Below are positions 1 through 64,000 of a stretch of 64,000 bases of DNA, piece after piece. The stretch is from the NCBI RefSeq assembly GCF_000183725.1, contig NC_014762.1, positions 2,418,001 to 2,482,000 of the forward strand, given 5' to 3'. The position numbers and the translations under genes are program-made. Every line of letters starts with the position of its first letter. Position 1 is the first letter of the stretch. Source of the stretch: Sulfuricurvum kujiense DSM 16994. Its GTDB lineage: Bacteria; Campylobacterota; Campylobacteria; Campylobacterales; Sulfurimonadaceae. The notes under the pieces were generated by a model. That model was not told where the DNA came from, searched no databases, and worked only from the letters and a program-made list of their open reading frames with translations.

Positions 1-1
1 G

Positions 2-316
2 GAACAAAACCATACGGTCAAACAGCTGCTCGAAGATCTGAGCCGATATTGGCACTTCGATACTGCCATGGACGCGTTTACCGTAACCGACCATATCCCT
101 TTTCACGAAGCAGGCCTTTTAAAACTCAACTGCGACAAGGCCCTTTTTTCTCTGAAATGGCACTCGACGCTCCGTTATGAGCAAACCATCCGCTTCACAA
201 GCGAATGGTATTACGATTTTTATCGCACCAAAGGCGATATGTATCTCAAAACCCTTCAACAAATCGAAGAGTACGAACACTTGGCAACAAAGGATTCACT
301 GCAATGGACGGAGTGA
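2..316 (+). CDS. rfbG: CDP-glucose 4,6-dehydratase, C-terminal part (5' end outside window)
   Basis: The reading frame is open from the window edge and ends at TGA 314-316, giving about 104 C-terminal residues. The motif WYYDFYRTKGDMYLKT and the helix after it are typical of the end of CDP-glucose 4,6-dehydratases (RfbG/DdhB), which turn CDP-glucose into CDP-4-keto-6-deoxyglucose in the cytoplasm. The NAD-binding and catalytic parts lie outside, so the call rests on the tail alone. The stop overlaps the next start by 13 bp, and the next two genes fit later steps of a CDP-deoxyhexose pathway. Another extended-SDR sugar dehydratase is the main alternative. Confidence 0.7.
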   Translation, partial: EQNHTVKQLLEDLSRYWHFDTAMDAFTVTDHIPFHEAGLLKLNCDKALFSLKWHSTLRYEQTIRFTSEWYYDFYRTKGDMYLKTLQQIEEYEHLATKDSLQWTE

Positions 317-726
317 TCCTCACCCCCCTCAAACGTATCCCTCATCCCAAAGGGGATGTGTATCATGCACTCAAACAAAGCGATAACGGTTTTCATGCTT
401 TCGGCGAAGCTTATTTTTCAACCGTCCGTCAAAACTGCATCAAAGGGTGGAAAAAACATACGAAAATGACCCTTAACCTGATCGTCCCGGTCGGATCTAT
501 CGAATTCGTCCTTTTTGACGACAGAGCAGATTCTTCCACAAAAGGGAAATTTTTTGCCACCGTTTTGGGTCCAAGCGCCTACCAGCGCCTGAGCGTTCCT
601 CCGAATGTGTGGATGGCGTTCCTGGGATTGGAAGAATTTAACCTGCTTTTGAATGTTGCCGATTTGGAACATGATCCGGCCGAAGCCCTTACTCTTGAGC
701 TGGATGCGATAGCCTATGAATGGTAA
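304..726 (+). CDS. RmlC-like sugar epimerase (WxcM/dTDP-4-dehydrorhamnose 3,5-epimerase-like)
   Basis: This is a 140-residue single-domain cupin-type protein. The ATG at 304 is chosen because it overlaps the upstream stop by 13 bp and gives the family's normal length; longer in-frame starts lie inside the upstream gene. The regions FGEAYFSTVRQNCIKGWKKH and LSVPPNVWMAFLG match the beta-sandwich core of RmlC-like epimerases, which invert C3 and/or C5 of 4-keto-6-deoxy sugars. It sits between a CDP-glucose dehydratase and an SDR reductase, so a nucleotide-linked 4-keto-6-deoxyhexose is the likely substrate. Which carbon is inverted cannot be read from sequence. Confidence 0.65.
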   Translation: MDGVILTPLKRIPHPKGDVYHALKQSDNGFHAFGEAYFSTVRQNCIKGWKKHTKMTLNLIVPVGSIEFVLFDDRADSSTKGKFFATVLGPSAYQRLSVPPNVWMAFLGLEEFNLLLNVADLEHDPAEALTLELDAIAYEW

Positions 727-1636
727 ACCCTCCATCCTGATTACCGGCGCCACCGGAACGATCGGTCAGGCCATAACCGAACAGCTCATTCTTTTGGGCT
801 ACACGGTGACCGTGGTTGTCCGAAATCTTAAAACGTCCAAAGCGCTCTTTGACGATGCCGTGAACCATGTGGTATTTGACGGAGAAGCCTTTTCTCCCGG
901 CCTCGATACTCTGCGCACCGATATCGTCATCCATTTGGCATCCTACTCCACCAGCCAAGACGAGAAAAAAGAGATTATCCGGCTGATCGATTCCAATATC
1001 GTATTTGTCTCTTTGCTCCTGAAAGAACTGGAACATTCCCATCTCAAACTCTTCGTCAATGCGGGGTCATTTTCCGAATTTCATCGCAACGACGGAGTTC
1101 TCGAACCCACCTACTTTTATTCTGCAACCAAGAGCGCGTCATGTTCTATCATCGACTATTTCAGCAAACTGCACGGCTTTATATTTGTAAATGCCGTTTT
1201 ATACTCCGTCTACGGCCGAGAGGCAAAACAGAAAAAAATCGTCGACTATATGATCGATGCGACCCGATCCGATCAGCCCGTACCGATGAGCGAAGGGCAT
1301 CAGGTTTTGGATTTCATCCATATTGACGATGTCGTCGGTTTTTATCTTTTGCTGATTCAAAACTACAACTCTCTTTCGACACCCTATCATATGTACCATA
1401 TCGGGACCGGCAAAGGGACGAGCATCCACGAACTTGCCGATATCGTCTCCCGCATCGGCGGCGTGCAACCAAATGTGCTGTGGAATGGGCGTCAGGCACG
1501 TTCAAGAGATACGCTCAAAGCCATCGCCGATACCGGCGGAGTGGAAAAAGAGCTGGGGTGGAAACCTTCCGTTCCGTTGATATCGGGTCTTCAAAAATAC
1601 ATGCGTGTTTACGGAAGAGACAATGCAAAATCGTAA
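716..1636 (+). CDS. NAD-dependent epimerase/dehydratase family protein (extended SDR)
   Basis: The 306-residue protein begins with the Rossmann motif GATGTIG and has the catalytic YxxxK as YSATK, so it should be an active extended-SDR enzyme on a nucleotide sugar. It overlaps the upstream epimerase by 11 bp. After a CDP-glucose 4,6-dehydratase and an epimerase, the expected step is reduction of the 4-keto group to a CDP-6-deoxyhexose; that role is inferred from order only. The loop GTGKGTSIHELADIV near residue 230 is typical of the substrate-side domain. A 2- or 4-epimerase role is possible. Confidence 0.65.
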   Translation: MNGKPSILITGATGTIGQAITEQLILLGYTVTVVVRNLKTSKALFDDAVNHVVFDGEAFSPGLDTLRTDIVIHLASYSTSQDEKKEIIRLIDSNIVFVSLLLKELEHSHLKLFVNAGSFSEFHRNDGVLEPTYFYSATKSASCSIIDYFSKLHGFIFVNAVLYSVYGREAKQKKIVDYMIDATRSDQPVPMSEGHQVLDFIHIDDVVGFYLLLIQNYNSLSTPYHMYHIGTGKGTSIHELADIVSRIGGVQPNVLWNGRQARSRDTLKAIADTGGVEKELGWKPSVPLISGLQKYMRVYGRDNAKS

Positions 1637-2444
1637 TGTTAAAGTTTCGGTCATAACACCCGTCTATAACGGCGAAAAGTTTTTAGAAGAGACGATTCGT
1701 TCCGTTTTAAACCAAACCTTTACCGACTTTGAATACCTCCTCGTCAATCACGCTTCTACCGATGCATCGGGGCAAATCCTCCAAAAATTTCAAGCCTTAG
1801 ACGATCGAATCACAATCATCGAGCTATCGGTCAATAAAGGAGGCCCCGCATATCCGAGAAACGAAGGGATAAAAGCGGCCCGAGGGGAATATATCGCCTT
1901 TGTGGATGCGGACGATGTATGGAAACCGCACAAACTCCAAACCCAACTCGATTTTTTAGATCAACACCCCCAAACCGATATGGTCTACTCATCCGCTGAT
2001 ATTATGGACGAATCCGGCAATGTTTTTCCCACACGGAAGCAACGTTTTCTCTCCGGTCTTTCCTACTTTCTCTCACCGAAAAATGCTATTTTTTACGGTA
2101 ATTTCGTCAATATTAATACCGTCCTGATACGTCGTTCAACCCTCGATACCCTCTTTCCCGAAGAGAAGAATCTAGTCGCCGTCGAAGATTGGATGTTTCA
2201 CATCATCAATTTTCAAGTAGGAATGGCTGCAGCCAAGATCTCCGTTCCTCTCATCTATTACCGAATTCATTCTACGGCCATGTCCAACCGTACCTCCGAT
2301 ACCAGCTATCGGAAAATCTATTACATGCTTGCCCTCCTCTTTTTGGAATCTCGTATCCCGTTTATCCATTTTTTCTTGGCAAATATTCTAAATAGCGTTA
2401 AACTGTTACGGAGAAAACTATCGATCGCTTGGAGTTCTCATTGA
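1623..2444 (+). CDS. family 2 glycosyltransferase
   Basis: This is a 273-residue GT-A fold transferase. The N-terminus VSVITPVYNGEKFLEETI is the classic GT2 nucleotide-binding start, and FVDADDVWKP supplies the DxD-type metal/nucleotide motif. The ATG at 1623 is preferred over a GTG at 1605 because GGAAGAG lies just before it; it overlaps the upstream stop by 14 bp. It probably adds one sugar to a lipid-linked glycan at the inner face of the membrane. Donor and acceptor cannot be told from sequence. Confidence 0.75.
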   Translation: MQNRNVKVSVITPVYNGEKFLEETIRSVLNQTFTDFEYLLVNHASTDASGQILQKFQALDDRITIIELSVNKGGPAYPRNEGIKAARGEYIAFVDADDVWKPHKLQTQLDFLDQHPQTDMVYSSADIMDESGNVFPTRKQRFLSGLSYFLSPKNAIFYGNFVNINTVLIRRSTLDTLFPEEKNLVAVEDWMFHIINFQVGMAAAKISVPLIYYRIHSTAMSNRTSDTSYRKIYYMLALLFLESRIPFIHFFLANILNSVKLLRRKLSIAWSSH

Positions 2445-3259
2445 CCACCCTTATCATCGGCCAAAACAGCAACCTTTCCGGCGCACTCCTCACCTCCCGG
2501 GTTGCTACCCACGCCCTTTCATCCCGTGAGCTCACCAACAACATTGCTCTCCTTGATGCGTATACGACCCAGCCCCTCAATCTGATTTTTAACAATTTCC
2601 AAACGGCGGTGTCGCTCAACGACGGCGCACACCTTTCCGAATACATCGAAAATTCGATCCACATTACCGCCAAAATCCTCGATTATTTGCGCGGCACCCC
2701 GATCCGAAAAATCATCTACACCAGCAGCAGCTCGGTCTATGGGAACAATGTTCTGTGCAGCGAACGTGACGAACTCAAACCCATCAGCCTTCACGCGGCG
2801 CTTAAAGTAAGCAATGAAAAGCTGATTGAAAAATACGCTCAAGATCGGGGAATCGATTATACAATCGCCCGTATTTTCAACATGTACGGCGGGAACGATA
2901 CATTTTCCATCGTGGGCAAAATCATCACGTCGCACCTTCATAACCAAGAATTGACGATTATCAATAACGGAAACGCCATACGCGACTTCGTCCACATCGA
3001 TACCGTCGTCGAAGTGTATCAAAGGCTTCTTGATGCCAAAAATCTCCCGATCATCAATATCGGAAGTGCCAGAGGCACTTCCGTTCGCAATCTCCTCGAT
3101 TTTTTAAAAAATCACGGGTTCCATTTGCAGACCCGAAACCTCACCCGCGATGAGCTGAAAATTTCGACCGCCGACAATACGATTATGGCCGATCTGCTCG
3201 GCAAGACGGAATATTCGGATGTCGAGTCCTACCTCCTCTCTCGGCTGTCATGCTCATGA
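2441..3259 (+). CDS. NAD-dependent epimerase/dehydratase-like protein with altered YxxxK motif
   Basis: This 272-residue extended-SDR-like protein probably starts at TTG 2441, which follows GGAG by six bases and overlaps the upstream stop as TTGA. It keeps the serine motif YTSSSSVYG and the late RDFVHIDTVVEVY stretch common to sugar epimerases. At the catalytic position the usual Tyr is His: the motif reads HAALK where YxxxK is expected. The N-terminal Gly-rich loop is also loose (GQNSNLSG). It may work on a different principle, be inactive, or act as a partner of another sugar enzyme. It lies inside the glycan operon, directly before a GT4 gene. Confidence 0.6.
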   Translation: MTTLIIGQNSNLSGALLTSRVATHALSSRELTNNIALLDAYTTQPLNLIFNNFQTAVSLNDGAHLSEYIENSIHITAKILDYLRGTPIRKIIYTSSSSVYGNNVLCSERDELKPISLHAALKVSNEKLIEKYAQDRGIDYTIARIFNMYGGNDTFSIVGKIITSHLHNQELTIINNGNAIRDFVHIDTVVEVYQRLLDAKNLPIINIGSARGTSVRNLLDFLKNHGFHLQTRNLTRDELKISTADNTIMADLLGKTEYSDVESYLLSRLSCS

Positions 3260-4428
3260 GCAAAAAGAAAATATCGATCGTTCTCACCGTTCCCCTCTCG
3301 ATTGAAACCTGGTTCAAAGGTCAGCCCCGCTATCTGAGCGATTTTTACGATATTGAACTGATCACATCGTACAGCGAGAGTATCGAAAAGATCAAAGCCT
3401 ATGAAAACGTCTCAATCACCATCGTCGATTTCACCCGTCAGATCAACCCTCTCAAAGACCTTGCCGTCCTTTTTTCCCTATGGCGCCATTTCCGGCTTCG
3501 AAAACCCGATATGGTTTACACGATTACCCCCAAAGCGGGGTTGCTCGGAATGATGGCCGCGTGGTTGGCGAGAGTCCCGCTGCGTGTTCACCTCATCGTC
3601 GGTCTCGCGTATATGGGTTCAAGCAATAAGCGTCGCATGCTGCTCAAAGCCATAGAAAAAATCACCTATTTCTTTGCTACAAACCTCTACTCCAACAGCC
3701 TCAACCTAATAGAAATAATCCGTAAAGAGCTCACCTCCAAAAAAGTCAATGTAATCGGCTACGGCTCGGTTAACGGGGTCGATACCGCCCATTTCAATGA
3801 TACGTTCACTTCCGAAGAAAAGTTTTCTTTGCGTCATAATTTGAGAATCGACAGAGACGACTTTCTCCTCCTCTTTACCGGACGGATCGTCGCCGACAAA
3901 GGGATCAACGAACTCATAGCCGCATTTGAGCATCTTGCCCTAATCCATCCGAAAATCAGACTGCTCCTTGTAGGCGATTACGAACATGAACTCGATCCTA
4001 TTCATCCCGATACGTTCGAGCTGATCACCGTTCATTCCCGTATCAGCGTTATCCCTTTCCAAAGCGATATACGCCCCTACTTCTGCATAGCGGACGTATT
4101 GGTCCTCCCTTCCTATCGCGAGGGGCTTCCCAATGTCTTAATCGAAGCGGGAAGCTGCGGACTTCCCCTCATTGCCACCGATATCAACGGCTGCAACGAG
4201 GTGATCATAGAAGGGGACAACGGCCTTCTCGTCGAACCCAAAAGTATTTCTCATCTTATCGACGGTATCGAAAAGCTTGTAGACTCTCCGGACCTTTATG
4301 CCGCACTCAAAAAAAACGCCAGAAAAAGTATCCTGAAGCGGTACGATCAGAACGTTTTTTGGGAAGCGCTCCATGGTGAGTTTGAGCACCTTTTCAACTC
4401 CAAAAGCGACACTGTCCGCCATGTATAA
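3256..4428 (+). CDS. family 4 glycosyltransferase (PglA/WcaL-like)
   Basis: The protein has about 390 residues and a GT-B fold. [18 protein letters not shown] near residue 95 and the C-terminal donor site [19 protein letters not shown] (the E-x7-E motif of GT4) are clear. The ATG at 3256 overlaps the upstream TGA as ATGA; an ATG two codons upstream at 3250 is also possible. It directly precedes pglC. In Campylobacter the neighbouring GT4 enzyme PglA adds the second sugar to undecaprenyl-PP-diNAcBac, so a similar job here is a fair inference, though the sugar may differ. Confidence 0.75.
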
Positions 4429-5026
4429 ACAAATTCTCAAACCCCTATCGGACAGAGTGGGCGCATTGTTCCTCCTAATACTCGTTTCTCCGCTCATTTT
4501 GATCGTTGCGGCGACGGTCTATCTAAAACTGGGACGCCCCCTCTTTTTCACCCAAAAACGACCCGGATACAAAGGAAAGATCTTTACGATCTACAAATTC
4601 CGCACCATGTCGGACGAACGGGATGAAAACGGTGAACTGCTCAGCGATGAACAGCGACTCAAAGGGGTCGGCAAAATCATCCGCTCACTTAGCATTGATG
4701 AGCTCCCTCAGCTTTTTAACGTCCTCAAAGGGGAGATGAGCTTTATCGGCCCCCGTCCGTTGCTTGTCGAATATCTTCCGCTGTATAATGCCGAACAACA
4801 AAAGCGCCACGACGTCCTCCCAGGTATCACAGGATGGGCTCAGGTCAACGGACGCAACGCGATCGGATGGGAAGATAAATTCCGTTTTGATACCGAATAC
4901 GTCCGAAATATCTCGTTTTGGATGGATTTTAAAATCCTTTTTCTCACCGTTAAAAAAGTGCTCATCAAAGAGGGAATCTCTCAAGAGGGTGCCGCAACGA
5001 TGGAAAAATTTAAAGGAAATGGATGA
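4421..5026 (+). CDS. pglC: undecaprenyl phosphate N,N'-diacetylbacillosamine 1-phosphate transferase
   Basis: This 201-residue monotopic phosphoglycosyl transferase starts at ATG 4421, overlapping the previous stop by 8 bp. An N-terminal re-entrant membrane helix (about residues 12-36) is followed by [20 protein letters not shown]. The catalytic pair Asp93-Glu94 in SIDELPQL falls at the same numbers as in Campylobacter jejuni Pgl[17 protein letters not shown] and [14 protein letters not shown] complete the family. It transfers phospho-diNAcBac from the UDP sugar to undecaprenyl phosphate on the cytoplasmic membrane face. The next three genes make or use this same sugar. Confidence 0.92.
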
Positions 5027-5616
5027 AGAGTATCTACATTTACGGTGCCAGCGGTCACGGACTCGTCGTTGCCGATATTGCCAAAGCTAACGGCTATGAC
5101 GATATCCGCTTTATCGATGACGGAGAAAACGTGCATCCGACCTTTGAAGAGATCAAAAATGACACGCACATTCCCATTGCATTCGGGGTGGGAAACAATC
5201 ACGTTCGGGCTCGTCTTTTTGAAAAAATCGTTCAAAACGGATTAAGCGTCATTACGTTGATCCATCCCAGCGCCGTTGTTTCCGACTCAGTCTCGATCGG
5301 CAGGGGGAGCGTTGTCATGCCGAACGTGACCGTCAACGCCAATGCATCTATCGGTGAGGGAGTTATCCTTAACAGCGGGTCGGTCATCGAACATGAATGT
5401 AGCATTGAAAATTTCGTCCATATTTCTCCCCATGCGGCACTGGCCGGAAACGTCAAGATAGGAGCGTTCACCCATATCGGGATCGGCTCCACTATCATTC
5501 AAAACATCGCCATAGGCGCCCATTCTATTATCGGTGCCGGTTCGGTGGTGCTACACCATATCTCCGATCATGCCAAAGCGTACGGAGTCCCCTGCAAAGA
5601 GATCAAGGAGTCTTAA
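5023..5616 (+). CDS. pglD: UDP-4-amino-sugar N-acetyltransferase
   Basis: This 197-residue protein overlaps pglC as ATGA. An N-terminal Rossmann-like part ([11 protein letters not shown]) binds the UDP sugar. A left-handed beta-helix with repeated hexapeptides follows from about residue 80 to the end. His124-Glu125 in IEHECS match the catalytic His/Glu of C. jejuni PglD. It acetylates the 4-amino group made by PglE, using acetyl-CoA, to complete UDP-N,N'-diacetylbacillosamine. Length and motif positions agree closely with the family. Confidence 0.92.
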
Positions 5617-6743
5617 TGAACCAACGTATTTTTCTCTCACCGCCTCATATGGGAGGTAACGAACTCACCTATATACACGAAGCATTCGAGAGCAACTATA
5701 TTGCCCCGCTAGGACACAATGTGGATGCTTTTGAAGCACAAATCAAAGCCTATACAGGGGCAAAATATGCTCTCGCCGTGACCAGCGGAACAGCGGCGAT
5801 TCATCTGGCATTACGGGTTTTAGGGATAAAAGAGGGCGATGAAGTGATGGCAAGCACCTTTACCTTTATCGGTTCCGTCGTCCCTATCCTGTACGAACGG
5901 TGCACCCCGTTTTTTATCGACTCCGATACGGCAAGCTGGAATCTCGATCCGAATCTGCTCGAAGAAGAGCTCTCCCAAAGAGCCTCACAAGGCAAAAAAC
6001 AGCCTAAAGCGCTTATTGTAACCCACCTTTACGGCCAATGCGCCGATATCAAACGTCTCTCGGCTATCTGCGAGCACTATGGGGTTTACCTCATAGAAGA
6101 TGCAGCTGAAAGCCTAGGGGCGGGCTTTGAGGGCAAACAGACGGGAACGTTTGGAAAAATGGGGATTTACAGTTTCAACGGAAACAAAATCATCACAACC
6201 AGCGGCGGCGGAATGCTCGTCAGCGACGACGAAACGCTCATCGCGCATGCCCGCCATCTCAGCACACAGGCCCGGGACAATGCTCCCCATTACGAACATA
6301 CCGAATACGGATACAACTATCGGATGTCCAATATTATTGCGGGTATCGGTCGAGGACAAATGGAAGTTTTGTCAGAGCGAATCGAACGCAGGCGGGAGAT
6401 ATTCGACCTCTATCACAAGGCCCTTTGCGAGATTGAGGGGATATCCTTCATGCCCGAGCTGGAGGGGAGTATCGGGAACCGATGGCTTACGACTCTGCTC
6501 TTGCCGCAGCATATCTCACCCGAATCGCTCCGTCTCACACTGGAAGCGGAAAATATCGAATCGCGCCCTCTGTGGAAACCGATGCACGCACAGCCTCTCT
6601 TTCAAGGGGCACAAGGGCGTTTAAACGGTCTCAGCGATACGCTGTTCAAACGGGGAATCTGTCTTCCGAGCGGCTCTTCTCTAACCGATAACGACGTTGA
6701 AAGAATCGTTTCTCTGGTAAAACAGGCAATCGAACGTAACTAA
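5616..6743 (+). CDS. pglE: UDP-N-acetylbacillosamine-forming aminotransferase
   Basis: A 375-residue DegT/DnrJ/EryC1-type PLP aminotransferase. It starts at ATG 5616 inside the TAATG junction with pglD, with AAGGAG at 5605-5610. TSGTAAIHLAL binds the cofactor phosphate, EDAAESLGA holds the pyridine ring, and Lys191 in FNGNKIITT is the Schiff-base lysine. It should convert the 4-keto sugar made by PglF into the 4-amino sugar with glutamate as donor. It is the last gene of the tightly overlapping run; a promoter-like sequence follows before pglB. Confidence 0.9.
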   Translation: MNQRIFLSPPHMGGNELTYIHEAFESNYIAPLGHNVDAFEAQIKAYTGAKYALAVTSGTAAIHLALRVLGIKEGDEVMASTFTFIGSVVPILYERCTPFFIDSDTASWNLDPNLLEEELSQRASQGKKQPKALIVTHLYGQCADIKRLSAICEHYGVYLIEDAAESLGAGFEGKQTGTFGKMGIYSFNGNKIITTSGGGMLVSDDETLIAHARHLSTQARDNAPHYEHTEYGYNYRMSNIIAGIGRGQMEVLSERIERRREIFDLYHKALCEIEGISFMPELEGSIGNRWLTTLLLPQHISPESLRLTLEAENIESRPLWKPMHAQPLFQGAQGRLNGLSDTLFKRGICLPSGSSLTDNDVERIVSLVKQAIERN

Positions 6744-6772
6744 TTGATAAAGCTACTTCATTTGGCTAAAAT
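6744..6772 (+). promoter_or_regulatory. sigma70-type promoter before pglB
   Basis: TTGATA at 6744-6749 and TAAAAT at 6767-6772 are separated by exactly 17 bp in the only gap of the pgl run. This would let pglB and pglF be transcribed separately from the upstream genes. GGAG at 6788-6791 serves the ATG at 6804. Confidence 0.6.
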
Positions 6773-6803
6773 ACCCTATATAAATACGGAGAAATAATAC
6801 GAA

Positions 6804-8915
6804 ATGTTAAAACTACACGAAGAGCGTAACTCTTTACGCACATTATTTATTTTTATCGCTATCGCCTACATTTTCTCTATTTCCGTCCGTTTTACCTTTG
6901 TTGAAACGCTTGGGACCGCTCCGCAATTTCGCTGGAACAATGAACTGATGATCAACAATAACGATGGATACTATTTTGCGGAAGGGGCTCGGGATATTCT
7001 TGCGGGCAGTCATGATAAAAACGACAATTCTCCGGTTGAGGGGGCACCCGCAAAACTTACGGCCGCGCTCTCCAAAATCATTCCCGTAAGCTTTGAAACC
7101 CTTATTTTGTACATGCCGGCATTTCTCGGATCACTTATCGTCATCCCCATAATTCTTATCGGCCGTGCTCTGAATCAAACGACGATGGGATTTTTAGCGG
7201 CGCTTCTCGCCTCTATCGCCAACAGCTACTATAACCGGACAATGGTCGGGTATTACGACACCGATATGCTCAATATCGTTTTCCCCGTACTGGAGATGTA
7301 CTCCCTCATTCTAGCACTCACCCATCAGCGCAACCGATATCTTATCCCTATCTCAATCTCAATCGCCCTCTATCAATGGTGGTACCCTCAAGCCTATGCG
7401 CTGGATACCGCTTTATTTGGAATGATTGTCGGGTATACACTTCTTTTTGACCGCAAAAATCTTTATCTGTACAAAATTTCCCTCTTTATCCTTATCGGAA
7501 TTTTAGCAATTGCGTTTATCGCTAAAATCGGCTTAGCCTTAATACTGTTCGCACTCTTTCACTTTCAGCGCGAACTTTCGCAAAAACTGTTTTGGGTTCT
7601 TTTCGCTGCGGTCGTCGCTCTGTATTTCTCGACCGGCGGCGTTGAGCCGATTCTCCACTTCATCCAAGGCTATTTCTTTAACGGCGAGGGGAAAAATACC
7701 GTTTCTACCCTAAACTTTTACAACGTTATGTCAACCGTGCGCGAAGCGGGGCAAATACCGTTTAATGTTTTTGCCGAACGGATCAGCGGACATACGATTA
7801 CGTTTGTTCTTGCAGTAGTGGGATACATTTTGGCGCTTATTGCCTATCGACCGCTTCTGATCACGTTGCCTCTTGTAGGGCTTGGGTTTATTGCTATGTC
7901 TGCCGGATTGCGCTTTACCATTTATGCAGTACCGCCTATGGCTATCGGTATTGCTTTTCTTATCCTCTACACAACCCAGTTTATTCAAAAACCTTTTCTG
8001 AAATATTTGAGTATCGCAACATTTATGTTCGCCGTTCTTTCCCCGAACTATGCCCATGTCAGAGCGTATATCACCCCGCCTGTACTCAGCAATCATGAAG
8101 TAGTCGCCCTAAACGAACTCAATAAAATGGCTTCGGGCAAAGATTATGTGGTAGGCTGGTGGGATTTCGGGTTTCCTATCCGATATTACGCTAATGTAAA
8201 AACGTGGGCCGACGGTGCGCAACACTCCGGCGGGCAAAACTACCCTATCTCTTTCGTATTGACGAGTTCTGATCCTTTATCCGTTGCCCATATGCTGCGT
8301 CTCAACACCGAATACATGGAAAAAAACTTTCGTGATCAAAACTCTTCTTTTTCCAGTGTTTTCGAATATATGATGAATGAAGAAGGGTTTAAAGATCCGA
8401 ACGACTTTTTAAACGCAATAGCTCTTCCTGAGTACAAAACACCTCCGAAAACGCGGGATGTATACCTGTATTTACCGCTGCGGATGATGGAAATTTTCCC
8501 AACGGTAGCTCTCTTTAGCAATCTTGATCTTAAAACAGGTAAAAGTGCACCCCAGCCTTTCTTTTATGCAAGCCAAAATATCCAAGATACCGGAAAGACG
8601 CTGGAATTAGGACAGGGAGTATCGATCGATAAAGCGACAAGCACCCTTAAAATAGGTTCACAAAATGTCCCTGTCAAAGTATTTTACCAAGTGGGATACG
8701 ATCAAAACCAAAGAATTAAAATCAATCGGCAAACCTTTGCGTCAGAAGGACTTAATGTCATATTTATGGCAAGTTACAATCAATTTTTAGTGTTGGATGA
8801 TTATTATTTCAACTCTACGTATATCCAAATGTTTGTATTGGAAAACTATGACAAAAACCTTTTTCAGCCCGTTATCCTTAGTCCTTTGACAAAAATTTAT
8901 AAGCTAAAGATATAA
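6804..8915 (+). CDS. pglB: bacterial oligosaccharyltransferase PglB (STT3 family)
   Basis: A 703-residue membrane protein, close to the 713 of C. jejuni PglB. About 13 hydrophobic helices span residues 15-430, followed by a soluble periplasmic domain. The signature WWDFG lies at residues 452-456 (WWDYG at 457 in C. jejuni). GYYDTDML carries the DxD-type metal ligands in the first periplasmic loop. STVREAGQ gives the Glu of the external loop that binds the acceptor sequon. It moves the lipid-linked glycan to Asn in D/E-x-N-x-S/T sites in the periplasm. It has its own likely promoter, and pglF follows after 3 bp. Confidence 0.93.
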   Translation: MLKLHEERNSLRTLFIFIAIAYIFSISVRFTFVETLGTAPQFRWNNELMINNNDGYYFAEGARDILAGSHDKNDNSPVEGAPAKLTAALSKIIPVSFETLILYMPAFLGSLIVIPIILIGRALNQTTMGFLAALLASIANSYYNRTMVGYYDTDMLNIVFPVLEMYSLILALTHQRNRYLIPISISIALYQWWYPQAYALDTALFGMIVGYTLLFDRKNLYLYKISLFILIGILAIAFIAKIGLALILFALFHFQRELSQKLFWVLFAAVVALYFSTGGVEPILHFIQGYFFNGEGKNTVSTLNFYNVMSTVREAGQIPFNVFAERISGHTITFVLAVVGYILALIAYRPLLITLPLVGLGFIAMSAGLRFTIYAVPPMAIGIAFLILYTTQFIQKPFLKYLSIATFMFAVLSPNYAHVRAYITPPVLSNHEVVALNELNKMASGKDYVVGWWDFGFPIRYYANVKTWADGAQHSGGQNYPISFVLTSSDPLSVAHMLRLNTEYMEKNFRDQNSSFSSVFEYMMNEEGFKDPNDFLNAIALPEYKTPPKTRDVYLYLPLRMMEIFPTVALFSNLDLKTGKSAPQPFFYASQNIQDTGKTLELGQGVSIDKATSTLKIGSQNVPVKVFYQVGYDQNQRIKINRQTFASEGLNVIFMASYNQFLVLDDYYFNSTYIQMFVLENYDKNLFQPVILSPLTKIYKLKI

Positions 8916-8918
8916 CTT

Positions 8919-10724
8919 ATGCAGTCGGCTCAAAAAAAAGTTCAATCAGGCCTGCTCACTCCGAGTTTTGCCAAAAGATTCATCTTTTTTTTAAGTGCCG
9001 ATTTTATTCTGTTTTTTGTATCGCTCCATTTTGCCTATTCGCTTCGATTTGATTTTGCTATCCCCCCTGAACATATGTCAAAGTTCTACATTGTCTTTTT
9101 TACCCTTGTTTTATTGAAATGGGGGAGTTTCTATATCTTTGGTATCTATCGTATGACATGGCGTTTTTTCGGCCTGCACGACGCCAAACAGCTTGTGTAT
9201 GCCCATATTCTTGCGTTTATTGCCTTTTTTGTCCTGTATATGCTTAATACGGCACTGTTTTTACCGATGCCGCGCAGCGTTATCGGAATAGATATGATTT
9301 TATCCTTTCTTTTGATAGGGGCCTTACGCTTATCCAAACGCCTTTCAATAGAGTCGGCAAAAGGAGACGCCCATAAACCTGCATTAATCATCGGGATATC
9401 TCCTAATACCGCCAACCTCATTAAAAGCATGATGGAAAGTTCCAATGAATATTATCCGGTGGGGATCATAACCGTACAAGAGAAAAATCATAATATGATC
9501 GGCTCAACGATTCAACATCTTAAAATCTCAGGTTCTGATGAGATCGTCTCTTTGGTCGAGTCGAAACAAATAGAAGCAGCCGTTATTGACGGCTCATTGC
9601 CGAGCGAAATTTTACGTCATTCCTATCAACTTCTAACCGATGCCGGAGTACAGGATATCAAACGCTCGGCGCTCCTATCCGATGGAAAAGAGGCAATCAC
9701 CTCACTATCGGTTGAAGAACTCCTTGCCCGACATCCTAAAGATCTCGATACCCAAACCATTGAAACGTTTATTCAAAACAAATGTGTCCTTATCACCGGT
9801 GCCGGAGGGAGTATCGGAAGTGAAATAGCACTGCAATGCCACCGTTTCGGTGCAAAAAATCTTATCCTGATCGATCACAGCGAATACAACCTTTATCAAA
9901 TCGGCGAAAAGCTCTCCTCTGCCAAACTGCATTTATGCAATATCATCGATCATGAAACATTGGACAAAATCATCGATAATACCCGTCCCGACATCGTAAT
10001 CCATGCGGCTGCCTACAAACACGTCCCCTTATGCGAAGCAAATATCCAAACGGCTATTATGAACAACGTCATCGGAAGCCGAAATGTCATTGACAGTGCC
10101 ATCAAGCATGAAGTTCCGAAAATCGTCATTATCTCAACCGATAAGGCCGTCCGACCGACCAACGTTATGGGAACGACCAAGCGGATAGTGGAACTCTATG
10201 CCCAAAATGTCGATCCGAAAAATAGTGAAATCGTAGCCGTCCGTTTCGGAAACGTTCTCGGTTCCAGCGGCAGCGTTATCCCGAAATTTAAATCCCAGAT
10301 CGAAGCGGGAGGACCTCTCACCCTCACCCATCCCGATATTACCCGCTATTTTATGCTGATCTCGGAAGCATGCCAGCTCGTTTTGCAGGCCGCCGCAATC
10401 GCACGCGGTGGGGAACTTTTTATCCTCGATATGGGAGAGAGTGTCAAAATCGCCGATCTTGCTCAAACGATGATTCGGCTTTACGCTTCGATGCCTATTG
10501 AGATCGTCTATACCGGTTTGCGCCCCGGCGAAAAACTGTATGAAGAGCTATTGATCGACGAGAGCGAACAGAAAACAGCCTTTGAATCGATTATGATCGC
10601 CCGTTCGACCTTCTACGATATCAATCGTTTGAATGATGATATTGAAATGTTAACCACTTCATCCGATCCGCGCTCTGCCCTGCAGCGAATCGTCCCGGAA
10701 TATAAAGATCCGGCTCCTCTTTAA
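8919..10724 (+). CDS. pglF: UDP-GlcNAc 4,6-dehydratase, membrane-anchored
   Basis: The protein has 601 residues (590 in C. jejuni). Four N-terminal transmembrane helices (about residues 18-145) are followed by a CoA-binding-like domain and a C-terminal SDR domain starting at GAGGSIGSE. The active-site stretch STDKAVRPTNVMG has Met where most SDRs have Tyr, as known for PglF-type dehydratases that use a Thr/Asp/Lys set. It carries out the first step of bacillosamine synthesis, removing water from UDP-GlcNAc. Its stop overlaps the convergent downstream gene by 4 bp. A WbpM/CapD-like enzyme for another glycan would look similar, but the pgl context favours PglF. Confidence 0.9.
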   Translation: MQSAQKKVQSGLLTPSFAKRFIFFLSADFILFFVSLHFAYSLRFDFAIPPEHMSKFYIVFFTLVLLKWGSFYIFGIYRMTWRFFGLHDAKQLVYAHILAFIAFFVLYMLNTALFLPMPRSVIGIDMILSFLLIGALRLSKRLSIESAKGDAHKPALIIGISPNTANLIKSMMESSNEYYPVGIITVQEKNHNMIGSTIQHLKISGSDEIVSLVESKQIEAAVIDGSLPSEILRHSYQLLTDAGVQDIKRSALLSDGKEAITSLSVEELLARHPKDLDTQTIETFIQNKCVLITGAGGSIGSEIALQCHRFGAKNLILIDHSEYNLYQIGEKLSSAKLHLCNIIDHETLDKIIDNTRPDIVIHAAAYKHVPLCEANIQTAIMNNVIGSRNVIDSAIKHEVPKIVIISTDKAVRPTNVMGTTKRIVELYAQNVDPKNSEIVAVRFGNVLGSSGSVIPKFKSQIEAGGPLTLTHPDITRYFMLISEACQLVLQAAAIARGGELFILDMGESVKIADLAQTMIRLYASMPIEIVYTGLRPGEKLYEELLIDESEQKTAFESIMIARSTFYDINRLNDDIEMLTTSSDPRSALQRIVPEYKDPAPL

Positions 10725-11257
10725 TAACGGCTCATTCTCAGCACTGCCGAATAAAGCTGCTGGGGAGAAAAGTACTGGGGAGAGATTCGACCGAAAATTC
10801 TGAGCTGTTTGATGTAAAACCGGTACCGTCCGTCTTTGCTTCTTAGCATCAAACGGTAGGCATAGGCCAAATCATCCGCATTGCTTTTAGAACAGAACCA
10901 TCTTTTTTTATCATGCAAGCCCAAGCGAAATACCTGCGAAAAAACGATCCCCATCCAGTCATACGATGTACCGTTTTTTCGAAGCTGCCTCCGTTCAACA
11001 CGTTCGACGATCTCGCTGGGCAAAACGATTTCGCACACTTCCCAATCTTCCGGATTGATCTCCATAAACTCGGTTCGGGAAATAAAACGGAACCGGTCAT
11101 TTGAATGATAATATCCGTCGCTTCGACGAAATTCGCTATGGGAAAACGGGCTGTTTGTCCAAAGCCGTATCAGCTTCTCCGCCAATGTCCCGCGTCCTTT
11201 GTAAAAAACGATACTAACGGTTTTTGTGGTGCTCATAGATTTCAAACCGTCCGTCAT
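10721..11257 (-). CDS. permuted papain-like/NlpC-P60-like fold protein
   Basis: A 178-residue protein without signal peptide or clear membrane helix. VSIVFYKGRGTLAEKLI, SPFSHSEF (His40) and WFCSKSNA (Cys122) follow the order His then Cys seen in circularly permuted NlpC/P60 (YiiX/YebB-like) proteins. The usual CSE is CSK here, so activity is uncertain. It overlaps the upstream phosphoesterase by 23-44 bp depending on start (11257 or the ATG at 11236; neither has a good ribosome site), so the two are probably translated together. No substrate can be assigned. Confidence 0.5.
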   Translation of the reverse strand: MTDGLKSMSTTKTVSIVFYKGRGTLAEKLIRLWTNSPFSHSEFRRSDGYYHSNDRFRFISRTEFMEINPEDWEVCEIVLPSEIVERVERRQLRKNGTSYDWMGIVFSQVFRLGLHDKKRWFCSKSNADDLAYAYRLMLRSKDGRYRFYIKQLRIFGRISPQYFSPQQLYSAVLRMSRY

Positions 11258-11969
11258 AGTGTTCTATAATCGCCGTGCAGGATTCAACCCAATCTCCGCA
11301 ATTTAGGTACTCGATATCGTTAATCACTTTTATTTCGGCATGATGGATATGACCGCAAATCACACCGTCATACCCTTTTTCGTCTGCATGTGAGGCGAGG
11401 ACATCTTCATAATCGGTGATAAAACTCACCGCCTGCTTTACACTTTGTTTGACCATTTTGGAAAGCGACCAGTAATGGTATTTTCCGAACCACCGGCGTA
11501 TGGTATTGATCGGACGGTTGAGGCGAAGCAATAGAAGGTAACATCGGTCACCCAGATGGGCAACCCATTTTTTCGTCATCGTAACCGCATCGAACATATC
11601 TCCGTGAACTACGAGGTAGGATCTGCCGTTAAGGGCATGGTGGACTTTTTCATGCGCTATGGTAATATTGTCACCCATCACCATCGGTAAAAAAGGGCGC
11701 AAGAACTCGTCGTGATTACCGATAATGTAATAGACCTTTGTCCCTTTTCTGGCTTTTCGAAGAATTTTTTGAAGCACATCCGATTGTGCCTGACTCCACC
11801 GCCAATTACGGCGAAGTTCCCACCCGTCGATAATATCACCGACAAGATAGAGGCTCTCGCACTCTACGTTTCGGATAAATTCCAATAAATGTTCAGATTG
11901 AGCGTCGCGAGTCCCGAGATGAAGGTCGGATATAAAGACGGTGCGGAAATTAAGTACACTCTCATTCAT
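11214..11969 (-). CDS. metallophosphoesterase, UDP-2,3-diacylglucosamine diphosphatase (LpxH)-like
   Basis: This 251-residue calcineurin-like enzyme shows all metal-binding blocks in order: SDLHLG (D-x-H), GDIIDGW, GNHDEF, HGDMFD and a late GHIHHAEI. The GDIIDGWE and HGDMFD wording is that of LpxH-type hydrolases, which cut UDP-2,3-diacylglucosamine to lipid X in lipid A synthesis at the inner membrane. Other substrates are possible for this subfamily. It is transcribed leftward and overlaps the papain-like gene after it. Confidence 0.7.
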   Translation of the reverse strand: MNESVLNFRTVFISDLHLGTRDAQSEHLLEFIRNVECESLYLVGDIIDGWELRRNWRWSQAQSDVLQKILRKARKGTKVYYIIGNHDEFLRPFLPMVMGDNITIAHEKVHHALNGRSYLVVHGDMFDAVTMTKKWVAHLGDRCYLLLLRLNRPINTIRRWFGKYHYWSLSKMVKQSVKQAVSFITDYEDVLASHADEKGYDGVICGHIHHAEIKVINDIEYLNCGDWVESCTAIIEHYDGRFEIYEHHKNR

Positions 11970-12014
11970 ACCGTCAGTGTAATCTCGAAAGATTACAAAG
12001 CGGTGACAAAAAGA

Positions 12015-13703
12015 TTACAGTTCAGTTTTAAGAGCGGCACCGTTAGAGGCATTGGAGACGAGGAGGCTGTAGCGTTTGAGCCATTTGGACGGAATCTCTT
12101 TTTTGATCGGTTTCCAGTGAAGACGACGCTGTTCTAACACCTCATAGCTCACATTTAGCTGCAACAGATGGGTATCGACATCGAGTTCGATCTCATCACC
12201 GTCTTCGATCAATGCGATCAATCCCCCCTCAGCCGCTTCAGGGCTGACGTGTCCGATAGAGGCTCCGCGTGTCGCACCGCTGAAACGTCCATCAGTGATG
12301 AGGGCAACACTCTCACCCAGCCCCATCCCCATAATGAGGGATGTAGGGGCAAGCATCTCCTGCATACCCGGTCCACCCTTAGGCCCTTCGTAGCGGATAA
12401 CGACGACATCGCCCGCTTTGACCTTATGCCCTACGATTCCAGCGATTGCTTCTTGCTGGCTGTTAAAACAGACGGCGGAACCTTTGAATTTGCGCATATT
12501 CGGGGTGATTCCCGCGGTTTTGACGACGGCCCCCTCTTCGGCGAGGTTTCCGAAAAGGATGGATAACCCGCCGACCGGAGAGTACGCATTTTCATTCGTA
12601 TGGATGATATTCGGATCTTTGATCACCGCATCCTTGATCCGCTCTCCGAGCGTCTCACCCGTCACCGTCATCGCATCGGTATAGAGGATTCCGCCGCGGC
12701 GGCTTACCTCTTTCATAACGGCGTTAACACCGCCGGCGCGGTTGATATCGTCCATGTGTACGGTTGATAGCGACGGTGAAATCTTTGCAATATGGGCGAC
12801 ATTCTCGCTGATTTTGTTGATTTGGGTAATATCGAAATCAACCCCCGCCTCTTTGGCGATACTGAGCATATGCAATACCGTATTCGAAGATCCCCCCATC
12901 GCCATATCGACGACAAACGCATTGTGGATTGCTTTGTCGTTCAGAATATTTTGCATATTCCATTGTTGGGAGTTTTCGTCTTTGACCATCTCGACGATAC
13001 GGCGCGCCGCCGTTTTAACCATCTCGATACGCTCAGGCGTCATCGCAAGAACCGTACCGTTACCCGGCAATGCCACTCCCATCGCTTCACAAAGGGTATT
13101 CATCGAGTTGGCGGTAAACATCCCCGAACAGCTTCCGCCGCTCGGACACGCTTCACACTCGATCTCGTACAGCTCTTCATCGGACATTTTTCCGTCGGCG
13201 TGTTTCCCGACCGCTTCGAATGCCGTCGCCAAATCGATCGGCGTACCGTCTTTTTTGTGACCTGCCTTCATCGGTCCACCGGAAACAAAGATCGTCGGAA
13301 CATTGACACGAAGCGCACCCATTAGCATCCCCGGAACAATCTTGTCACAGTTGGGGATACAGATAAGACCGTCAAGTTTATGCGCATTCATAACCGTCTC
13401 GATCGAATCGGCGATCAACTCACGGCTCGGCAATGAATAAAGCATTCCATCATGCCCCATTGCGATCCCATCGTCTACACCGATCGTATTAAACTCAAAC
13501 GGGACTCCGCCCGCTTCGCGAATCGCTTCTTTGACGATACGGCCGTACTCTTGGAGAAAAAAATGCCCCGGAATAATATCGATGTGGGAGTTTGCCACTC
13601 CGATAAACGGTTTGTTGAAATCTTCGTCTTTTAGACCGGTCGCACGAAGCAAGCTGCGGTGAGGGGTTTTGTCAAATCCTCGTTTAATAGTATCACTACG
13701 CAT
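12015..13703 (-). CDS. ilvD: dihydroxy-acid dehydratase
   Basis: A 562-residue enzyme of the IlvD/Edd family. It turns 2,3-dihydroxy-3-methylbutanoate or -pentanoate into the 2-keto acids for valine, leucine and isoleucine. Fe-S ligand regions [14 protein letters not shown] and [18 protein letters not shown] are intact, and the C-terminal GRFSGATRG substrate-binding block is present. The ATG at 13703 is chosen because AAAGGGA lies just upstream; a TTG five codons earlier (13718) is possible. It stands alone, divergent from the tRNA cluster, with no other ilv genes in view. Confidence 0.95.
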
Positions 13704-13739
13704 AGGATCCCTTTTCAAATTGATTATTTAATTAGTGCG

Positions 13740-13745
13740 ATTATA
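13740..13745 (-). promoter_or_regulatory. -10 element before ilvD
   Basis: A perfect TATAAT on the minus strand lies 37 bp before the ilvD ATG. The region where a -35 would sit is only T-rich, as is common in Campylobacterota promoters. Confidence 0.45.
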
Positions 13746-13807
13746 CCGAAGTGGAACTCTAAAAAAAGTATGTATCCACAAAAACGACAAAAAATTCTCA
13801 AAAACTC

Positions 13808-13836
13808 TTTACACGCAATATTTTTTTTGCTATACT
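13808..13836 (+). promoter_or_regulatory. promoter of the tRNA cluster
   Basis: TTTACA (13808-13813) and TATACT (13831-13836) are 17 bp apart and end 19 bp before tRNA-Gly. The four tRNA genes on the same strand with short gaps are likely one transcript. Confidence 0.7.
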
Positions 13837-13855
13837 TCCAGTCCACAAACACAAT

Positions 13856-13930
13856 GCGGGAATAGCTCAGTGGTAGAGCACAACCTTGCCAAGGTTGGGG
13901 TCGCGAGTTCGAACCTCGTTTCCCGCTCCA
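13856..13930 (+). tRNA. tRNA-Gly(GCC)
   Basis: 75 bases folding as a complete cloverleaf: acceptor GCGGGAA paired with TTCCCGC, anticodon loop TTGCCAA, T arm with GTTCGAA, and encoded CCA at the 3' end. Confidence 0.97.
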
Positions 13931-13992
13931 TAACATCCCAGTTGAAACATTGAGTCTGATGTTTGAGCTGAGATATTTTTTTCTAACGAAAT

Positions 13993-14079
13993 GCCCGGAT
14001 GGCGAAATCGGTAGACGCAAGGGACTTAAAATCCCTCGGTGGCAACACTGTGCCGGTTCAAGTCCGGCTCCGGGCACCA
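13993..14079 (+). tRNA. tRNA-Leu(TAA)
   Basis: 87 bases with a class II long variable arm. Acceptor GCCCGGA pairs with TCCGGGC, the anticodon loop is CTTAAAA (UAA), and CCA is encoded. Confidence 0.97.
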
Positions 14080-14088
14080 TTTAATGGT

Positions 14089-14162
14089 GGCGGCATAGCC
14101 AAGCGGTAAGGCATGAGCCTGCAAAGCTTTGATCCCCGGTTCGAATCCGGGTGCCGCCTCCA
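14089..14162 (+). tRNA. tRNA-Cys(GCA)
   Basis: 74 bases. Acceptor GGCGGCA pairs with TGCCGCC, anticodon loop CTGCAAA gives GCA, the discriminator base is U, and CCA is encoded. Confidence 0.95.
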
Positions 14163-14193
14163 GCATAGAAAAAGATAGCTTCAATTTTACTAC

Positions 14194-14281
14194 GGGTCAC
14201 TGGCAGAGTGGTCGATTGCACCGGTCTTGAAAACCGGCGAGGGTAATACCTCCCAAGGTTCAAATCCTTGGTGGCCCGCCA
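14194..14281 (+). tRNA. tRNA-Ser(TGA), insertion site of the genomic island
   Basis: 88 bases with a class II variable arm. Acceptor GGGTCAC pairs with GTGGCCC (one G-U), anticodon loop CTTGAAA gives UGA, the discriminator is G as expected for Ser, and CCA is encoded. The bases from the anticodon loop to just past CCA are repeated exactly at 25309-25367, so this gene is the target of the island and remained intact after insertion. Confidence 0.96.
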
Positions 14282-14283
14282 TC
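14225..14283 (+). repeat. attL: tRNA-Ser side of the 59-bp direct repeat
   Basis: Identical in all 59 positions to 25309-25367. It begins in the anticodon stem-loop and ends two bases past CCA, so integration kept a functional tRNA gene. Confidence 0.92.
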
Positions 14284-14417
14284 ACAACTTTTAAAATCCT
14301 TCATTATTCCCTTATTTATGATACTTTCAAAGATTCACGAATCAATAAAATTCATACTATTGACCAAATTATTCTCCGGTTACTTTTCTATACCTGTATT
14401 GATATTCTTGAGAAATA

Positions 14418-14433
14418 TGACACAAATTTGTCG
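14418..14433 (+). promoter_or_regulatory. island dyad C, TGACA-N6-TGTCG
   Basis: An imperfect version of the dyads at 14749 and 16598. The 15 bases from 14410 (GAGAAATATGACACA) recur in reverse complement at 16606-16620. Its 14-base core also resembles 16721-16734. It lies between attL and the first island gene, which is transcribed toward it. Confidence 0.35.
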
Positions 14434-14470
14434 TACTTAAAATGAACCACCTAGCTGAAGTTGCTTAACT

Positions 14471-14680
14471 TTATTCCAAATACCTATTTACAGGTGTTTT
14501 ATCTCTCAAGTTCTCTAAGACTTGTTCATTCAAGTCTATATTTAATGTCTTGATTTTATTGATCAATGCATCCAGTTCATCAATGTGGGCATCTTCATCA
14601 CAACTTTCATCCTCAGCATTATAAAATACAACTGCAGTAACAGTTGCACCTATAAGACCTCCTAAAATCCATGGTAACAT
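14471..14680 (-). CDS. small single-pass membrane protein, unknown function
   Basis: 69 residues from the ATG at 14680, chosen because AAAGGAG lies upstream (GGAG six bases before). Residues 2-20 form a glycine-rich membrane helix (LPWILGGLIGATVTAVVF). The rest is an acidic then mixed helical segment rich in Leu, Asp and Lys. I do not recognise a family. A dyad similar to that before the WYL gene overlaps the presumed -35 of its promoter, so it may share control with that operon. It is the outermost island gene on the tRNA side. Confidence 0.5.
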   Translation of the reverse strand: MLPWILGGLIGATVTAVVFYNAEDESCDEDAHIDELDALINKIKTLNIDLNEQVLENLRDKTPVNRYLE

Positions 14681-14748
14681 GTGCACTCCTTTTTTCAATA
14701 TCCTTCATCGATTCTATGAAGGGCTATAAGTAGTTTAACAGGGTCAAC

Positions 14749-14763
14749 TGACAGGGTATGTCA
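14749..14763. promoter_or_regulatory. island dyad A, TGACA-N5-TGTCA
   Basis: A perfect inverted repeat with a 5-bp spacer, followed by TAT on its right side just as at 16598-16612. A possible -10 for the small membrane gene lies at 14724-14729 on the minus strand, which puts this dyad over the -35 position. Confidence 0.45.
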
Positions 14764-14795
14764 TATAAATTATTTAGGGGTGATATCCAAATAAT

Positions 14796-15680
14796 TCATT
14801 TTTTCTTTTTTTTACTTTTTTGCTTATTTGATTGAAAAAATTTGTATATACCATAACCAATAGCTGCAGCTGCAGCTACCGGTGCAGCTACAACTATTGC
14901 TGTGCCAGCTGCCATTCCACCGCCAACAGTGCTACCAATGGCAGCTAAGCCTGAAGTAATGCCTGCACTACTTAATCCAGCTGTGCCAGCTGCGCTTACA
15001 GCTGCAATACCACCAGCTGTACCTGCAGCGGCTCCTGCATATGAAGCTTTTCTACCGGCGTTCCTTGCTTTTCTTTCTTTCTTATCAAGGGATTTATCAT
15101 CAGCCAGGATGGTATTATTAATCAAGGTAGCAGCTGCCAACCCACCACTACCAGCAAGTATTCCTGCACCTGCTACAGCACCACCACCTACCACTCCACC
15201 AACAGAAGCCAATCCACTCATAACACCAGACCCTGATAATCCAACAACAGTACCTGCGGATCCAATTACACTACGAGCTGCTAATCCAGTTGCTGATGCA
15301 CCTATACTACTACTGGTTTTTACTACTGTATCAACCTGATTGCTTTTATGCTCATCATCAATGCACCAATTAACAAAATGCTCACAATTATTTCCGGTTA
15401 AACTATACGCATCCTCTCCTAATCGAGATAATGCTCTTGCTTTAGCTTTTTGACCATTATGCATTGCATGTGGATGTGGTTTTATTTTAAGATCACCATT
15501 ACCCTGGAATTTCTCAATAGATACTTTTTCTATTGGTCCAGTTTGAAGTCCATCAGCTAATCCCGAATAGTGAATAACAGTGTTCTGTCCTACATAAATT
15601 CCATGATGCGTGTAAACCCCTCTACTACTTACCAAATGATCGCCTATTTTTATTCTGATCGTTTTGATTTTTTCACCCAT
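14796..15680 (-). CDS. LRAT-fold (NlpC/P60 superfamily) protein with glycine-zipper C-terminal region
   Basis: 294 residues from the ATG at 15680, which has GGAG seven bases upstream. Residues 10-105 are an LRAT-type thiol hydrolase/acyltransferase domain: His26 in THHGIYVG, His37 in VIHYSG and Cys99 in NNCEHFVNWC form the expected His-His-Cys set. Residues 120-280 are almost all Gly, Ala, Ser and Val, with two similar blocks (GLSGSGVMSGLASVGG and GLSSAGITSGLAAIGS), as expected for glycine-zipper membrane insertion. The end is a lysine-rich tail. The family includes phospholipases/acyltransferases, so a membrane-acting effector is possible; that is inference. Its start lies 1 bp past the stop of the WYL gene. 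Confidence 0.75.
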   Translation of the reverse strand: MGEKIKTIRIKIGDHLVSSRGVYTHHGIYVGQNTVIHYSGLADGLQTGPIEKVSIEKFQGNGDLKIKPHPHAMHNGQKAKARALSRLGEDAYSLTGNNCEHFVNWCIDDEHKSNQVDTVVKTSSSIGASATGLAARSVIGSAGTVVGLSGSGVMSGLASVGGVVGGGAVAGAGILAGSGGLAAATLINNTILADDKSLDKKERKARNAGRKASYAGAAAGTAGGIAAVSAAGTAGLSSAGITSGLAAIGSTVGGGMAAGTAIVVAAPVAAAAAIGYGIYKFFQSNKQKSKKKKK

Positions 15681-15681
15681 G

Positions 15682-16560
15682 TCAGTACTCCTGTTCAATG
15701 TATTTTTTCAATTGCATACGGAAAGTATCATGTAAATCGATTGGAGATAGTATCTTGATATGTGGGAGCCAATATCCTACTATATTAAGTGCTTGTGTTT
15801 CATCTGTAAAACGTCCGGAAACAATAAGTCCACCATCTTCAAGTTCTTTTTCAATTGTTTGATCGGGAATTAGATTGCGTCGACGAAAATAGGGGGAGGC
15901 TTCGCTGTCTATTTGAAATACGGCCTCTTTAGTTTCGATGCCAATCCATTGCGTCTCGCTTTTTTCTATCAATTCGGAGATACTGGCATCAGGGACAAAC
16001 ACTTCTCCTGTAATAAGAGGCTCAAATATTTTTGCAATTGAAAAGCTTTTGAGTTTATCTTCGACAGCTGCGAGATACCAAATACCTTTTTGGTTAATGA
16101 GGCGGTAAGGTTCTACTGTGCGTTGTGTCGATTTGTACCAAAAGGTCAGTTTTTTATGATGTATGATTGCCTCTTCAATCCGTTTGAAGATTTCATCTTT
16201 TCCACTAAGGTTTTCGTAATGATGCCCCTTGACTAGGTAGGCACTTCGAACGGCATCATCAAATATTCGACGTAAAAACGTATTGTCTAAGGTAGGGAAA
16301 AGCGATTTTACCCCAGAAAGTGCAGCGAAGTTTCTGATTTCATCGGTTGATAACTTACCGAGATAGGCAGGGTCAAGAGATATCCTTCCATTATCTTTTT
16401 GAATTGGTAGATAAGATAAACGTTCATTGATGTCACGCTGAATAGTACGTTTGTGAACATTGTACTCCTTCGCTAGCTCATCGATTGACGGATGATCACC
16501 CTCATTGAGTTTTATGAGGATGGATGACAATCGAAATGCTGTTTTATCGTGTTCTTTCAT
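15682..16560 (-). CDS. WYL-domain transcriptional regulator
   Basis: 292 residues. An N-terminal HTH (about 15-60, with DELAKEYNVHKRTIQRDINE) is followed by a WYL domain (about 130-195, KLTFWYKSTQRTVEPYRLI and GIWYLAAVE) and a C-terminal WCX extension. WYL proteins sense ligands, often nucleic-acid related, and commonly control phage-defence genes. AAGGA precedes the ATG. Upstream is a perfect TATAAT (minus strand, 16581-16586) with a TGACA-N5-TGTCA dyad over the -35 position, so autoregulation is likely. The LRAT gene follows after 1 bp, giving a two-gene operon. Confidence 0.88.
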   Translation of the reverse strand: MKEHDKTAFRLSSILIKLNEGDHPSIDELAKEYNVHKRTIQRDINERLSYLPIQKDNGRISLDPAYLGKLSTDEIRNFAALSGVKSLFPTLDNTFLRRIFDDAVRSAYLVKGHHYENLSGKDEIFKRIEEAIIHHKKLTFWYKSTQRTVEPYRLINQKGIWYLAAVEDKLKSFSIAKIFEPLITGEVFVPDASISELIEKSETQWIGIETKEAVFQIDSEASPYFRRRNLIPDQTIEKELEDGGLIVSGRFTDETQALNIVGYWLPHIKILSPIDLHDTFRMQLKKYIEQEY

Positions 16561-16597
16561 GCTTTTCCTTGTTTTCTAACATTATAGCTATTTTTGA

Positions 16598-16612
16598 TGA
16601 CAAGGTGTGTCA
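16598..16612. promoter_or_regulatory. island dyad B, TGACA-N5-TGTCA, at the WYL promoter
   Basis: A perfect inverted repeat starting 12 bp upstream of the minus-strand TATAAT at 16581-16586, hence covering the -35. The sequence right of it (ATTTCTC) also matches, in reverse, the bases before dyad C. It is the best candidate operator of the WYL protein. Confidence 0.5.
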
Positions 16613-16720
16613 TATTTCTCATCTAAACCAGTAGCACAGCAGAAGTTTTTAGTCTAGTGAACTCATTATGAACTAATTGAAAATCTAAGTCTTTTTTTGG
16701 TTAAAATTCATGCGTATAGT

Positions 16721-16734
16721 ACAAATTTGCGTCA
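16721..16734. promoter_or_regulatory. possible operator half before the DUF4116-like gene
   Basis: The reverse complement TGACGCAAATTTGT differs from 14418-14431 (TGACACAAATTTGT) at one position. It lies 63 bp before the start at 16797 in the divergent intergenic region. Confidence 0.3.
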
Positions 16735-16796
16735 TTTAATCTATCAAGATTTTAGAGATTACAGAGAATGGCATTTTGATATCAGGAGAATACAAT

Positions 16797-17513
16797 ATGG
16801 ATCGTGACTCAGTCCTTCTTGCAATACAAAATGGTGATATGGATCTTTATTACCGTCATGAAAAATTTAGAAATGATCGTGAAATTGTTTTAGCTGCCGT
16901 CTCCAAGTATGGAGGGGCACTATTGGGTGCCTCAAATCAACTTCAAAATGACAGAGAAATTGTTTTAGCCGCAGTTGCACGACAGGGAGAAATCCTGTGC
17001 GATATTTCCAATGAGTTCTGTAATGATAGGGAGATTGTGCTCACTGCGCTTGTACAAGATGGAAGTGCATTAAAATGGGCTTCAAGTGAATTACAAAATG
17101 ATAAAGAATTTTTAATGTTAGCTATGGAGCAGAATAAAGATGTCGTTTATCATATACCCGATGAATTAAAATGTGACCCTGAAATTATTCAGTATCAACA
17201 TGAACTTGAAATTTACCCTAGCATATATGAAAGAGAACATGTTTTCGAGGAATTGGAGTTGGAAAAGATAGATGCAACAATAAAAAATGACTTTCTAGTA
17301 AAAGTTTTAGCAGTATTAAAAAATCATCATGATACGTCAATCGGCCGTATCTACATAGATAAGCAAAAAATCATAATTGATACAAATAATACAGCCGAGC
17401 GCCTAATCAATAATTTTAAAGCTTTATACCCTACCTTAGTGACTGATCTTTCTAAACAGTATAACTATTCATTCATAGATATTGAGGAATTGATAGAAAT
17501 CAATACCCTCTGA
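16797..17513 (+). CDS. DUF4116-like repeat protein
   Basis: 238 residues from the ATG at 16797, chosen because AGGAGA lies eight bases upstream. The N-terminal half has tandem repeats of about 24 residues with a core NDREIVLAAV (near 25, 49, 73 and 97), typical of the DUF4116 repeat. The second half is a separate mixed alpha/beta region with no recognised motif. There is no signal peptide or membrane helix. It diverges from the WYL-LRAT operon across 236 bp that hold two candidate operator sites. No molecular role is known for the repeat. Confidence 0.6.
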   Translation: MDRDSVLLAIQNGDMDLYYRHEKFRNDREIVLAAVSKYGGALLGASNQLQNDREIVLAAVARQGEILCDISNEFCNDREIVLTALVQDGSALKWASSELQNDKEFLMLAMEQNKDVVYHIPDELKCDPEIIQYQHELEIYPSIYEREHVFEELELEKIDATIKNDFLVKVLAVLKNHHDTSIGRIYIDKQKIIIDTNNTAERLINNFKALYPTLVTDLSKQYNYSFIDIEELIEINTL

Positions 17514-17553
17514 TAGAGTAGGTGATGATTCAATTATGCTTTATATGCCATTT

Positions 17554-18339
17554 TTAAAACACTGTTTTTATTACTTTTTCTACACCTTCAACAAGCTCAA
17601 ACACATCATCTTTAGTTGGTTCGCGCTCTTTATTATGGTCACATAGATTCCGGAGATCACCTAGATGCTGAATAAAACGCCATTTAGCTGTATCGATAAT
17701 ATTATTTTCTTTTAACAATTCATAGAAGTCTGCGATTGATGGATGCTTTTTGCGTGAATTTAATGCATGATGGGCACATACATGCCCAAGATGCTTTTCA
17801 AGAACGACACCCGCAATGGCCCCTCCTCCTCTTACAAAACCTTTTTTGGCAAGCTCTCTAGCTGCTTCTAATTCTGAATCATAAATATCAGCCTGTAGAA
17901 CCTCTTGAATATCAAAGAGAGTGCTTTCAAAGCGTTTCTCAGCAGATGCTAAGATGGAGTTTTGATTCTGCATTTTTGGAATTGCTGCACTTTGGTCAGC
18001 AACTACCATACCTCCACCTCTTGTAGTCTTTAGTCCCACTAAATAGTCTGAAATCCCATAAGTTAAAAAATCAATTTCTTTTCTTTTGTCGTTCTTATAT
18101 TGTTTCACGAAGTCATCATATCTATCAGGGATGATTTGTTTAACGACCAACAAAGCTTCGGAATACCATGGATCATACGCCATATTGAATCTAGGAAGTT
18201 CTATCCCTTTCTCTTTGAGAACACTTTTGGCTTCCTCAGATAGTTGACCTTGTTCATCAGCCATTGCATAATAGAGCAAATCACCTTGTCGCATTAAAGC
18301 TTTTAGTTCTTTTTTTAATGATGCATATTTTGGTTCCAT
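17554..18339 (-). CDS. HEPN-like domain protein, candidate RNase effector
   Basis: 261 residues with no signal peptide. The C-terminal third is helical and contains LGDLRNLCDHNKE, an R-x4-H motif (Arg230, His235) of the kind used by HEPN ribonucleases. Preceding helices (GAIAGVVLEKHLGHVCAHHA) match the usual HEPN layout. The N-terminal half (about 1-130) is unassigned. A weak AAGGGA precedes the ATG. It lies 75 bp after a HEAGH metallopeptidase gene on the same strand, so the two are probably co-transcribed. HEPN proteins are frequent toxins in defence and abortive infection. RNase activity is inferred from the motif. Confidence 0.6.
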   Translation of the reverse strand: MEPKYASLKKELKALMRQGDLLYYAMADEQGQLSEEAKSVLKEKGIELPRFNMAYDPWYSEALLVVKQIIPDRYDDFVKQYKNDKRKEIDFLTYGISDYLVGLKTTRGGGMVVADQSAAIPKMQNQNSILASAEKRFESTLFDIQEVLQADIYDSELEAARELAKKGFVRGGGAIAGVVLEKHLGHVCAHHALNSRKKHPSIADFYELLKENNIIDTAKWRFIQHLGDLRNLCDHNKEREPTKDDVFELVEGVEKVIKTVF

Positions 18340-18414
18340 ACTTTTTCCCTTTTAAATACAACGTTTAAATTGAGCAATCAAAAAGCCGCTCGCAGGTCTT
18401 TGATAGGTCTCAAA

Positions 18415-18906
18415 TCACTTGATATAATTTTCTTTAATTGTTTGTATTTCATCTTCATAGATGATTTCTTTTTCAAACAAGGTATTAGCGAGCTCTTTGA
18501 GCAACCCATGGTTATTCTTCAGCAGCGGTGCAATCTGATAAATTGCATAATCTCTAAAACGAATATCCATCTCAGTAGGCCAACAGCCATTTGATTGTTC
18601 GTAGTCAGCTCCAAAGAACTGTTTTTTATCAGGAAAAGCATTTACTAAAGCAGATTGCACAAATTCTTTTTCAGTTACATCAATTGCACCAGTTTCGTAT
18701 AAATAATATTCTGCTGCAAAACCGCCACAAGCGATTTTTGGTCGAGTACTATTTGTTGTTTCACAGCGTGCTCTAGCTCTTCCAACGTGATCTTTATCTT
18801 GGATGATTTCCATTAATTCCACTTTGCCACCATGAAGCAAACAAACTACTGCATGTCCAGCCTCATGCCAACATTCATATTCTCTACTATTTATAATGAT
18901 CTGCAT
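18415..18906 (-). CDS. stand-alone HEAGH metallopeptidase (M41-like)
   Basis: 163 residues. HEAGHAVV at 14-21 is the zinc site of the FtsH/M41 peptidase type, but there is no AAA+ domain and no membrane helix. The remaining helices (ACGGFAAEYYLYETGAID and the C-terminal part) resemble the M41 helical region, though I cannot place the third zinc ligand with certainty. Similar small M41-like proteins occur in mobile elements. It precedes the HEPN-like gene, so it may process or control that protein; that is inference. Confidence 0.6.
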   Translation of the reverse strand: MQIIINSREYECWHEAGHAVVCLLHGGKVELMEIIQDKDHVGRARARCETTNSTRPKIACGGFAAEYYLYETGAIDVTEKEFVQSALVNAFPDKKQFFGADYEQSNGCWPTEMDIRFRDYAIYQIAPLLKNNHGLLKELANTLFEKEIIYEDEIQTIKENYIK

Positions 18907-19369
18907 TTGTTAGATATATTCCTTTAAAACATAACTCTTTATTAGTACACATTTTATACAACTAAGGCTGAAAACAAAAAAATATCCAAATACATTATAG
19001 TATGTGTAAATATATTAATTTTATTACCTAGTGCCATATTATTGTCATTATTCGGTTTTTTTGAGAATAAATTTTTCACAGTAGCCAAGTTTACCATGTA
19101 CTGGAAAAGGACTTATGGAACCAATATATGATAATCTAAGTGCGTATACAGGCCTTGGTTGACATAGAGGAAGAGGTAACAATATTAGTACAATAGGTTA
19201 TAGAGTCACTTCAGCAAAGAAAAAAATGAATTATGATTTATCTAAGATTGTAAGAATAATATTTTGATAATCAGGAATTAATACAAAAAAAATATAAATC
19301 GATATTTATGATTATATTATTGAATGAACTATAAAATAGTGCTCTCTAACTTTAAAGGTAAACTATTTT
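18907..19369. other. 463-bp AT-rich gap, no convincing gene
   Basis: No reading frame here has both a start and a plausible length. A frame from ATG 19115, preceded by AAAGGA, reads 15 codons to a TGA at 19160-19162 and then stays open for another 34 codons; this could be a decayed small gene. The region lies between the divergent peptidase and HNH genes and should hold their promoters. Confidence 0.4.
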
Positions 19370-20035
19370 ATGACTTTTCAAGACTATCTGCAATCCCTTC
19401 CAATAAAAAAATCTTTAAGTGACGTCAAACATCAAATATTGGAACGTTTATGGCAATCAGATGATTCACCATTCCCAAAAGAATGGGTTGCCTCAAAAGA
19501 GCTACTACAGCTTACTGGACAAAAATATTTTGACCGTCGCGCCCGAGAAATAAAAGACAAATTGGGATGTGATCTTGAAACGTCTTACGTAGAAGACTTA
19601 AAGGATCATGCATGGAGACTAAATTCCAAAAAATTGACAATTCCTATAAATCGCGAATACTTAACAAAAACACAAAAAAAAGCATTGTTTGAAAAACACA
19701 ACTTCATATGTGCCATTTGCGGCACTCCCATGAAACCAGGTGTTCGTGGATTGCAAGCAGATCATAAAACTCCACTCTCTCGCGGAGGGACAAATGAATT
19801 AAATAATTGGCAATCAATTTGTAATGTATGTAATGTCGGAAAACGACGAGCATGTGAAAAATGTGTATTAGACTGCAATGAATGTTCATGGGCTTTCCCT
19901 GAAATTGTCGGCATTGCAACTATTGTTAATATTGACCATCAATTATTAGATTTATTAAAACGCAAAAGTGCTGAAGATGGAAAACAAATTAATCATCTGA
20001 TTGAAGAGGCAATTAAAGCAGCGTACTTAAAATAA
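19370..20035 (+). CDS. HNH endonuclease, likely restriction partner of the adjacent methyltransferase
   Basis: 221 residues. A zinc-supported HNH core runs from about 110 to 170: CAICGTPM, then LQADHKTPLSRGGTNELNNW with the catalytic His, then CNVCN and the Cys-rich CEKCVLDCNECS. The N-terminal 90 residues look like a winged-helix DNA-reading domain. Its stop lies one base before the stop of a convergent C5-cytosine methyltransferase. Convergent restriction and methylase genes are a known type II arrangement, so this is probably the restriction enzyme. A solo homing-type nuclease is less likely. The recognition site cannot be read from sequence. Confidence 0.75.
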   Translation: MTFQDYLQSLPIKKSLSDVKHQILERLWQSDDSPFPKEWVASKELLQLTGQKYFDRRAREIKDKLGCDLETSYVEDLKDHAWRLNSKKLTIPINREYLTKTQKKALFEKHNFICAICGTPMKPGVRGLQADHKTPLSRGGTNELNNWQSICNVCNVGKRRACEKCVLDCNECSWAFPEIVGIATIVNIDHQLLDLLKRKSAEDGKQINHLIEEAIKAAYLK

Positions 20036-21034
20036 TTATTCAGAATTAGCAGAAGCACTTATAATTGCATTTTTAATTTGTTCACCTACAGCTTTTGCAA
20101 CAGGTGGAGGGAGTGCATTCCCAACTTGTCTATAAGCAGGTGTTTTTCTACCATAAAATTCCCACCAATCAGGAAAGCCTTGTATTCTTGCAGCCATCCG
20201 AACAGTTAGCAAAGGCATATTGTCAAAGCCTTCTTTAACTCCTGCAAAAAATTTATCTGGTGGATTGTCTCCTAGCCGATGCCCATTAATATGTAACTCT
20301 TGCCACTGTTTTTTGGCACGAGTTGGACCCAAATCGGGTCCACCATGTTTTTTAGACCCTCCCACAAGAGTTGGGGCAATTCTATTTGCTTTCTCTCTCC
20401 ATTGTTCAGCATGCACCCAACCATCTGACGCAATTAAATCATATAAAGCTTCACCAACAGTAGGTGCCTCTAGGTATGAATCAGGCCAAGAAAAATAAGG
20501 AAAAATATTTTTTCGAAGCCCGACCAAGATAACGCGGGGACGTAATTGTGGAACACCGAAATCTTTCGCGTTAATTAGCTGCCAAGTAGTCAAGTAACCC
20601 ATACTTCGTAATTCATCATCAATCTTTTTTCGATAATCATCAAATTTGGATTCTAACAAACCAGGGACATTTTCAAGCATTATAGCTTTAGGGCTAGTTT
20701 TTTTTATAATCTTAAGAGCCGTTGGGAAAAGGTCTCTCTCATCATCCTGACCCAATTGTTTACCCGCTTTTGAAAAAGGAGGGCAAGGTACCCCTCCAGC
20801 AACAAGATCTATATTACTATAATTACTTAAATCAGATTTGGCAAACTCTAAAAGATCACCTTCTATAATTTCTTCCCATCCCAAAGCATGCAGTTTATTA
20901 TTCATTCTCAATGTATTACACGCATAATTTTCGATTTCAATAAGCAGTCTATGTTTAAAACCAGCCAAATGTAATCCTAATGCCTGACCACCTGCACCAG
21001 CACACAATTCAATGGAAGTCAATTCACTTTTCAA
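20036..21034 (-). CDS. DNA (cytosine-5)-methyltransferase
   Basis: 332 residues if translation starts at TTG 21034, preceded by AAGGG; a TTG seven codons earlier is possible and no ATG is available. The family blocks are present in order: motif I ELCAGAGGQALGL, motif IV GGVPCPPFSKAG with catalytic Cys84, motif VI MLENVPG, motif VIII QLRPRV, a target-recognition region around 190-270, and motif X YRQVGNALPPPVAKAVG. It should protect the host from the adjacent HNH enzyme. The rare start codon may keep expression low. Confidence 0.9.
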   Translation of the reverse strand: MKSELTSIELCAGAGGQALGLHLAGFKHRLLIEIENYACNTLRMNNKLHALGWEEIIEGDLLEFAKSDLSNYSNIDLVAGGVPCPPFSKAGKQLGQDDERDLFPTALKIIKKTSPKAIMLENVPGLLESKFDDYRKKIDDELRSMGYLTTWQLINAKDFGVPQLRPRVILVGLRKNIFPYFSWPDSYLEAPTVGEALYDLIASDGWVHAEQWREKANRIAPTLVGGSKKHGGPDLGPTRAKKQWQELHINGHRLGDNPPDKFFAGVKEGFDNMPLLTVRMAARIQGFPDWWEFYGRKTPAYRQVGNALPPPVAKAVGEQIKNAIISASANSE

Positions 21035-21389
21035 GATTACCCTTATCAAACACAATTATTTCGAATTATAACCACTTTAACAAATCGCCCTCCAATTATC
21101 TTACATACTGCAATATAAGTCGGTTATCTAAACCGGCGAGGAAATAGTGACAAATGCCCTATCTAGCGATACTTAGTGAGATTGTTAAAAAGAGCAAAGT
21201 CTAAAAAATGTCTTTTTATGGTGTAACCTCTATTCTTTCACTCAATGAGATTTAAATTTTCTTGCAGAAAAATCTTTTTCTCAAATTCTCAGGCCCGAGA
21301 ATCCCGTGATAATATACGGGCCTGACGGGCTTGTGATTTCATAAATTACTTTTATCATATATGTACATTTTCACAGGCCCCATGGGATT
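21035..21389. other. 355-bp gap with tRNA-like hairpin and GC-rich dyad cluster
   Basis: No gene is seen. AAACCGGCGAGG at 21130-21141 equals 12 bases of the att repeat and sits in a hairpin resembling the tRNA-Ser anticodon arm. Further right is a cluster of CAGGCCC/GGGCCTG boxes (21290-21380). The gap separates the R-M cargo from the helicase-integrase part. Confidence 0.5.
21289..21325. repeat. 9-bp GC-rich inverted repeat
   Basis: TCAGGCCCG (21289-21297) and CGGGCCTGA (21317-21325) form a perfect stem. A competing stem CCCGT/ACGGG (21303-21307, 21316-21320) lies inside it. Related boxes follow at 21327-21333 (GGGCTTG) and 21374-21380 (CAGGCCC). Strongly GC-rich structure in AT-rich DNA next to the helicase gene could be a replication origin or a transcription stop. 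Confidence 0.5.
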
Positions 21390-22781
21390 CTATGAGCGGT
21401 TAAAAACTCGCTTTGACCTTAAGCGTTTCCCTGCATACCTGCTTTCGTCTTTTGGAGAAAGTGTCATCTTTGTGACAGTAACCCGAAACCCTTTAACTGC
21501 ATTATTTTTATATGGTGCAAAACCGCTACTTCTCAATTTTTTCAGTAAAAAACTTTTACTTGGAACCTTAATCCCTTCATCTTTACACCACTCCACAAAG
21601 GTCTCATATAGCTGCTGATTGCTCATATATCCTTTTTCAGAGTGCGCTATAGATACATCTTCGATAAATCGCTTAACCATGTTAATCTCATCTTCGTAGC
21701 TTTTTACCGCCTTATTGATTGCATCTGATTCAGTAAATCCACCCTGCTTTATTAAACGTCTTAACCCCTCAATAGCTAGATTCAAAATACCAGAAAGCTC
21801 TTTTTCAATCTTTTTATCCAGATATCTGTCTATCTCGTGTTCAGCTATAATTTTGTCAAACTTTATGATTTTCAGCCTTCTTAATAGTCCAAATGACGTA
21901 TCTCCTTGACTAAGTGGTAGGTTATTCATTGCAAAAACGAACTTGGGTAGATCTTTGATAACGTATGCATCATGATACAGACGTCGTCCTGTAATTGGCT
22001 CATTGCTAATAGCCCTTTTGAATTGTGAACTATCGAAATTTTTGTCTGAACTATCAGAACCCACATTAAGCAGTTTCCCATCCATAGTTACAGTTCGATT
22101 GGGATTGCTCAGCTCTTGCAGCTCAACATTACTCGTGTTGTCTTCGCCAACAAACTTCATTAACGTCTTAATAAGCACACTTTTACCGTTTCTTCCATCT
22201 CCAAGCAATAAAAGAGCCGCCTCTAAAGACAAATGCTTTCCAAGCAGAATATAGCCCATGTATTCATAGATCACTTTGATACTATTTTCATCTTGAACCG
22301 TTTCCGCTAAAAACTTTTCAAATATTGGTGCTTTAGCTTCGGGAATATACTCATATGAAAGAACATATCTGTATCCCAAAGAGGGATCAGCTTCATAAAG
22401 CTCTATATCATCTTTTGAGATGCCTAGTAGCCCATTTTGAACATTTATCAGAGCAAGATAGCCCTCGGTTTCTTCGGGAATAAAATACTCGTTTAGTAGT
22501 TCAATATAAACTGATGAAATAAATTTCATTGAAACAGGAATCTTTCCACCAGTCAATTTTTCTATTATTTTTTTCAAGAAGAACGATTGTTCCTGATGCA
22601 CATCGCTGAGTGCTTGAAAATGATTACCAGTCCAAAAGTACAATCTACCTGACATAATAGCAATGACGAAATATTTGTGTATGTGTTTGATTATATCAAA
22701 GCGGTCTAAATCATCTGTCTTAGCCAATGGTTCAATGGAATCGATTATTTTTGTAATAAATTTTAAGAGATTTTTTGACAT
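21390..22781 (-). CDS. phage/plasmid D5-type superfamily 3 helicase
   Basis: 463 residues. A D5_N-like region (about 60-180) precedes an SF3 helicase core: Walker A GDGRNGKS at 194-201, the B region around KLLNVGSDSS, and FVFAMNNLP as motif C. The C-terminal part is a winged-helix-like extension. Such proteins unwind the element's origin during replication. No primase (AEP or TOPRIM) domain is seen in this protein; a zinc-finger protein is encoded just upstream with a 50-bp overlap. AAAGGAA precedes the ATG. This argues for autonomous replication after excision. Confidence 0.85.
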   Translation of the reverse strand: MSKNLLKFITKIIDSIEPLAKTDDLDRFDIIKHIHKYFVIAIMSGRLYFWTGNHFQALSDVHQEQSFFLKKIIEKLTGGKIPVSMKFISSVYIELLNEYFIPEETEGYLALINVQNGLLGISKDDIELYEADPSLGYRYVLSYEYIPEAKAPIFEKFLAETVQDENSIKVIYEYMGYILLGKHLSLEAALLLLGDGRNGKSVLIKTLMKFVGEDNTSNVELQELSNPNRTVTMDGKLLNVGSDSSDKNFDSSQFKRAISNEPITGRRLYHDAYVIKDLPKFVFAMNNLPLSQGDTSFGLLRRLKIIKFDKIIAEHEIDRYLDKKIEKELSGILNLAIEGLRRLIKQGGFTESDAINKAVKSYEDEINMVKRFIEDVSIAHSEKGYMSNQQLYETFVEWCKDEGIKVPSKSFLLKKLRSSGFAPYKNNAVKGFRVTVTKMTLSPKDESRYAGKRLRSKRVFNRS

Positions 22782-23019
22782 GTCGCATTCCTTTACTGCT
22801 TTTAAAAATAGAACTTCTTGTTATCTTCAGGAATGTCCCCATGCTACCGCATGAGTGACAAAATATAAAAACTTGATTATCACTATCTATCACTTTTCTA
22901 ATAAAAACTGATAGATGTTTATTGTCATGCTCACGATTGGGACAGCGAATACTTAAAGGTTCATCATTATCAAGCTGTCGCCCCCATTGTAAGGTAAATA
23001 AAGTAATTGGGATTTCCAT
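22732..23019 (-). CDS. CHC2-like zinc-finger protein (primase zinc domain)
   Basis: 95 residues. CPNREHDNKHLSVFI followed by IFCHSCGSMG gives the C-x4-H ... C-x2-C pattern of primase zinc-binding domains, with no catalytic TOPRIM part. The reading frame runs 50 bp into the helicase gene in another frame, so translation is probably coupled. The last 20 or so residues lie in the overlap and look less constrained. It could load or guide the helicase, or supply the zinc module for an unseen primase. Confidence 0.6.
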   Translation of the reverse strand: MEIPITLFTLQWGRQLDNDEPLSIRCPNREHDNKHLSVFIRKVIDSDNQVFIFCHSCGSMGTFLKITRSSIFKSSKGMRHVKKSLKIYYKNNRFH

Positions 23020-23078
23020 ATTTTTTTCTTATTGTTGATCAAAAAAAGTCATCGGCAGTTTTGCCGACGACACACAAT

Positions 23079-24251
23079 CTACATTGCCATTTTTTCCAAT
23101 TCAATACGTGTATTTTCGGTATCTATATTTCCCATCCGAATGTAGTAACGTTGCGTTGTTGCAATATTACCGTGCCCCAAGCAAGTAGAAACAATAGGTA
23201 TACTAATACCCTTTTCAACTGCAATTGAAGCAAATGTAGCGCGGGTACAGTAAAGAATCTTATACGGTATCCCGAGCCGCTCCAGCATCGGCTTAAATTT
23301 CGAGTCCACAATGCTTCGAGGCTCGCTATATGGCGTCCCTTTATTCGGAACAGGGAATACGTATTCCCTGTGAGTATTGTCTTTCCATTTTAAAAGAGCA
23401 TCGATCAGTCGATGCACCATAGGAACAACCCTTTCAGTATCAGTTTTCGTGACAGATATAATTCCCTTTCGAATACTTCTCCTGATAGTGATTGTCTTAG
23501 TTGAAAAATCAATATCCTCCCACTTTAGGGCCATTATTTCACCCGTCCGTGCCCCTGTTAGAAAAGCAACGTGTAAGAACGCCACTAAAAATGCATGAGA
23601 CAATTTCTCTTTATCATTTGCACCCTCAAATCGATCACTCAATATTTTTTCCACTTCCTCAGCGGTAAAATACTTTGAATTATTGGACTTAGCCTTGATG
23701 AAAAGCTTAGAAGATCGCTTTACCAATGAAATAGGATTTGAACCGATGTAGCCATTTTCAATGGCATAATCCAGAACTCTTTTCACTACGTAATACTTCT
23801 TGTTGAAACGGCTCTGGGAAATTTTCCCTTTGCCCATTTCCACTTGCCATGCTTTGATATCGCTGACTTTGATCTCTTTTAGAGCCATGTTTCCAAATTT
23901 TGGTAAAACGTCCTTCTCTAAAATATTCAAATAATCTTTGCTTCCGTCTTGCTTTCGTCGATATACTGCTGTTTCTTCTAATGCTATGTAGGCGATATCT
24001 ATAAACAGCAGTTCTACCTTGTTTTCATAGTTATCAAATAGTGAATCATAGTGTTTACGCGCCAATTCATACTTCTTCTGCTCTACGTACTTCAATGACA
24101 TCTTACTGCCATCTCTACCTGTCGAACAACGGAACCGATTATCTGTTCTACCTTTGGGTAACTTTACCCCTTTGTGTACGCGAAAATCCAACTTTATAAT
24201 GCCGTTTTCGACAAAAACTCTGACAGATTTAATTACATCTAAATTCTCCAT
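23079..24251 (-). CDS. tyrosine recombinase/integrase
   Basis: 390 residues from the ATG at 24251, which has AAAGGAG eight bases upstream. An N-terminal AP2-like arm-binding region and a SAM-like core-binding domain (about 90-180) precede the catalytic domain. TGARTGEIMALKWEDID carries the first Arg. LYCTRATFAS carries the second Arg, with Tyr in place of the common His of HxxR. CLGHGN and TQRYYI carry the late His and nucleophilic Tyr. It should integrate and excise the island at the tRNA-Ser att sites. It lies about 1 kb inside attR, on the side far from the intact tRNA. Confidence 0.92.
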   Translation of the reverse strand: MENLDVIKSVRVFVENGIIKLDFRVHKGVKLPKGRTDNRFRCSTGRDGSKMSLKYVEQKKYELARKHYDSLFDNYENKVELLFIDIAYIALEETAVYRRKQDGSKDYLNILEKDVLPKFGNMALKEIKVSDIKAWQVEMGKGKISQSRFNKKYYVVKRVLDYAIENGYIGSNPISLVKRSSKLFIKAKSNNSKYFTAEEVEKILSDRFEGANDKEKLSHAFLVAFLHVAFLTGARTGEIMALKWEDIDFSTKTITIRRSIRKGIISVTKTDTERVVPMVHRLIDALLKWKDNTHREYVFPVPNKGTPYSEPRSIVDSKFKPMLERLGIPYKILYCTRATFASIAVEKGISIPIVSTCLGHGNIATTQRYYIRMGNIDTENTRIELEKMAM

Positions 24252-24620
24252 ACGGGCGACTCCTTTCATAAATTTACTTTGCATGAAATCAATCTTTTTT
24301 CTTCAAAAAATATCATTAATAACAAGCACAGGAATAGTATCTCAAGGTGATTTATGGCAATATATTAATTTTGTATTAATATGCTAATATAAATATTTAT
24401 TTTTAGATCCAGTTTAAACAGTGGTTTTTACGTTGCTAAAATCAATTTCGTAAAAATTTCAGATAATAAGGCTATAGCCGCCTTTTAAGTATGAAATAAT
24501 TGGGAATTAGGGGTAATTCTAGGCAGTAAACTTTTATCCATTTAAGAAAACATTTTTTTGAGCTCTTTTTCTGAATGAAGTGCTGTGTAGGCGTTTAAGG
24601 TTGATACAATTTTCAATATC
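24252..24620. other. 369-bp AT-rich gap upstream of the integrase
   Basis: No gene is seen. It must hold the integrase promoter and the 3' end of the small gene to its right. A short stem AAGGC/GCCTT at 24468-24484 followed by TT could be a weak terminator. Confidence 0.4.
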
Positions 24621-24974
24621 TCATTTTTTCAAAACTTTTGCGTGTAAGTCATCCCTCAAAATTTCCTTTCGAAATATCAAACTAACCATAAAATCAGTAT
24701 CAAATCTCACAAGTATCTCCAAAACTCCATTATCATCCTCCTCAATCAGTTCCACCCTCTCCCAAAATGACTCATCGTCAATAGAAGGTATTCGATCATA
24801 ACTCGCCATCAAATCGTCTAACTCTGTGACAATACAAAAATATCCATATTCACACACATGATCAAAATAATCAAATCCATCCGGCAATCGACGAAGTGAA
24901 TATTCAAGATATTCTCTCAATAGCATGTCATCAACCCTATCCACATCCTTGAGTTTTAATATCTCAATAATCAT
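24621..24974 (-). CDS. small acidic protein, unknown function
   Basis: 117 residues from the ATG at 24974 (a TTG two codons upstream is possible). The protein is acidic, with DVDRVDDMLLREYLEYSLRR then SIDDESFWERVELIEEDDNG, and has no membrane helix. I recognise no family. Its position between integrase and attR is where small satellites often keep excisionase or anti-defence genes, but it lacks an obvious DNA-binding motif. Confidence 0.5.
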   Translation of the reverse strand: MIIEILKLKDVDRVDDMLLREYLEYSLRRLPDGFDYFDHVCEYGYFCIVTELDDLMASYDRIPSIDDESFWERVELIEEDDNGVLEILVRFDTDFMVSLIFRKEILRDDLHAKVLKK

Positions 24975-25191
24975 TGTCAATCTTTCAATTCATCTGCTCC
25001 TTCATTTTTTGTGTATAAGTGCATCGACTACGCATTTTACAATCAACAACACGACAATTGGATTCATATAACCTCCTTTCCATATAAGGTTCATAGTATT
25101 AATATGTACCTCATTTAGGACCAGATACGTTAACAATGAAGTGTCTCAAGAAAACTTTCAGCTAAAATGCCTCATACTTCTGCACGTTATA

Positions 25192-25217
25192 TCTCAAAGG
25201 ATTTTCTTCCTTTGAGA
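25192..25217. repeat. 10-bp inverted repeat near attR
   Basis: TCTCAAAGGA (25192-25201) and TCCTTTGAGA (25208-25217) form a perfect stem with a 6-base loop. There is no T-run after it on either strand, so it is not a normal terminator. Confidence 0.6.
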
Positions 25218-25280
25218 CAGTTATAAGTCCCAATATGGGCACAAATAGATTTGATGATTTAGCAGGATCATAGGGTTTCC

Positions 25281-25305
25281 TATACCTTAGCTATATTAAG
25301 GTATA
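25281..25305. repeat. 9-bp inverted repeat abutting attR
   Basis: TATACCTTA and TAAGGTATA are separated by 7 bases and end 3 bp before the 59-bp repeat. Position and symmetry suit a recombinase or excisionase site. Confidence 0.55.
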
Positions 25306-25308
25306 CGT

Positions 25309-25367
25309 TCTTGAAAACCGGCGAGGGTAATACCTCCCAAGGTTCAAATCCTTGGTGGCCCGCCATC
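25309..25367 (+). repeat. attR: second copy of the 59-bp tRNA-Ser repeat
   Basis: Identical to 14225-14283. It has only the 3' part of the tRNA (from the anticodon arm), lacks the 5' half, and cannot form a functional tRNA. Confidence 0.92.
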
Positions 25368-25460
25368 TTATTTCACTTAAACTGCCCTCAAGAAATCTTT
25401 AATTACACCCATTCAACAATCATGTGCAGCAGCGTTATCTTTGTATCAGTTGTATACCCA

Positions 25461-28025
25461 TCAATTTATAACACCAATCTGATTCCTTCCATGTTCTTTT
25501 GCATAATATAGTCCTTGATCAATACGCTTAAAAAGGGTTGTAAATGTATCCTCTTCTCTAAATGTACTTATTCCAAGGCTGATAGTTACATGATGTACTG
25601 TTGGAAAAAAGGCATTTTCAACCGCTGAACGCAGCTTCTCTGCTAGTTTTTGAACATTTTTCAGATCGGTATTCGGGCTCAATACAAGAAACTCTTCCCC
25701 ACCCCAGCGAGCAAAAATATCAATTTTGCGAATATTTTCTCCTATGACATCAGCCAGTGTTTTAAGTACTTCGTCTCCGACATCATGACCGTAGGTATCG
25801 TTAACCACTTTGAAATGGTCAATATCAATGAGTATCAACGAAAGAGGTTGTAAAAATCTACGTGAACGCTCGGTTTCAAGAATAAACAGCTCTTCAAATT
25901 TATGACGGTTATAAATACCCGTAAGTTGATCAATCGTAGCAATGCGCTGTATCTCTTGATTCATCAAAGTTTCAAGAGTAACATCTTTCCCGGTCGAAAC
26001 ATACCCAATAATATTGTCTTTTTCATCTTTGAGCGGTGTAATTGTTTTATCTTCATAATAGAGGTCGCCATTTTTCTTACGATTGATAACAGTGTCTCGA
26101 AAAATATCTCCGTTCGAGATCGTTATCCATAATTTTTTATAAAAATTGTTATCGTACCGATCTGATTTTAATATCCTAAAACTTTCTCCAAGCACTTCAT
26201 TTTCCGTAAACCCTGTATGCTTACAAAATGCCTGATTGACATAGGTAATGATCCCCTGTTTGTCAGTAATGGCAACCGTATCGTCAATTTGTTCGATAAC
26301 TTTGGAGAGTTTATTAATCTCATTCTCGGATTTTTTGATTTCACTCATATCAATAATCATCCCGGAAAGAACTTCCCCGTCCAACGATGCACTAATCATA
26401 ATTGGCAGTGTATTTGAATACCTATCTACCAGCTCTAACTCATAATTAGTAACCACCAGCTCTTGAGATAGTTTTTGAATAAATATTCCCCTTTGTTCCG
26501 GATATTTATACACTAACATGCTTTTTTCACCAATCAATTCATCGGGAGTGCTATAGCCCAGCATTTTTGCCATGGTTTGATTGACATACAGTATTGTTCC
26601 GGAAAGATTACTGCGGTATATGCCGACCATAGCATATTCCACTAAATCTTTATATTTTTGTTCCGATTTTTCAAGCTCATTTTGTGCTACTCTTTCAGCC
26701 GTTATATCCTGTATCATCCCAACCATTTTATTAGGCTTATTATCCTCATATTCGACATACCCCACTGCAAGGACATAACGCTCAGCCCCATCCATTTTGA
26801 TGATTCGATGTGTCAATTTATACTCAGTTTTATACGTCAGCGTATATTTTACTTTCTCTTCTACAATACTCCGATCATCAGGATGAACTCTCTCTAAAAA
26901 AGCTTCATACGTAGCTTTAAAATCCTGTGGTGTAAGTCCGAAAATCCGGTACATTTCATCTGAACACCAGAGTGAGTTACTTTTTATATCCCATATCCAG
27001 TTCCCCAAAAAAGCAAGTTCTTGAGCTTTATTTAAGCGTTCTGAAATGGAAACCAGTTCATTCGCTTGTCTTCTTAATTCAATATTTAAAACTTGAAGTT
27101 CTTGTTCAGCTTTTATACGAAGATTGATCTGATTGTGAAGTATCCGGTTCCAAATGATTATTACTAGAGAAATCACAAATACCCCGCCGATAACTGCCCA
27201 AAACCGCCAATCGTTGAAAATACTCTCTCCCGATGTATTAATCCAGTGCTCATGAATCTCTTCGCGTTCTTTATCGGTGATTGCGTTAATTCCTTTTTGA
27301 AGAATTGTACGCAAGATAGGCTCATCTTTCGAAACTGCCATTGCCAGCTGAATATTGAAATCCGTTTCGCCCGCTACACGGAGATTGGTTATCCCATTGC
27401 TGGAGATCAGATACGATGCGGTAGCCAAATCTATGACAGCTGCATCGGCTCTTCCAAACGAGACATCCAGAAGCGCTTCCATATCGTTTGCAGCTAAGTT
27501 CGGGGTGACAACAATGCCTTTTCTCATAAGATATTCGGTAACCGCGTAGCTTTTTACTAAAGAGACCCTTAGCCCTGTCAAATCTTTTTCACCCATTGCT
27601 CCGTTTCTGTTTTTATTGACAATAATAACATTGGGAACGGAAATAAAAAAGTTAGTAAAAGAAAGAAATTCGGAACGTTTTGGAGTTGCTGTAACGGCAT
27701 TAACAATCTGTATTTCATGATTGCGTACATTACTGAAAATGTCGTCTAGCGACGAAAACCGTTTTTCCTTGAAATGCACCCCTAGTTTTGATGCAACCAA
27801 AAGCATATAGTCATAAGCAAGGCCTGTAGGTTCACCATTGGCGCCAATAAACACAAAAGGGGAATAATTGGTTTCAACCGCATAGACAAGACGTGATTGG
27901 TTCTGTGTCAGCCAAAAACGCTCTTGCGGTGTCAAAATATCTTTAACATCGTCCCTACCGTAGACTACCGTCCCAAAGAAAACTTCTATAAATAAAATCA
28001 AAGCCAAAAAATGGACAATTCTCAT
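25461..28025 (-). CDS. diguanylate cyclase with periplasmic binding domain and PAS domains
   Basis: 854 residues. A signal/anchor (1-23) is followed by an SBP_bac_3-type ligand-binding domain in the periplasm (about 35-275), a transmembrane helix (about 283-303), a coiled coil, three PAS/PAC units (about 335-690) and a C-terminal GGDEF domain. The active site reads GGEEF, and the RxxD inhibitory site (RKID) lies five residues before it, so it should make cyclic di-GMP with product inhibition. It probably senses a small solute such as an amino acid. AAAGG precedes the ATG. It is the first host gene beyond attR. Confidence 0.88.
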   Translation of the reverse strand: MRIVHFLALILFIEVFFGTVVYGRDDVKDILTPQERFWLTQNQSRLVYAVETNYSPFVFIGANGEPTGLAYDYMLLVASKLGVHFKEKRFSSLDDIFSNVRNHEIQIVNAVTATPKRSEFLSFTNFFISVPNVIIVNKNRNGAMGEKDLTGLRVSLVKSYAVTEYLMRKGIVVTPNLAANDMEALLDVSFGRADAAVIDLATASYLISSNGITNLRVAGETDFNIQLAMAVSKDEPILRTILQKGINAITDKEREEIHEHWINTSGESIFNDWRFWAVIGGVFVISLVIIIWNRILHNQINLRIKAEQELQVLNIELRRQANELVSISERLNKAQELAFLGNWIWDIKSNSLWCSDEMYRIFGLTPQDFKATYEAFLERVHPDDRSIVEEKVKYTLTYKTEYKLTHRIIKMDGAERYVLAVGYVEYEDNKPNKMVGMIQDITAERVAQNELEKSEQKYKDLVEYAMVGIYRSNLSGTILYVNQTMAKMLGYSTPDELIGEKSMLVYKYPEQRGIFIQKLSQELVVTNYELELVDRYSNTLPIMISASLDGEVLSGMIIDMSEIKKSENEINKLSKVIEQIDDTVAITDKQGIITYVNQAFCKHTGFTENEVLGESFRILKSDRYDNNFYKKLWITISNGDIFRDTVINRKKNGDLYYEDKTITPLKDEKDNIIGYVSTGKDVTLETLMNQEIQRIATIDQLTGIYNRHKFEELFILETERSRRFLQPLSLILIDIDHFKVVNDTYGHDVGDEVLKTLADVIGENIRKIDIFARWGGEEFLVLSPNTDLKNVQKLAEKLRSAVENAFFPTVHHVTISLGISTFREEDTFTTLFKRIDQGLYYAKEHGRNQIGVIN

Positions 28026-28150
28026 CTTTGAACCTTTCTCTTATTTAATTGATAATAAATTGTATCGTATTCAATACCAATCCTATAATATCATCTTGTT
28101 GTTAAGATTTTATCTCCCTCTATCTAGCCCATGTTATGATTTTTAGCCGA

Positions 28151-28297
28151 TCAAATTTTCTGTGAATGTCGAAAGCGATAAATGGCTATGCCGCACTCAG
28201 ACGCGGGGAAAATCGCCACACCGTAGAGTGCGAGGATCAAAACCGTGGCGGGTAGGGAGACACAGATGACAAAAAAATTGAGACTTTTAGCAAAATC
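28151..28297 (-). pseudogene. decayed fragment of an AEC-family permease
   Basis: Minus-strand translation gives DFAKSLNFFVICVSLPATVL, nearly the same as DFAKSLNFFVIYVSLPATVL of the intact permease at 32274-33161. DNA across about 64 bases agrees at roughly 86%. After that the fragment jumps to LALYGVAIF, matching LSLYGAAVI about 90 residues further on, so an internal piece is lost. There is no start codon or membrane-domain continuation. It occupies most of the 355-bp gap between the GGDEF gene and marR. A past duplication with decay is the simplest reading. Confidence 0.75.
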
Positions 28298-28380
28298 AGT
28301 CCTATCATATTGCTATTGTTATGGTATATTTACCGACTCTATTGCAAAGCGTTGCTTTGAGCCGTGTAAAAAGGAATCGT

Positions 28381-28812
28381 ATGAGTTTTGAATCCGATAA
28401 GTCTATTCTATTTTTGATCGCAAAAGCACGAAACATCCTCAAAAAAGAGTTTGAAAAAGAACTCAAACCTTACGATATCTCCTATGCCCACCGCGTTATT
28501 CTTATCCGTCTCAGCGAAAAAGATTCGGTAACCCAAAAAGAGCTGGCAAAAGACACCTATTTTGAGCAGTCCAATCTAACATTGATGCTCGATAAATTGG
28601 AACAAAAAGGGCTTGTAAAACGTTTGCCGAAAGAAAACGACCGACGGGCTTATCTCATATCGATTACCCCTGAGGGACAAGAGCTAATCGCACCGTTGGT
28701 CGAAATGGGCGAAACCATCATGGAAAAAGCACTTGCCGGCATCTCTTCCGAACAGAAAAAAGAGTTTTCTAAATTTTTAGAACAAATCCATCTTAATTTA
28801 CAAAAGAAATAA
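28381..28812 (+). CDS. MarR-family transcriptional regulator
   Basis: 143 residues from the ATG at 28381, with AAGGA upstream; an earlier in-frame ATG at 28321 has no ribosome site and would extend into the gap. The winged helix lies at about 45-105: SVTQKELAKDTYFEQSNLTL is the recognition part and KENDRRAYLISITPEG the wing. Long terminal helices give the dimer. MarR proteins usually repress nearby genes in answer to phenolic or oxidative signals; the double-CDGSH gene downstream is a possible target. Confidence 0.85.
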   Translation: MSFESDKSILFLIAKARNILKKEFEKELKPYDISYAHRVILIRLSEKDSVTQKELAKDTYFEQSNLTLMLDKLEQKGLVKRLPKENDRRAYLISITPEGQELIAPLVEMGETIMEKALAGISSEQKKEFSKFLEQIHLNLQKK

Positions 28813-28892
28813 AATCCGACCTAATCTTATTTTTTTATCTATTTCTATCGAAGCCGTGTTATGATTTTCTACTTTCGCATGAGGAGTAGCGT

Positions 28893-29129
28893 ATGGACAC
28901 CCATTTTCAAAATGATCCCTTTAAAGCTTCGCTCGATGCCAATAAAGAGTATTGGTACTGTACCTGCGGACAATCGGATACCTTTCCGTTTTGCGACGGA
29001 AACCATGAAGGAACCGGCAAATTGCCGATAAAATTTTCTGAAGAGGTCGAGACGGATAAGTGGCTCTGCCGATGCGGCCGATCAGGTCGCAAACCCTACT
29101 GTGACGGTTCTCACCAACAAGGGGGATAA
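28893..29129 (+). CDS. double-CDGSH iron-sulfur protein
   Basis: 78 residues with two CDGSH (mitoNEET-type) motifs: CTCGQSDTFPFCDGNH and CRCGRSGRKPYCDGSH. Each supplies three Cys and one His for a [2Fe-2S] cluster. The double-motif small form is widespread in bacteria; roles in electron or cluster transfer are proposed for the family. There is no signal peptide, so it is cytoplasmic. It follows marR by 80 bp on the same strand and may be co-transcribed. Confidence 0.88.
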   Translation: MDTHFQNDPFKASLDANKEYWYCTCGQSDTFPFCDGNHEGTGKLPIKFSEEVETDKWLCRCGRSGRKPYCDGSHQQGG

Positions 29130-29136
29130 CTTCTCG

Positions 29137-31218
29137 TTACAGCCCTTCTATCAGGATCGTTCGTATCTCATCCGCCGGTTTCGGCTTGGAATAAAAATAG
29201 CCTTGGATATTGATACAGCCGTTTTGAACTAAAAAGTCTTTTTGTTCAGCGGTTTCAACACCTTCTGCGATAACATCGAGATTTAGGCTCTGTGCCATCG
29301 CTATGATGGCTTTGGTAATGGCTACATCTTCTTCATCGTCCGGCAATTCACGGACAAATGACTGGTCAATTTTGAGTTTGTTAATCGGAAGTTTTTTAAG
29401 ATAGGAGAGGGAAGAGTACCCGGTTCCGAAATCATCTACCGCTATTTTTACCCCGATACGGCTGATCTCTCTTAAAATATCTATCGCCTCATCCGGATGA
29501 ATCATAATCTGATCCTCCGTTACCTCGAGTTCTACCCACTCGATGCTGCATCCGGTTTCTGCCAAAAGGGTTTTTAAATATTCTATAAAATCTTTTTGCT
29601 GCAGTTGTTTCATCGTAAGATTCATCGACAGAATCCCGGGGTTTAACCCCTCTTTGTACCACTGAGCAATTTGGGTCATGGCATGCTTCATAACATATCG
29701 GTCAAGCTCGACAATAAGTCCTGTCGACTCGGCTATCGGGATGAACACGGCAGGAGAAACAAGTCCGACGGTAGGGCTGTTCCACCGCACCAAAGCTTCC
29801 ATCCCGAATAAGCGGTTCTCTTTTCCGTTGACTTGAGGTTGAAAGTAGACGATAAATTCTCCGTTTTTAAGCCCGGCACGCAGGCTTGTCTCCATCACAA
29901 CACGTTCTAAAGCGCGCGTCGTCATTTCCGAACTGTAATAGCGGACATTGTTTCTCCCCTCATTTTTAGCCGCATACATAGCCGCATCGGCATATTTGAG
30001 GAGATCTTGCGTAGTATCGCCGTTATCGGGATAAAGGCTGATCCCTATGCTGCATCCCACATAGAGTTCATGATGATCAACCGCAATCGGTGCTAAAAGA
30101 ACATTTAAAATCTTATCGGCCAGCAATGATACCTCTTCCAGATTTTGAAGCTCTTCAATAATCACCGTGAATTCGTCCCCGCCGAAACGGGCCAGAGACT
30201 CTTCTTTGTCTATCGTATGCTTTAATCTTTGGGTTACGATAGTCAAAACTTTATCCCCCGCCTCATGCCCGAGAGAATCATTAATCTCTTTAAAATGATC
30301 CAAATCGACAAAAAGAAGGGCCATTCGCGTATTGCGAATTTTCGATTTTTCTATCGCATATTCCAGTCTTTCACTAAACAAGACTCTATTGGCCAATCCC
30401 GTCAATGCATCATGGGTCGCTTGATACTGCAAAGCATTTTTTTGTGCGCGCAGCTGGTTATGCTGCTCCAGCAGCGCTATTTTAAAGGCTCTTATTGATT
30501 TGATCATCGTATTCATCGTCGATGCAAGAGTAAAAATTTCCCTCGCTTTAAATTCCGGGACAAATGAAAGGGGTATTCCGTCGTCATCGCTGTTACTGAT
30601 CACACGTACCATGCTTGATAACGGTTTCAAAATAAACAGACGTATGGCGATAAAAAGAAATACAATCATTAACAAAGAAGTTATCAGCATATTGACTAAC
30701 GATTCTACAATGATCTTATTAAGCTCTACTTGCATAACCTTATCTGAGATGTAGATACTCACCGTTCCGATTTTTTCTTTCTCAGGGGAGAACAAAGTAT
30801 ATGTATCCGAGTAATAGCACTGTTTTAATTGTTCACGCTGTGCCGTATTGTTTGGGACAAAGTCGACAATCTTACCTTTGGAATCGCGAATTTTTCCGCT
30901 GATATAGGTACCGCTCCCTAAAATCTCCCCCGTTTTAAAGTCTTCTACAACGATCGCAAACATATCGTTTGGTTCCATTGCATTCAATACAAGGGTGTCA
31001 TATTCATTGACGGCGTATGACTCTATCAGATTCGTCACATTTTTTTGAAGCGAAGATATAGTAAGTTTTGAAGTTCTTTTCATCTCCTCAATCATCTGAT
31101 TCTTTCTCTTTTGGTAATCGTGAATCGAATGAATGGACATACTGATGAATACCGTTGAGACAATAATAATCCCCAACGTAACGTAAATAGATTGTCTGGA
31201 AGAGAATGGCAACTTCAT
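29137..31218 (-). CDS. membrane GGDEF-EAL protein
   Basis: 693 residues. A first membrane helix (about 10-30), a periplasmic sensor of about 150 residues, a second helix (about 183-205), a HAMP-like linker, a GGDEF domain (ARFGGDEF) and an EAL domain follow in order. EALVR and DDFGTGYSSL are intact, so phosphodiesterase activity is likely. The GGDEF lacks an RxxD inhibitory site. The gene overlaps the upstream periplasmic binding protein by 4 bp, which suggests that protein is its sensor partner, comparable to NspS-MbaA in Vibrio; that comparison is inference. Confidence 0.87.
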   Translation of the reverse strand: MKLPFSSRQSIYVTLGIIIVSTVFISMSIHSIHDYQKRKNQMIEEMKRTSKLTISSLQKNVTNLIESYAVNEYDTLVLNAMEPNDMFAIVVEDFKTGEILGSGTYISGKIRDSKGKIVDFVPNNTAQREQLKQCYYSDTYTLFSPEKEKIGTVSIYISDKVMQVELNKIIVESLVNMLITSLLMIVFLFIAIRLFILKPLSSMVRVISNSDDDGIPLSFVPEFKAREIFTLASTMNTMIKSIRAFKIALLEQHNQLRAQKNALQYQATHDALTGLANRVLFSERLEYAIEKSKIRNTRMALLFVDLDHFKEINDSLGHEAGDKVLTIVTQRLKHTIDKEESLARFGGDEFTVIIEELQNLEEVSLLADKILNVLLAPIAVDHHELYVGCSIGISLYPDNGDTTQDLLKYADAAMYAAKNEGRNNVRYYSSEMTTRALERVVMETSLRAGLKNGEFIVYFQPQVNGKENRLFGMEALVRWNSPTVGLVSPAVFIPIAESTGLIVELDRYVMKHAMTQIAQWYKEGLNPGILSMNLTMKQLQQKDFIEYLKTLLAETGCSIEWVELEVTEDQIMIHPDEAIDILREISRIGVKIAVDDFGTGYSSLSYLKKLPINKLKIDQSFVRELPDDEEDVAITKAIIAMAQSLNLDVIAEGVETAEQKDFLVQNGCINIQGYFYSKPKPADEIRTILIEGL

Positions 31219-32216
31219 TTTTGTCTCTCAATTCCCAGAACATTTCGTTTGATCACGGGAAGTTTCTCTTTGATATTGTCAGTTGAAATAGCGAGGATCG
31301 GAAGTTGCGGGTTCTTCTCTACTTTTTTTCCATGCAGATACTTATCCATAGCGCTCACCGCCTCTTGACCCATCAGATAGGGCTGCTGCATTGCCGAACC
31401 GACCAAAACCCCTTTGGGGATCAGTTCTAAAAACTCCGGTTCCGCATCAAACGTTGCCAAAAGAATCCGACCTTTCTTTCCCGTATCCGCAATCGCATCC
31501 AACGCCCCTTGATAACAATCCGATCCCTGAAGCCACAAAGCACGCAGGTCGGGATATTTTTGAATCAGCTCTTTTGAATACGTATACGTTTCATCGTAAG
31601 AAAACGTAACCTGCTGTTTGAGATCGGCCCCTTTGATTCCGGCTTCTCTCATCGCCTGCATAAATCCGGCTGTTCGCAGTTGTCCGTTCAATCTTTTTTG
31701 GGGAATCGATATGATACCTACCCTTCCGTTTTCCCAACCACGCTTATAAAGCTCTTTGGCAAGAACTTTTCCGATTCCGTACGCCCCTTCTTTATTATCG
31801 GAGGAAATATATGAGACATACTCCCCTCCGTCCGTTCCGATATCGGAGATAACAACGGGTATATCAGCCTCTTTTGCTAATTTCAAAATGGTTTTGCATG
31901 CCGATGATGTTGTGGGAGAAACAATGATCCCCGAGGGGTTCTTCTGAATCGCTTTTGCCGTAAATTCCAACTCGCTTTTCCGGCTGTTTTGGGCACTGTA
32001 CGTCTCTACATCATACCCCAGTGAAGATGCGCGGTTTCGAATTCCCCGCTCCATTATCGTCCAAAAAGGGATTCTCAAATCCGAAACGATATAAATAAGT
32101 TTTTTTTTGGTTTGCTTTTGCGGGATATCTGCGGCAGAGCATACAGCCGCATCGACGAGTAACATGGCGACAAGGGCCACGATAAAAGAAAATCTTTTCA
32201 CCTTACACCTCTTCAT
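31215..32216 (-). CDS. periplasmic sugar-binding-like protein (LacI/RbsB type)
   Basis: About 333 residues with a cleavable signal peptide (hydrophobic stretch ending VCSAAD). KLIYIVSDLRIPFWTIMERG and GIIVSPTTSSACKTIL are typical of Peripla_BP_4 proteins. The start is uncertain: ATG 32216 has no ribosome site, while a GTG at 32201 has GAGG before it. No ABC transporter is adjacent; the gene instead overlaps a GGDEF-EAL gene by 4 bp. It is therefore more likely a signalling receptor than a transport protein. Confidence 0.75.
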   Translation of the reverse strand: MKRCKVKRFSFIVALVAMLLVDAAVCSAADIPQKQTKKKLIYIVSDLRIPFWTIMERGIRNRASSLGYDVETYSAQNSRKSELEFTAKAIQKNPSGIIVSPTTSSACKTILKLAKEADIPVVISDIGTDGGEYVSYISSDNKEGAYGIGKVLAKELYKRGWENGRVGIISIPQKRLNGQLRTAGFMQAMREAGIKGADLKQQVTFSYDETYTYSKELIQKYPDLRALWLQGSDCYQGALDAIADTGKKGRILLATFDAEPEFLELIPKGVLVGSAMQQPYLMGQEAVSAMDKYLHGKKVEKNPQLPILAISTDNIKEKLPVIKRNVLGIERQK

Positions 32217-32273
32217 TAAACACACGTTTTTGATTTTATCTGAAGTGCTCTTAAGATTTCTGAAAAAAATATG

Positions 32274-33161
32274 TTAACAAATCCGCTCCATCACATAGGC
32301 GATAAGAGGCAGGGTTACCAGTGATACGACGATACCGTATCCGACCAGCGCCGCACTCAGTGCAGGGGCGAACCCCGCAGCAATCGCCAAAGCCCCCGCC
32401 GTAATCATGGAGGGCATCCCCGATTCCAAAACGGCTGTTTTCAGGGCAAGCGGATCGGTCCCCACCGCAAACAAGATCCAAAATGCGATAAACGGCATAA
32501 TGACGAGCTTCAATATCAAAGCGCGGGAAAACAATCCGTAATCAATCTCTCCGCCGAATTTCATCGAATACCCGACCGAAACGAGGGCCAGCGGCACGAG
32601 CGTCGATGAGAGGAGTTTGAGATACGGCTGCGTGAGCGAGGGCATCTCTCCGTACACCAGAGCAAATACGAGAAAAATAAACGGCGGGAAAAAGAGAAGT
32701 TTTTTCAGTATCAGCCGTTTATGAAACATCCCCGTCTCATAGCGTGCGATCACCGCCGCACCGTAAAGCGACAGCATCAAAAACGTTCCGAACTGATCGT
32801 ACATCAAAACATACCCTATCGCCTCTTCGCCCAAAAGGGTATGAACGATAGGTATCCCGACAAACGAGGTATTCCCCAGCGGCATTATAAGCAGCAAAGC
32901 AGCACGGACATGGGGAGGATGGTTGCGGGTCATGAGAATAACCAGCGCTATGACTATCGGAAGCAGCAGCCAAGGGATCAAAATAACCCCAAAGGCCGAC
33001 AAATCAAAATGGATCTTCGGAACCTGGATCAATACCGTAGCGGGAAGAGAAACATAAATGACAAAAAAATTGAGGCTTTTGGCAAAATCGACGGGTGCGG
33101 AAGCTTTCTGAAGCGCTATTCCGATCAGCAGCAATGCAATAATAAACGCAAATTGCTCCAC
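32274..33161 (-). CDS. AEC-family (auxin efflux carrier-like) permease
   Basis: 295 residues with about ten transmembrane helices from the first residues to the end, and PLGNTSFVGIPIVHTLLGEE as the conserved central block. Bacterial AEC proteins move organic acids such as malate or malonate. No partner gene shows its substrate. A decayed second copy of its N-terminal part lies at 28151-28297. Confidence 0.85.
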   Translation of the reverse strand: MEQFAFIIALLLIGIALQKASAPVDFAKSLNFFVIYVSLPATVLIQVPKIHFDLSAFGVILIPWLLLPIVIALVILMTRNHPPHVRAALLLIMPLGNTSFVGIPIVHTLLGEEAIGYVLMYDQFGTFLMLSLYGAAVIARYETGMFHKRLILKKLLFFPPFIFLVFALVYGEMPSLTQPYLKLLSSTLVPLALVSVGYSMKFGGEIDYGLFSRALILKLVIMPFIAFWILFAVGTDPLALKTAVLESGMPSMITAGALAIAAGFAPALSAALVGYGIVVSLVTLPLIAYVMERIC

Positions 33162-33226
33162 AATAGTCCTCCCCCTAAAAATTAGAGGAATAGTAATCGT
33201 ATCACCCTTTTAATTCTCTAAAACAT

Positions 33227-33529
33227 TCAACAACACTGATATTCGCAGTTTTTCATCAGCGCCAGACCCGCTTCATGATTGCTGAGTTCAAAAAGCTCTT
33301 CGATATAAAACACGGAAGCACATACGTGATAGAGCACTTTTTCGTCCGACTTTTTTTCATAATAGCTCTGCGGTATTTTTTCTTTAAATACCTCCCAAAA
33401 ACGGTTGCTGTATTTTTCATTTGCCGTTACTTCGATAATTGCGTCGATGACATCCGTAGCGTGCTGATAACAATCGATGTTCATAAAAGATACATATCTG
33501 TCGACTGTTTCTGATTGATTTTTATCCAT
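33227..33529 (-). CDS. cowN: CowN-like protein (nitrogenase protection against CO)
   Basis: 100 residues from the ATG at 33529; an ATG at 33583 would add 18 residues without a ribosome site. DRYVSFMNIDC at the N-terminus, NRFWEVFKEKIP in the middle and the ending ALMKNCEYQCC match the CowN family, which sustains N2 fixation when carbon monoxide is present. It is cytoplasmic. No nif genes are in the window, so the presence of nitrogenase elsewhere in the genome is a prediction. Confidence 0.75.
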   Translation of the reverse strand: MDKNQSETVDRYVSFMNIDCYQHATDVIDAIIEVTANEKYSNRFWEVFKEKIPQSYYEKKSDEKVLYHVCASVFYIEELFELSNHEAGLALMKNCEYQCC

Positions 33530-33613
33530 TTTATTGCCTAATGAGGAATTTTCGTTATTGTATAATGGGTTTAAAGATTTCATGATGACTATATATGACG
33601 AAGGGTTGACATA

Positions 33614-34654
33614 TTGCGAACCGCAAAAACGGATCAGCGCAAACGGATGGTACGTGCCGAAGTATTATGGCCGATCTTGATGTTTTTACAAAAAGGGTAC
33701 GGTTTTGATCCCCGTGCTTTTTTAGCGGCACGAGGCTTGGATATGCAGACTCTGCAGGCCAAAGATACGCAGGTCAATGCCGCGTACCTCTCGGAACTGT
33801 TTGATGAGGCAACCCACTTTACCGGTGATGCCAATCTCTCTTTTAAGCTGGGAGAATGGGCGAATCCCCACTCTCTAGGAGTATTCGGCTATCTTTTATT
33901 GCATTCTCGGGATATTAATGAAGCGTTGCAGAAACTGTGCCGCTATTATCCCCTTATCGGACGGACCCTCAAACCTCTCCTCGCGGAAACCAAAAACCGT
34001 TACAAGCTCGGTTTTATGTTCTACTTTGACGGTGAATTTACCCCTTTGGGCAAATATCAATCGGAAATCCATCTCTCTGCGGCATTGAGCCTCATCAATA
34101 AAATCGCTTCGGAAAAAATCATCCCCGAGTATGCGACATTCAGACATGATCAGCCCTCGGATCTGAGCGAATACAAACGGATATTCGGAGAAAAGCTTTA
34201 TTTCGGAGAAGATGAAAACGCCCTCATTTTTTCGAAAGAATCGTTGGCGGTCAAAACCCTCTATGAAAATCCATCCCTTCTGCGACTGTTTGAAGACGAG
34301 GCGGAAAAATCTCTGGGAATGGAGATTCACGGAGGACTCAAAGAGGAGATATCGGGGCTGATCCTTATCTGTGCCGGAGAACTCGATTTTACACTCGAAG
34401 GGGTTGCACACAAAGCGGGGTTGCATCCCCGTACGCTGCAAAAAAAGCTCAAAGAGGAAGGGAGCAGTTATTCGCAGCTTTTGAGTGAAGTGCGTAAAAA
34501 ACTTTCCAAACGCTATCTGCTGGAGAAAATAGATGTCGGTACTATTTCGGTTTATCTGGGGTATTCTGACGTTACCGCCTTTTTGCGTGCCTTTAAAAAA
34601 TGGTACGGACTCAGCCCCGGAGAATGGCTTGCTTCCGAAAAGTCGGTAAAATAA
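33614..34654 (+). CDS. AraC-family regulator (OruR/ArgR-like)
   Basis: 346 residues. An N-terminal Arabinose_bd-type domain (about 20-210) is followed by a C-terminal AraC double HTH (about 240-340: LEGVAHKAGLHPRTLQKKL and SVYLGYSDVTAFLRAFKKWY). TTG 33614 is preceded by GAAGGG; an ATG at 33647 lacks a site. It diverges from cowN and is followed closely by an MBL-fold hydrolase gene that may be its target. Confidence 0.8.
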   Translation: MRTAKTDQRKRMVRAEVLWPILMFLQKGYGFDPRAFLAARGLDMQTLQAKDTQVNAAYLSELFDEATHFTGDANLSFKLGEWANPHSLGVFGYLLLHSRDINEALQKLCRYYPLIGRTLKPLLAETKNRYKLGFMFYFDGEFTPLGKYQSEIHLSAALSLINKIASEKIIPEYATFRHDQPSDLSEYKRIFGEKLYFGEDENALIFSKESLAVKTLYENPSLLRLFEDEAEKSLGMEIHGGLKEEISGLILICAGELDFTLEGVAHKAGLHPRTLQKKLKEEGSSYSQLLSEVRKKLSKRYLLEKIDVGTISVYLGYSDVTAFLRAFKKWYGLSPGEWLASEKSVK

Positions 34655-34680
34655 TAGTACCGAAAAGGGGTACTACCGTA

Positions 34681-35592
34681 ATGCATCGATATACGTCGCC
34701 GAGACTCTCGTTTTTGACCATAGCCAAATGGCAGTTCTCAAAATCTTTACGAAAAAAAGATCCTGTCGTTTCAACGCTGCCGATCATCTCCCAAGATGAA
34801 CTCCCCAAGGGCGATTATGCCCTATGGCTCGGGCACGCAACGCTCTGGCTTAACATAGGAGGCACAACGGTGGCTATCGATCCGGTCTTGGGAGATATCC
34901 CTCTCTATCGCCGCCATACCCCCCTTCCCCTCCCGAGAGAGAAACTCTATGCCGATGTGATCCTCATTACCCATGCCCATTATGACCATTTCGACAAAGC
35001 GTCCGTCGACTATCTTCTCAAACACAACCCCGAAATAATCGTTGTCGCCCCCAACGGGTTTTGGCGTTATCTGAAAGGAAAAATCGATCGGGAACGGTGT
35101 TTCGAGCTTGAATTGTGGGAATCACTGATGGTCAAAGGGCTTTTCATCACGCTGACGCCGAGCAAACACTGGAGCAAAAGAACACCGTTTGATACCAACA
35201 AAGCGTTATGGGGAGGGTATGTCATCCAAAACAGCGAACACACCCTCTACCATGCGGGAGACAGCGCGTATGGAGAACATTTCAAAGAGATCGGCGAGAG
35301 ATTCGATATCGACGAGGCTTTTTTGCCGATCGGAGCCTACCGCCCCGAAGAAATCATGCGGCATAATCATTTAAATCCCCCCGAAGCGCTCCAAGCGGCG
35401 GAAGATCTTGGGGCCAAAACGGTGGTTCCGATCCATTACGGAACATTCATCCTCTCGGACGAGCCGATTCATGAACCGATCGAATGGTTCGAAAAACTCA
35501 CCCATTCGCACGAATATCCTTTCGATACACGTGCGCTGAAGATCGGCGAAATTTACCGTTTCAATGAAACGTCAACACTCAAATCGACTTGA
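34681..35592 (+). CDS. metallo-beta-lactamase-fold hydrolase (NAPE-PLD/UlaG-like)
   Basis: 303 residues from the ATG at 34681; an in-frame extension overlaps the AraC gene and is less likely. The THAHYDHFD metal motif, LYHAGDSAYG, and the late PIHYGTF give the beta-lactamase-fold ligands in order. LWLGHATLWLNIGG and the SKHWSKRTPFDTN stretch are as in bacterial NAPE-PLD-like hydrolases. The substrate could be a phospholipid or another phosphodiester. Its last 40 bp overlap the convergent yceI gene. Confidence 0.8.
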   Translation: MHRYTSPRLSFLTIAKWQFSKSLRKKDPVVSTLPIISQDELPKGDYALWLGHATLWLNIGGTTVAIDPVLGDIPLYRRHTPLPLPREKLYADVILITHAHYDHFDKASVDYLLKHNPEIIVVAPNGFWRYLKGKIDRERCFELELWESLMVKGLFITLTPSKHWSKRTPFDTNKALWGGYVIQNSEHTLYHAGDSAYGEHFKEIGERFDIDEAFLPIGAYRPEEIMRHNHLNPPEALQAAEDLGAKTVVPIHYGTFILSDEPIHEPIEWFEKLTHSHEYPFDTRALKIGEIYRFNETSTLKST

Positions 35593-36083
35593 TCCCGTAC
35601 GGTCAAAAACATCATCTTAATCGGTTTGATACCGTAATCGGTCATCTTCAAACCGCTCGCGGCTTTGATGCGGACTTTATTCCCCTCTTCACTGATCGTC
35701 CCCTCAAAACTCATCGGTTTGCTCACACCGTGCAAGGTCATCGTCCCTTTTAGGGTATACGAATCTCCCCCTTTGGCAACAACCTCTTTGATATCAAAGG
35801 TCGCTTTGGGAAACGACGCGGATTCTAATGCTTCCTGCATATGTTCATCCCGCTTTTTGTTATCGCTGAAAAGATCGCTCATGGAGACTTCTATTGCACC
35901 TTTTAACGTAGAAGGAGAAGCATCCATACTCAGATGCGAGGTTGCTTTCTTAGCCATCGGATCAATCGTAGAATCTCCGAATACCTCTGTATGCGCTTTA
36001 ATCGTTCCCGATTCAAAACTCAAATTTCCCGCATATACCGAAGCAGCCAACAATACTGCCGTAATACTTAATTTTCCAATCAT
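35553..36083 (-). CDS. YceI-family periplasmic lipid-binding protein
   Basis: 176 residues with a signal peptide (1-18, ending VYAG) and the YceI lipocalin-like barrel: SHLSMDASPSTLKGAIEVSM, then FPKATFDIKEV and LTLHGVSKPM-like strands. Known YceI structures bind isoprenoid quinone-like lipids in the periplasm. It is the last gene of a six-gene overlapping operon (ATGA with the previous gene) that includes a heme-copper-oxidase-like protein. Its 3' end overlaps the convergent hydrolase gene by 40 bp. Confidence 0.85.
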   Translation of the reverse strand: MIGKLSITAVLLAASVYAGNLSFESGTIKAHTEVFGDSTIDPMAKKATSHLSMDASPSTLKGAIEVSMSDLFSDNKKRDEHMQEALESASFPKATFDIKEVVAKGGDSYTLKGTMTLHGVSKPMSFEGTISEEGNKVRIKAASGLKMTDYGIKPIKMMFLTVRDQVDLSVDVSLKR

Positions 36084-37033
36084 GCAAGTCTCCTAAAATA
36101 AAATGGATACATCAATGCGGCCATTCCTAAAACCCCTGCAGCTATCCATATCTGATGTTCCAATGCGACAGCGTTCGCGGCAGAGGTAGCAATCCAGCCG
36201 ACACCTACCATCGATAATCCGATTAGACGTATATCCGCCAGACGGATCAGAGCCTGAAATAACAGCACATTATAATACGAAATGACAATCGGATAGATAA
36301 CCGCTAACGCAATCGGTTCTTTCAGCCAATACAATACATAACTGAGGACAAATAAAAACCAAATTGTCCGCGTTTGACTCATCAGTTCGCCGCCGTAACG
36401 ATACGCCAAAAAGACTCCTGCCAAATGGGAAGAAATAATCAGAAGCGTGTAATGGCTCCAAATATCCATACTCCCCGATCTGCTAAGGGTCTCAAAAAGT
36501 GCCGAATCGGCAAAAATCCAAAGCATCATTATCCCAAGAGTAGACCAACGAAACGGTTGTTTTTCACTGTAAAGTGTCGATTGCAAACGGGTATAGCGCA
36601 ACGCGATGACCGATATCATAGGTAAAAGTATCGCGATATCTCCGCGCTGTAAAAACGGATACGTATACAATGACGTTCCCACCGCATACGATATCGCCAG
36701 ACCGAGGGCCAGCTGCCCTCTGCTTTGCGACCTGAACATATACAAAAGCAGCGGCGTCGTATATCCGATTACAAACCCCAGAACCAGAAGCATCCCCAGT
36801 GAATAGTCGGGATAAAACCACGAAATGATGATCTGTATCCCGAATAAAAAACAAAGTTCTGTCTTGATACCGTAATGGCGCCAGAATGCACCGAACAAAC
36901 TCCCGATCACCCCACCGATCGGAAGGGTATAGAGATCATGGATATGAGAATCAAATGCTCCGACGACCCCGGTTTGCGCGATCAACAGATAATACAGAAG
37001 CTGAGAGCTTAGGACTATAACAAGGAAGTTCAA
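36080..37033 (-). CDS. polytopic membrane protein, unknown function
   Basis: 317 residues, with about ten predicted membrane helices covering nearly the whole length and short charged loops. I recognise no family and see no catalytic motif. It overlaps both neighbours by 4 bp (ATGA type), so it is translated together with the oxidase-like protein upstream and YceI downstream, and probably belongs to one complex or pathway with them. Confidence 0.65.
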   Translation of the reverse strand: MNFLVIVLSSQLLYYLLIAQTGVVGAFDSHIHDLYTLPIGGVIGSLFGAFWRHYGIKTELCFLFGIQIIISWFYPDYSLGMLLVLGFVIGYTTPLLLYMFRSQSRGQLALGLAISYAVGTSLYTYPFLQRGDIAILLPMISVIALRYTRLQSTLYSEKQPFRWSTLGIMMLWIFADSALFETLSRSGSMDIWSHYTLLIISSHLAGVFLAYRYGGELMSQTRTIWFLFVLSYVLYWLKEPIALAVIYPIVISYYNVLLFQALIRLADIRLIGLSMVGVGWIATSAANAVALEHQIWIAAGVLGMAALMYPFYFRRLA

Positions 37034-38574
37034 TCTCTACCCCGCAGCACTAGCCAATAAACTAAAGCAAATGAAGTGTCATACACCGCAACCAGCAAAG
37101 CGATACCGTCCATGCTTCCGGCCAAATAAAGGGCAGCAAATACCGAAGCGCATACAGTGCGTATCGCCGCGCTGAGCGAAGCCATCCTCTCCGCCGCGTA
37201 ATGCAGTCCCATCCAATGCACCATCCCCGTCCCGATCATAAAGGCAAATACGACATACTCATACGTTCCGCCAAAATGAAATCCGAACAGAGGAAAAAGG
37301 AGCGCGCCGCCGATCAGAAGGATCACCCCTCCACCCGCATCACTCAAAAAACCGGCCGCATGATACAGTTTTAGCGGAGTATCCAGAGGTAATCGAAGCC
37401 GTATATAGGCAATGCGAAGCACCATGGCGACCAAGAGTAACCCTATTAGAGCACGCAGTGCCAAGAAAAAATCAACATTACCGGCAATAATTTTGGCCTC
37501 TATCAGCCCGGAAACGGTTAGAACAATCGCCATCAAAGCCATCAATACCGTCCATGCGACCGCATATATTCGACGGAACAAATGAGGGAGGAGATGATGC
37601 AAGATGGCAAGTGCCATAAATGCGACTCCTAAGCCCATTGCGATATGGGCATGCCCCACTACCAAATCGTTGCGATGGATCAGTGCACGTATTTCAGGGA
37701 TAAAGAGAAAGTTTCCCTCTACATCGACAAAGACAAACGCGGCGATCGATAAAATCAAATAAGGGTTGGTTTTGAATGTGACCCCCGCATCGCGGAGCCA
37801 TCCCCATAAAAGGGGGAGATAGAGCAATGTCAGATACTGAAAGAACCACTCTTCCCCGTAACTGAGGCTATGAAAAAAATTACGGATGATGAGCGATACG
37901 ATGTACCCGACCAAAGGGAGCAACCATAACCAATGTCTTCTGGGTTCAAATTTCTGCGTGGCGACAAGCTTAATCAGCAGATAATAGATCGGAATAAGGA
38001 CGAAACTCATCCCCAGCGTATTATCACCGTGCGGTCCGACCAGCGTCTGTTCGACCTGCCCGTATTGCGGATTCATCAATACCACCAATGCTATCGGCGC
38101 GGCGATCACGGCCAAAAGCGATACATTGACCCACAACGGACGCTTTTCATAGCGGCGCAATGCATCGACGAGTGCGAGAAGATAAAACAGACCGCTAAAG
38201 GCGAGGAGAAAATTGAGCTGATAGGGGAAATCGTAAAACGGCAACCCGCGAATATTTCCAAACAGCAGTGCCATGCTCATAAAGAGCAAAAAGAGATTCC
38301 AGACGACGAAATAGCGGCGCAAATGCCCTATCGCAACGTCGGACAACACCCCCTCTTTTTGAAAGAGGGCAAACGGTAATAAGGAGAGCATTAGAGGGAA
38401 AAATCCGTACAGCATCTGCGAAATATGGAGTGATCGAGCTCGCTCGGGAGAAAACAGCGTCTGTGAGCCGTCCAATCCCAGCATCTCTACCGCATACACC
38501 AATCCGGCAAAAAGTCCGAGAATCAGCCATATAAGAGCGAGAGGAAGTTCATCATTTATGAATTTGTTTAACAA
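37030..38574 (-). CDS. heme-copper oxidase subunit I-like protein lacking CuB ligands
   Basis: 514 residues, about 12-14 membrane helices. Alignment by eye to CcoN: ERARSLHISQMLYG gives the helix-II heme ligand (His50), and VVGHAHIAMGLG gives the helix-X H-x-H pair (His308, His310). The CuB His of YGHNAVG is replaced (GDNTLG, Asp184), and the helix-VII His-His pair is absent (RNFFHSL). It therefore probably binds two hemes but cannot reduce O2 in the normal way. It overlaps the ABC ATPase gene by 23 bp and the next membrane protein by 4 bp. A role in heme or quinone electron transfer is inference. Confidence 0.65.
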   Translation of the reverse strand: MLNKFINDELPLALIWLILGLFAGLVYAVEMLGLDGSQTLFSPERARSLHISQMLYGFFPLMLSLLPFALFQKEGVLSDVAIGHLRRYFVVWNLFLLFMSMALLFGNIRGLPFYDFPYQLNFLLAFSGLFYLLALVDALRRYEKRPLWVNVSLLAVIAAPIALVVLMNPQYGQVEQTLVGPHGDNTLGMSFVLIPIYYLLIKLVATQKFEPRRHWLWLLPLVGYIVSLIIRNFFHSLSYGEEWFFQYLTLLYLPLLWGWLRDAGVTFKTNPYLILSIAAFVFVDVEGNFLFIPEIRALIHRNDLVVGHAHIAMGLGVAFMALAILHHLLPHLFRRIYAVAWTVLMALMAIVLTVSGLIEAKIIAGNVDFFLALRALIGLLLVAMVLRIAYIRLRLPLDTPLKLYHAAGFLSDAGGGVILLIGGALLFPLFGFHFGGTYEYVVFAFMIGTGMVHWMGLHYAAERMASLSAAIRTVCASVFAALYLAGSMDGIALLVAVYDTSFALVYWLVLRGRD

Positions 38575-39184
38575 TGCCGTCCTCCATCTCGATGATTATG
38601 TCCGCATAATCGGCTATTTTTTTATCATGCGATGCCACCACAAACCCCGTACCCTCATGCGAAAACCGTTTAAAAAGCTCATACACTCCGAGGGCATTTT
38701 TCGTATCCAGATTCCCCGTCGGTTCATCGGCAAATACGACGGAGGGGTGGTTAATCAGTGCCCGGGCAATCGCGGCGCGCTGACGCTCTCCGCCGGAGAC
38801 CTCGTCACTGTAGCGTCTTGCTAATTTCTCGATTCCGAGTTCCCCTAAAAGGGGATCGACCAATGACGGGTCTAGCGCCGCCAACGCAATATTCTCCCGC
38901 AATGTCAGATACGAAATCAAATAGTGAAATTGGAATACGAATCCGATATGTTCCCGCCTGAAACGGTCTATATTGCCAAGTTCGCCAAGGCTTTTCCCGT
39001 CATACGTCACAGCCCCTTTTGTAGGCTGCAATAGGGTGGACAAAAGCGATAGCAGCGTTGTTTTTCCGCTTCCGCTCTCACCGATAATGGCGGTAAAGCT
39101 TCCCGGCTCGATCACGACATCCACGCCGCGCAATACCTGTTCATGTCCATAGAAATGTTCTAATGCGTGACCTTCGATCTTCAT
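38552..39184 (-). CDS. ABC transporter ATP-binding protein (LolD/MacB type)
   Basis: 210 residues with Walker A GESGSGKTTL, Q-loop FVFQFHYLI, signature VSGGERQR, Walker B VVFADEPTGNLD and the switch His in VVASHDKK. This is the MacB/LolD subgroup, which pairs with FtsX-type permeases for lipoprotein or mechanotransmission work rather than import. It overlaps the FtsX gene by 4 bp and the oxidase-like gene by 23 bp. Confidence 0.92.
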   Translation of the reverse strand: MKIEGHALEHFYGHEQVLRGVDVVIEPGSFTAIIGESGSGKTTLLSLLSTLLQPTKGAVTYDGKSLGELGNIDRFRREHIGFVFQFHYLISYLTLRENIALAALDPSLVDPLLGELGIEKLARRYSDEVSGGERQRAAIARALINHPSVVFADEPTGNLDTKNALGVYELFKRFSHEGTGFVVASHDKKIADYADIIIEMEDGIVKQIHK

Positions 39185-40260
39185 GCGCCGCCTCGCTGTA
39201 TTAGGCTCATAGGATCGATGCGGGAGGCATATATCGCGGGCAAAAGGGTACCGAAGAGTGCCATGCTCACCGAGACGATAAATACCTTTATCGCCAATAC
39301 CGCTGTAATCTCTCCGTTAATGTATCCCTGAAATTTATCGGCATGTTTGATCATCTCCAATACCGCTTCCGAAACGCCATACGCCACCGCAAATGCCACC
39401 AGGGCGATAATCAGCGTTTCACTCAGGAGTTTGAAAATAATCACCCGAGAAGAGAGCCCAACGGAACGCATTATCCCAAATTCCGCTTTGCGGTCGTTTA
39501 CGACCATGCTCATCATACTGACAATCCCCAAAATCCCCATCAAAAAGGCCATCGCCCCGATCACATCGGAGCTCGTTTTGATGATTTTGAACTGATTGTA
39601 CTGCTCGATAAATCCGTCCGTGGTTTTCGCTTCCGTTTCGCTATACGTTGCGTTAATCTGATCGATAAGCGCGTCGCTTTTGCCTAAATCGTTTAATGCG
39701 ATCAAAAAAATGGAGGCACTTTTATGAAAGAGTTCTCCCGCATCCGAGAGTCCCATAACCACCCCTCCGTCTTCAAATCCGATACGGCTTTTAAACACCC
39801 CGCTGACGCGAAACGTTTTTTTGGAGAGGGAAATCGTCTCGGGGCGTTTGAGCGTTTCATAAATTTTGGAACCGAGCATCACCTCGCCCGATGCAGGGTA
39901 CGCACCTTGTTTGAGCGCATAGCTTTTAAAGCGGTTCTCGCTCGCGCCGTATATTCCGACGATGGGGAGCGGATCGACGGGCGCTGCCCCTAATATAAGG
40001 GCGCTTACCTCTTTTACCCCCTCCATTTTTTCGATTTTACCGATAACCGAACGGTTGATATCGCTAAAAAACGTATCGGCGATCCCTTTTTGGGTAACGA
40101 TAATATCTCCGTCCGTTTTGAGCATCGAGCTGTACATACTCACCACCCCGCCCGCTATTGCACTGATCAGAAAAATAGCGGCGATCGAGACCGTCATACT
40201 GATAAAAATAAGCGCCGTTTTGAAACGGTTTTTACGCAGCGCTTTAAGGGGGGTAATCAC
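39181..40260 (-). CDS. FtsX-like ABC permease (MacB/LolC type)
   Basis: 359 residues. One N-terminal helix (about 16-40), a periplasmic MacB_PCD domain (about 45-230) and three C-terminal helices (about 235-355) form the usual FtsX layout. The conserved ending ASRIDPMSLIQRGG is present. It works with the ATPase downstream (4-bp overlap). Only one permease gene is present, so a homodimer is expected. No membrane-fusion protein or outer-membrane partner is adjacent. Confidence 0.88.
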   Translation of the reverse strand: MITPLKALRKNRFKTALIFISMTVSIAAIFLISAIAGGVVSMYSSMLKTDGDIIVTQKGIADTFFSDINRSVIGKIEKMEGVKEVSALILGAAPVDPLPIVGIYGASENRFKSYALKQGAYPASGEVMLGSKIYETLKRPETISLSKKTFRVSGVFKSRIGFEDGGVVMGLSDAGELFHKSASIFLIALNDLGKSDALIDQINATYSETEAKTTDGFIEQYNQFKIIKTSSDVIGAMAFLMGILGIVSMMSMVVNDRKAEFGIMRSVGLSSRVIIFKLLSETLIIALVAFAVAYGVSEAVLEMIKHADKFQGYINGEITAVLAIKVFIVSVSMALFGTLLPAIYASRIDPMSLIQRGGA

Positions 40261-40715
40261 TGTTCGATCGCTGCTTTAAGCTCATCAGCGGTAGCAACGT
40301 ATTCGATAGCTTTAAGGGTGTTTTTCTCAAATCGAAGTACGGTGATTTTCCCCTCTTGTGCAGGGAACTTCAATCCGGTTTCCTCATCGCGTATCAACAA
40401 AACGGTATACGGATATTTTCGCATTTTCGGCAATGCGAACGCCTCGGCAATAAACGTCGGCATCGGCGAGATATCGGCAATATACGCCGCATGATGTTCA
40501 GAAAGATAGGTGCCGTTTTGTTTACCCAGACAATCATTAACCGTTGCGGACGTCTCTTTTTCAAACGCCATAACAAGGGTTTTCGGCATCGTTTTAAGGG
40601 CAATTTTCTTTCCGAACTGATCGTTCAAATCCAACGGCATAACCGACTGCCCTATTGTGTACGGTGCCGCCCAAACACTCAGTGCTACCAATAATAAAAC
40701 AATACTTTTTTTCAT
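40257..40715 (-). CDS. periplasmic thioredoxin-fold-like protein without CxxC
   Basis: 152 residues with a signal peptide (1-16, ending VWAAP). MPLDLNDQFGKKIALKTMPK looks like the start of a TlpA/AhpC-type fold, and YPYTVLLIRDEETG and IEYVATADELKAAI follow the later strands and helix. There is no CxxC pair, only one Cys, so it is not a normal thiol oxidoreductase. It is the first gene of the overlapping six-gene operon, with AAGGA before its ATG. Confidence 0.6.
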   Translation of the reverse strand: MKKSIVLLLVALSVWAAPYTIGQSVMPLDLNDQFGKKIALKTMPKTLVMAFEKETSATVNDCLGKQNGTYLSEHHAAYIADISPMPTFIAEAFALPKMRKYPYTVLLIRDEETGLKFPAQEGKITVLRFEKNTLKAIEYVATADELKAAIEQ

Positions 40716-40734
40716 TAAAATCCTTCTAGCGTAT

Positions 40735-40764
40735 CTTATAAAAGTGTAGCCTAATAAGCGTAAA
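40735..40764 (-). promoter_or_regulatory. promoter of the six-gene ABC/oxidase-like operon
   Basis: On the minus strand TTTACG (40759-40764) and TATAAG (40735-40740) are 18 bp apart, 20 bp before the first ATG at 40715. All six genes downstream overlap, so this may be the only promoter. Confidence 0.5.
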
Positions 40765-40855
40765 CGGATTATCTTTTTTCGAATGATGTTAACACTGTAT
40801 TATGAATTTTTAATGAAAGAGCGTACGGAGAACAAAAGGGGAAAGAGGCCCCTCG

Positions 40856-42018
40856 TTAATGGGAGAGTTTGCTTAAAAGCTTTTCTATCTCTTCGTGCTG
40901 TTCAAGGCTAAGGACAAAACTTCCATCCATGACTTTATCGAGGTGATTCATCTCAGTGAGGGTAATACCGAACGGATCTTTTTTTGCCACTTTGCTCCCC
41001 CCTGAACCGATGATGACATTATCGAGTTTTTTAGAGCTGTGACGGATAAAGTAGGTGAGAAAATAACCGCCGGAGTGATCTTTTTCGATAGCCACCACGA
41101 CACGCGACGCGTTAGAGCCGCTCCAGTTAAGATCGGGAGCCAGGATTTTAAAATCATCGATTGAGAGATAACCGACGTAGACTTTCGTATAAATATCGTG
41201 ATAGCGCTGTGTCGCCGGACGTCGGAAAAAATCGACATCGAGCGGATTTTTTCCCCGTAATGAGCGGAGCATCCACGATAACGTTGCGTAATATTTAAAT
41301 GCCGCTATTTTCAGCTCTTCGGCATGGGCGATCTTCGTACTCTCGACACGGATCATCGGAGCGCGGGGAGAATCACTACTGAGACGCTCTAAAATATGAC
41401 GTGCGCTGTAGGGCTTGGTGAGCCACACCGAAGCATAGGAAGGCAATTCGGACGTTCCTGTCGCCCCTTCATTGAGAACCAATAACGCTTTCACTTGATA
41501 GCGGGGAAACAACACTTCGAGCAGCGCCCGTTTTTTTCGAAGCCGTTTTTTGAGGTTGCTCACCGATTTAACCAGCGTCATTTCGACAAAATAGAGCTCT
41601 TTGTCCGTAAACAAAAGGCCGTCAAACTCTCCGATCTCTTTGTGGCGGGCACGGTAAATAATCTGCCCTTTCCAACTCACGGATAGCGCATCGCTTTGGG
41701 CACGGGTGCGGTGTTTATGCGGCCCTTTGATAATAAAACTTTTGATCTGTGGTTCATTAGCGGCATATCGGAGCAGTTTTTCATAGATGTAGTTTTCATA
41801 CACTTCCCCCTCGAATGAGCGGAATGCGCTGATGTACCCCTCATCTTCCATGCTCAACCCTTTTGCCTCCAGCGACAAAAGGTGGTCGATGTTGTAGTCG
41901 TAATATAAAAGGTTATCGCCGAGTTCTGCATCGCCTTCAGGGATAACGGTATGATCGATAGTTAGGATGGGAGCCTCTTTTAGGGGTTTAGGGTACTCTC
42001 ATAAATACCCGCTAACAT
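40856..42018 (-). CDS. PD-(D/E)XK nuclease-like hypothetical protein with an apparent frameshift
   Basis: The main frame codes 340 residues from TTG 41878, but coding-like sequence in that frame runs on upstream (IDHTVIPEGDAELGDN) without any start codon. An ATG at 42018 with AAGG before it reads MLAGIYE and then leaves the frame at a GAGAG (41996-42000); removing two bases there joins both parts smoothly. So the gene is frameshifted, or the sequence has an error. GEFDGLLF followed by LYFVEMTLVK resembles a PD-(D/E)XK active site (E-x-D ... E-x-T), but the family is uncertain. It is divergent from the replication-like pair. Confidence 0.5.
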
Positions 42019-42074
42019 TTTACCTTATTTTTGCCCTAACACTACTCTAAAGATCATCATGATATACTTTATTT

Positions 42075-42680
42075 ATGCAAAACAGACCGACTGAAGATCA
42101 AATCCGTACCCAATTCGTCACTTCGTTGATGAATTATTTTAAAATCGAGGAAGACGTTTTTTTACGCAGCCATATCGATGAACTGATCCGCCCTATCAGC
42201 CCCAGTCGATACAGCAGTTTTCTAAACCGTCTCTCCTCACGCGATATGCCCTACAAAACAGCGTTCGAAAAAATAGCCCTCATCGCTTCGGAATTTGAAG
42301 ACGAAGCCCTCTCTCCTATCGATCAGGAAGCGCAGGAGCGGACGCAAAAACTGTATACGCTGATGTACGATTTACACCGGGATATAAGTCTGATACGCGA
42401 TGGAGACAAAAGTGCGCTGGAGCGTTTTGAGGCCATCCGATTCACCTCGATCAAACGCTCAGGCGAAGAGAAACCCTTGCTGGATGAAACCGATATCAAT
42501 GTCGTTAAAACGCTTACCAAACGGTGGATTTACGATTATGTCTCGTTGGACCGATCCCTTTTTGATGCACGCGTCCTGCACGAATACCGCAATGAAATTC
42601 TCCGCCGCGAACGGGAGAAAAACGAGACCCTTGCCGCGCCGCTCAAAGCCAAACTCATCTCTTCGGCCAAACGCTCATGA
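42075..42680 (+). CDS. hypothetical helical protein
   Basis: 201 residues, predicted almost all helical and highly charged, with no signal peptide, membrane helix or recognised domain. It overlaps the next gene by 4 bp (ATGA), which resembles a DNA-replication accessory protein, so the two likely act together. It begins 56 bp from the divergent frameshifted gene. Confidence 0.55.
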   Translation: MQNRPTEDQIRTQFVTSLMNYFKIEEDVFLRSHIDELIRPISPSRYSSFLNRLSSRDMPYKTAFEKIALIASEFEDEALSPIDQEAQERTQKLYTLMYDLHRDISLIRDGDKSALERFEAIRFTSIKRSGEEKPLLDETDINVVKTLTKRWIYDYVSLDRSLFDARVLHEYRNEILRREREKNETLAAPLKAKLISSAKRS

Positions 42681-43558
42681 TTACCCTTCCGACCTCGCTG
42701 ATCGATCGGGACGATCTCAGCCTTATGGAACGATCCCTTATCCCCCTTATCGCACGCCATACCCAGCAATGGGGAGACAAACCGGGAGATGTCGACGCCT
42801 CCACACTGGCGCAAACGCTCCGCCATAGCCCCCGTGAAGTGATCGAAGCGCTGGATTCGATGGTCAAAAAGAACATTCTCAAAACCCTCCGCCGCAAAAC
42901 CGCTCAGGGGGTAATGATCTATTACACGTTTGCTCCGATCGCCGCCCTCCCGTCTGCAAGCTTGGCGTTGAGTGCAACCGAATACAGCGACAGCAACTAT
43001 TTTCTGAATCTCTCAAACGACGCGTATGAAGAGCTGCATATTTTTGCATTGGAGCTTTGTGATCGAGAGGGTTTACGACGGGAGCTTTTTGATGAGTTCA
43101 ACCTCTATCAACGCTCTAAAAACAACCGTTCGTTCGACTGGTGTGCGGAATTTGAGCGCTGGGTGCGCCGCGAGATAACATCGAATGCTCCGGTTCTGGC
43201 ATCCGAACAGGCACTCTCTGATGCAAAACCGACGACGGAAGAGTTCGAAATGGCGCAGTATTTCATCCGCCATCTCGCCTCCATCGATCCGCAGTTTGAA
43301 GAACCGTTTGACGTACTGAGCTGGGCGAAACAGATCCGTCTTCTCATCGATACGGGAGGATACTCCCTCCTTGATATCAAATCGGTCATAGATTGGCTCT
43401 TTAGTGCCAAAGGAGACTGGTTCCGTCCGAATGTCCCTGACGCCTACCATTTGCGCAAACATTTCAAACGGCTCATAGCCCATACCCGCTCTTTCCGCGA
43501 CGGTAAACCCCGTCTGCCCGACGGGGTTAATATCTTTGATATTATCGGGAGAGAATAG
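42677..43558 (+). CDS. replication-initiation/DnaD-DnaT-like protein
   Basis: 293 residues. An N-terminal winged-helix-like region (about 15-90) resembles the first domain of phage replication proteins. FDWCAEFERWVRRE recalls the DnaT C-terminal motif. SVIDWLFSAKGDWFRPNV with LRKHFKRL is like the end of phage O-type or DnaD-like loaders. The family call is by motif only. It is coupled to the upstream helical protein. No phage genes surround it, so it may be a host primosome component or an old acquisition. Confidence 0.45.
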   Translation: MITLPTSLIDRDDLSLMERSLIPLIARHTQQWGDKPGDVDASTLAQTLRHSPREVIEALDSMVKKNILKTLRRKTAQGVMIYYTFAPIAALPSASLALSATEYSDSNYFLNLSNDAYEELHIFALELCDREGLRRELFDEFNLYQRSKNNRSFDWCAEFERWVRREITSNAPVLASEQALSDAKPTTEEFEMAQYFIRHLASIDPQFEEPFDVLSWAKQIRLLIDTGGYSLLDIKSVIDWLFSAKGDWFRPNVPDAYHLRKHFKRLIAHTRSFRDGKPRLPDGVNIFDIIGRE

Positions 43559-43577
43559 ATTCTATTCTTATGTTATG

Positions 43578-43605
43578 CACTAAAACGGATATATTCGTTT
43601 TAGTG
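43578..43605. terminator. hairpins between convergent genes
   Basis: CACTAAAACG (43578-43587) and CGTTTTAGTG (43596-43605) form a perfect 10-bp stem. GCAAAG/CTTTGC (43606-43611, 43621-43626) and a CAAAAAC/GTTTTTG hairpin follow. Long T-runs are absent, so two-way termination is likely but not certain. Confidence 0.4.
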
Positions 43606-43663
43606 GCAAAGACCAAAGTCCTTTGCAATCCCCTGAAGCTACAAAAACTACGTTTTTGAGATT

Positions 43664-44902
43664 TTAGTTTAGGATAAATTCAATCCGTCGATTTTTCGAT
43701 CTTCCCTCTTCGGTCTCGTTAGGGGCAACAGGATCGACATCTCCCCTACCGTTTACTTTAATAGCGCTTGAGTCAACTCCGATCGAGACAAGATAATCGG
43801 CTACCATTTGCGCCCGCGCTTCCGAGAGGATAGCATTTGTCGCATACAGCGCTTTTAGACGCTGAGGCGGGATATTATCGGTATAACCGTTGATCGTTAC
43901 CGATTTGTATCCGCCCGCTTTAAAAAGCTGCGCCCATTCGCGCAAACGCTCTTTTCCGACTTCGCTAAGGGCGACAACCCTGCTTTCGAAGATCTGAAAA
44001 TTTCGGAAGTACGGTGCCGGAGCCGCTGCCTCAACAACAGGCTTTTCAGTTGCCGGTTTTGCTACGACGACAACAGGTTTTTCGACTGCCGGTTTCGCTG
44101 CAACAACAGGAGCCGCAGGTTCGATTTTCGGTTCAACGTTTGCAATCGGCGGCGTCGTTTGCGATTTTACTTCCGGTTCCGGCATAACCGTTTTAGTCAC
44201 ATCCGGGACGGGAGTCTCTTTTTCTTTCGGTACGGCAGGTTCTTCTTTGCGCGGTTTAGTCGGTTTAACAGGTTTTACGTCAATGACAGGTTGCATCGGA
44301 TCAGCCATTGCGATACTCGAAGCACTTTGCCCCGGTTTTAGTTTTTCCAGTTCCATCATGATGCAGGCACCTTTAACATCGCGTGCGGTGAGGGTATAGG
44401 TATTGCCTTTTCGCTGCCACTGCGGATTTTTAAGCGGCTTGAGATCCTGATCCAATCCTTGATATTTTCGGACGCCGTATCCTTTCGGGATATTGATCGT
44501 AAGAATATTCTCTGCCGTTACACAATCGGCTGAGCCTTTGCAATCTCCTCCGCTAAGGAGAATTTTGATCACGCCGTTCTCCTCAGAAACCAAAAAATCG
44601 TCTTTATCGGCACGCTCAAGGTATGAATAGCGATCGGTATTGGCAAAGGAGAGTTTGATCATCCCTTCTTTTGTTTTTTCTATCGAATGGCTTGCAGGTC
44701 GGACATACACGATCCGATCGGCGTCAAACCCTTTCTCAAACATGAATCCGTAATTTTTATTTTTTTCGCCTTGATAATTGAAATGGAAAATACCTTCCGA
44801 AAAATCGGCCTGAGGATAAAAAATCATCTCCGAAACATCGGCTGAAACGCTGTTCCAACCCAACAACAACCCTACCAATCCGACTGCTATTTTACTTTGC
44901 AT
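43664..44902 (-). CDS. OmpA-family protein with Pro/Val/Lys-rich linker
   Basis: 412 residues from the ATG at 44902, which has GAGGTG upstream. A signal peptide (ending NSVSA), an N-terminal beta-rich domain (about 22-190), a long low-complexity linker rich in Pro, Val, Lys and Ala (about 200-290) and a C-terminal OmpA domain (about 300-412) follow. INGYTDNIPP and GRGDVDPVAPNETEEGRSKN-type residues bind peptidoglycan. The linker may span the periplasm. It could be an outer-membrane anchor or a stator-like protein. Confidence 0.85.
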   Translation of the reverse strand: MQSKIAVGLVGLLLGWNSVSADVSEMIFYPQADFSEGIFHFNYQGEKNKNYGFMFEKGFDADRIVYVRPASHSIEKTKEGMIKLSFANTDRYSYLERADKDDFLVSEENGVIKILLSGGDCKGSADCVTAENILTINIPKGYGVRKYQGLDQDLKPLKNPQWQRKGNTYTLTARDVKGACIMMELEKLKPGQSASSIAMADPMQPVIDVKPVKPTKPRKEEPAVPKEKETPVPDVTKTVMPEPEVKSQTTPPIANVEPKIEPAAPVVAAKPAVEKPVVVVAKPATEKPVVEAAAPAPYFRNFQIFESRVVALSEVGKERLREWAQLFKAGGYKSVTINGYTDNIPPQRLKALYATNAILSEARAQMVADYLVSIGVDSSAIKVNGRGDVDPVAPNETEEGRSKNRRIEFILN

Positions 44903-44968
44903 TATCACCTCATTGTAATAAAGGGATGATACAATAAAACAAACCAATTTTCGGTTAAAGGTGTTCCG

Positions 44969-45736
44969 ATGAATCTATTATCCCTTTATCTCAGCCATCC
45001 GCTTACAACCGCAACCGTCGAATATGCCCTCGATATCACCCTAAGCCGAGGGGTTGAAAACGGCTATTACGGAAAAAGCGATACGCTTCATGTCGTCCTG
45101 GCACCGTTTGGGGTTCTTACCCTCATCGCCGAAGGGAAAAAAGAGATACTGGATGCGCTTTCACTTTTGCGCGTATCACTCGATGCCCCCGGTCTTATTA
45201 CCCAAGATTATCCGATCCTTATCGATTCTGAACTGCCCACCCTTTTTAAAGTCACGAATAATGAAATCATTTTGCGTGAAGCCTCAACCTTGAATCTGAA
45301 TATCATTGCACTCGCAATCAGTCAGAGTGTCGGGTTAGAACATTACGAAAAACGGCTCGATACCCTCTTTTTGCAAAGCCGCCGTATCGTCGAATCCATC
45401 CATACCTTCTCGATCAGCCGCCGCGCTCATCTGATGCAGTTTGCCAAACGCCTCGCCCTTACCCGTCACGATATGGTGAGTAACCTGCTGCTGTTGGATA
45501 AACCGAATATTTTATGGGATAACGAAGATGCCGAAAATCTCTATACCCGCCTTGCTTTTATCCTCGAACTGAACGATCGGCATGAAACGGCGCTCTCTAA
45601 ACTCTCTCAGATAAAAGAGGACGTACTGCTCGTTATGGATATTATCAATCATAAAAAGAGCGAATTTTTAGAGTGGATCATTATCATCCTTATCGCCGTC
45701 GAAATTGTTATGGGGATAATCGAGTTCATCCGTTAG
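44969..45736 (+). CDS. RMD1/YagE family (DUF155) protein
   Basis: 255 residues. The DUF155 core runs from about 30 to 215, with the late region NLYTRLAFILELNDRHETAL, then a coiled segment and one C-terminal membrane helix (about 232-252, EWIIIILIAVEIVMGIIEF). Proteins of this family are tail-anchored; in yeast the homologues act in mitochondrial translation and meiotic division, but the bacterial role is unknown. Divergent from the OmpA gene. Confidence 0.75.
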   Translation: MNLLSLYLSHPLTTATVEYALDITLSRGVENGYYGKSDTLHVVLAPFGVLTLIAEGKKEILDALSLLRVSLDAPGLITQDYPILIDSELPTLFKVTNNEIILREASTLNLNIIALAISQSVGLEHYEKRLDTLFLQSRRIVESIHTFSISRRAHLMQFAKRLALTRHDMVSNLLLLDKPNILWDNEDAENLYTRLAFILELNDRHETALSKLSQIKEDVLLVMDIINHKKSEFLEWIIIILIAVEIVMGIIEFIR

Positions 45737-45791
45737 TATAAAATACGTTTTATGCTACAATAAAATCACCTATACTTTGGAGGGGATTGTG

Positions 45792-46082
45792 ATGATGAAA
45801 AAGCTACTTGTTTTGAGTGTATTAGGTGTATCGGCTTTATGTGCTGCCGACGGAGCCAAACTTTTTGGTGCCAAATGTGCCGAATGTCACGGGGGAGACG
45901 GCAAGGATGTTTCTATCTCCGGAAAAGCGATTGCGGGTGACGCTGCGACCTTAACAAAACTGGTGGGCTACAAAAACGGCTCTTTCGGCGGCGAACAAAA
46001 AGCAACAATGCAAGGCTCTATAGCCGGTCTAAGCGACGATGATCTAAAAGCGATTGCCGCACACGTCGGAACCCTGAAGTAA
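45792..46082 (+). CDS. periplasmic class I cytochrome c
   Basis: 96 residues from ATG 45792 (or 45795), with GGAGGGG just upstream. A signal peptide (LLVLSVLGVSALCAAD) is followed by the heme site CAECH and a distal Met in KATMQGSIAGLSDDD. This is the size and form of the small soluble cytochromes c553 used as electron carriers in Campylobacterota. It may donate electrons to terminal oxidases. Confidence 0.9.
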   Translation: MMKKLLVLSVLGVSALCAADGAKLFGAKCAECHGGDGKDVSISGKAIAGDAATLTKLVGYKNGSFGGEQKATMQGSIAGLSDDDLKAIAAHVGTLK

Positions 46083-49007
46083 TCAGTGGAGGAGTTTCTC
46101 AAACTCCGTCGCCCTTAGCGGCTGACTTTTAAAATATCCCTGATACATCGTGCACCCTTTTTCACGTAAAAAATCTATCTGTTCAATACGCTCTGTCCCT
46201 TCGGCAAGTACCTGAAATCCAAGGGCTTGTCCCATGGCTATGATCGCCGAAACAATCGCCATATCGTCACGTTCGTAGGGAATGTCATCGACAAAACTTT
46301 TATCGATCTTCAGTACATCGATCGGGAACCGCTTGAGATACGAAAGGGATGAGTACCCCGTACCGAAATCATCGATGGCTAAACGGATACCGTGTGCGCG
46401 AAGGGAATGAAGCATCTCTACCGTCTCCTCTTCACGCTGCATTAATGCGCTTTCGGTGAGTTCTAACTCCAGCCGATCGGCCGGATAACCGCTTTTTTTA
46501 AGAGCCTCTTCAACCATATGCGGTACATTTTGATGACGTACCTGATGTGCCGATACATTCACGGCCAATGTCAGCCTGTGCCCCATATCCAGCCAAATCT
46601 TCCCCTGCCGGCACGTTTCATTTAAAACCCACTCTCCGATCTCTCCTATCAGTCCGATCTCCTCGGCTATGGGAATAAATTCAGCCGGGGATACCAACCC
46701 CTTTACCGGAGAATTCCACCGTATCAGCGCTTCTGCCCCGACAATACGTCCCGTCTGTATATGGACCTGCGGCTGATAATAAACTTCAAACTCTTGATTT
46801 AGGATCGCACGTCTCAAGCGTGTCTCGCATTCGATACGCTGCCGTGCCGAATCGGTAAGTTCATCGGTGTAATAGTGATAGACTCCCCGCCCCTCTGCTT
46901 TCGCTTTATAAAGCGCCGCATCAGCGTGTTGGAGGAGTATCGCCGCATCACTCCCATGATCAGGAAACAATACAATTCCGGCACTTGCCCCAACATGGAT
47001 GAGTGCACCGGCTGAAAGTCGGTACGCCTCTGCCAAGGTACCCAGCATCTCTTGGGCTAAACGCCCCGCATCCTCCGGACGGGTAATATTTTCGAGAACC
47101 ACGGCGAACTCGTCTCCCCCTAGCCTGGCGATCAAATCTCCTTCACGCAAACGTGACGTAAATCGTTCCGATACCATTTGCAACAGTTCATCTCCCGCAC
47201 TGTGCCCGTAACTGTCATTAATATCTTTGAAACGGTCCAAATCAAACATCAGCAGTGCTAGCTGAGTTTTATCCCGATTGGCTTTATCAATCGAATTTTG
47301 CAAATGCGCATGAAGCAATCCCCGATTTGCCAAGCCGGTCAAAGGGTCAAAGTTGGCTAAAATTTCAAGCTGCTCTTCATGTTTTTTTCGTTCACTAATA
47401 TCACGTGCTACCCCAAGAATACCGATCACTTTACCGCTTGGATCTTTCATAGGGGTTTTGATTGTGTCAAATGTCCCCGCATAACTTCCATCCGCAAACT
47501 GTAAAAATTCTTCATTATGATGAGAAGCGCCTAAGCGCATTGCAGCATTATCGTTTTCCCGAAAAAACTGTGCCAATTCCGGGTCAACAAAATCAAAATC
47601 ATTTTTGCCAATAATCTCTGATTCTTTAGCATTGTAAAGCCGTTCAAACATTGGATTACACGCCAAATACGTTCCTTCCGTATCTTTTAACCAAATAAGA
47701 TCAGGAATCGTACTTACAAGGGTACGGAGAAAAGCAGTCTGCTTTGCCAGCTCTTGTTGGCGTTCACGCAACGTTTGATCTGCTTTTTTTTGTTCAGTGA
47801 TATCGCGATAAACCGCCATCATATACGGATGGTCTAAAAATGTAATGGAAACAACATTCACCAATATATCGAGCAACTTTCCATTTTTAGTTTTATGAAC
47901 CGTTTCAAAGCAATCTTGGCCGTTTTGTATAATCGCATCGATACGGCGACGTGTTTCGTGAGGGGACTCTATCGCTTCATAATCTGAAACCGAAAGTTCT
48001 GAAAATTCATCTGCCTTATATCCCAAACGCTCATATGCGGAACGATTAAACTCTACTGCTTTCATCGTAATCGAATCAATCAAAACGACCCCGTCAGGAA
48101 GCGCTTCAAAAAGAGTACGAAGCTTTAAGGCATTTTGTTCGCTCGATATTTTTTCACTTTTTAGGGCATTTTTTCGTTCCCCGATCTTGATAATCGCTTC
48201 ATTTTTTTGTTCGATTACACGGATTAAATAGTCAAAATAGGCACCATGAACCGCATGCAGAACATCATGGCGGCTCAAAAGCCCGACGAGATTTCCGGTC
48301 TCATCAACAACAATGAGCTGATGAACGCCGTGTTCTTCCATTAAAGATGCAGCTTCCTGCAGCGGGATACTTTTTTCGATAAGATGAAAATTGCGATGAA
48401 GCAATGCCTCCACCGTCACATCCTTATCCCCTTTTTTCTGTGCATGTACGCGGGCAATATCGCGTTCCGTGATCAATCCGGAAGGATGACTTCCGTTTAA
48501 AACAACCGCATATTCGGATTTACGTTCATGCATAAGCGCAGCTGCTTCAAAAAGAGGGGTATCAGGCGAAACAATCAACAGTGAACCGCTCATCGCTTCA
48601 GCGACTACTTTGAATTTTCCCAACTGCTCAAATCCGATATGACGAAGAAAATCTCCCTCGCTAACAACCCCGACAAATCGTTCCTCTTCGTCCACAACAA
48701 CCAAGTGGCGATACCCTTTTTCTTCCATCATCGCATACGCATCATGAAGGTAAAATGTCTCCTCGACACAAAACGGTTCCGGTGTCATCACCTCACGTAA
48801 AGATTGTTCAATATTAATAAAATCGGCAACAACGCCCAATGCGTCATGTTCGGTAAAAATTCCGATCGGACGGTTATCGGAATCAACGACGATAACGGAA
48901 CTTATCCCCGCTTTTGTCATCGTTTCCAATGCATCTGCAATGGATTGATCAGCATCTAAAGCCAAGCCGTCATTCGAAATAATCGATTTAAGCGTAACCT
49001 GTTTCAT
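46083..49007 (-). CDS. CBS-PAS-GGDEF-EAL protein
   Basis: 974 residues, cytoplasmic, without membrane helices. Four CBS domains (about 5-60, 70-125, 133-185, 200-255), a coiled coil, two PAS domains (about 300-410, 425-540), a GGDEF domain (ARLGGDEF, with an RxxD inhibitory site REGD before it) and an EAL domain (EALIRW, DDFGTGYSSL) follow. CBS pairs usually bind adenine nucleotides, so it may link energy charge to cyclic di-GMP. Both catalytic sites look intact. It overlaps the upstream CBS-GGDEF gene by 4 bp. Confidence 0.9.
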   Translation of the reverse strand: MKQVTLKSIISNDGLALDADQSIADALETMTKAGISSVIVVDSDNRPIGIFTEHDALGVVADFINIEQSLREVMTPEPFCVEETFYLHDAYAMMEEKGYRHLVVVDEEERFVGVVSEGDFLRHIGFEQLGKFKVVAEAMSGSLLIVSPDTPLFEAAALMHERKSEYAVVLNGSHPSGLITERDIARVHAQKKGDKDVTVEALLHRNFHLIEKSIPLQEAASLMEEHGVHQLIVVDETGNLVGLLSRHDVLHAVHGAYFDYLIRVIEQKNEAIIKIGERKNALKSEKISSEQNALKLRTLFEALPDGVVLIDSITMKAVEFNRSAYERLGYKADEFSELSVSDYEAIESPHETRRRIDAIIQNGQDCFETVHKTKNGKLLDILVNVVSITFLDHPYMMAVYRDITEQKKADQTLRERQQELAKQTAFLRTLVSTIPDLIWLKDTEGTYLACNPMFERLYNAKESEIIGKNDFDFVDPELAQFFRENDNAAMRLGASHHNEEFLQFADGSYAGTFDTIKTPMKDPSGKVIGILGVARDISERKKHEEQLEILANFDPLTGLANRGLLHAHLQNSIDKANRDKTQLALLMFDLDRFKDINDSYGHSAGDELLQMVSERFTSRLREGDLIARLGGDEFAVVLENITRPEDAGRLAQEMLGTLAEAYRLSAGALIHVGASAGIVLFPDHGSDAAILLQHADAALYKAKAEGRGVYHYYTDELTDSARQRIECETRLRRAILNQEFEVYYQPQVHIQTGRIVGAEALIRWNSPVKGLVSPAEFIPIAEEIGLIGEIGEWVLNETCRQGKIWLDMGHRLTLAVNVSAHQVRHQNVPHMVEEALKKSGYPADRLELELTESALMQREEETVEMLHSLRAHGIRLAIDDFGTGYSSLSYLKRFPIDVLKIDKSFVDDIPYERDDMAIVSAIIAMGQALGFQVLAEGTERIEQIDFLREKGCTMYQGYFKSQPLRATEFEKLLH

Positions 49008-50341
49008 CCGTTACCCGAACATGTCATCGTTCGATTACGTCCCATATCTTTTGCCGAATATAGGGCATTATCGGCACGTTCAATCGCACTGATGAGGGTG
49101 TCTTCGCTTCTAACTTCCGTAATCCCGATACTGCAGGTTATCCGCCCCACATCTTCAAACGGCTGTATTTCAATCATACTTCGGATCTTTTCCCCGACAC
49201 AATACGCTTCTTCGCATCCCGTATTTCGAAGAAGCAATACAAACTCTTCTCCGCCCCACCGTGCAAATAAATCGGCTTCCCGAACCGAAGACGCTACCAA
49301 AGAAACAAACCGTTTAAGGACATAATCTCCGATATTATGTCCGTACGTGTCATTAACCCGTTTAAAATAATCCAAATCGATCATCATTAGTGCCAAGTTC
49401 CCCCCCTGGCGTTTTATAATCGAAAGCTCTTGTGAAAAGAGTTCGGCAAACATATGGCGGTTATGAATCTCAGTCAGGGAGTCTTTCGTCGCTAACTGCG
49501 TCAAATGTCGATTTTTCTGCTGCAGGATTTGGGTAATCTCTTCAAATTGTTTAAAATGGTCCTGCATAAGCTGTGACCATTTCAGATAGGTACGTGAAAT
49601 CAAATCCTGCTGAGTGACAATCCCCACAACCTGTCCATCATCATTGGTCACGACTATCCGTTTGAAATGACCGTTGCGCAAGTACTCAAGTCCCTCGCTT
49701 ATCGATGCTTTTTCACTCAACATTTCGACAGGGGAAGACATCACTTCGCTTACAGCCATTGTAGGACAATTACCTTCTCCGATAAATTTGATAACATCTT
49801 TAGAGGTCAGTATCCCTATTGCATGTTTATCCTCTTGGATAATGACGCAATCACTTAATGAATCTTTCATATATTCCAATATGTCGGACATCGGAGTATC
49901 AGGGGAAAAAGTTTTATATCCGAATTTTTTTTCAAAAATCGTCGAAATCTGTAACGACTCTAAAATAATCTGCGGATCGACGCTGGCGACAATATCACTG
50001 TTGGTCACCAATCCGTACAGACTTCCGTCTTTATTGCAAACACAGATGTGTTCATCGATATCATTCGTTAGGTTGAGGGCATTGACGATATTGCTCTCTT
50101 TGTCAATTAGCGGGAGAGGACGAAGAGGGATTTGAGACAGGGGGGTAGAAAAACTTACCCCTTCGAGTTTCAGACGGATAACATCTTTTGTCGTAATAAT
50201 ATAATGAAGCGTATTGTTGATAACAATGACGCTGCGATGGTTATATTGATGCATTTTGTCCAGTGCATCTTGCACCGTATGATGCATATCGACCGTAATC
50301 ACGTCAGTCGTCGCTATCAGTCCTAGGGAAGGGAAAAACAT
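49004..50341 (-). CDS. CBS-GGDEF diguanylate cyclase
   Basis: 445 residues from the ATG at 50341, preceded by GAGGAG. Four CBS units in two pairs (about 10-250), a short coiled coil and a GGDEF domain with the active site GGEEF and RxxD site READ. It is translationally coupled to the CBS-PAS-GGDEF-EAL gene downstream (ATGA overlap). The pair has the same type of nucleotide-sensing input; one only makes cyclic di-GMP and the other can also degrade it. Confidence 0.88.
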   Translation of the reverse strand: MFFPSLGLIATTDVITVDMHHTVQDALDKMHQYNHRSVIVINNTLHYIITTKDVIRLKLEGVSFSTPLSQIPLRPLPLIDKESNIVNALNLTNDIDEHICVCNKDGSLYGLVTNSDIVASVDPQIILESLQISTIFEKKFGYKTFSPDTPMSDILEYMKDSLSDCVIIQEDKHAIGILTSKDVIKFIGEGNCPTMAVSEVMSSPVEMLSEKASISEGLEYLRNGHFKRIVVTNDDGQVVGIVTQQDLISRTYLKWSQLMQDHFKQFEEITQILQQKNRHLTQLATKDSLTEIHNRHMFAELFSQELSIIKRQGGNLALMMIDLDYFKRVNDTYGHNIGDYVLKRFVSLVASSVREADLFARWGGEEFVLLLRNTGCEEAYCVGEKIRSMIEIQPFEDVGRITCSIGITEVRSEDTLISAIERADNALYSAKDMGRNRTMTCSGNG

Positions 50342-50480
50342 AGACAACACTCCTCTCTACATATTTTTATTATACCCGCTAGAACCTCAAAAAGTATCCA
50401 TATTTTACTATAATTTAATGTTGTCATAATATATAACATAATAGAATGCATAAAATTACACAAGGATATCGCCTGTTCCT

Positions 50481-50573
50481 ATGAGTTCCCGCATGTTCTT
50501 TGCCCTATATATCGGCTGCATTGTCCCGCTTTCCCCGCTTGGGATTGTTTTTTATCCCCTGACTGATTTTTAA
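50481..50573 (+). CDS. possible 30-residue hydrophobic leader peptide
   Basis: An ATG at 50481 opens 30 codons, mostly hydrophobic (ALYIGCIVPLSPLGIVF), ending at TAA that overlaps the ATG of the next gene (TAATG at 50571-50575). The next gene has no ribosome site of its own, so coupling would explain its translation. AAGGA at 50461 is too far from this ATG, which weakens the call. Confidence 0.3.
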   Translation: MSSRMFFALYIGCIVPLSPLGIVFYPLTDF

Positions 50574-51904
50574 TGGAAATACTGGCGATTCCCTCTCTCG
50601 TCATTGTTTTATCCCTTTGGGTAGCCCACTCGATTTTTCTCAATCGCCGTCTTATCGAAAGCAAAAAACGATACTGGGAGTTTTTCAGCGATTCTCCCGT
50701 AGCCCTCATCGTTGTCGACCACGATTACTGTATTACAGAATGGAATCAGAGTGCTGAAACCATTTTCGGATGGAGTGCCGATGAAGCCTCAGGGCAAAAT
50801 ATCATCGAGCTGATCGTCCCGGATTTTGATCAAGACCAAGTTATTTCCGTACTTCAAAAAGCCTCAACCGAGGGGAGAAGTTTTTCCAAGAACTATAATA
50901 TCACCAAAAACGAAACCGAAATTTTTTGCGAATGGCGCAATCATAAACTGGCGGGGAAAAAGGGGGAAATACTTTGTATAGCTCAAGATATCACCCTTAC
51001 CAAAAAAACACTCGATGACCTCAACAAGCGCTCTACCGCATTGGAAAGTGCGGGCGATGCCATTTTTTATACCGATAGCAAAGGGCTAATCGAGTTTGCC
51101 AACCCCAGCTTTTTTGCGCTCGGACTCAAAGACCAAGACCATCTGTACGGAACCCATATCGGCAAATATCTTTTTAAAGAACGGCTCACATTCAATACCA
51201 TATTCTCCCAATTCAGCGTCAACCATACCTGGAGAGGAACCATTACCAAAGCATCGCAAACAGGGGACAAAGTCCTCAGTGCTACCATCACGGCGATCTA
51301 CCATCGCAATCGTCTTGTCAGTTACGTTGCCAACCTGCACGATATTACCCATATCACCACTCATGTCGACGCTTTGACCTATCGGGTTCAGCATGACACC
51401 CTCACCGGCGCCACCAACCGTGCTACATTAAACGACCGGCTGGGGCATGCCATCACCCGCTCGAAACGGAATAAAGAGAAAGTTGCCCTCTATTTTATCG
51501 ATTTGAATGATTTTAAACTGGTCAACGACCGTTACGGACATGAAGCGGGAGACCGATTGTTGCAAAACGTCGCTAAAAATATCAGGGCATGCCTGCGAAA
51601 CAGCGATACGGTTTGCCGCTACGGCGGAGATGAATTTATCGTAATGATCGAAGATGTGAAAAGCGAAGAGCATCTTCATAGCGTTCAAGATGCGATAATG
51701 GCCGCTATCAACGAACCGATTTATCTGGACGATAAAACTGTTCTGCACGGCAAAGCGAGTATCGGGATGGCACTTTATCCCGATCATGCGGCAGACGGCG
51801 AGGAGCTTATAAAAGCGGCCGATCACGCGATGTATGCCGTTAAAAAGAAAAAACACCTCAGCGAACCCGTACCAATACTTTGCGTTGACAGTCACAGTCG
51901 CTGA
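50573..51904 (+). CDS. membrane-anchored PAS-PAS-GGDEF diguanylate cyclase
   Basis: 443 residues. One N-terminal membrane helix (about 3-22), two PAS domains (about 35-150, 155-265) and a GGDEF domain with GGDEF active site and RxxD site RNSD. NLHDITHITTHVDALTYRVQ forms the usual helical linker to the cyclase. It should make cyclic di-GMP under product control. Its 3' end overlaps the convergent small secreted protein by 47 bp. Confidence 0.85.
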   Translation: MEILAIPSLVIVLSLWVAHSIFLNRRLIESKKRYWEFFSDSPVALIVVDHDYCITEWNQSAETIFGWSADEASGQNIIELIVPDFDQDQVISVLQKASTEGRSFSKNYNITKNETEIFCEWRNHKLAGKKGEILCIAQDITLTKKTLDDLNKRSTALESAGDAIFYTDSKGLIEFANPSFFALGLKDQDHLYGTHIGKYLFKERLTFNTIFSQFSVNHTWRGTITKASQTGDKVLSATITAIYHRNRLVSYVANLHDITHITTHVDALTYRVQHDTLTGATNRATLNDRLGHAITRSKRNKEKVALYFIDLNDFKLVNDRYGHEAGDRLLQNVAKNIRACLRNSDTVCRYGGDEFIVMIEDVKSEEHLHSVQDAIMAAINEPIYLDDKTVLHGKASIGMALYPDHAADGEELIKAADHAMYAVKKKKHLSEPVPILCVDSHSR

Positions 51905-52187
51905 AATAGACCCACTGTTCTTGATAAATCGGCTGCGGTGAATACACAACAGGCACCTGAGTACTCTGCACATAGGTCACTGATCCGCGCCGCGGTTCTG
52001 AGAGGGCATATCCCAATACTCCGCCGATTACCATAGGAACAACCCAGTCGGTGTGATGGTGATTCGACATTTTTACATGACGGACGGGCTCATATCGCCC
52101 TCCCCGTTCATGCCCTCCGGCATATGCACTCGAAACCAAAAGAACGGCGGCAGTGATAACTGCCCCCCACGGCTGAACTTTTTTCAT
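51858..52187 (-). CDS. small secreted/envelope protein, glycine-zipper-like
   Basis: 109 residues with AGGAG before the ATG. A signal peptide (1-23, ending SAYAGG) is followed by a His/Arg-rich stretch and a short hydrophobic segment VVPMVIGGVLGYALSEP, then a C-terminal part with a CDC motif. I recognise no family with certainty; it resembles small outer-membrane glycine-zipper proteins. The last 47 bp overlap the convergent cyclase gene. Confidence 0.6.
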   Translation of the reverse strand: MKKVQPWGAVITAAVLLVSSAYAGGHERGGRYEPVRHVKMSNHHHTDWVVPMVIGGVLGYALSEPRRGSVTYVQSTQVPVVYSPQPIYQEQWVYFSDCDCQRKVLVRVR

Positions 52188-52291
52188 AGGAGACTCCTAT
52201 CGTTTAGATACCGTTATGATCTCCAAGGTTTGTGAAGTGATCGTGAATCAAAAATATTCGGTAAAATAGCACCCGATATCGGAGGAAACCC

Positions 52292-53059
52292 ATGCGTCCA
52301 TTTACCCTTTTTACCGTTTCGGCTTTACTTTTTTCACTTAGCTGGGGCAATCCCCAATGCTATGTCGAAGGGTACGGCGACCTTATCGTCTCGGCTGACG
52401 AAAATTCACTCGTTCTCAAAGACGGAACACGATTTGCCTATCATACCGACAGTTCCAAAGCTTCATGGGACGAAAAAATAAACAACGCCGATCTTGCCGT
52501 TCAGCTCTCTCAACGCTACGATGCGGGAGGATACGATACCCCGCCGCCGTACCTTTTTGATCCGGGACGTCTGCGCTATCAGCCGTTTTTTCAATCCCTC
52601 TACGGCAAAGACAAACAATCCGTTGAAAAGAATCTTGTCCGCATTAACTGGCCGACGATGAAAGGTTCTATCAAACTTCCCGTCTCCAAAATCGACGGTG
52701 TGGATAAAAAGCTCTATGCGATCGGCCAGGAGATTGCCAAATTGCCTAAATCGGACCGGATATGGGCGGAGGGGGCGACGACCTACGCCTACCGTGTGAT
52801 TAAAGATACCGACCGGCTCTCGATGCACAGTTTCGGGATTGCCATCGATCTGGCACCGGCCAAAACCCAGTATTGGAAAGATGAGAATCCTTCCGAAACG
52901 GCACATATCGGGTATAAAAATACGATGCCGCTCTCCATCGTCCGTATTTTCGAAAAACACGGCTTTATCTGGGGAGGACGGTGGTACCACTATGATACGA
53001 TGCATTTTGAATACCGTCCGGAGCTCTTCGCACCCTCCTGCACGCTAAAAGGGAAATAA
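52292..53059 (+). CDS. M15 family D-Ala-D-Ala carboxypeptidase-like protein
   Basis: 255 residues with a signal peptide (1-19). SMHSFGIAIDLAP supplies the His and Asp zinc ligands and WYHYDTMHFEYRPE the late His, as in VanY/M15C peptidases. It should trim peptidoglycan peptides in the periplasm. The deaminase gene follows after 3 bp on the same strand. Confidence 0.85.
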   Translation: MRPFTLFTVSALLFSLSWGNPQCYVEGYGDLIVSADENSLVLKDGTRFAYHTDSSKASWDEKINNADLAVQLSQRYDAGGYDTPPPYLFDPGRLRYQPFFQSLYGKDKQSVEKNLVRINWPTMKGSIKLPVSKIDGVDKKLYAIGQEIAKLPKSDRIWAEGATTYAYRVIKDTDRLSMHSFGIAIDLAPAKTQYWKDENPSETAHIGYKNTMPLSIVRIFEKHGFIWGGRWYHYDTMHFEYRPELFAPSCTLKGK

Positions 53060-53062
53060 GTC

Positions 53063-53521
53063 ATGAATACCTGGATGGCGATAGCCCGGGATGAAGCGTT
53101 AAAGGGGATGGACAGCAACGAGGGGGGACCTTTCGGCGCCGCAATCGTACGTAACGGCAGCCTCATCGCGGCGGCTCATAATGAGGTGCTGAAGAGCAAT
53201 GACCCCACCGCTCATGCCGAGATTAATGTCATTCGCAAAGCTTCCGAAAAATTAGCAACCTATGACCTGTCTGACTGCGTCCTCTATACGACATGCTATC
53301 CGTGTCCGATGTGTTTGGGGGCAATTCTTTGGGCACGGATTCCAACCGTTTATTATGCTTCGACAATGGACGATGCAGCTCGCGGCGGGTTTGACGACAA
53401 AGCATTTTATACAATGATCACCGATCCAAAGTCGGTTCTTGATCTGCATCCTCTCGACAGTGAAGAAGGGAACCGGCTGTTTTTCAGATGGAACGAAAAA
53501 ATGGACAGAACCGTTTATTAG
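53063..53521 (+). CDS. nucleoside deaminase, guanine deaminase-like
   Basis: 152 residues of the CDA fold. HAEINVIRKA has the zinc His and catalytic Glu, and CYPCPMCLGAILWAR the two zinc Cys. The C-terminal ARGGFDDKAFYTMI is typical of GuaD-type guanine deaminases rather than tRNA adenosine deaminase. It would turn guanine to xanthine in the cytoplasm. No purine catabolism genes lie nearby. Confidence 0.8.
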   Translation: MNTWMAIARDEALKGMDSNEGGPFGAAIVRNGSLIAAAHNEVLKSNDPTAHAEINVIRKASEKLATYDLSDCVLYTTCYPCPMCLGAILWARIPTVYYASTMDDAARGGFDDKAFYTMITDPKSVLDLHPLDSEEGNRLFFRWNEKMDRTVY

Positions 53522-53585
53522 AAATTTTGTGACCTTATCGTAACCATAAGATTTTACACTTCTGGACTTTTTTTTAAGGTCTATC

Positions 53586-55220
53586 ATGATTTCCGCTCCC
53601 GTTATCTCCCGTCTCTCTATTCGACAAAAAATCACCCTTATTGTCGTATTGACACAGCTCTTCGCCGTGACCGCTATCGCTATCGGTATTATCGGGATGT
53701 TTCTCTCAAACGGTTCGCTTCAAAGGATCAATGACCAAAGTCTCCATCCGCTCGATCAGCTCCGCCAATGCAAACACTCGATGATCAACGTCATTCAAGC
53801 CAAAGCGCAGCTTATTTCCGAAGGTGCCGGTGATTACGATCTCGATCTAAAAGCGATCAAAGAAGCGCATAAGCAGTTCAATCTTCAATGGGCAGCCTAT
53901 ATCAAATCACCCAAAATTGCGAAAGAATCGGAACTCCTAGAAGAGGCGAAACAGCAGGTTGAACGGGCGGACCGCTCTATGAGCGCGCTTGAGACGGCTA
54001 TTGCAAGCCGTGATATTATGGAAATCCATGATTTGGTTTCGAGCGATTTTCCGTTCAGCTTTGCTCCGTTAGCGGAACGTTTCGATACATTGATAACGAT
54101 TCAATTGGGAAATACGCAATCGCTCTATACGGCGGCACAGACACAATTTAATCAAACGCTCATTCTAATCGCCGTTATTTTCCCGATCGGCATGGTCATC
54201 ATCTTTTTTACCCTTCGAATCATCACCCGCGAACTGATCGAAAAAATCACCCTCCTCTCACAGATCATCCACCATCTGCGCGAAGGAAATCTCCAAGAAC
54301 GGATCAAAACCGAGGGGAGAGATGAACTCTCTTCCGCCGCAAACGATATGAACGGTTCGATGGATGAACTCCAAAAAATCCTTACCGATATCAAATCGGT
54401 CTCTTCTGAGAGTATTGCGACGGCTCAAGAGCTTAACAATGTAGCCGACACCATTCGCCAACGATTAGAGACAAGTACAACCGACATAGCACTCACCCAC
54501 ACGCAGCTCGTCGAACTCCAATCCATCGTTCATACTTCGACCTCTTCCGCACGGGAGACAACCGATAAAATCGATGAAGCCAATTCCAACCTGATCGAAG
54601 CCAATACCCAAATTTCGAAAATGAACAACGATATTCAATCGGTCGCACAGATTCAGCAGAATCTCTCAAATGAACTGCAAACCCTCTCTTCACAGGCACA
54701 ACAGGTCAAAGGGATCTTGAATATTATCGGGGACATTGCCGATCAGACCAATCTCCTCGCACTCAATGCAGCTATCGAAGCCGCACGGGCGGGAGAACAC
54801 GGGCGAGGATTCGCCGTGGTCGCCGATGAAGTGCGCAAATTGGCCGAACGTACGCAAGAGAGTCTGGCACAAATCAACAGCACTATCAGCACCATCGTCA
54901 ATGCGATTATGGATACCAGCGATAAAATGGAGAAATCGACGGGTTCAGTCTTAAAAGTTTCTACCGATTCCGATACCGTTCAGCGTATTATCAACAGCTC
55001 CTCATCGCTTATCTCCGTTGCTGCGGCAAGCGTCCACCAATCGAATGCTCATCTCTCCGATTTGACGGGGGGAATGCAATTGATATCCGCTAAAATCGAC
55101 TCGCTCAATACTATCGCTTCTTCCAATACGAACAGTATTCAAGAGATCACCGATGTCGCTTCACGCCTTGATGAAAGTACCGCCAATATCAATCAAAAAC
55201 TGGAAAAATTCCGCACCTAA
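53586..55220 (+). CDS. methyl-accepting chemotaxis protein
   Basis: 544 residues. Membrane helix 1 (about 17-38), a periplasmic four-helix-bundle sensor (about 40-190), helix 2 (about 192-214), HAMP (about 214-268) and a signalling domain. The hairpin tip [20 protein letters not shown] and [18 protein letters not shown] are fully conserved. There is no C-terminal pentapeptide for CheR/CheB. The ligand is unknown. The stop overlaps the convergent arsC by 4 bp. Confidence 0.93.
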
Positions 55221-55561
55221 CCTAAAAATTCGATCACTTTTTCAACCGGGCGGCCGATAACGGCACGGTTCTCTTCGATAAGGATCGGACGTTCGATCAG
55301 TTTCGGATGTTCCGCCAACACATCGATAAGTTCGGATTCATCCGTGATTTTTGCAATTTGCAGTTCTTTATACAGATCCTCTTTGGTACGCATCAGCTCG
55401 CGTGCCGAAATCCCGAGTTTTTTAAGCAATGCGGCAATCTCTTCACGTGATGGAGGAGTATCGAGATATTTAAATATTTCGAACGCGCTGTTTTTATCTT
55501 CCAACAGCTTCAGTGCTTCGCGTGATTTTGAACATTTCGGGTTATGCCAGATGGTCATCAT
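55217..55561 (-). CDS. ArsC-family arsenate reductase-like protein
   Basis: 114 residues from the ATG pair at 55561/55558; a longer in-frame start adds an unlikely 15 residues. [14 protein letters not shown] holds the catalytic Cys, and [14 protein letters not shown] the conserved late block with the active-site Arg. It belongs to the glutaredoxin-coupled ArsC/Spx/YffB group. There is no arsenic transporter nearby, so a YffB-like role is possible. Confidence 0.8.
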
Positions 55562-55634
55562 ATCATTTCTCTTTTTAGTGTAATTATAGCCTAGCGTATA
55601 AATCAAATTAATCTTAAATATTTTTACTAACTAC

Positions 55635-55666
55635 TTAACACAAAATTAACACAGATAGTCCATAAT
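55635..55666 (+). promoter_or_regulatory. promoter with two TTAACAC boxes, before the bd-like operon
   Basis: TTAACAC at 55635-55641 and again at 55646-55652 (11-bp period) stand 8 bp before CATAAT (55661-55666). No -35 is present; an OmpR/PhoB-type activator bound at the boxes could replace it. The same layout occurs at 60282-60313. Transcription would start near 55673. Confidence 0.6.
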
Positions 55667-55672
55667 CCTAGT

Positions 55673-55836
55673 CTCAGAAATTACCATTAGGAGTTTAAAG
55701 GAGAAAAAAACGGAGGAGAAACCAACCAACGATCCGCCCGCCCTATGAATTGGACCTCTCAGGCGAGCGGAAAAACGTATTGCATAGCAACGTCTAAATT
55801 ATAGCGTTTTTTTGCGCTGTTTCTCCGACGTTGTCG
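55673..55836 (+). promoter_or_regulatory. structured 5' leader of the bd-like operon
   Basis: The leader of about 195 bases holds a closing stem GGAGAAAC/GTTTCTCC (55715-55722, 55819-55826), a strong hairpin CCGCCCGCC/GGCGAGCGG (55734-55742, 55762-55770; one mismatch), and AAAAACG pairing with CGTTTTT (55771-55777, 55805-55811), which runs into a seven-T tract. A rival pairing AGCG/CGCT flanks the T tract. The layout suggests termination control. I match it to no known riboswitch. Confidence 0.5.
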
Positions 55837-55868
55837 TGCATACACCTATATTTATCTAAAGGAAATGT

Positions 55869-57263
55869 ATGTTCGATTTTCCCATATTCGAAATGCCCAC
55901 AATCGGGCTAAGAATGCTCATGGCGATCAATGCGATCATCCACGTATTTGTCTCTCACGGCGGTGCCGTCGGAGGTTCCGTGGTGCTTGCACTCGCCGCA
56001 TGGTGGACCAATAAAAAAGGGGATTTGGCGGGATATGAAACCGTCTATCGCCTCCTCATGGTCTTTTTTATCATCTCTACGTCTGTCGGTGCACTCACCG
56101 GAATCGGGATGTGGATTCACGCCAACATTATCAGCCCCAACGCTATCGGTGGACTTATTCGCGTCTTCTTCTGGAAATGGTTTATCGAGTGGATCGTATT
56201 TAACTTCGAAGTTATTTTACTCCTCTTCTGGTTTATGACATGGAAAACAAAAGCTACTACAGCTGAAGGTCGCGCTTCTTCCGTTCGCTTCGGAACTTAT
56301 TATGCGGTATCCTCATGGATCACCATGCTGATCATCACAGCGATTTTAGGCTTTATGTTGACACCGAATTTCGACGGTCAGCCGTGGATCGATCCTGAAG
56401 TGTATCCGGGTACCGTCAACTACAACAATGCACTCTTTAACCCGACATGGTTCCCGGGACTCTTAATGAGAACCTTTAGTTCGATCGCGTTTGCTGCTGC
56501 ATTGGCAATTATGTGGACATGGCTTATCACCGCGTTTAGCAAAAACGAAGAGATCCGTGCTACTAAAGAACGTCTCATCAAATTTTTCGCCACGATTATG
56601 ATGGTTACGGTTCCTGTTGCTGCGGCATTTGGATACTACTATCTACTCCAAATCCCAGAAGCGGCGCGCGCCATGATCCCGACGGCGATGATGACGAGAG
56701 CATTTGCCGATAAAATGGATTTGATGTACATGATTATCAGCGGCATCGGCGGTGCAGTAGTGATAACAACGATTATCGCCTACTTCTCTCCGAAACGGAT
56801 GCCCTACATTGCGGCAACACTCATGGTTGCAGCATTTATGCTCTTCTGGGGCTTTGAAGAACGTACCCGCGAGTTTATCCGCAAACCCTACCTCATCTAT
56901 AACTATATGTATGCCAACGGTATCCGTGTTACCGATGTGCCGTATCTAAACAAAGTGGGTATCCTCAAACACGCCATCTTCGTCGATGAAAAAGATAAAG
57001 TAATCAAAGAGGATAAATCCAATCTCGTCGAAGTGGGTCACACCATCGCTCGTATCGAGTGCCGTGCCTGTCATACCGAAAACGGTATCAACGGTCTCAA
57101 ATTCCTAACCAAAGGGTGGAGCCAAGAGGCGATTCGTAACCGTATCAACAACCTTCCGGGCGGGGGAACCCCGTATATGGCTCCGTTTGTCGGAACCGAA
57201 GCGGAAAAAGACGCTCTTGCGGCGTATATCGCATCACTTAATAAAAGAGGAGAGATCAAATAA
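55869..57263 (+). CDS. cytochrome bd oxidase subunit I-like protein with C-terminal heme c domain
   Basis: 464 residues from ATG 55869, with AAAGGA six bases upstream. About nine membrane helices resemble CydA: INAIIHVFVSHGG has candidate heme His25 and His30, GALTGIGMWIHANI matches the next helix, and EWIVFNFEVILL carries the Glu found in CydA. The long Q-loop of E. coli CydA is not evident. The C-terminal 90 residues add a cytochrome c domain with CRACH. Electrons could come from a c-type donor rather than quinol. It overlaps the next gene at one base (TAATG). Confidence 0.65.
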   Translation: MFDFPIFEMPTIGLRMLMAINAIIHVFVSHGGAVGGSVVLALAAWWTNKKGDLAGYETVYRLLMVFFIISTSVGALTGIGMWIHANIISPNAIGGLIRVFFWKWFIEWIVFNFEVILLLFWFMTWKTKATTAEGRASSVRFGTYYAVSSWITMLIITAILGFMLTPNFDGQPWIDPEVYPGTVNYNNALFNPTWFPGLLMRTFSSIAFAAALAIMWTWLITAFSKNEEIRATKERLIKFFATIMMVTVPVAAAFGYYYLLQIPEAARAMIPTAMMTRAFADKMDLMYMIISGIGGAVVITTIIAYFSPKRMPYIAATLMVAAFMLFWGFEERTREFIRKPYLIYNYMYANGIRVTDVPYLNKVGILKHAIFVDEKDKVIKEDKSNLVEVGHTIARIECRACHTENGINGLKFLTKGWSQEAIRNRINNLPGGGTPYMAPFVGTEAEKDALAAYIASLNKRGEIK

Positions 57264-58585
57264 TGAACTGGAAACTCCCTTTTGACATCCCCCTCGTCGT
57301 ACCGACGATGGGACTCCCCGGCTGGTTTTTTGATACGCTGGGAATTATCGTATTTGTCGTGCATATCGCATTTATCTATACCCTCATCGGAGCATCGACC
57401 GCGTCGGTTCTCTACAACATCACAGGGGTATTCAAAAAATCTAAAACCGACGATTTGTTGGCGTACAAAATGACCAATCCTACCACCATCAGTGAAAATA
57501 TGGGGGCATTGTGGGGGGTCGCTCCGCTACTCGTTATTTCGGTACTTTATACCGGATTTTTCTATACGGCGATTCTCAAAGTCTCTCCGCATATCTTGCA
57601 TATCATTTACGGGAACATCTTCGCGTTCTTGCTCTCGTATGCGTACAAATTCAGTTGGCATTCATTGCATAACCACAAAGGGTTCCATATCGCTATCGGT
57701 TTGGTTGCGGTATTAACGTTCTATACGTTGCCTCCGGTGTTTATGTCGATGTCTAACCTCTATTTGCAGCCCGAAACCTTTGCAACGGTGCAAAATATTT
57801 GGGACATTATGCTCACCCCGCTCACGAGTTTCCGTTTGCTCAACTTCTTCCTCACGGCGTTTAGCTTTACGGGGATTGTGATGATCTATTTGGGAGTCAA
57901 ATGGGTCAAAGCAGGCGGTGAAGATGCCGAAGCGGGACGTTTGGCAATCGATCAGGGTAAAAAATGGTTTATGTGGGCCTCTCCGGTCAACATCGCCGTA
58001 TTGCCGCTCGTGTTTTTCGCATTCAGTCCGCGCATCAGCGAAGCGTATATCCATACGCCGTTTGTATTCTTGCCGTTCGCCGCATCGGCAGTTCTCACGA
58101 TCTTGTTCTTCTTCTTGCTAAAACGTTTCGGCAATGAAGAGATGAACCTTGGGGATGCGACCAAAGCGATGGTATTGGTGATCGTTGCCGTCGTATTGAT
58201 GGCAACCGCCCGTCACGGTATCCGCGTGGTGAGTTTCGAGGAACCGCTTAAACTGCAGGCCGAAGCGACCGAAAAATACATGACCGACGTTATCACCGAG
58301 TACAAAGCGTACAAAGAGGAGATGAAAAACGCTCCGGCAGTCGTTCTCGATCCGGCGGTTTCATTGGCGGATTCCAAAGGGTGCTTGGCATGCCACAGTG
58401 TCGATACTAAACTCGTAGGTCCATCGTATAAAGAGGTTGCTGCCAAAGGTGAAAGTGCCGATGTTCTCACCGCTTCACTCAAAAACGGCTCAACAGGTAA
58501 ATGGGGTGAAACGCCGATGCCTCCACAAACGCTCACCGATGAAGAGGCTAAAACCCTCATTGAATGGGTGTTGAAGCAAAAATAA
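57263..58585 (+). CDS. second bd-like membrane protein with C-terminal cytochrome c domain
   Basis: 440 residues with about nine membrane helices and a C-terminal heme c site CLACH followed by a Met-containing loop (ETPMPPQTL). The membrane part (VVHIAFIYTLIGASTASV; ALWGVAPLLVISVLYTGFFY) looks like a diverged copy of the preceding protein, so the two may form a CydA-CydA'-like pair. It is translationally coupled to the first gene. Function as an oxidase or as a cytochrome c-dependent reductase is inferred. Confidence 0.65.
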   Translation: MNWKLPFDIPLVVPTMGLPGWFFDTLGIIVFVVHIAFIYTLIGASTASVLYNITGVFKKSKTDDLLAYKMTNPTTISENMGALWGVAPLLVISVLYTGFFYTAILKVSPHILHIIYGNIFAFLLSYAYKFSWHSLHNHKGFHIAIGLVAVLTFYTLPPVFMSMSNLYLQPETFATVQNIWDIMLTPLTSFRLLNFFLTAFSFTGIVMIYLGVKWVKAGGEDAEAGRLAIDQGKKWFMWASPVNIAVLPLVFFAFSPRISEAYIHTPFVFLPFAASAVLTILFFFLLKRFGNEEMNLGDATKAMVLVIVAVVLMATARHGIRVVSFEEPLKLQAEATEKYMTDVITEYKAYKEEMKNAPAVVLDPAVSLADSKGCLACHSVDTKLVGPSYKEVAAKGESADVLTASLKNGSTGKWGETPMPPQTLTDEEAKTLIEWVLKQK

Positions 58586-58594
58586 CACTTTCGT

Positions 58595-58733
58595 ACTTTT
58601 CTTTTTAACAAGAAAAGTGCGCAAAAGAAAATCGTCCTCCGAGCAAATCGCACGCGCAACTTCTTGCACTACTGCATCGCCCCTAAAGGGATTTCCTTTG
58701 GTCATGCGCGGCTTTTGCGGATGCTCAGAGGAC
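58595..58733 (+). other. structured intergenic element, possible extragenic repeat
   Basis: ACTTTTCTT/AAGAAAAGT (58595-58603, 58610-58618) form a hairpin. GTCCTCCGAG (58634-58643) and CTCAGAGGAC (58724-58733) can pair at long range with one mismatch. Between them lie GC-rich inverted bits such as CCCT/AGGG. No coding frame fits; it may be a dispersed repeat or a small RNA. Confidence 0.35.
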
Positions 58734-58764
58734 ACCTATATCTATTTTCACAAGAGAACCCAAT

Positions 58765-59250
58765 ATGCCAAAATCGACCTCCTTAAAGATTCAAACCATA
58801 TTCGGTTCTCCTTTGAGAATAGTGATTTCACTCTTTTTTAGTTTCTCCCTCTTCGGTGCGCCGCTATCACTCAAAAACACCCCCTATTTTCATCCTAATG
58901 CCTCGGTGAACATCGTTATTTTCTACACTACATGGTGTCCCCCGTGCCAACGGAGTCTCGCATTGCTCGGCACCGTCCAAAAAGCTCATCCGGAAATCGC
59001 CCTTCATCGGATCTGTGTGGACGATGCCCAAAATCAAAAAAAAGCGGTCCCCTACGGTCTTGGACAAAGCATCCCCATCATATTGATCGCCGATCATAGC
59101 GGCAATGTCGTCAAACGCTTTAGCGCATTGCCCGATCACTCGATTTTAAATGCCCTCATCCAAAGACTCGAAGAGGGACGACTCGAAAACGGAACTCTTC
59201 CAGCGGATCAACGTCTCGATACGTGGAAAATGAATCGGAAGGGGATGTAA
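58765..59250 (+). CDS. TlpA-like periplasmic thioredoxin
   Basis: 161 residues. A signal anchor (about 15-32) is followed by a thioredoxin fold with FYTTWCPPCQRSLALL; the active CPPC is intact, and IPIILIADHSG gives the cis-Pro. It should reduce disulfides or deliver thiols in the periplasm, for example in heme c or copper-site maturation of the cytochromes encoded just upstream. It overlaps the ferredoxin gene at one base (TAATG). Confidence 0.85.
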   Translation: MPKSTSLKIQTIFGSPLRIVISLFFSFSLFGAPLSLKNTPYFHPNASVNIVIFYTTWCPPCQRSLALLGTVQKAHPEIALHRICVDDAQNQKKAVPYGLGQSIPIILIADHSGNVVKRFSALPDHSILNALIQRLEEGRLENGTLPADQRLDTWKMNRKGM

Positions 59251-60164
59251 TGCAGTTTTTACGCGACAACAAAACATTTTTAGCCTTCCTTATCCCTTTT
59301 TTAGTGATTCCATGGATAACGCTCGGCGATTTTCATCTGTTGCTGTTTAATTTTTCCCATGATCGATTCGAAGTCCTCGGCAATGCGATTGAAATGAATA
59401 CCTATGCGATGATCGCCTTATTGGTCATTCTCGGGGTGGCTTTGACGTTGATCAGCGCTCTTAGCCTCTCGCGGTTTTATTGCGGAACGCTGTGCCCCAA
59501 CACTTTTTTTGCCCATCTCCTCACCCTTTTCGCTCAAAAGAAAAAATCGATTCTCTCTAAAATCATCGGCTTGAGCATCCTCACCGCTTTGGCGTCGATA
59601 CTGGCGTTTTCAGTGGTAGCGTACGGGATAAGTACCGATGAGCTGATCGACGCGGTAATGAATCTCACCTTTGCAGGGTGGTTGGTTATCACCCTCTCCG
59701 CTCTCATGATCGCCGAGGTCTATATGATACAAGGGTGGTACTGTGCCTATCTGTGCCCCTATGGTGCTACCTGCGCGATACTGCCGATAGAGGATCGGCT
59801 GAGCTATGAATTTAGCGATCCTGCCAACGATTGCACCGAGTGCGGCGGGTGTGTCAAAATCTGTCCTATCCCGAATCTCGATATACGCGAGGGATTTGAT
59901 CTGCGCTGTATCCAGTGCGGTTTATGTGAGGAGGCATGTCACAAAACATTTGCCAAAAACCCCTCGATCACGACACTCATCACCCGCACGAAACACCCGA
60001 TATTCCAAAGCGGCGGCAAAGGGATCGGCTACCTGCTTGCTATCGTGCTCATTAGTGTGTTTACCGCCTTGGGAACTTTGTATCTGACCCAAGACGATCG
60101 GCTGGAGAGTTGCCGATTTGAAAATCGTCCGTTACACCTTTCTATCTCACCAAAGAGCCCATAA
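59250..60164 (+). CDS. membrane polyferredoxin, CcoG/NapH-like
   Basis: 304 residues from ATG 59250, with GGAAGGGG upstream; an ATG at 59223 would overlap further. Four or five membrane helices carry FYCGTLCPN and WYCAYLCPYGATC. Two [4Fe-4S] motifs follow, CTECGGCVKICP and CIQCGLCEEACH. CcoG reduces Cu(II) for cbb3 oxidase assembly, and NapH passes quinol electrons; the motif style favours the CcoG/FixG side, but NapH is possible. It sits between cytochrome genes and a copper receptor, which supports a metal or electron-supply role. Confidence 0.75.
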   Translation: MQFLRDNKTFLAFLIPFLVIPWITLGDFHLLLFNFSHDRFEVLGNAIEMNTYAMIALLVILGVALTLISALSLSRFYCGTLCPNTFFAHLLTLFAQKKKSILSKIIGLSILTALASILAFSVVAYGISTDELIDAVMNLTFAGWLVITLSALMIAEVYMIQGWYCAYLCPYGATCAILPIEDRLSYEFSDPANDCTECGGCVKICPIPNLDIREGFDLRCIQCGLCEEACHKTFAKNPSITTLITRTKHPIFQSGGKGIGYLLAIVLISVFTALGTLYLTQDDRLESCRFENRPLHLSISPKSP

Positions 60165-60281
60165 ACTATGCTCAATACTACCTCGATCCTCATTTTCTTG
60201 ATGGCTATCCATGCAATTTTTCTCTAGACAATCCGTTAACCGGCTAGCAATCAAACGCATCAAGAACAAAATAGTAAACGC

Positions 60282-60313
60282 TTAACACGAATGTAACACT
60301 TCTAATTCATAAT
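60282..60313 (+). promoter_or_regulatory. promoter with two TTAACAC-type boxes, before the copper receptor
   Basis: TTAACAC (60282-60288) and GTAACAC (60293-60299) repeat with an 11-bp period, 8 bp before CATAAT (60308-60313). Box spacing, distance and -10 equal those at 55635-55666. Confidence 0.6.
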
Positions 60314-60347
60314 CGCACCCTTTAACTCTAAATTTTAAGGAAGTGCG

Positions 60348-62690
60348 ATGGTAAATAGCCGCCGAATTACCCACAGCCTCTTGCTCTCATCTCTTTTGAT
60401 AAGCGCATGTTTTGGGACTGAAAACTCAAATGAAGTCCAGTTGGATAAAATTTCCGTCACCGCTACTCAAACCGATAATGGATCCGCAACCGTGCCTGAT
60501 CTATCAGGACTGCGCGCAGCGACGAGTGATACCGCATCGCTCTTGCGCGACGTGCCGGGCGTAAGTCTCTACGGTGCCGGCGGCGTATCCAGCCTGCCGG
60601 TCATCCACGGGCTTGCAGATGATCGCCTACGCATCAAAGTAGACGGTATGGATCTGATCGCCTCATGTCCAAATCATATGAATCCCGCATTATCTTATGT
60701 AGACCCTACCAATGTAGACAATATGAAAGTGTATACCGGCGTATCACCGGTGAGTGTCGGCGGCGACAGCATCGGTGGCAGTATTATTGCCGAAACACAT
60801 GCACCGAAATTTGCTCTGCCCGGACAAGGCAACCTATTTGAGGGCGAGGTAGGCGCTTTCTACCGTAGCAACGGCAATGCTCATGGTGGTAACCTCTCAG
60901 CCACTTACGCTACCGATTCGCTGAGCGTTACCTATGCCGGTGCCACCGCCCAGTCTGACAACTACGATGCAGGCGGAGACTATCGTAATTTCTCTGTTAC
61001 ATCCGCAGTTAATGCCAATCATCCTGCCGATGGTGCGCCTAAACTACAAAACCTCGGCACAAACGAAGTCGGCTCAACCGCTTACAAAACACAAAATCAC
61101 ACACTAGGTCTCGCATACCAAAACAGCAATCAGCTGTTTGAAGCAAAATTCGGTTACCAAGACTTGCCTTATCAGCTCTATCCAAATCAACGGATGGATA
61201 TGCTCGATAATGAAGAAAAACGGATCAACCTACGCTATTTAGCTACATACGACTGGGGTAATGTAGAAGCACGCGCTTATCATGAAACGGTTGAACATTT
61301 CATGGATTTTGGAGAAGATAAACTCTACAATTACGGTGCTCTCGTAAACAACACCTATCCCGTCAACGGAATGCCGATGTACACCGAAGGAAAAACGAAC
61401 GGCGTCTCTGTCAAGACGGAAATTGGACTCAATTCAAGAGATTTATTACGTATCGGCATGGAAGGGCAAACCTATCGATTAAACGACTGGTGGCCACCGG
61501 CACCTGACTGCGGTTATACTGGCTTAACCGCGAACTGCACCGGAGGAATGGCACCCGATACGTTTTGGAATATTCGTGACGGCAAACGTGATCGTTTAGC
61601 AGCATTCGGCGAGTGGGAAGCCCAATGGAATCCTCAATTGAAATCACTAATAGGCTTACGTTTTGAACAGGTAAAAACCGATAGTGGAGATATTCAAGGC
61701 TACAATACCGGCATGATGTATGCCAACAGTTCGGTAGGGACACGCCAAGCTTGGAACGATTTAGATCGCAAACGTACTGACAATAATCTAGACATAACGC
61801 TATTGACACAAAATACTATCAATGAACAAAGCTCTATAGAATTTGGTCTTGCTCAAAAAACCCGCTCTCCAAATCTCTATGAACGCTACCCGTGGTCAAC
61901 CAACGCAATGGCAATGGAAATGAATAACTTTGTCGGAGACGGTAACGGTTATGTCGGGAATCCTGATCTCAAACCGGAAATTGCACATACCGTCAGCCTC
62001 ACCGCCAACTGGCACAGCACTGGAGGTGACTACCAGTTTATGATGACACCGTTTTATACCCACGTGCATGATTACATCGATGCCCGCCGTACATACCCCG
62101 GTGCTTCTGCTGCCAATGCAACGGCTACGAATAGTTTTGTTCGATTGCAATACGTCAATCAAGAAGCACGACTTTATGGTATCGATCTTGCCGGTAAAAT
62201 GTCACTTAATAGTGCTTTCGGTCTAAAAGGTATAGTAAACTATACCAACGGTAAAAATACTGAGACAGGAGACGAGCTTTACAATATTATGCCTCTCAAC
62301 GCAAAAGTCGCTCTAACCCATACATTCGATAACTGGAATAATGCCATTGAGGTTATCGGTGTCAAAGCAAAAGATAGTACATCCGATGTACGTAATGAAA
62401 TCAAAACTTCAGGATACAGCCTCGTCAATATGCGCGGTAGCTATTCATGGCAGAAAGTACGCATTGATTTTGGTGTAGAAAATTTGTTTGATACCCTTTA
62501 CTACCTGCCGCTCGGCGGTGCTTATACCGGAGAAGGCGCTACTATGTCACTCAATAAAGAAGCCGGTACAGTTAGCTATGCTAACGTCAATAATGGCTCT
62601 TATGGCGCTTCAGGAAACACCACTATGTGGGGAACAGCTGTTCCGGGCATGGGTCGCACGCTTTATACCAGTATTAATTATAAATTCTGA
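60348..62690 (+). CDS. TonB-dependent copper receptor, OprC/NosA-like
   Basis: 780 residues. A signal peptide (1-23), a plug domain (about 30-155) and a 22-strand barrel ending in aromatic Phe. The copper site described for OprC, CxxxM plus HxM, is present: Cys107-x3-Met111 in SCPNHMNP and His317-x-Met319 in EHFMDF. It should import copper across the outer membrane for NosZ or oxidases. It follows the polyferredoxin gene after 183 bp that hold its own promoter, and a strong terminator follows it. Confidence 0.88.
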   Translation: MVNSRRITHSLLLSSLLISACFGTENSNEVQLDKISVTATQTDNGSATVPDLSGLRAATSDTASLLRDVPGVSLYGAGGVSSLPVIHGLADDRLRIKVDGMDLIASCPNHMNPALSYVDPTNVDNMKVYTGVSPVSVGGDSIGGSIIAETHAPKFALPGQGNLFEGEVGAFYRSNGNAHGGNLSATYATDSLSVTYAGATAQSDNYDAGGDYRNFSVTSAVNANHPADGAPKLQNLGTNEVGSTAYKTQNHTLGLAYQNSNQLFEAKFGYQDLPYQLYPNQRMDMLDNEEKRINLRYLATYDWGNVEARAYHETVEHFMDFGEDKLYNYGALVNNTYPVNGMPMYTEGKTNGVSVKTEIGLNSRDLLRIGMEGQTYRLNDWWPPAPDCGYTGLTANCTGGMAPDTFWNIRDGKRDRLAAFGEWEAQWNPQLKSLIGLRFEQVKTDSGDIQGYNTGMMYANSSVGTRQAWNDLDRKRTDNNLDITLLTQNTINEQSSIEFGLAQKTRSPNLYERYPWSTNAMAMEMNNFVGDGNGYVGNPDLKPEIAHTVSLTANWHSTGGDYQFMMTPFYTHVHDYIDARRTYPGASAANATATNSFVRLQYVNQEARLYGIDLAGKMSLNSAFGLKGIVNYTNGKNTETGDELYNIMPLNAKVALTHTFDNWNNAIEVIGVKAKDSTSDVRNEIKTSGYSLVNMRGSYSWQKVRIDFGVENLFDTLYYLPLGGAYTGEGATMSLNKEAGTVSYANVNNGSYGASGNTTMWGTAVPGMGRTLYTSINYKF

Positions 62691-62712
62691 TTTTCTTCTT
62701 TTGTATCCTCTT

Positions 62713-62740
62713 AACGTCGGGGCTTACTCCGACGTTTTTT
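62713..62740 (+). terminator. rho-independent terminator after the copper receptor
   Basis: AACGTCGG (62713-62720) and CCGACGTT (62729-62736) form an 8-bp stem with an 8-base loop, running into six T (62735-62740). Confidence 0.85.
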
Positions 62741-62829
62741 GTCATTTTGAAATATCTAGTCACTCTTTTGCCACACCATTTAACTTACTACCCTGTTAAA
62801 TATAATAAAAAATTACATTAAAAGGGAAA

Positions 62830-63999
62830 TTACCATTTTCCCTCTATAGATAAAAATAGCTGTGGTTTTGTGTGCTCTTTATCCACTTGAGTTTGGGTGA
62901 TTGCTCCCCCTGCATCGTACAAACGTGACGTTGTCTCTACGGTTGAAGCCGTGATATTTTTCACGTTAAGCTGCACTTTAAACGTTTTATTGAGCCGTTT
63001 ATTGGCATAGAGATCGAGTGTACCGTACCCTTTTTGTGATTGGGATATGAAATATTCCTGCGGATCATCGTATCCGCCGACATAGCGATAAGCCGCTCCA
63101 TAGGTGATTTCAGAAGCTTTTAGAGTGTGATCGAAACCGAGGTTACAGGTAAAATTCGGTGTTTGTAAAAGCTCCCGTTTGACTCCGGTGAGGGTGTTGG
63201 TGAGCGATGAATCTTGCAGCGTTGCATTTGCAAAAAGTCCGAGCCCTGAGATGTACTCTTTGAGGGATTTTTTAAACTCTAATTCAAGACCCCATAACGA
63301 CCCCTCTCCTGCATTTTCAGGGGTTTGCTCATAACGTCCCGATACGGAGTTAAACCGGATGGCATTTTCGATTTTATCATCGATGGTTCGGTAAAACCCG
63401 CCGATGCTCGCTAACCCTTTATCCTCAAAAAAGTGTTCATACCGAAGCTCATAACTCAACGCTTTTTCTTCGGTTAAATTCGGATTTCCGATCACATCGG
63501 GGCGATGGATGCTGTTTTCATCGAGGGTGCTGTTGGTACTCGCCGATAGCTGGCTGAGTCTTGGGAGACGGACGGTTTTAGCGACACTTGCACGAATATT
63601 ATCTGTTGGTGTCACCTGAAACAGTGCATGCAGAGATGGCGCGAAGTAACCCAGATTCGACGTTGCACCATAGTCTCTATTTAATGTCTCATAACGGAGT
63701 CCGGGGGTAATAACGATCCCCTCATTCAATGTATATTCGTCTTGGATATAGAGGGAGAGTTTGTCCTCTTTCATCTGGATTTTATCGTTCACCGAAGTGA
63801 CATCTACCCCGTTTAAAATCCTTGTAGTTTCATCAATCTGATCGCTTCTTTTGAGTTCAAATCCTGCTTTCATAAAATGCTCATCTCGAAGCGCGGTATA
63901 ATCCCCCTGAAAACCGTAAAACCGACTCAATACATAATCGTGCTCTTTACGATTGGTAGCAGAAGGGGTCGATAATGACTCCAAATCGCCTCTCTCTTC
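62830..63999 (-). CDS. TonB-dependent receptor, C-terminal part (5' end outside window)
   Basis: About 390 residues in a frame that stays open to the window edge. The repeated amphipathic strands (LSLYIQDEYTLNEGIVITPG, TVRLPRLSQLSAS, LNVKNITAS) and the final aromatic residue (IEGKW) are those of a TonB-dependent receptor barrel. The plug and TonB box lie outside, so the substrate (iron complex, cobalamin or other) is unknown. It is convergent with the copper receptor. Confidence 0.85.
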   Translation of the reverse strand, partial: EERGDLESLSTPSATNRKEHDYVLSRFYGFQGDYTALRDEHFMKAGFELKRSDQIDETTRILNGVDVTSVNDKIQMKEDKLSLYIQDEYTLNEGIVITPGLRYETLNRDYGATSNLGYFAPSLHALFQVTPTDNIRASVAKTVRLPRLSQLSASTNSTLDENSIHRPDVIGNPNLTEEKALSYELRYEHFFEDKGLASIGGFYRTIDDKIENAIRFNSVSGRYEQTPENAGEGSLWGLELEFKKSLKEYISGLGLFANATLQDSSLTNTLTGVKRELLQTPNFTCNLGFDHTLKASEITYGAAYRYVGGYDDPQEYFISQSQKGYGTLDLYANKRLNKTFKVQLNVKNITASTVETTSRLYDAGGAITQTQVDKEHTKPQLFLSIEGKW

Positions 64000-64000
64000 G

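Follow-up and report, generated by a model that had tools for sequence, protein, structure and literature searches.

To our knowledge, proteins of the haem-copper type have been described almost exclusively as respiratory reductases of O2 or NO. FtsX-type ABC systems are known to work with membrane sensors, as in BceAB-BceS and FtsEX. YceI-family lipocalins have a described part in lipid-peroxide defence, where BcnA, a YceI lipocalin, acts with the cytochrome b561 LcoA through a proposed quinone/peroxyl-radical mechanism (PMC9113575), and the same pairing of a YceI gene with a cytochrome gene is found in E. coli as yceJ-yceI. We analysed a stretch of 64,000 nucleotides from Sulfuricurvum kujiense DSM 16994 (hereafter the window) in which an operon likewise encodes a YceI periplasmic carrier alongside a membrane protein predicted to hold two b haems. 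Compared with LcoA-BcnA, the putative haem protein here has a haem-copper oxidase fold rather than that of b561, and the operon brings in further parts, an ABC pair of the FtsX type and a protein of the MFS fold. Cytochrome b561 is missing from the Pfam matches of all six genes, so the LcoA parallel is to be taken as an analogy only. No description of the cluster was found in open-access papers, in keeping with an initial remark that the system was not, as far as its author knew, described.

The six open reading frames lie on the minus strand, running from position 40715 to 35553 of the window, and successive genes overlap by 4, 4, 23, 4 and 4 bp. The first-pass annotation had reported six genes in this interval with overlaps of 4-23 bp, as we also find, and had proposed that they work as one unit, a view that our analysis supports. 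The features are as follows.

Gene 1: 40257..40715, minus strand; protein of 152 aa that opens with a signal-like segment, fold unproven.
Gene 2: 39181..40260, minus strand; FtsX/MacB-type ABC permease with a MacB-like periplasmic core domain.
Gene 3: 38552..39184, minus strand; LolD/MacB-type ABC ATPase (Pfam ABC_tran).
Gene 4: 37030..38574, minus strand; 514-aa protein of the haem-copper oxidase fold (Pfam COX1).
Gene 5: 36080..37033, minus strand; 317-aa MFS-fold membrane protein outside any Pfam or NCBIfam family.
Gene 6: 35553..36083, minus strand; YceI-family periplasmic lipocalin-like protein with a signal-like N-terminus.
MBL-fold hydrolase: 34600..35592, plus strand; convergent neighbour outside the core, its end overlapping gene 6 by 40 bp.
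Terminator-like hairpin: 40836..40854, minus strand; just upstream of gene 1, a pattern match only.

The hairpin (40854-40836) probably marks the end of the upstream gene's transcript, and its position is consistent with a transcription unit that begins at 40715.

Gene 4 matches Pfam COX1 at 35.8 bits, above the cut-off of 34.8, and because this model is passed, genes of its type risk being misread as cytochrome oxidase subunits. Its AlphaFold2 model (pLDDT 87) shows the 12-helix subunit I core followed by four extra C-terminal helices, and structure comparison places it nearest to cNOR (Z 25.3) and cbb3 (Z 24.3-24.5). The active-site loops are modelled with low confidence (residues 177-180 and 301-307, pLDDT < 50) and the model holds no haem, so that individual residues were placed by sequence alignment at 16-18% identity. 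In this alignment H50 and H310 (low-spin haem) and H308 (second, high-spin haem) coincide with the histidines of CcoN, NorB and CtaD. The first-pass annotation was correct that these three haem-ligand positions are kept, and they are invariant in 60/60 distinct relatives, as are H300 and D303, down to about 45% identity. H182 and D184 are likewise invariant across the 60.

The CuB/FeB positions tell a different story: all aligned sequences of cbb3, NOR and aa3 have His there, whereas gene 4 has D184, I229 and I230, bearing out the earlier claim of Asp and non-His residues at these sites. Across the 60 relatives, column 184 is always Asp, 229 is hydrophobic or small, and 230 is Ile, His, Tyr, Thr or Trp; an HH pair occurs in none of them within residues 222-240, the TM7 segment. 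Many relatives carry a His at 230 or 235, at a site that differs by clade. H235, which a pairwise profile alignment had offered as a CuB ligand, was dropped, since the multi-family alignment puts all real HH pairs at columns 229-230. Gene 4 and CcoN or NorB thus have in common the 12-helix fold (Z 24-25), the His ligands of the low-spin and second haems, and the conserved His/Asp loop before HxH, but gene 4 lacks the CuB/FeB ligands and cytochrome c subunits and has four more helices. No electron-input subunit (cytochrome c or CuA) was found among the six genes or their recurrent neighbours, and in a low-identity tree with the oxidase families the gene 4 group forms a separate deep branch. The Sulfuricurvum genome also carries a cbb3 oxidase and a cNOR-like pair. 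These comparisons support a haem-copper-type protein that, as far as alignment can tell, keeps both haem-ligand sets and has lost CuB, and that is unlikely to serve as an oxidase or NO reductase.

Gene 2 matches Pfam FtsX (63.7 bits) and MacB_PCD (46.9 bits), with YtrF, MacB and LolF as its PDB matches, and scores 53.5 bits against the LolC/E/F equivalog, far from its cut-off of 362. A separate LolF-like gene elsewhere in the genome (C4:1493593) is a much better match at 257 bits; its product and that of gene 2 are distinct proteins. The ATPase encoded by gene 3 (ABC_tran, 113 bits) has LolD as its best NCBIfam match at 186 bits, below the equivalog cut-off of 307.75 bits. The pair resembles MacB, LolCDE and YtrF in joining an FtsX permease with a MacB-like periplasmic domain to a LolD-type ATPase; in contrast to those systems, MacA/TolC partners are missing from the operon and the partners are instead oxidase-like, MFS-fold and YceI proteins.

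What had been called simply a polytopic protein, gene 5, is indeed a membrane protein and can now be specified as a predicted compact 12-helix MFS fold (pLDDT 91; Z 25.5 to MelB over 308 aligned residues). It shares this fold with the transporters MelB, NorA, MFSD2A and Spns1 (Z 23-25) but differs from them in having only 317 aa, in lacking any relevant Pfam or NCBIfam match, and in being confined to genomes with the oxidase-like gene. Gene 6 matches Pfam YceI at 80.7 bits, and its PDB relatives include YceI, BcnB and proteins named polyisoprenoid-binding. The genome has four YceI paralogues, and inspection of the ORFs beside the other ones revealed no b561 gene. Gene 1 carries conserved F-x-K, MP and FALPKxRxY motifs; no conserved Cys and no CXXC were present in 20 sequences, and no match was found in Pfam, NCBIfam or the PDB. 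The Trx fold first assigned to it is therefore unsupported, a degenerate Trx/peroxiredoxin-like fold being only a guess, and the missing CXXC means that gene 1 does not suggest itself as a redox partner.

Among 397 Campylobacterota genomes, the 60 that have the oxidase-like gene are precisely those that have the MFS-like gene, and none of the other 337 carries either. In the loci examined, FtsX, ATPase and oxidase-like genes are contiguous (27/27), accompanied by YceI in 26/27 and by gene 1 nearby in 17/27, and the order is kept across several Campylobacterota families. The first reading had staked its proposal on an order conserved in relatives, and this expectation held. A single scan of genome contigs with the protein returned 24 loci, from Campylobacterota only, and no relatives were found on plasmids. 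In 24/27 loci the cluster contains or adjoins a gene for a YaeI/LpxG-like phosphoesterase or an MBL hydrolase; in other lineages the MBL gene is co-directional and internal to the cluster, or the phosphoesterase takes its place. A response regulator and histidine kinase adjoin the cluster in many loci and are missing from several, including the flanks of the Sulfuricurvum cluster. An apparent ABC-oxidase gene fusion in locus L062 was rejected: what looked like its N-terminal part comes from reading the ATPase gene out of frame, and a separate ABC match is seen there.

We conclude that the operon probably encodes an envelope redox or lipid-handling machine and not an oxidase. The first-pass idea of a system that moves haem, quinone or electrons is plausible, and we tentatively suggest, at less than even chances, a di-haem envelope redox/lipid-carrier system that would work like LcoA-BcnA and in which the ABC and MFS components would deal with lipid or quinone. 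The six products would form one envelope complex coupling the di-haem b protein to a lipid-like carrier at the periplasmic face, for which menaquinone, a polyprenyl lipid or damaged phospholipid are candidates. Because the ligands of both the low-spin haem (H50, H310) and the second haem (H308) are kept, gene 4 can probably take electrons from the menaquinol pool and carry them within the membrane; lacking CuB/FeB, it is not expected to reduce O2 or to couple two NO. The destination of these electrons would be a ligand bound to the YceI lipocalin or else periplasmic peroxyl/superoxide species, as proposed for LcoA and BcnA. The MacB/LolCD-type pair would use ATP for lipid extraction or loading, and moving or flipping a lipid-like molecule would fall to the compact MFS-fold protein. 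A more novel reading, which we consider a reasonable possibility though short of probable, is that an ATP-driven transporter of the FtsX type, partnered by the MFS-fold protein and the lipocalin, is gated by, or receives electrons from, a haem-copper-fold protein devoid of the binuclear centre, thereby coupling respiratory redox state to envelope lipid/quinone traffic.

Several other explanations were weighed. The known pairing of FtsX-type ABC systems with membrane sensors, the two-component genes adjoining many loci, the free haem-ligand pocket that CuB loss leaves and the phosphoesterase or MBL neighbours would all suit a MacB/Lol-like lipid or lipoprotein transport/maintenance machine in which gene 4 is a haem-based sensor or gate for O2, NO or quinone state, tuning the ABC transporter while the two-component system reports. 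We regard this as doubtful, since two-component genes are missing from several loci, no sensor domain was seen, and a simple sensor would have no need of both haem-ligand sets, which gene 4 retains. Export or insertion of haem or quinone for cytochrome/oxidase maturation, with gene 4 as acceptor or chaperone, would account for the grouping of ABC, MFS and lipocalin genes in a single operon and for ubiquinone-8 binding by YceI proteins (PMC9113575). This is unlikely: most surveyed genomes carry a haem-copper oxidase and 337/397 lack the MFS-like and oxidase-like genes, so the system is not needed for oxidase maturation. Nor was a link seen to the presence of NosZ (about 18/42 with the cluster versus 20/38 without, in genera with both states) or cytochrome bd (about 15/42 versus 11/38 in such genera). 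The precedent of YceI proteins partnered with dihaem cytochromes in other systems (LcoA-BcnA, PMC9113575; E. coli yceJ-yceI) favours quinone/lipid redox over haem export.

It is very unlikely that gene 4 is a real O2 or NO reductase whose metal site is unusual and built from D184 together with H182, H230 or H235. The oxidase fold, the invariance of H182 and D184, and the His that many relatives have at 230 or 235 speak for such a site, but no TM7 segment among the 60 sequences has a His pair, position 229 holds a hydrophobic or small residue, the location of the extra His varies from clade to clade, and the cluster lacks a cytochrome c subunit in a genome that already has cbb3 and a cNOR-like pair. 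We give equally little credence to a haem-free gene 4 that acts only as a scaffold or lipid channel; some oxidase-like relatives in the phylum, of about 420 aa, lack the HxH motif as well, and the active-site loops are poorly modelled, yet H50, H300, H308, H310 and D303 are invariant in 60/60 sequences despite their divergence.

If the envelope redox or lipid-handling role holds, a conserved CuB-less family fixed together with an ABC permease, an MFS-fold protein and YceI would show that the haem-copper fold has been reused for envelope redox/lipid work. It would also make testable how sulfur-oxidising and microaerophilic Campylobacterota protect or service their membrane lipids and menaquinone.

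The cluster was read as six ORFs on the minus strand, encoding a 152-aa protein (gene 1), an FtsX permease (gene 2), an ATPase (gene 3), a 514-aa oxidase-like protein (gene 4), a 317-aa polytopic protein (gene 5) and a YceI protein (gene 6). Successive junctions overlap by 4, 4, 23, 4 and 4 bp, in agreement with the 4-23 bp described in the first-pass annotation.

40854-40836: terminator-like hairpin between the upstream gene and the cluster (pattern match only)
40715-35553, minus strand: six-gene cluster
34600-35592, convergent to the cluster: MBL-fold hydrolase gene, overlapping gene 6 by 40 bp

Elsewhere in the window (G000:C4:2418001-2482000 of the Sulfuricurvum chromosome), ~16 kb at 14001-30000 has a G+C content of 33-42% versus mostly 45-50% in its surroundings, and is possibly a horizontally acquired island.

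Gene 4 scored one bit above the Pfam COX1 cut-off (35.8 vs 34.8), and a profile of 34 relatives matched cbb3 CcoN in the PDB (E 4e-4). The closest structures to its model (pLDDT 87) were cbb3 (Foldseek E 3e-7) and cNOR, with residues 1-399 aligning at Z 24.5 and 25.3, respectively. Residues 400-510 were modelled as four additional helices beyond the oxidase core, and Y404, D412, H453, R472 and D499 are invariant in this C-terminal helical part. In a tree that included 17 oxidase-like sequences trimmed to 400 residues (393 columns), the gene 4 group formed a branch apart from CcoN, NorB and CtaD (support 0.87), with an unreliable branching order because identities were low.

Across 60 distinct relatives, H50, H300, D303, H308 and H310 are invariant, which bears out the proposed retention of haem-ligand His 50, 308 and 310. 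When 14 CcoN, 9 NorB and 3 CtaD sequences were included in a joint alignment, the columns of H50, H300, H308 and H310 held His in all three reference families. The three CuB/FeB columns were His in 26/26 references and D184, I229 and I230 in gene 4, as the first-pass reading of Asp and non-His residues had it. Position 184 is Asp throughout the 60 relatives, position 229 mostly I, L, A or V, and position 230 I, H, Y, T or W; none of the 60 has an adjacent His pair between residues 222 and 240. The model has low confidence in its active-site loops, so we infer from sequence that the CuB/FeB metal is absent. Haem ligands that never vary, together with a lost CuB site, point to an electron carrier with two haems or to a haem-pocket protein rather than to a terminal reductase. 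A cbb3 and a cNOR-like pair are encoded separately in the genome.

Two side observations concern related genes. In the same genome, locus L058:8513-18487 carries a NorC/NorB-like pair, other genes, and then a TolC/HlyD-like/FtsX/ABC efflux-type set. A second COX1-like family in Campylobacterota (about 410-435 aa) keeps the TM2 haem-position His, lacks the HxH motif and CuB His, and is another degenerate oxidase-like lineage:

L111:1064-2338
L112:896-2191
L113:2229-3536
L114:1600-2871
L115:2078-3313
L116:2250-3482

Gene 5 falls outside any Pfam or NCBIfam family. Its predicted structure (pLDDT 91) places it in the MFS fold, with Foldseek E as low as 2e-5 and Z 25.5 over 308 residues against MelB. 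Gene 2 has FtsX and MacB_PCD domains (Pfam), and gene 3 is an ABC ATPase closest to LolD; neither reached the NCBIfam Lol equivalog cut-off, and a better LolF-like match (257 bits) is encoded elsewhere in the genome. Gene 6 is a YceI protein (Pfam, 80.7 bits) with polyisoprenoid-binding YceI relatives in the PDB. The Trx fold suggested for gene 1 remained unproven: the protein starts with a signal-like segment and carries conserved motifs, lacks CXXC, and was unmatched in Pfam, NCBIfam and, using a 20-sequence profile, the PDB.

Strong matches to genes 4 and 5 occurred in an identical set of 60/397 Campylobacterota genomes (nominal hypergeometric P ~1e-72, a guide only, as the genomes are related). 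Gene order, put forward earlier as a check, was kept, with FtsX, ATPase and oxidase-like genes contiguous in all 27 loci examined; gene 5 was present at every one and YceI at 26. Two arrangements were seen, the window order or MFS-YceI shifted ahead of FtsX, and the ATPase/oxidase-like overlap recurred (17 bp in loci L060 and L061). Most genomes sampled from the sister genus g2 lacked the cluster, as did the sampled members of families f2 and f3; in our reading these groups are probably Sulfurimonas-, Helicobacter- and Campylobacter-type. In genus g28, gene 4 is frameshifted into three pieces in one genome and gene 5 is split in another (L075, genome G379; G056:C1:1010020-1011934), suggesting recent decay or assembly errors. 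A small conserved lipoprotein-like gene with a weak DUF3313 match precedes the cluster in some g2 genomes (L064:6262-6939; also L071 and L077). Two kinds of neighbour recurred: the MBL hydrolase, or a YaeI/LpxG-like phosphoesterase with response regulator and histidine kinase genes after it. One or the other lay near 24/27 loci; the phosphoesterase and MBL hydrolase are compatible with lipid chemistry, short of proof.

In Burkholderia, LcoA and BcnA guard against lipid peroxyl radicals; LcoA is proposed to re-reduce lipocalin-held quinone (PMC9113575). In that system a YceI protein, BcnA, is encoded together with a di-haem b membrane protein, the cytochrome b561 LcoA; yceJ and yceI adjoin each other in E. 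coli. By analogy, and tentatively, the oxidase-like protein would take electrons from menaquinol and hand them to a YceI-held ligand or periplasmic oxidant. The lipid would be extracted, loaded or flipped by the MFS-fold protein and the ABC pair of FtsX type. Ranked next, and somewhat more doubtful still, is a haem-gated or sensing ABC system.

We found no description of the cluster in the open-access literature searched, consistent with its earlier designation as undescribed. Its components all come from known superfamilies; an oxidase fold coupled to an ABC/MFS lipid system would, if true, be a new kind of system.
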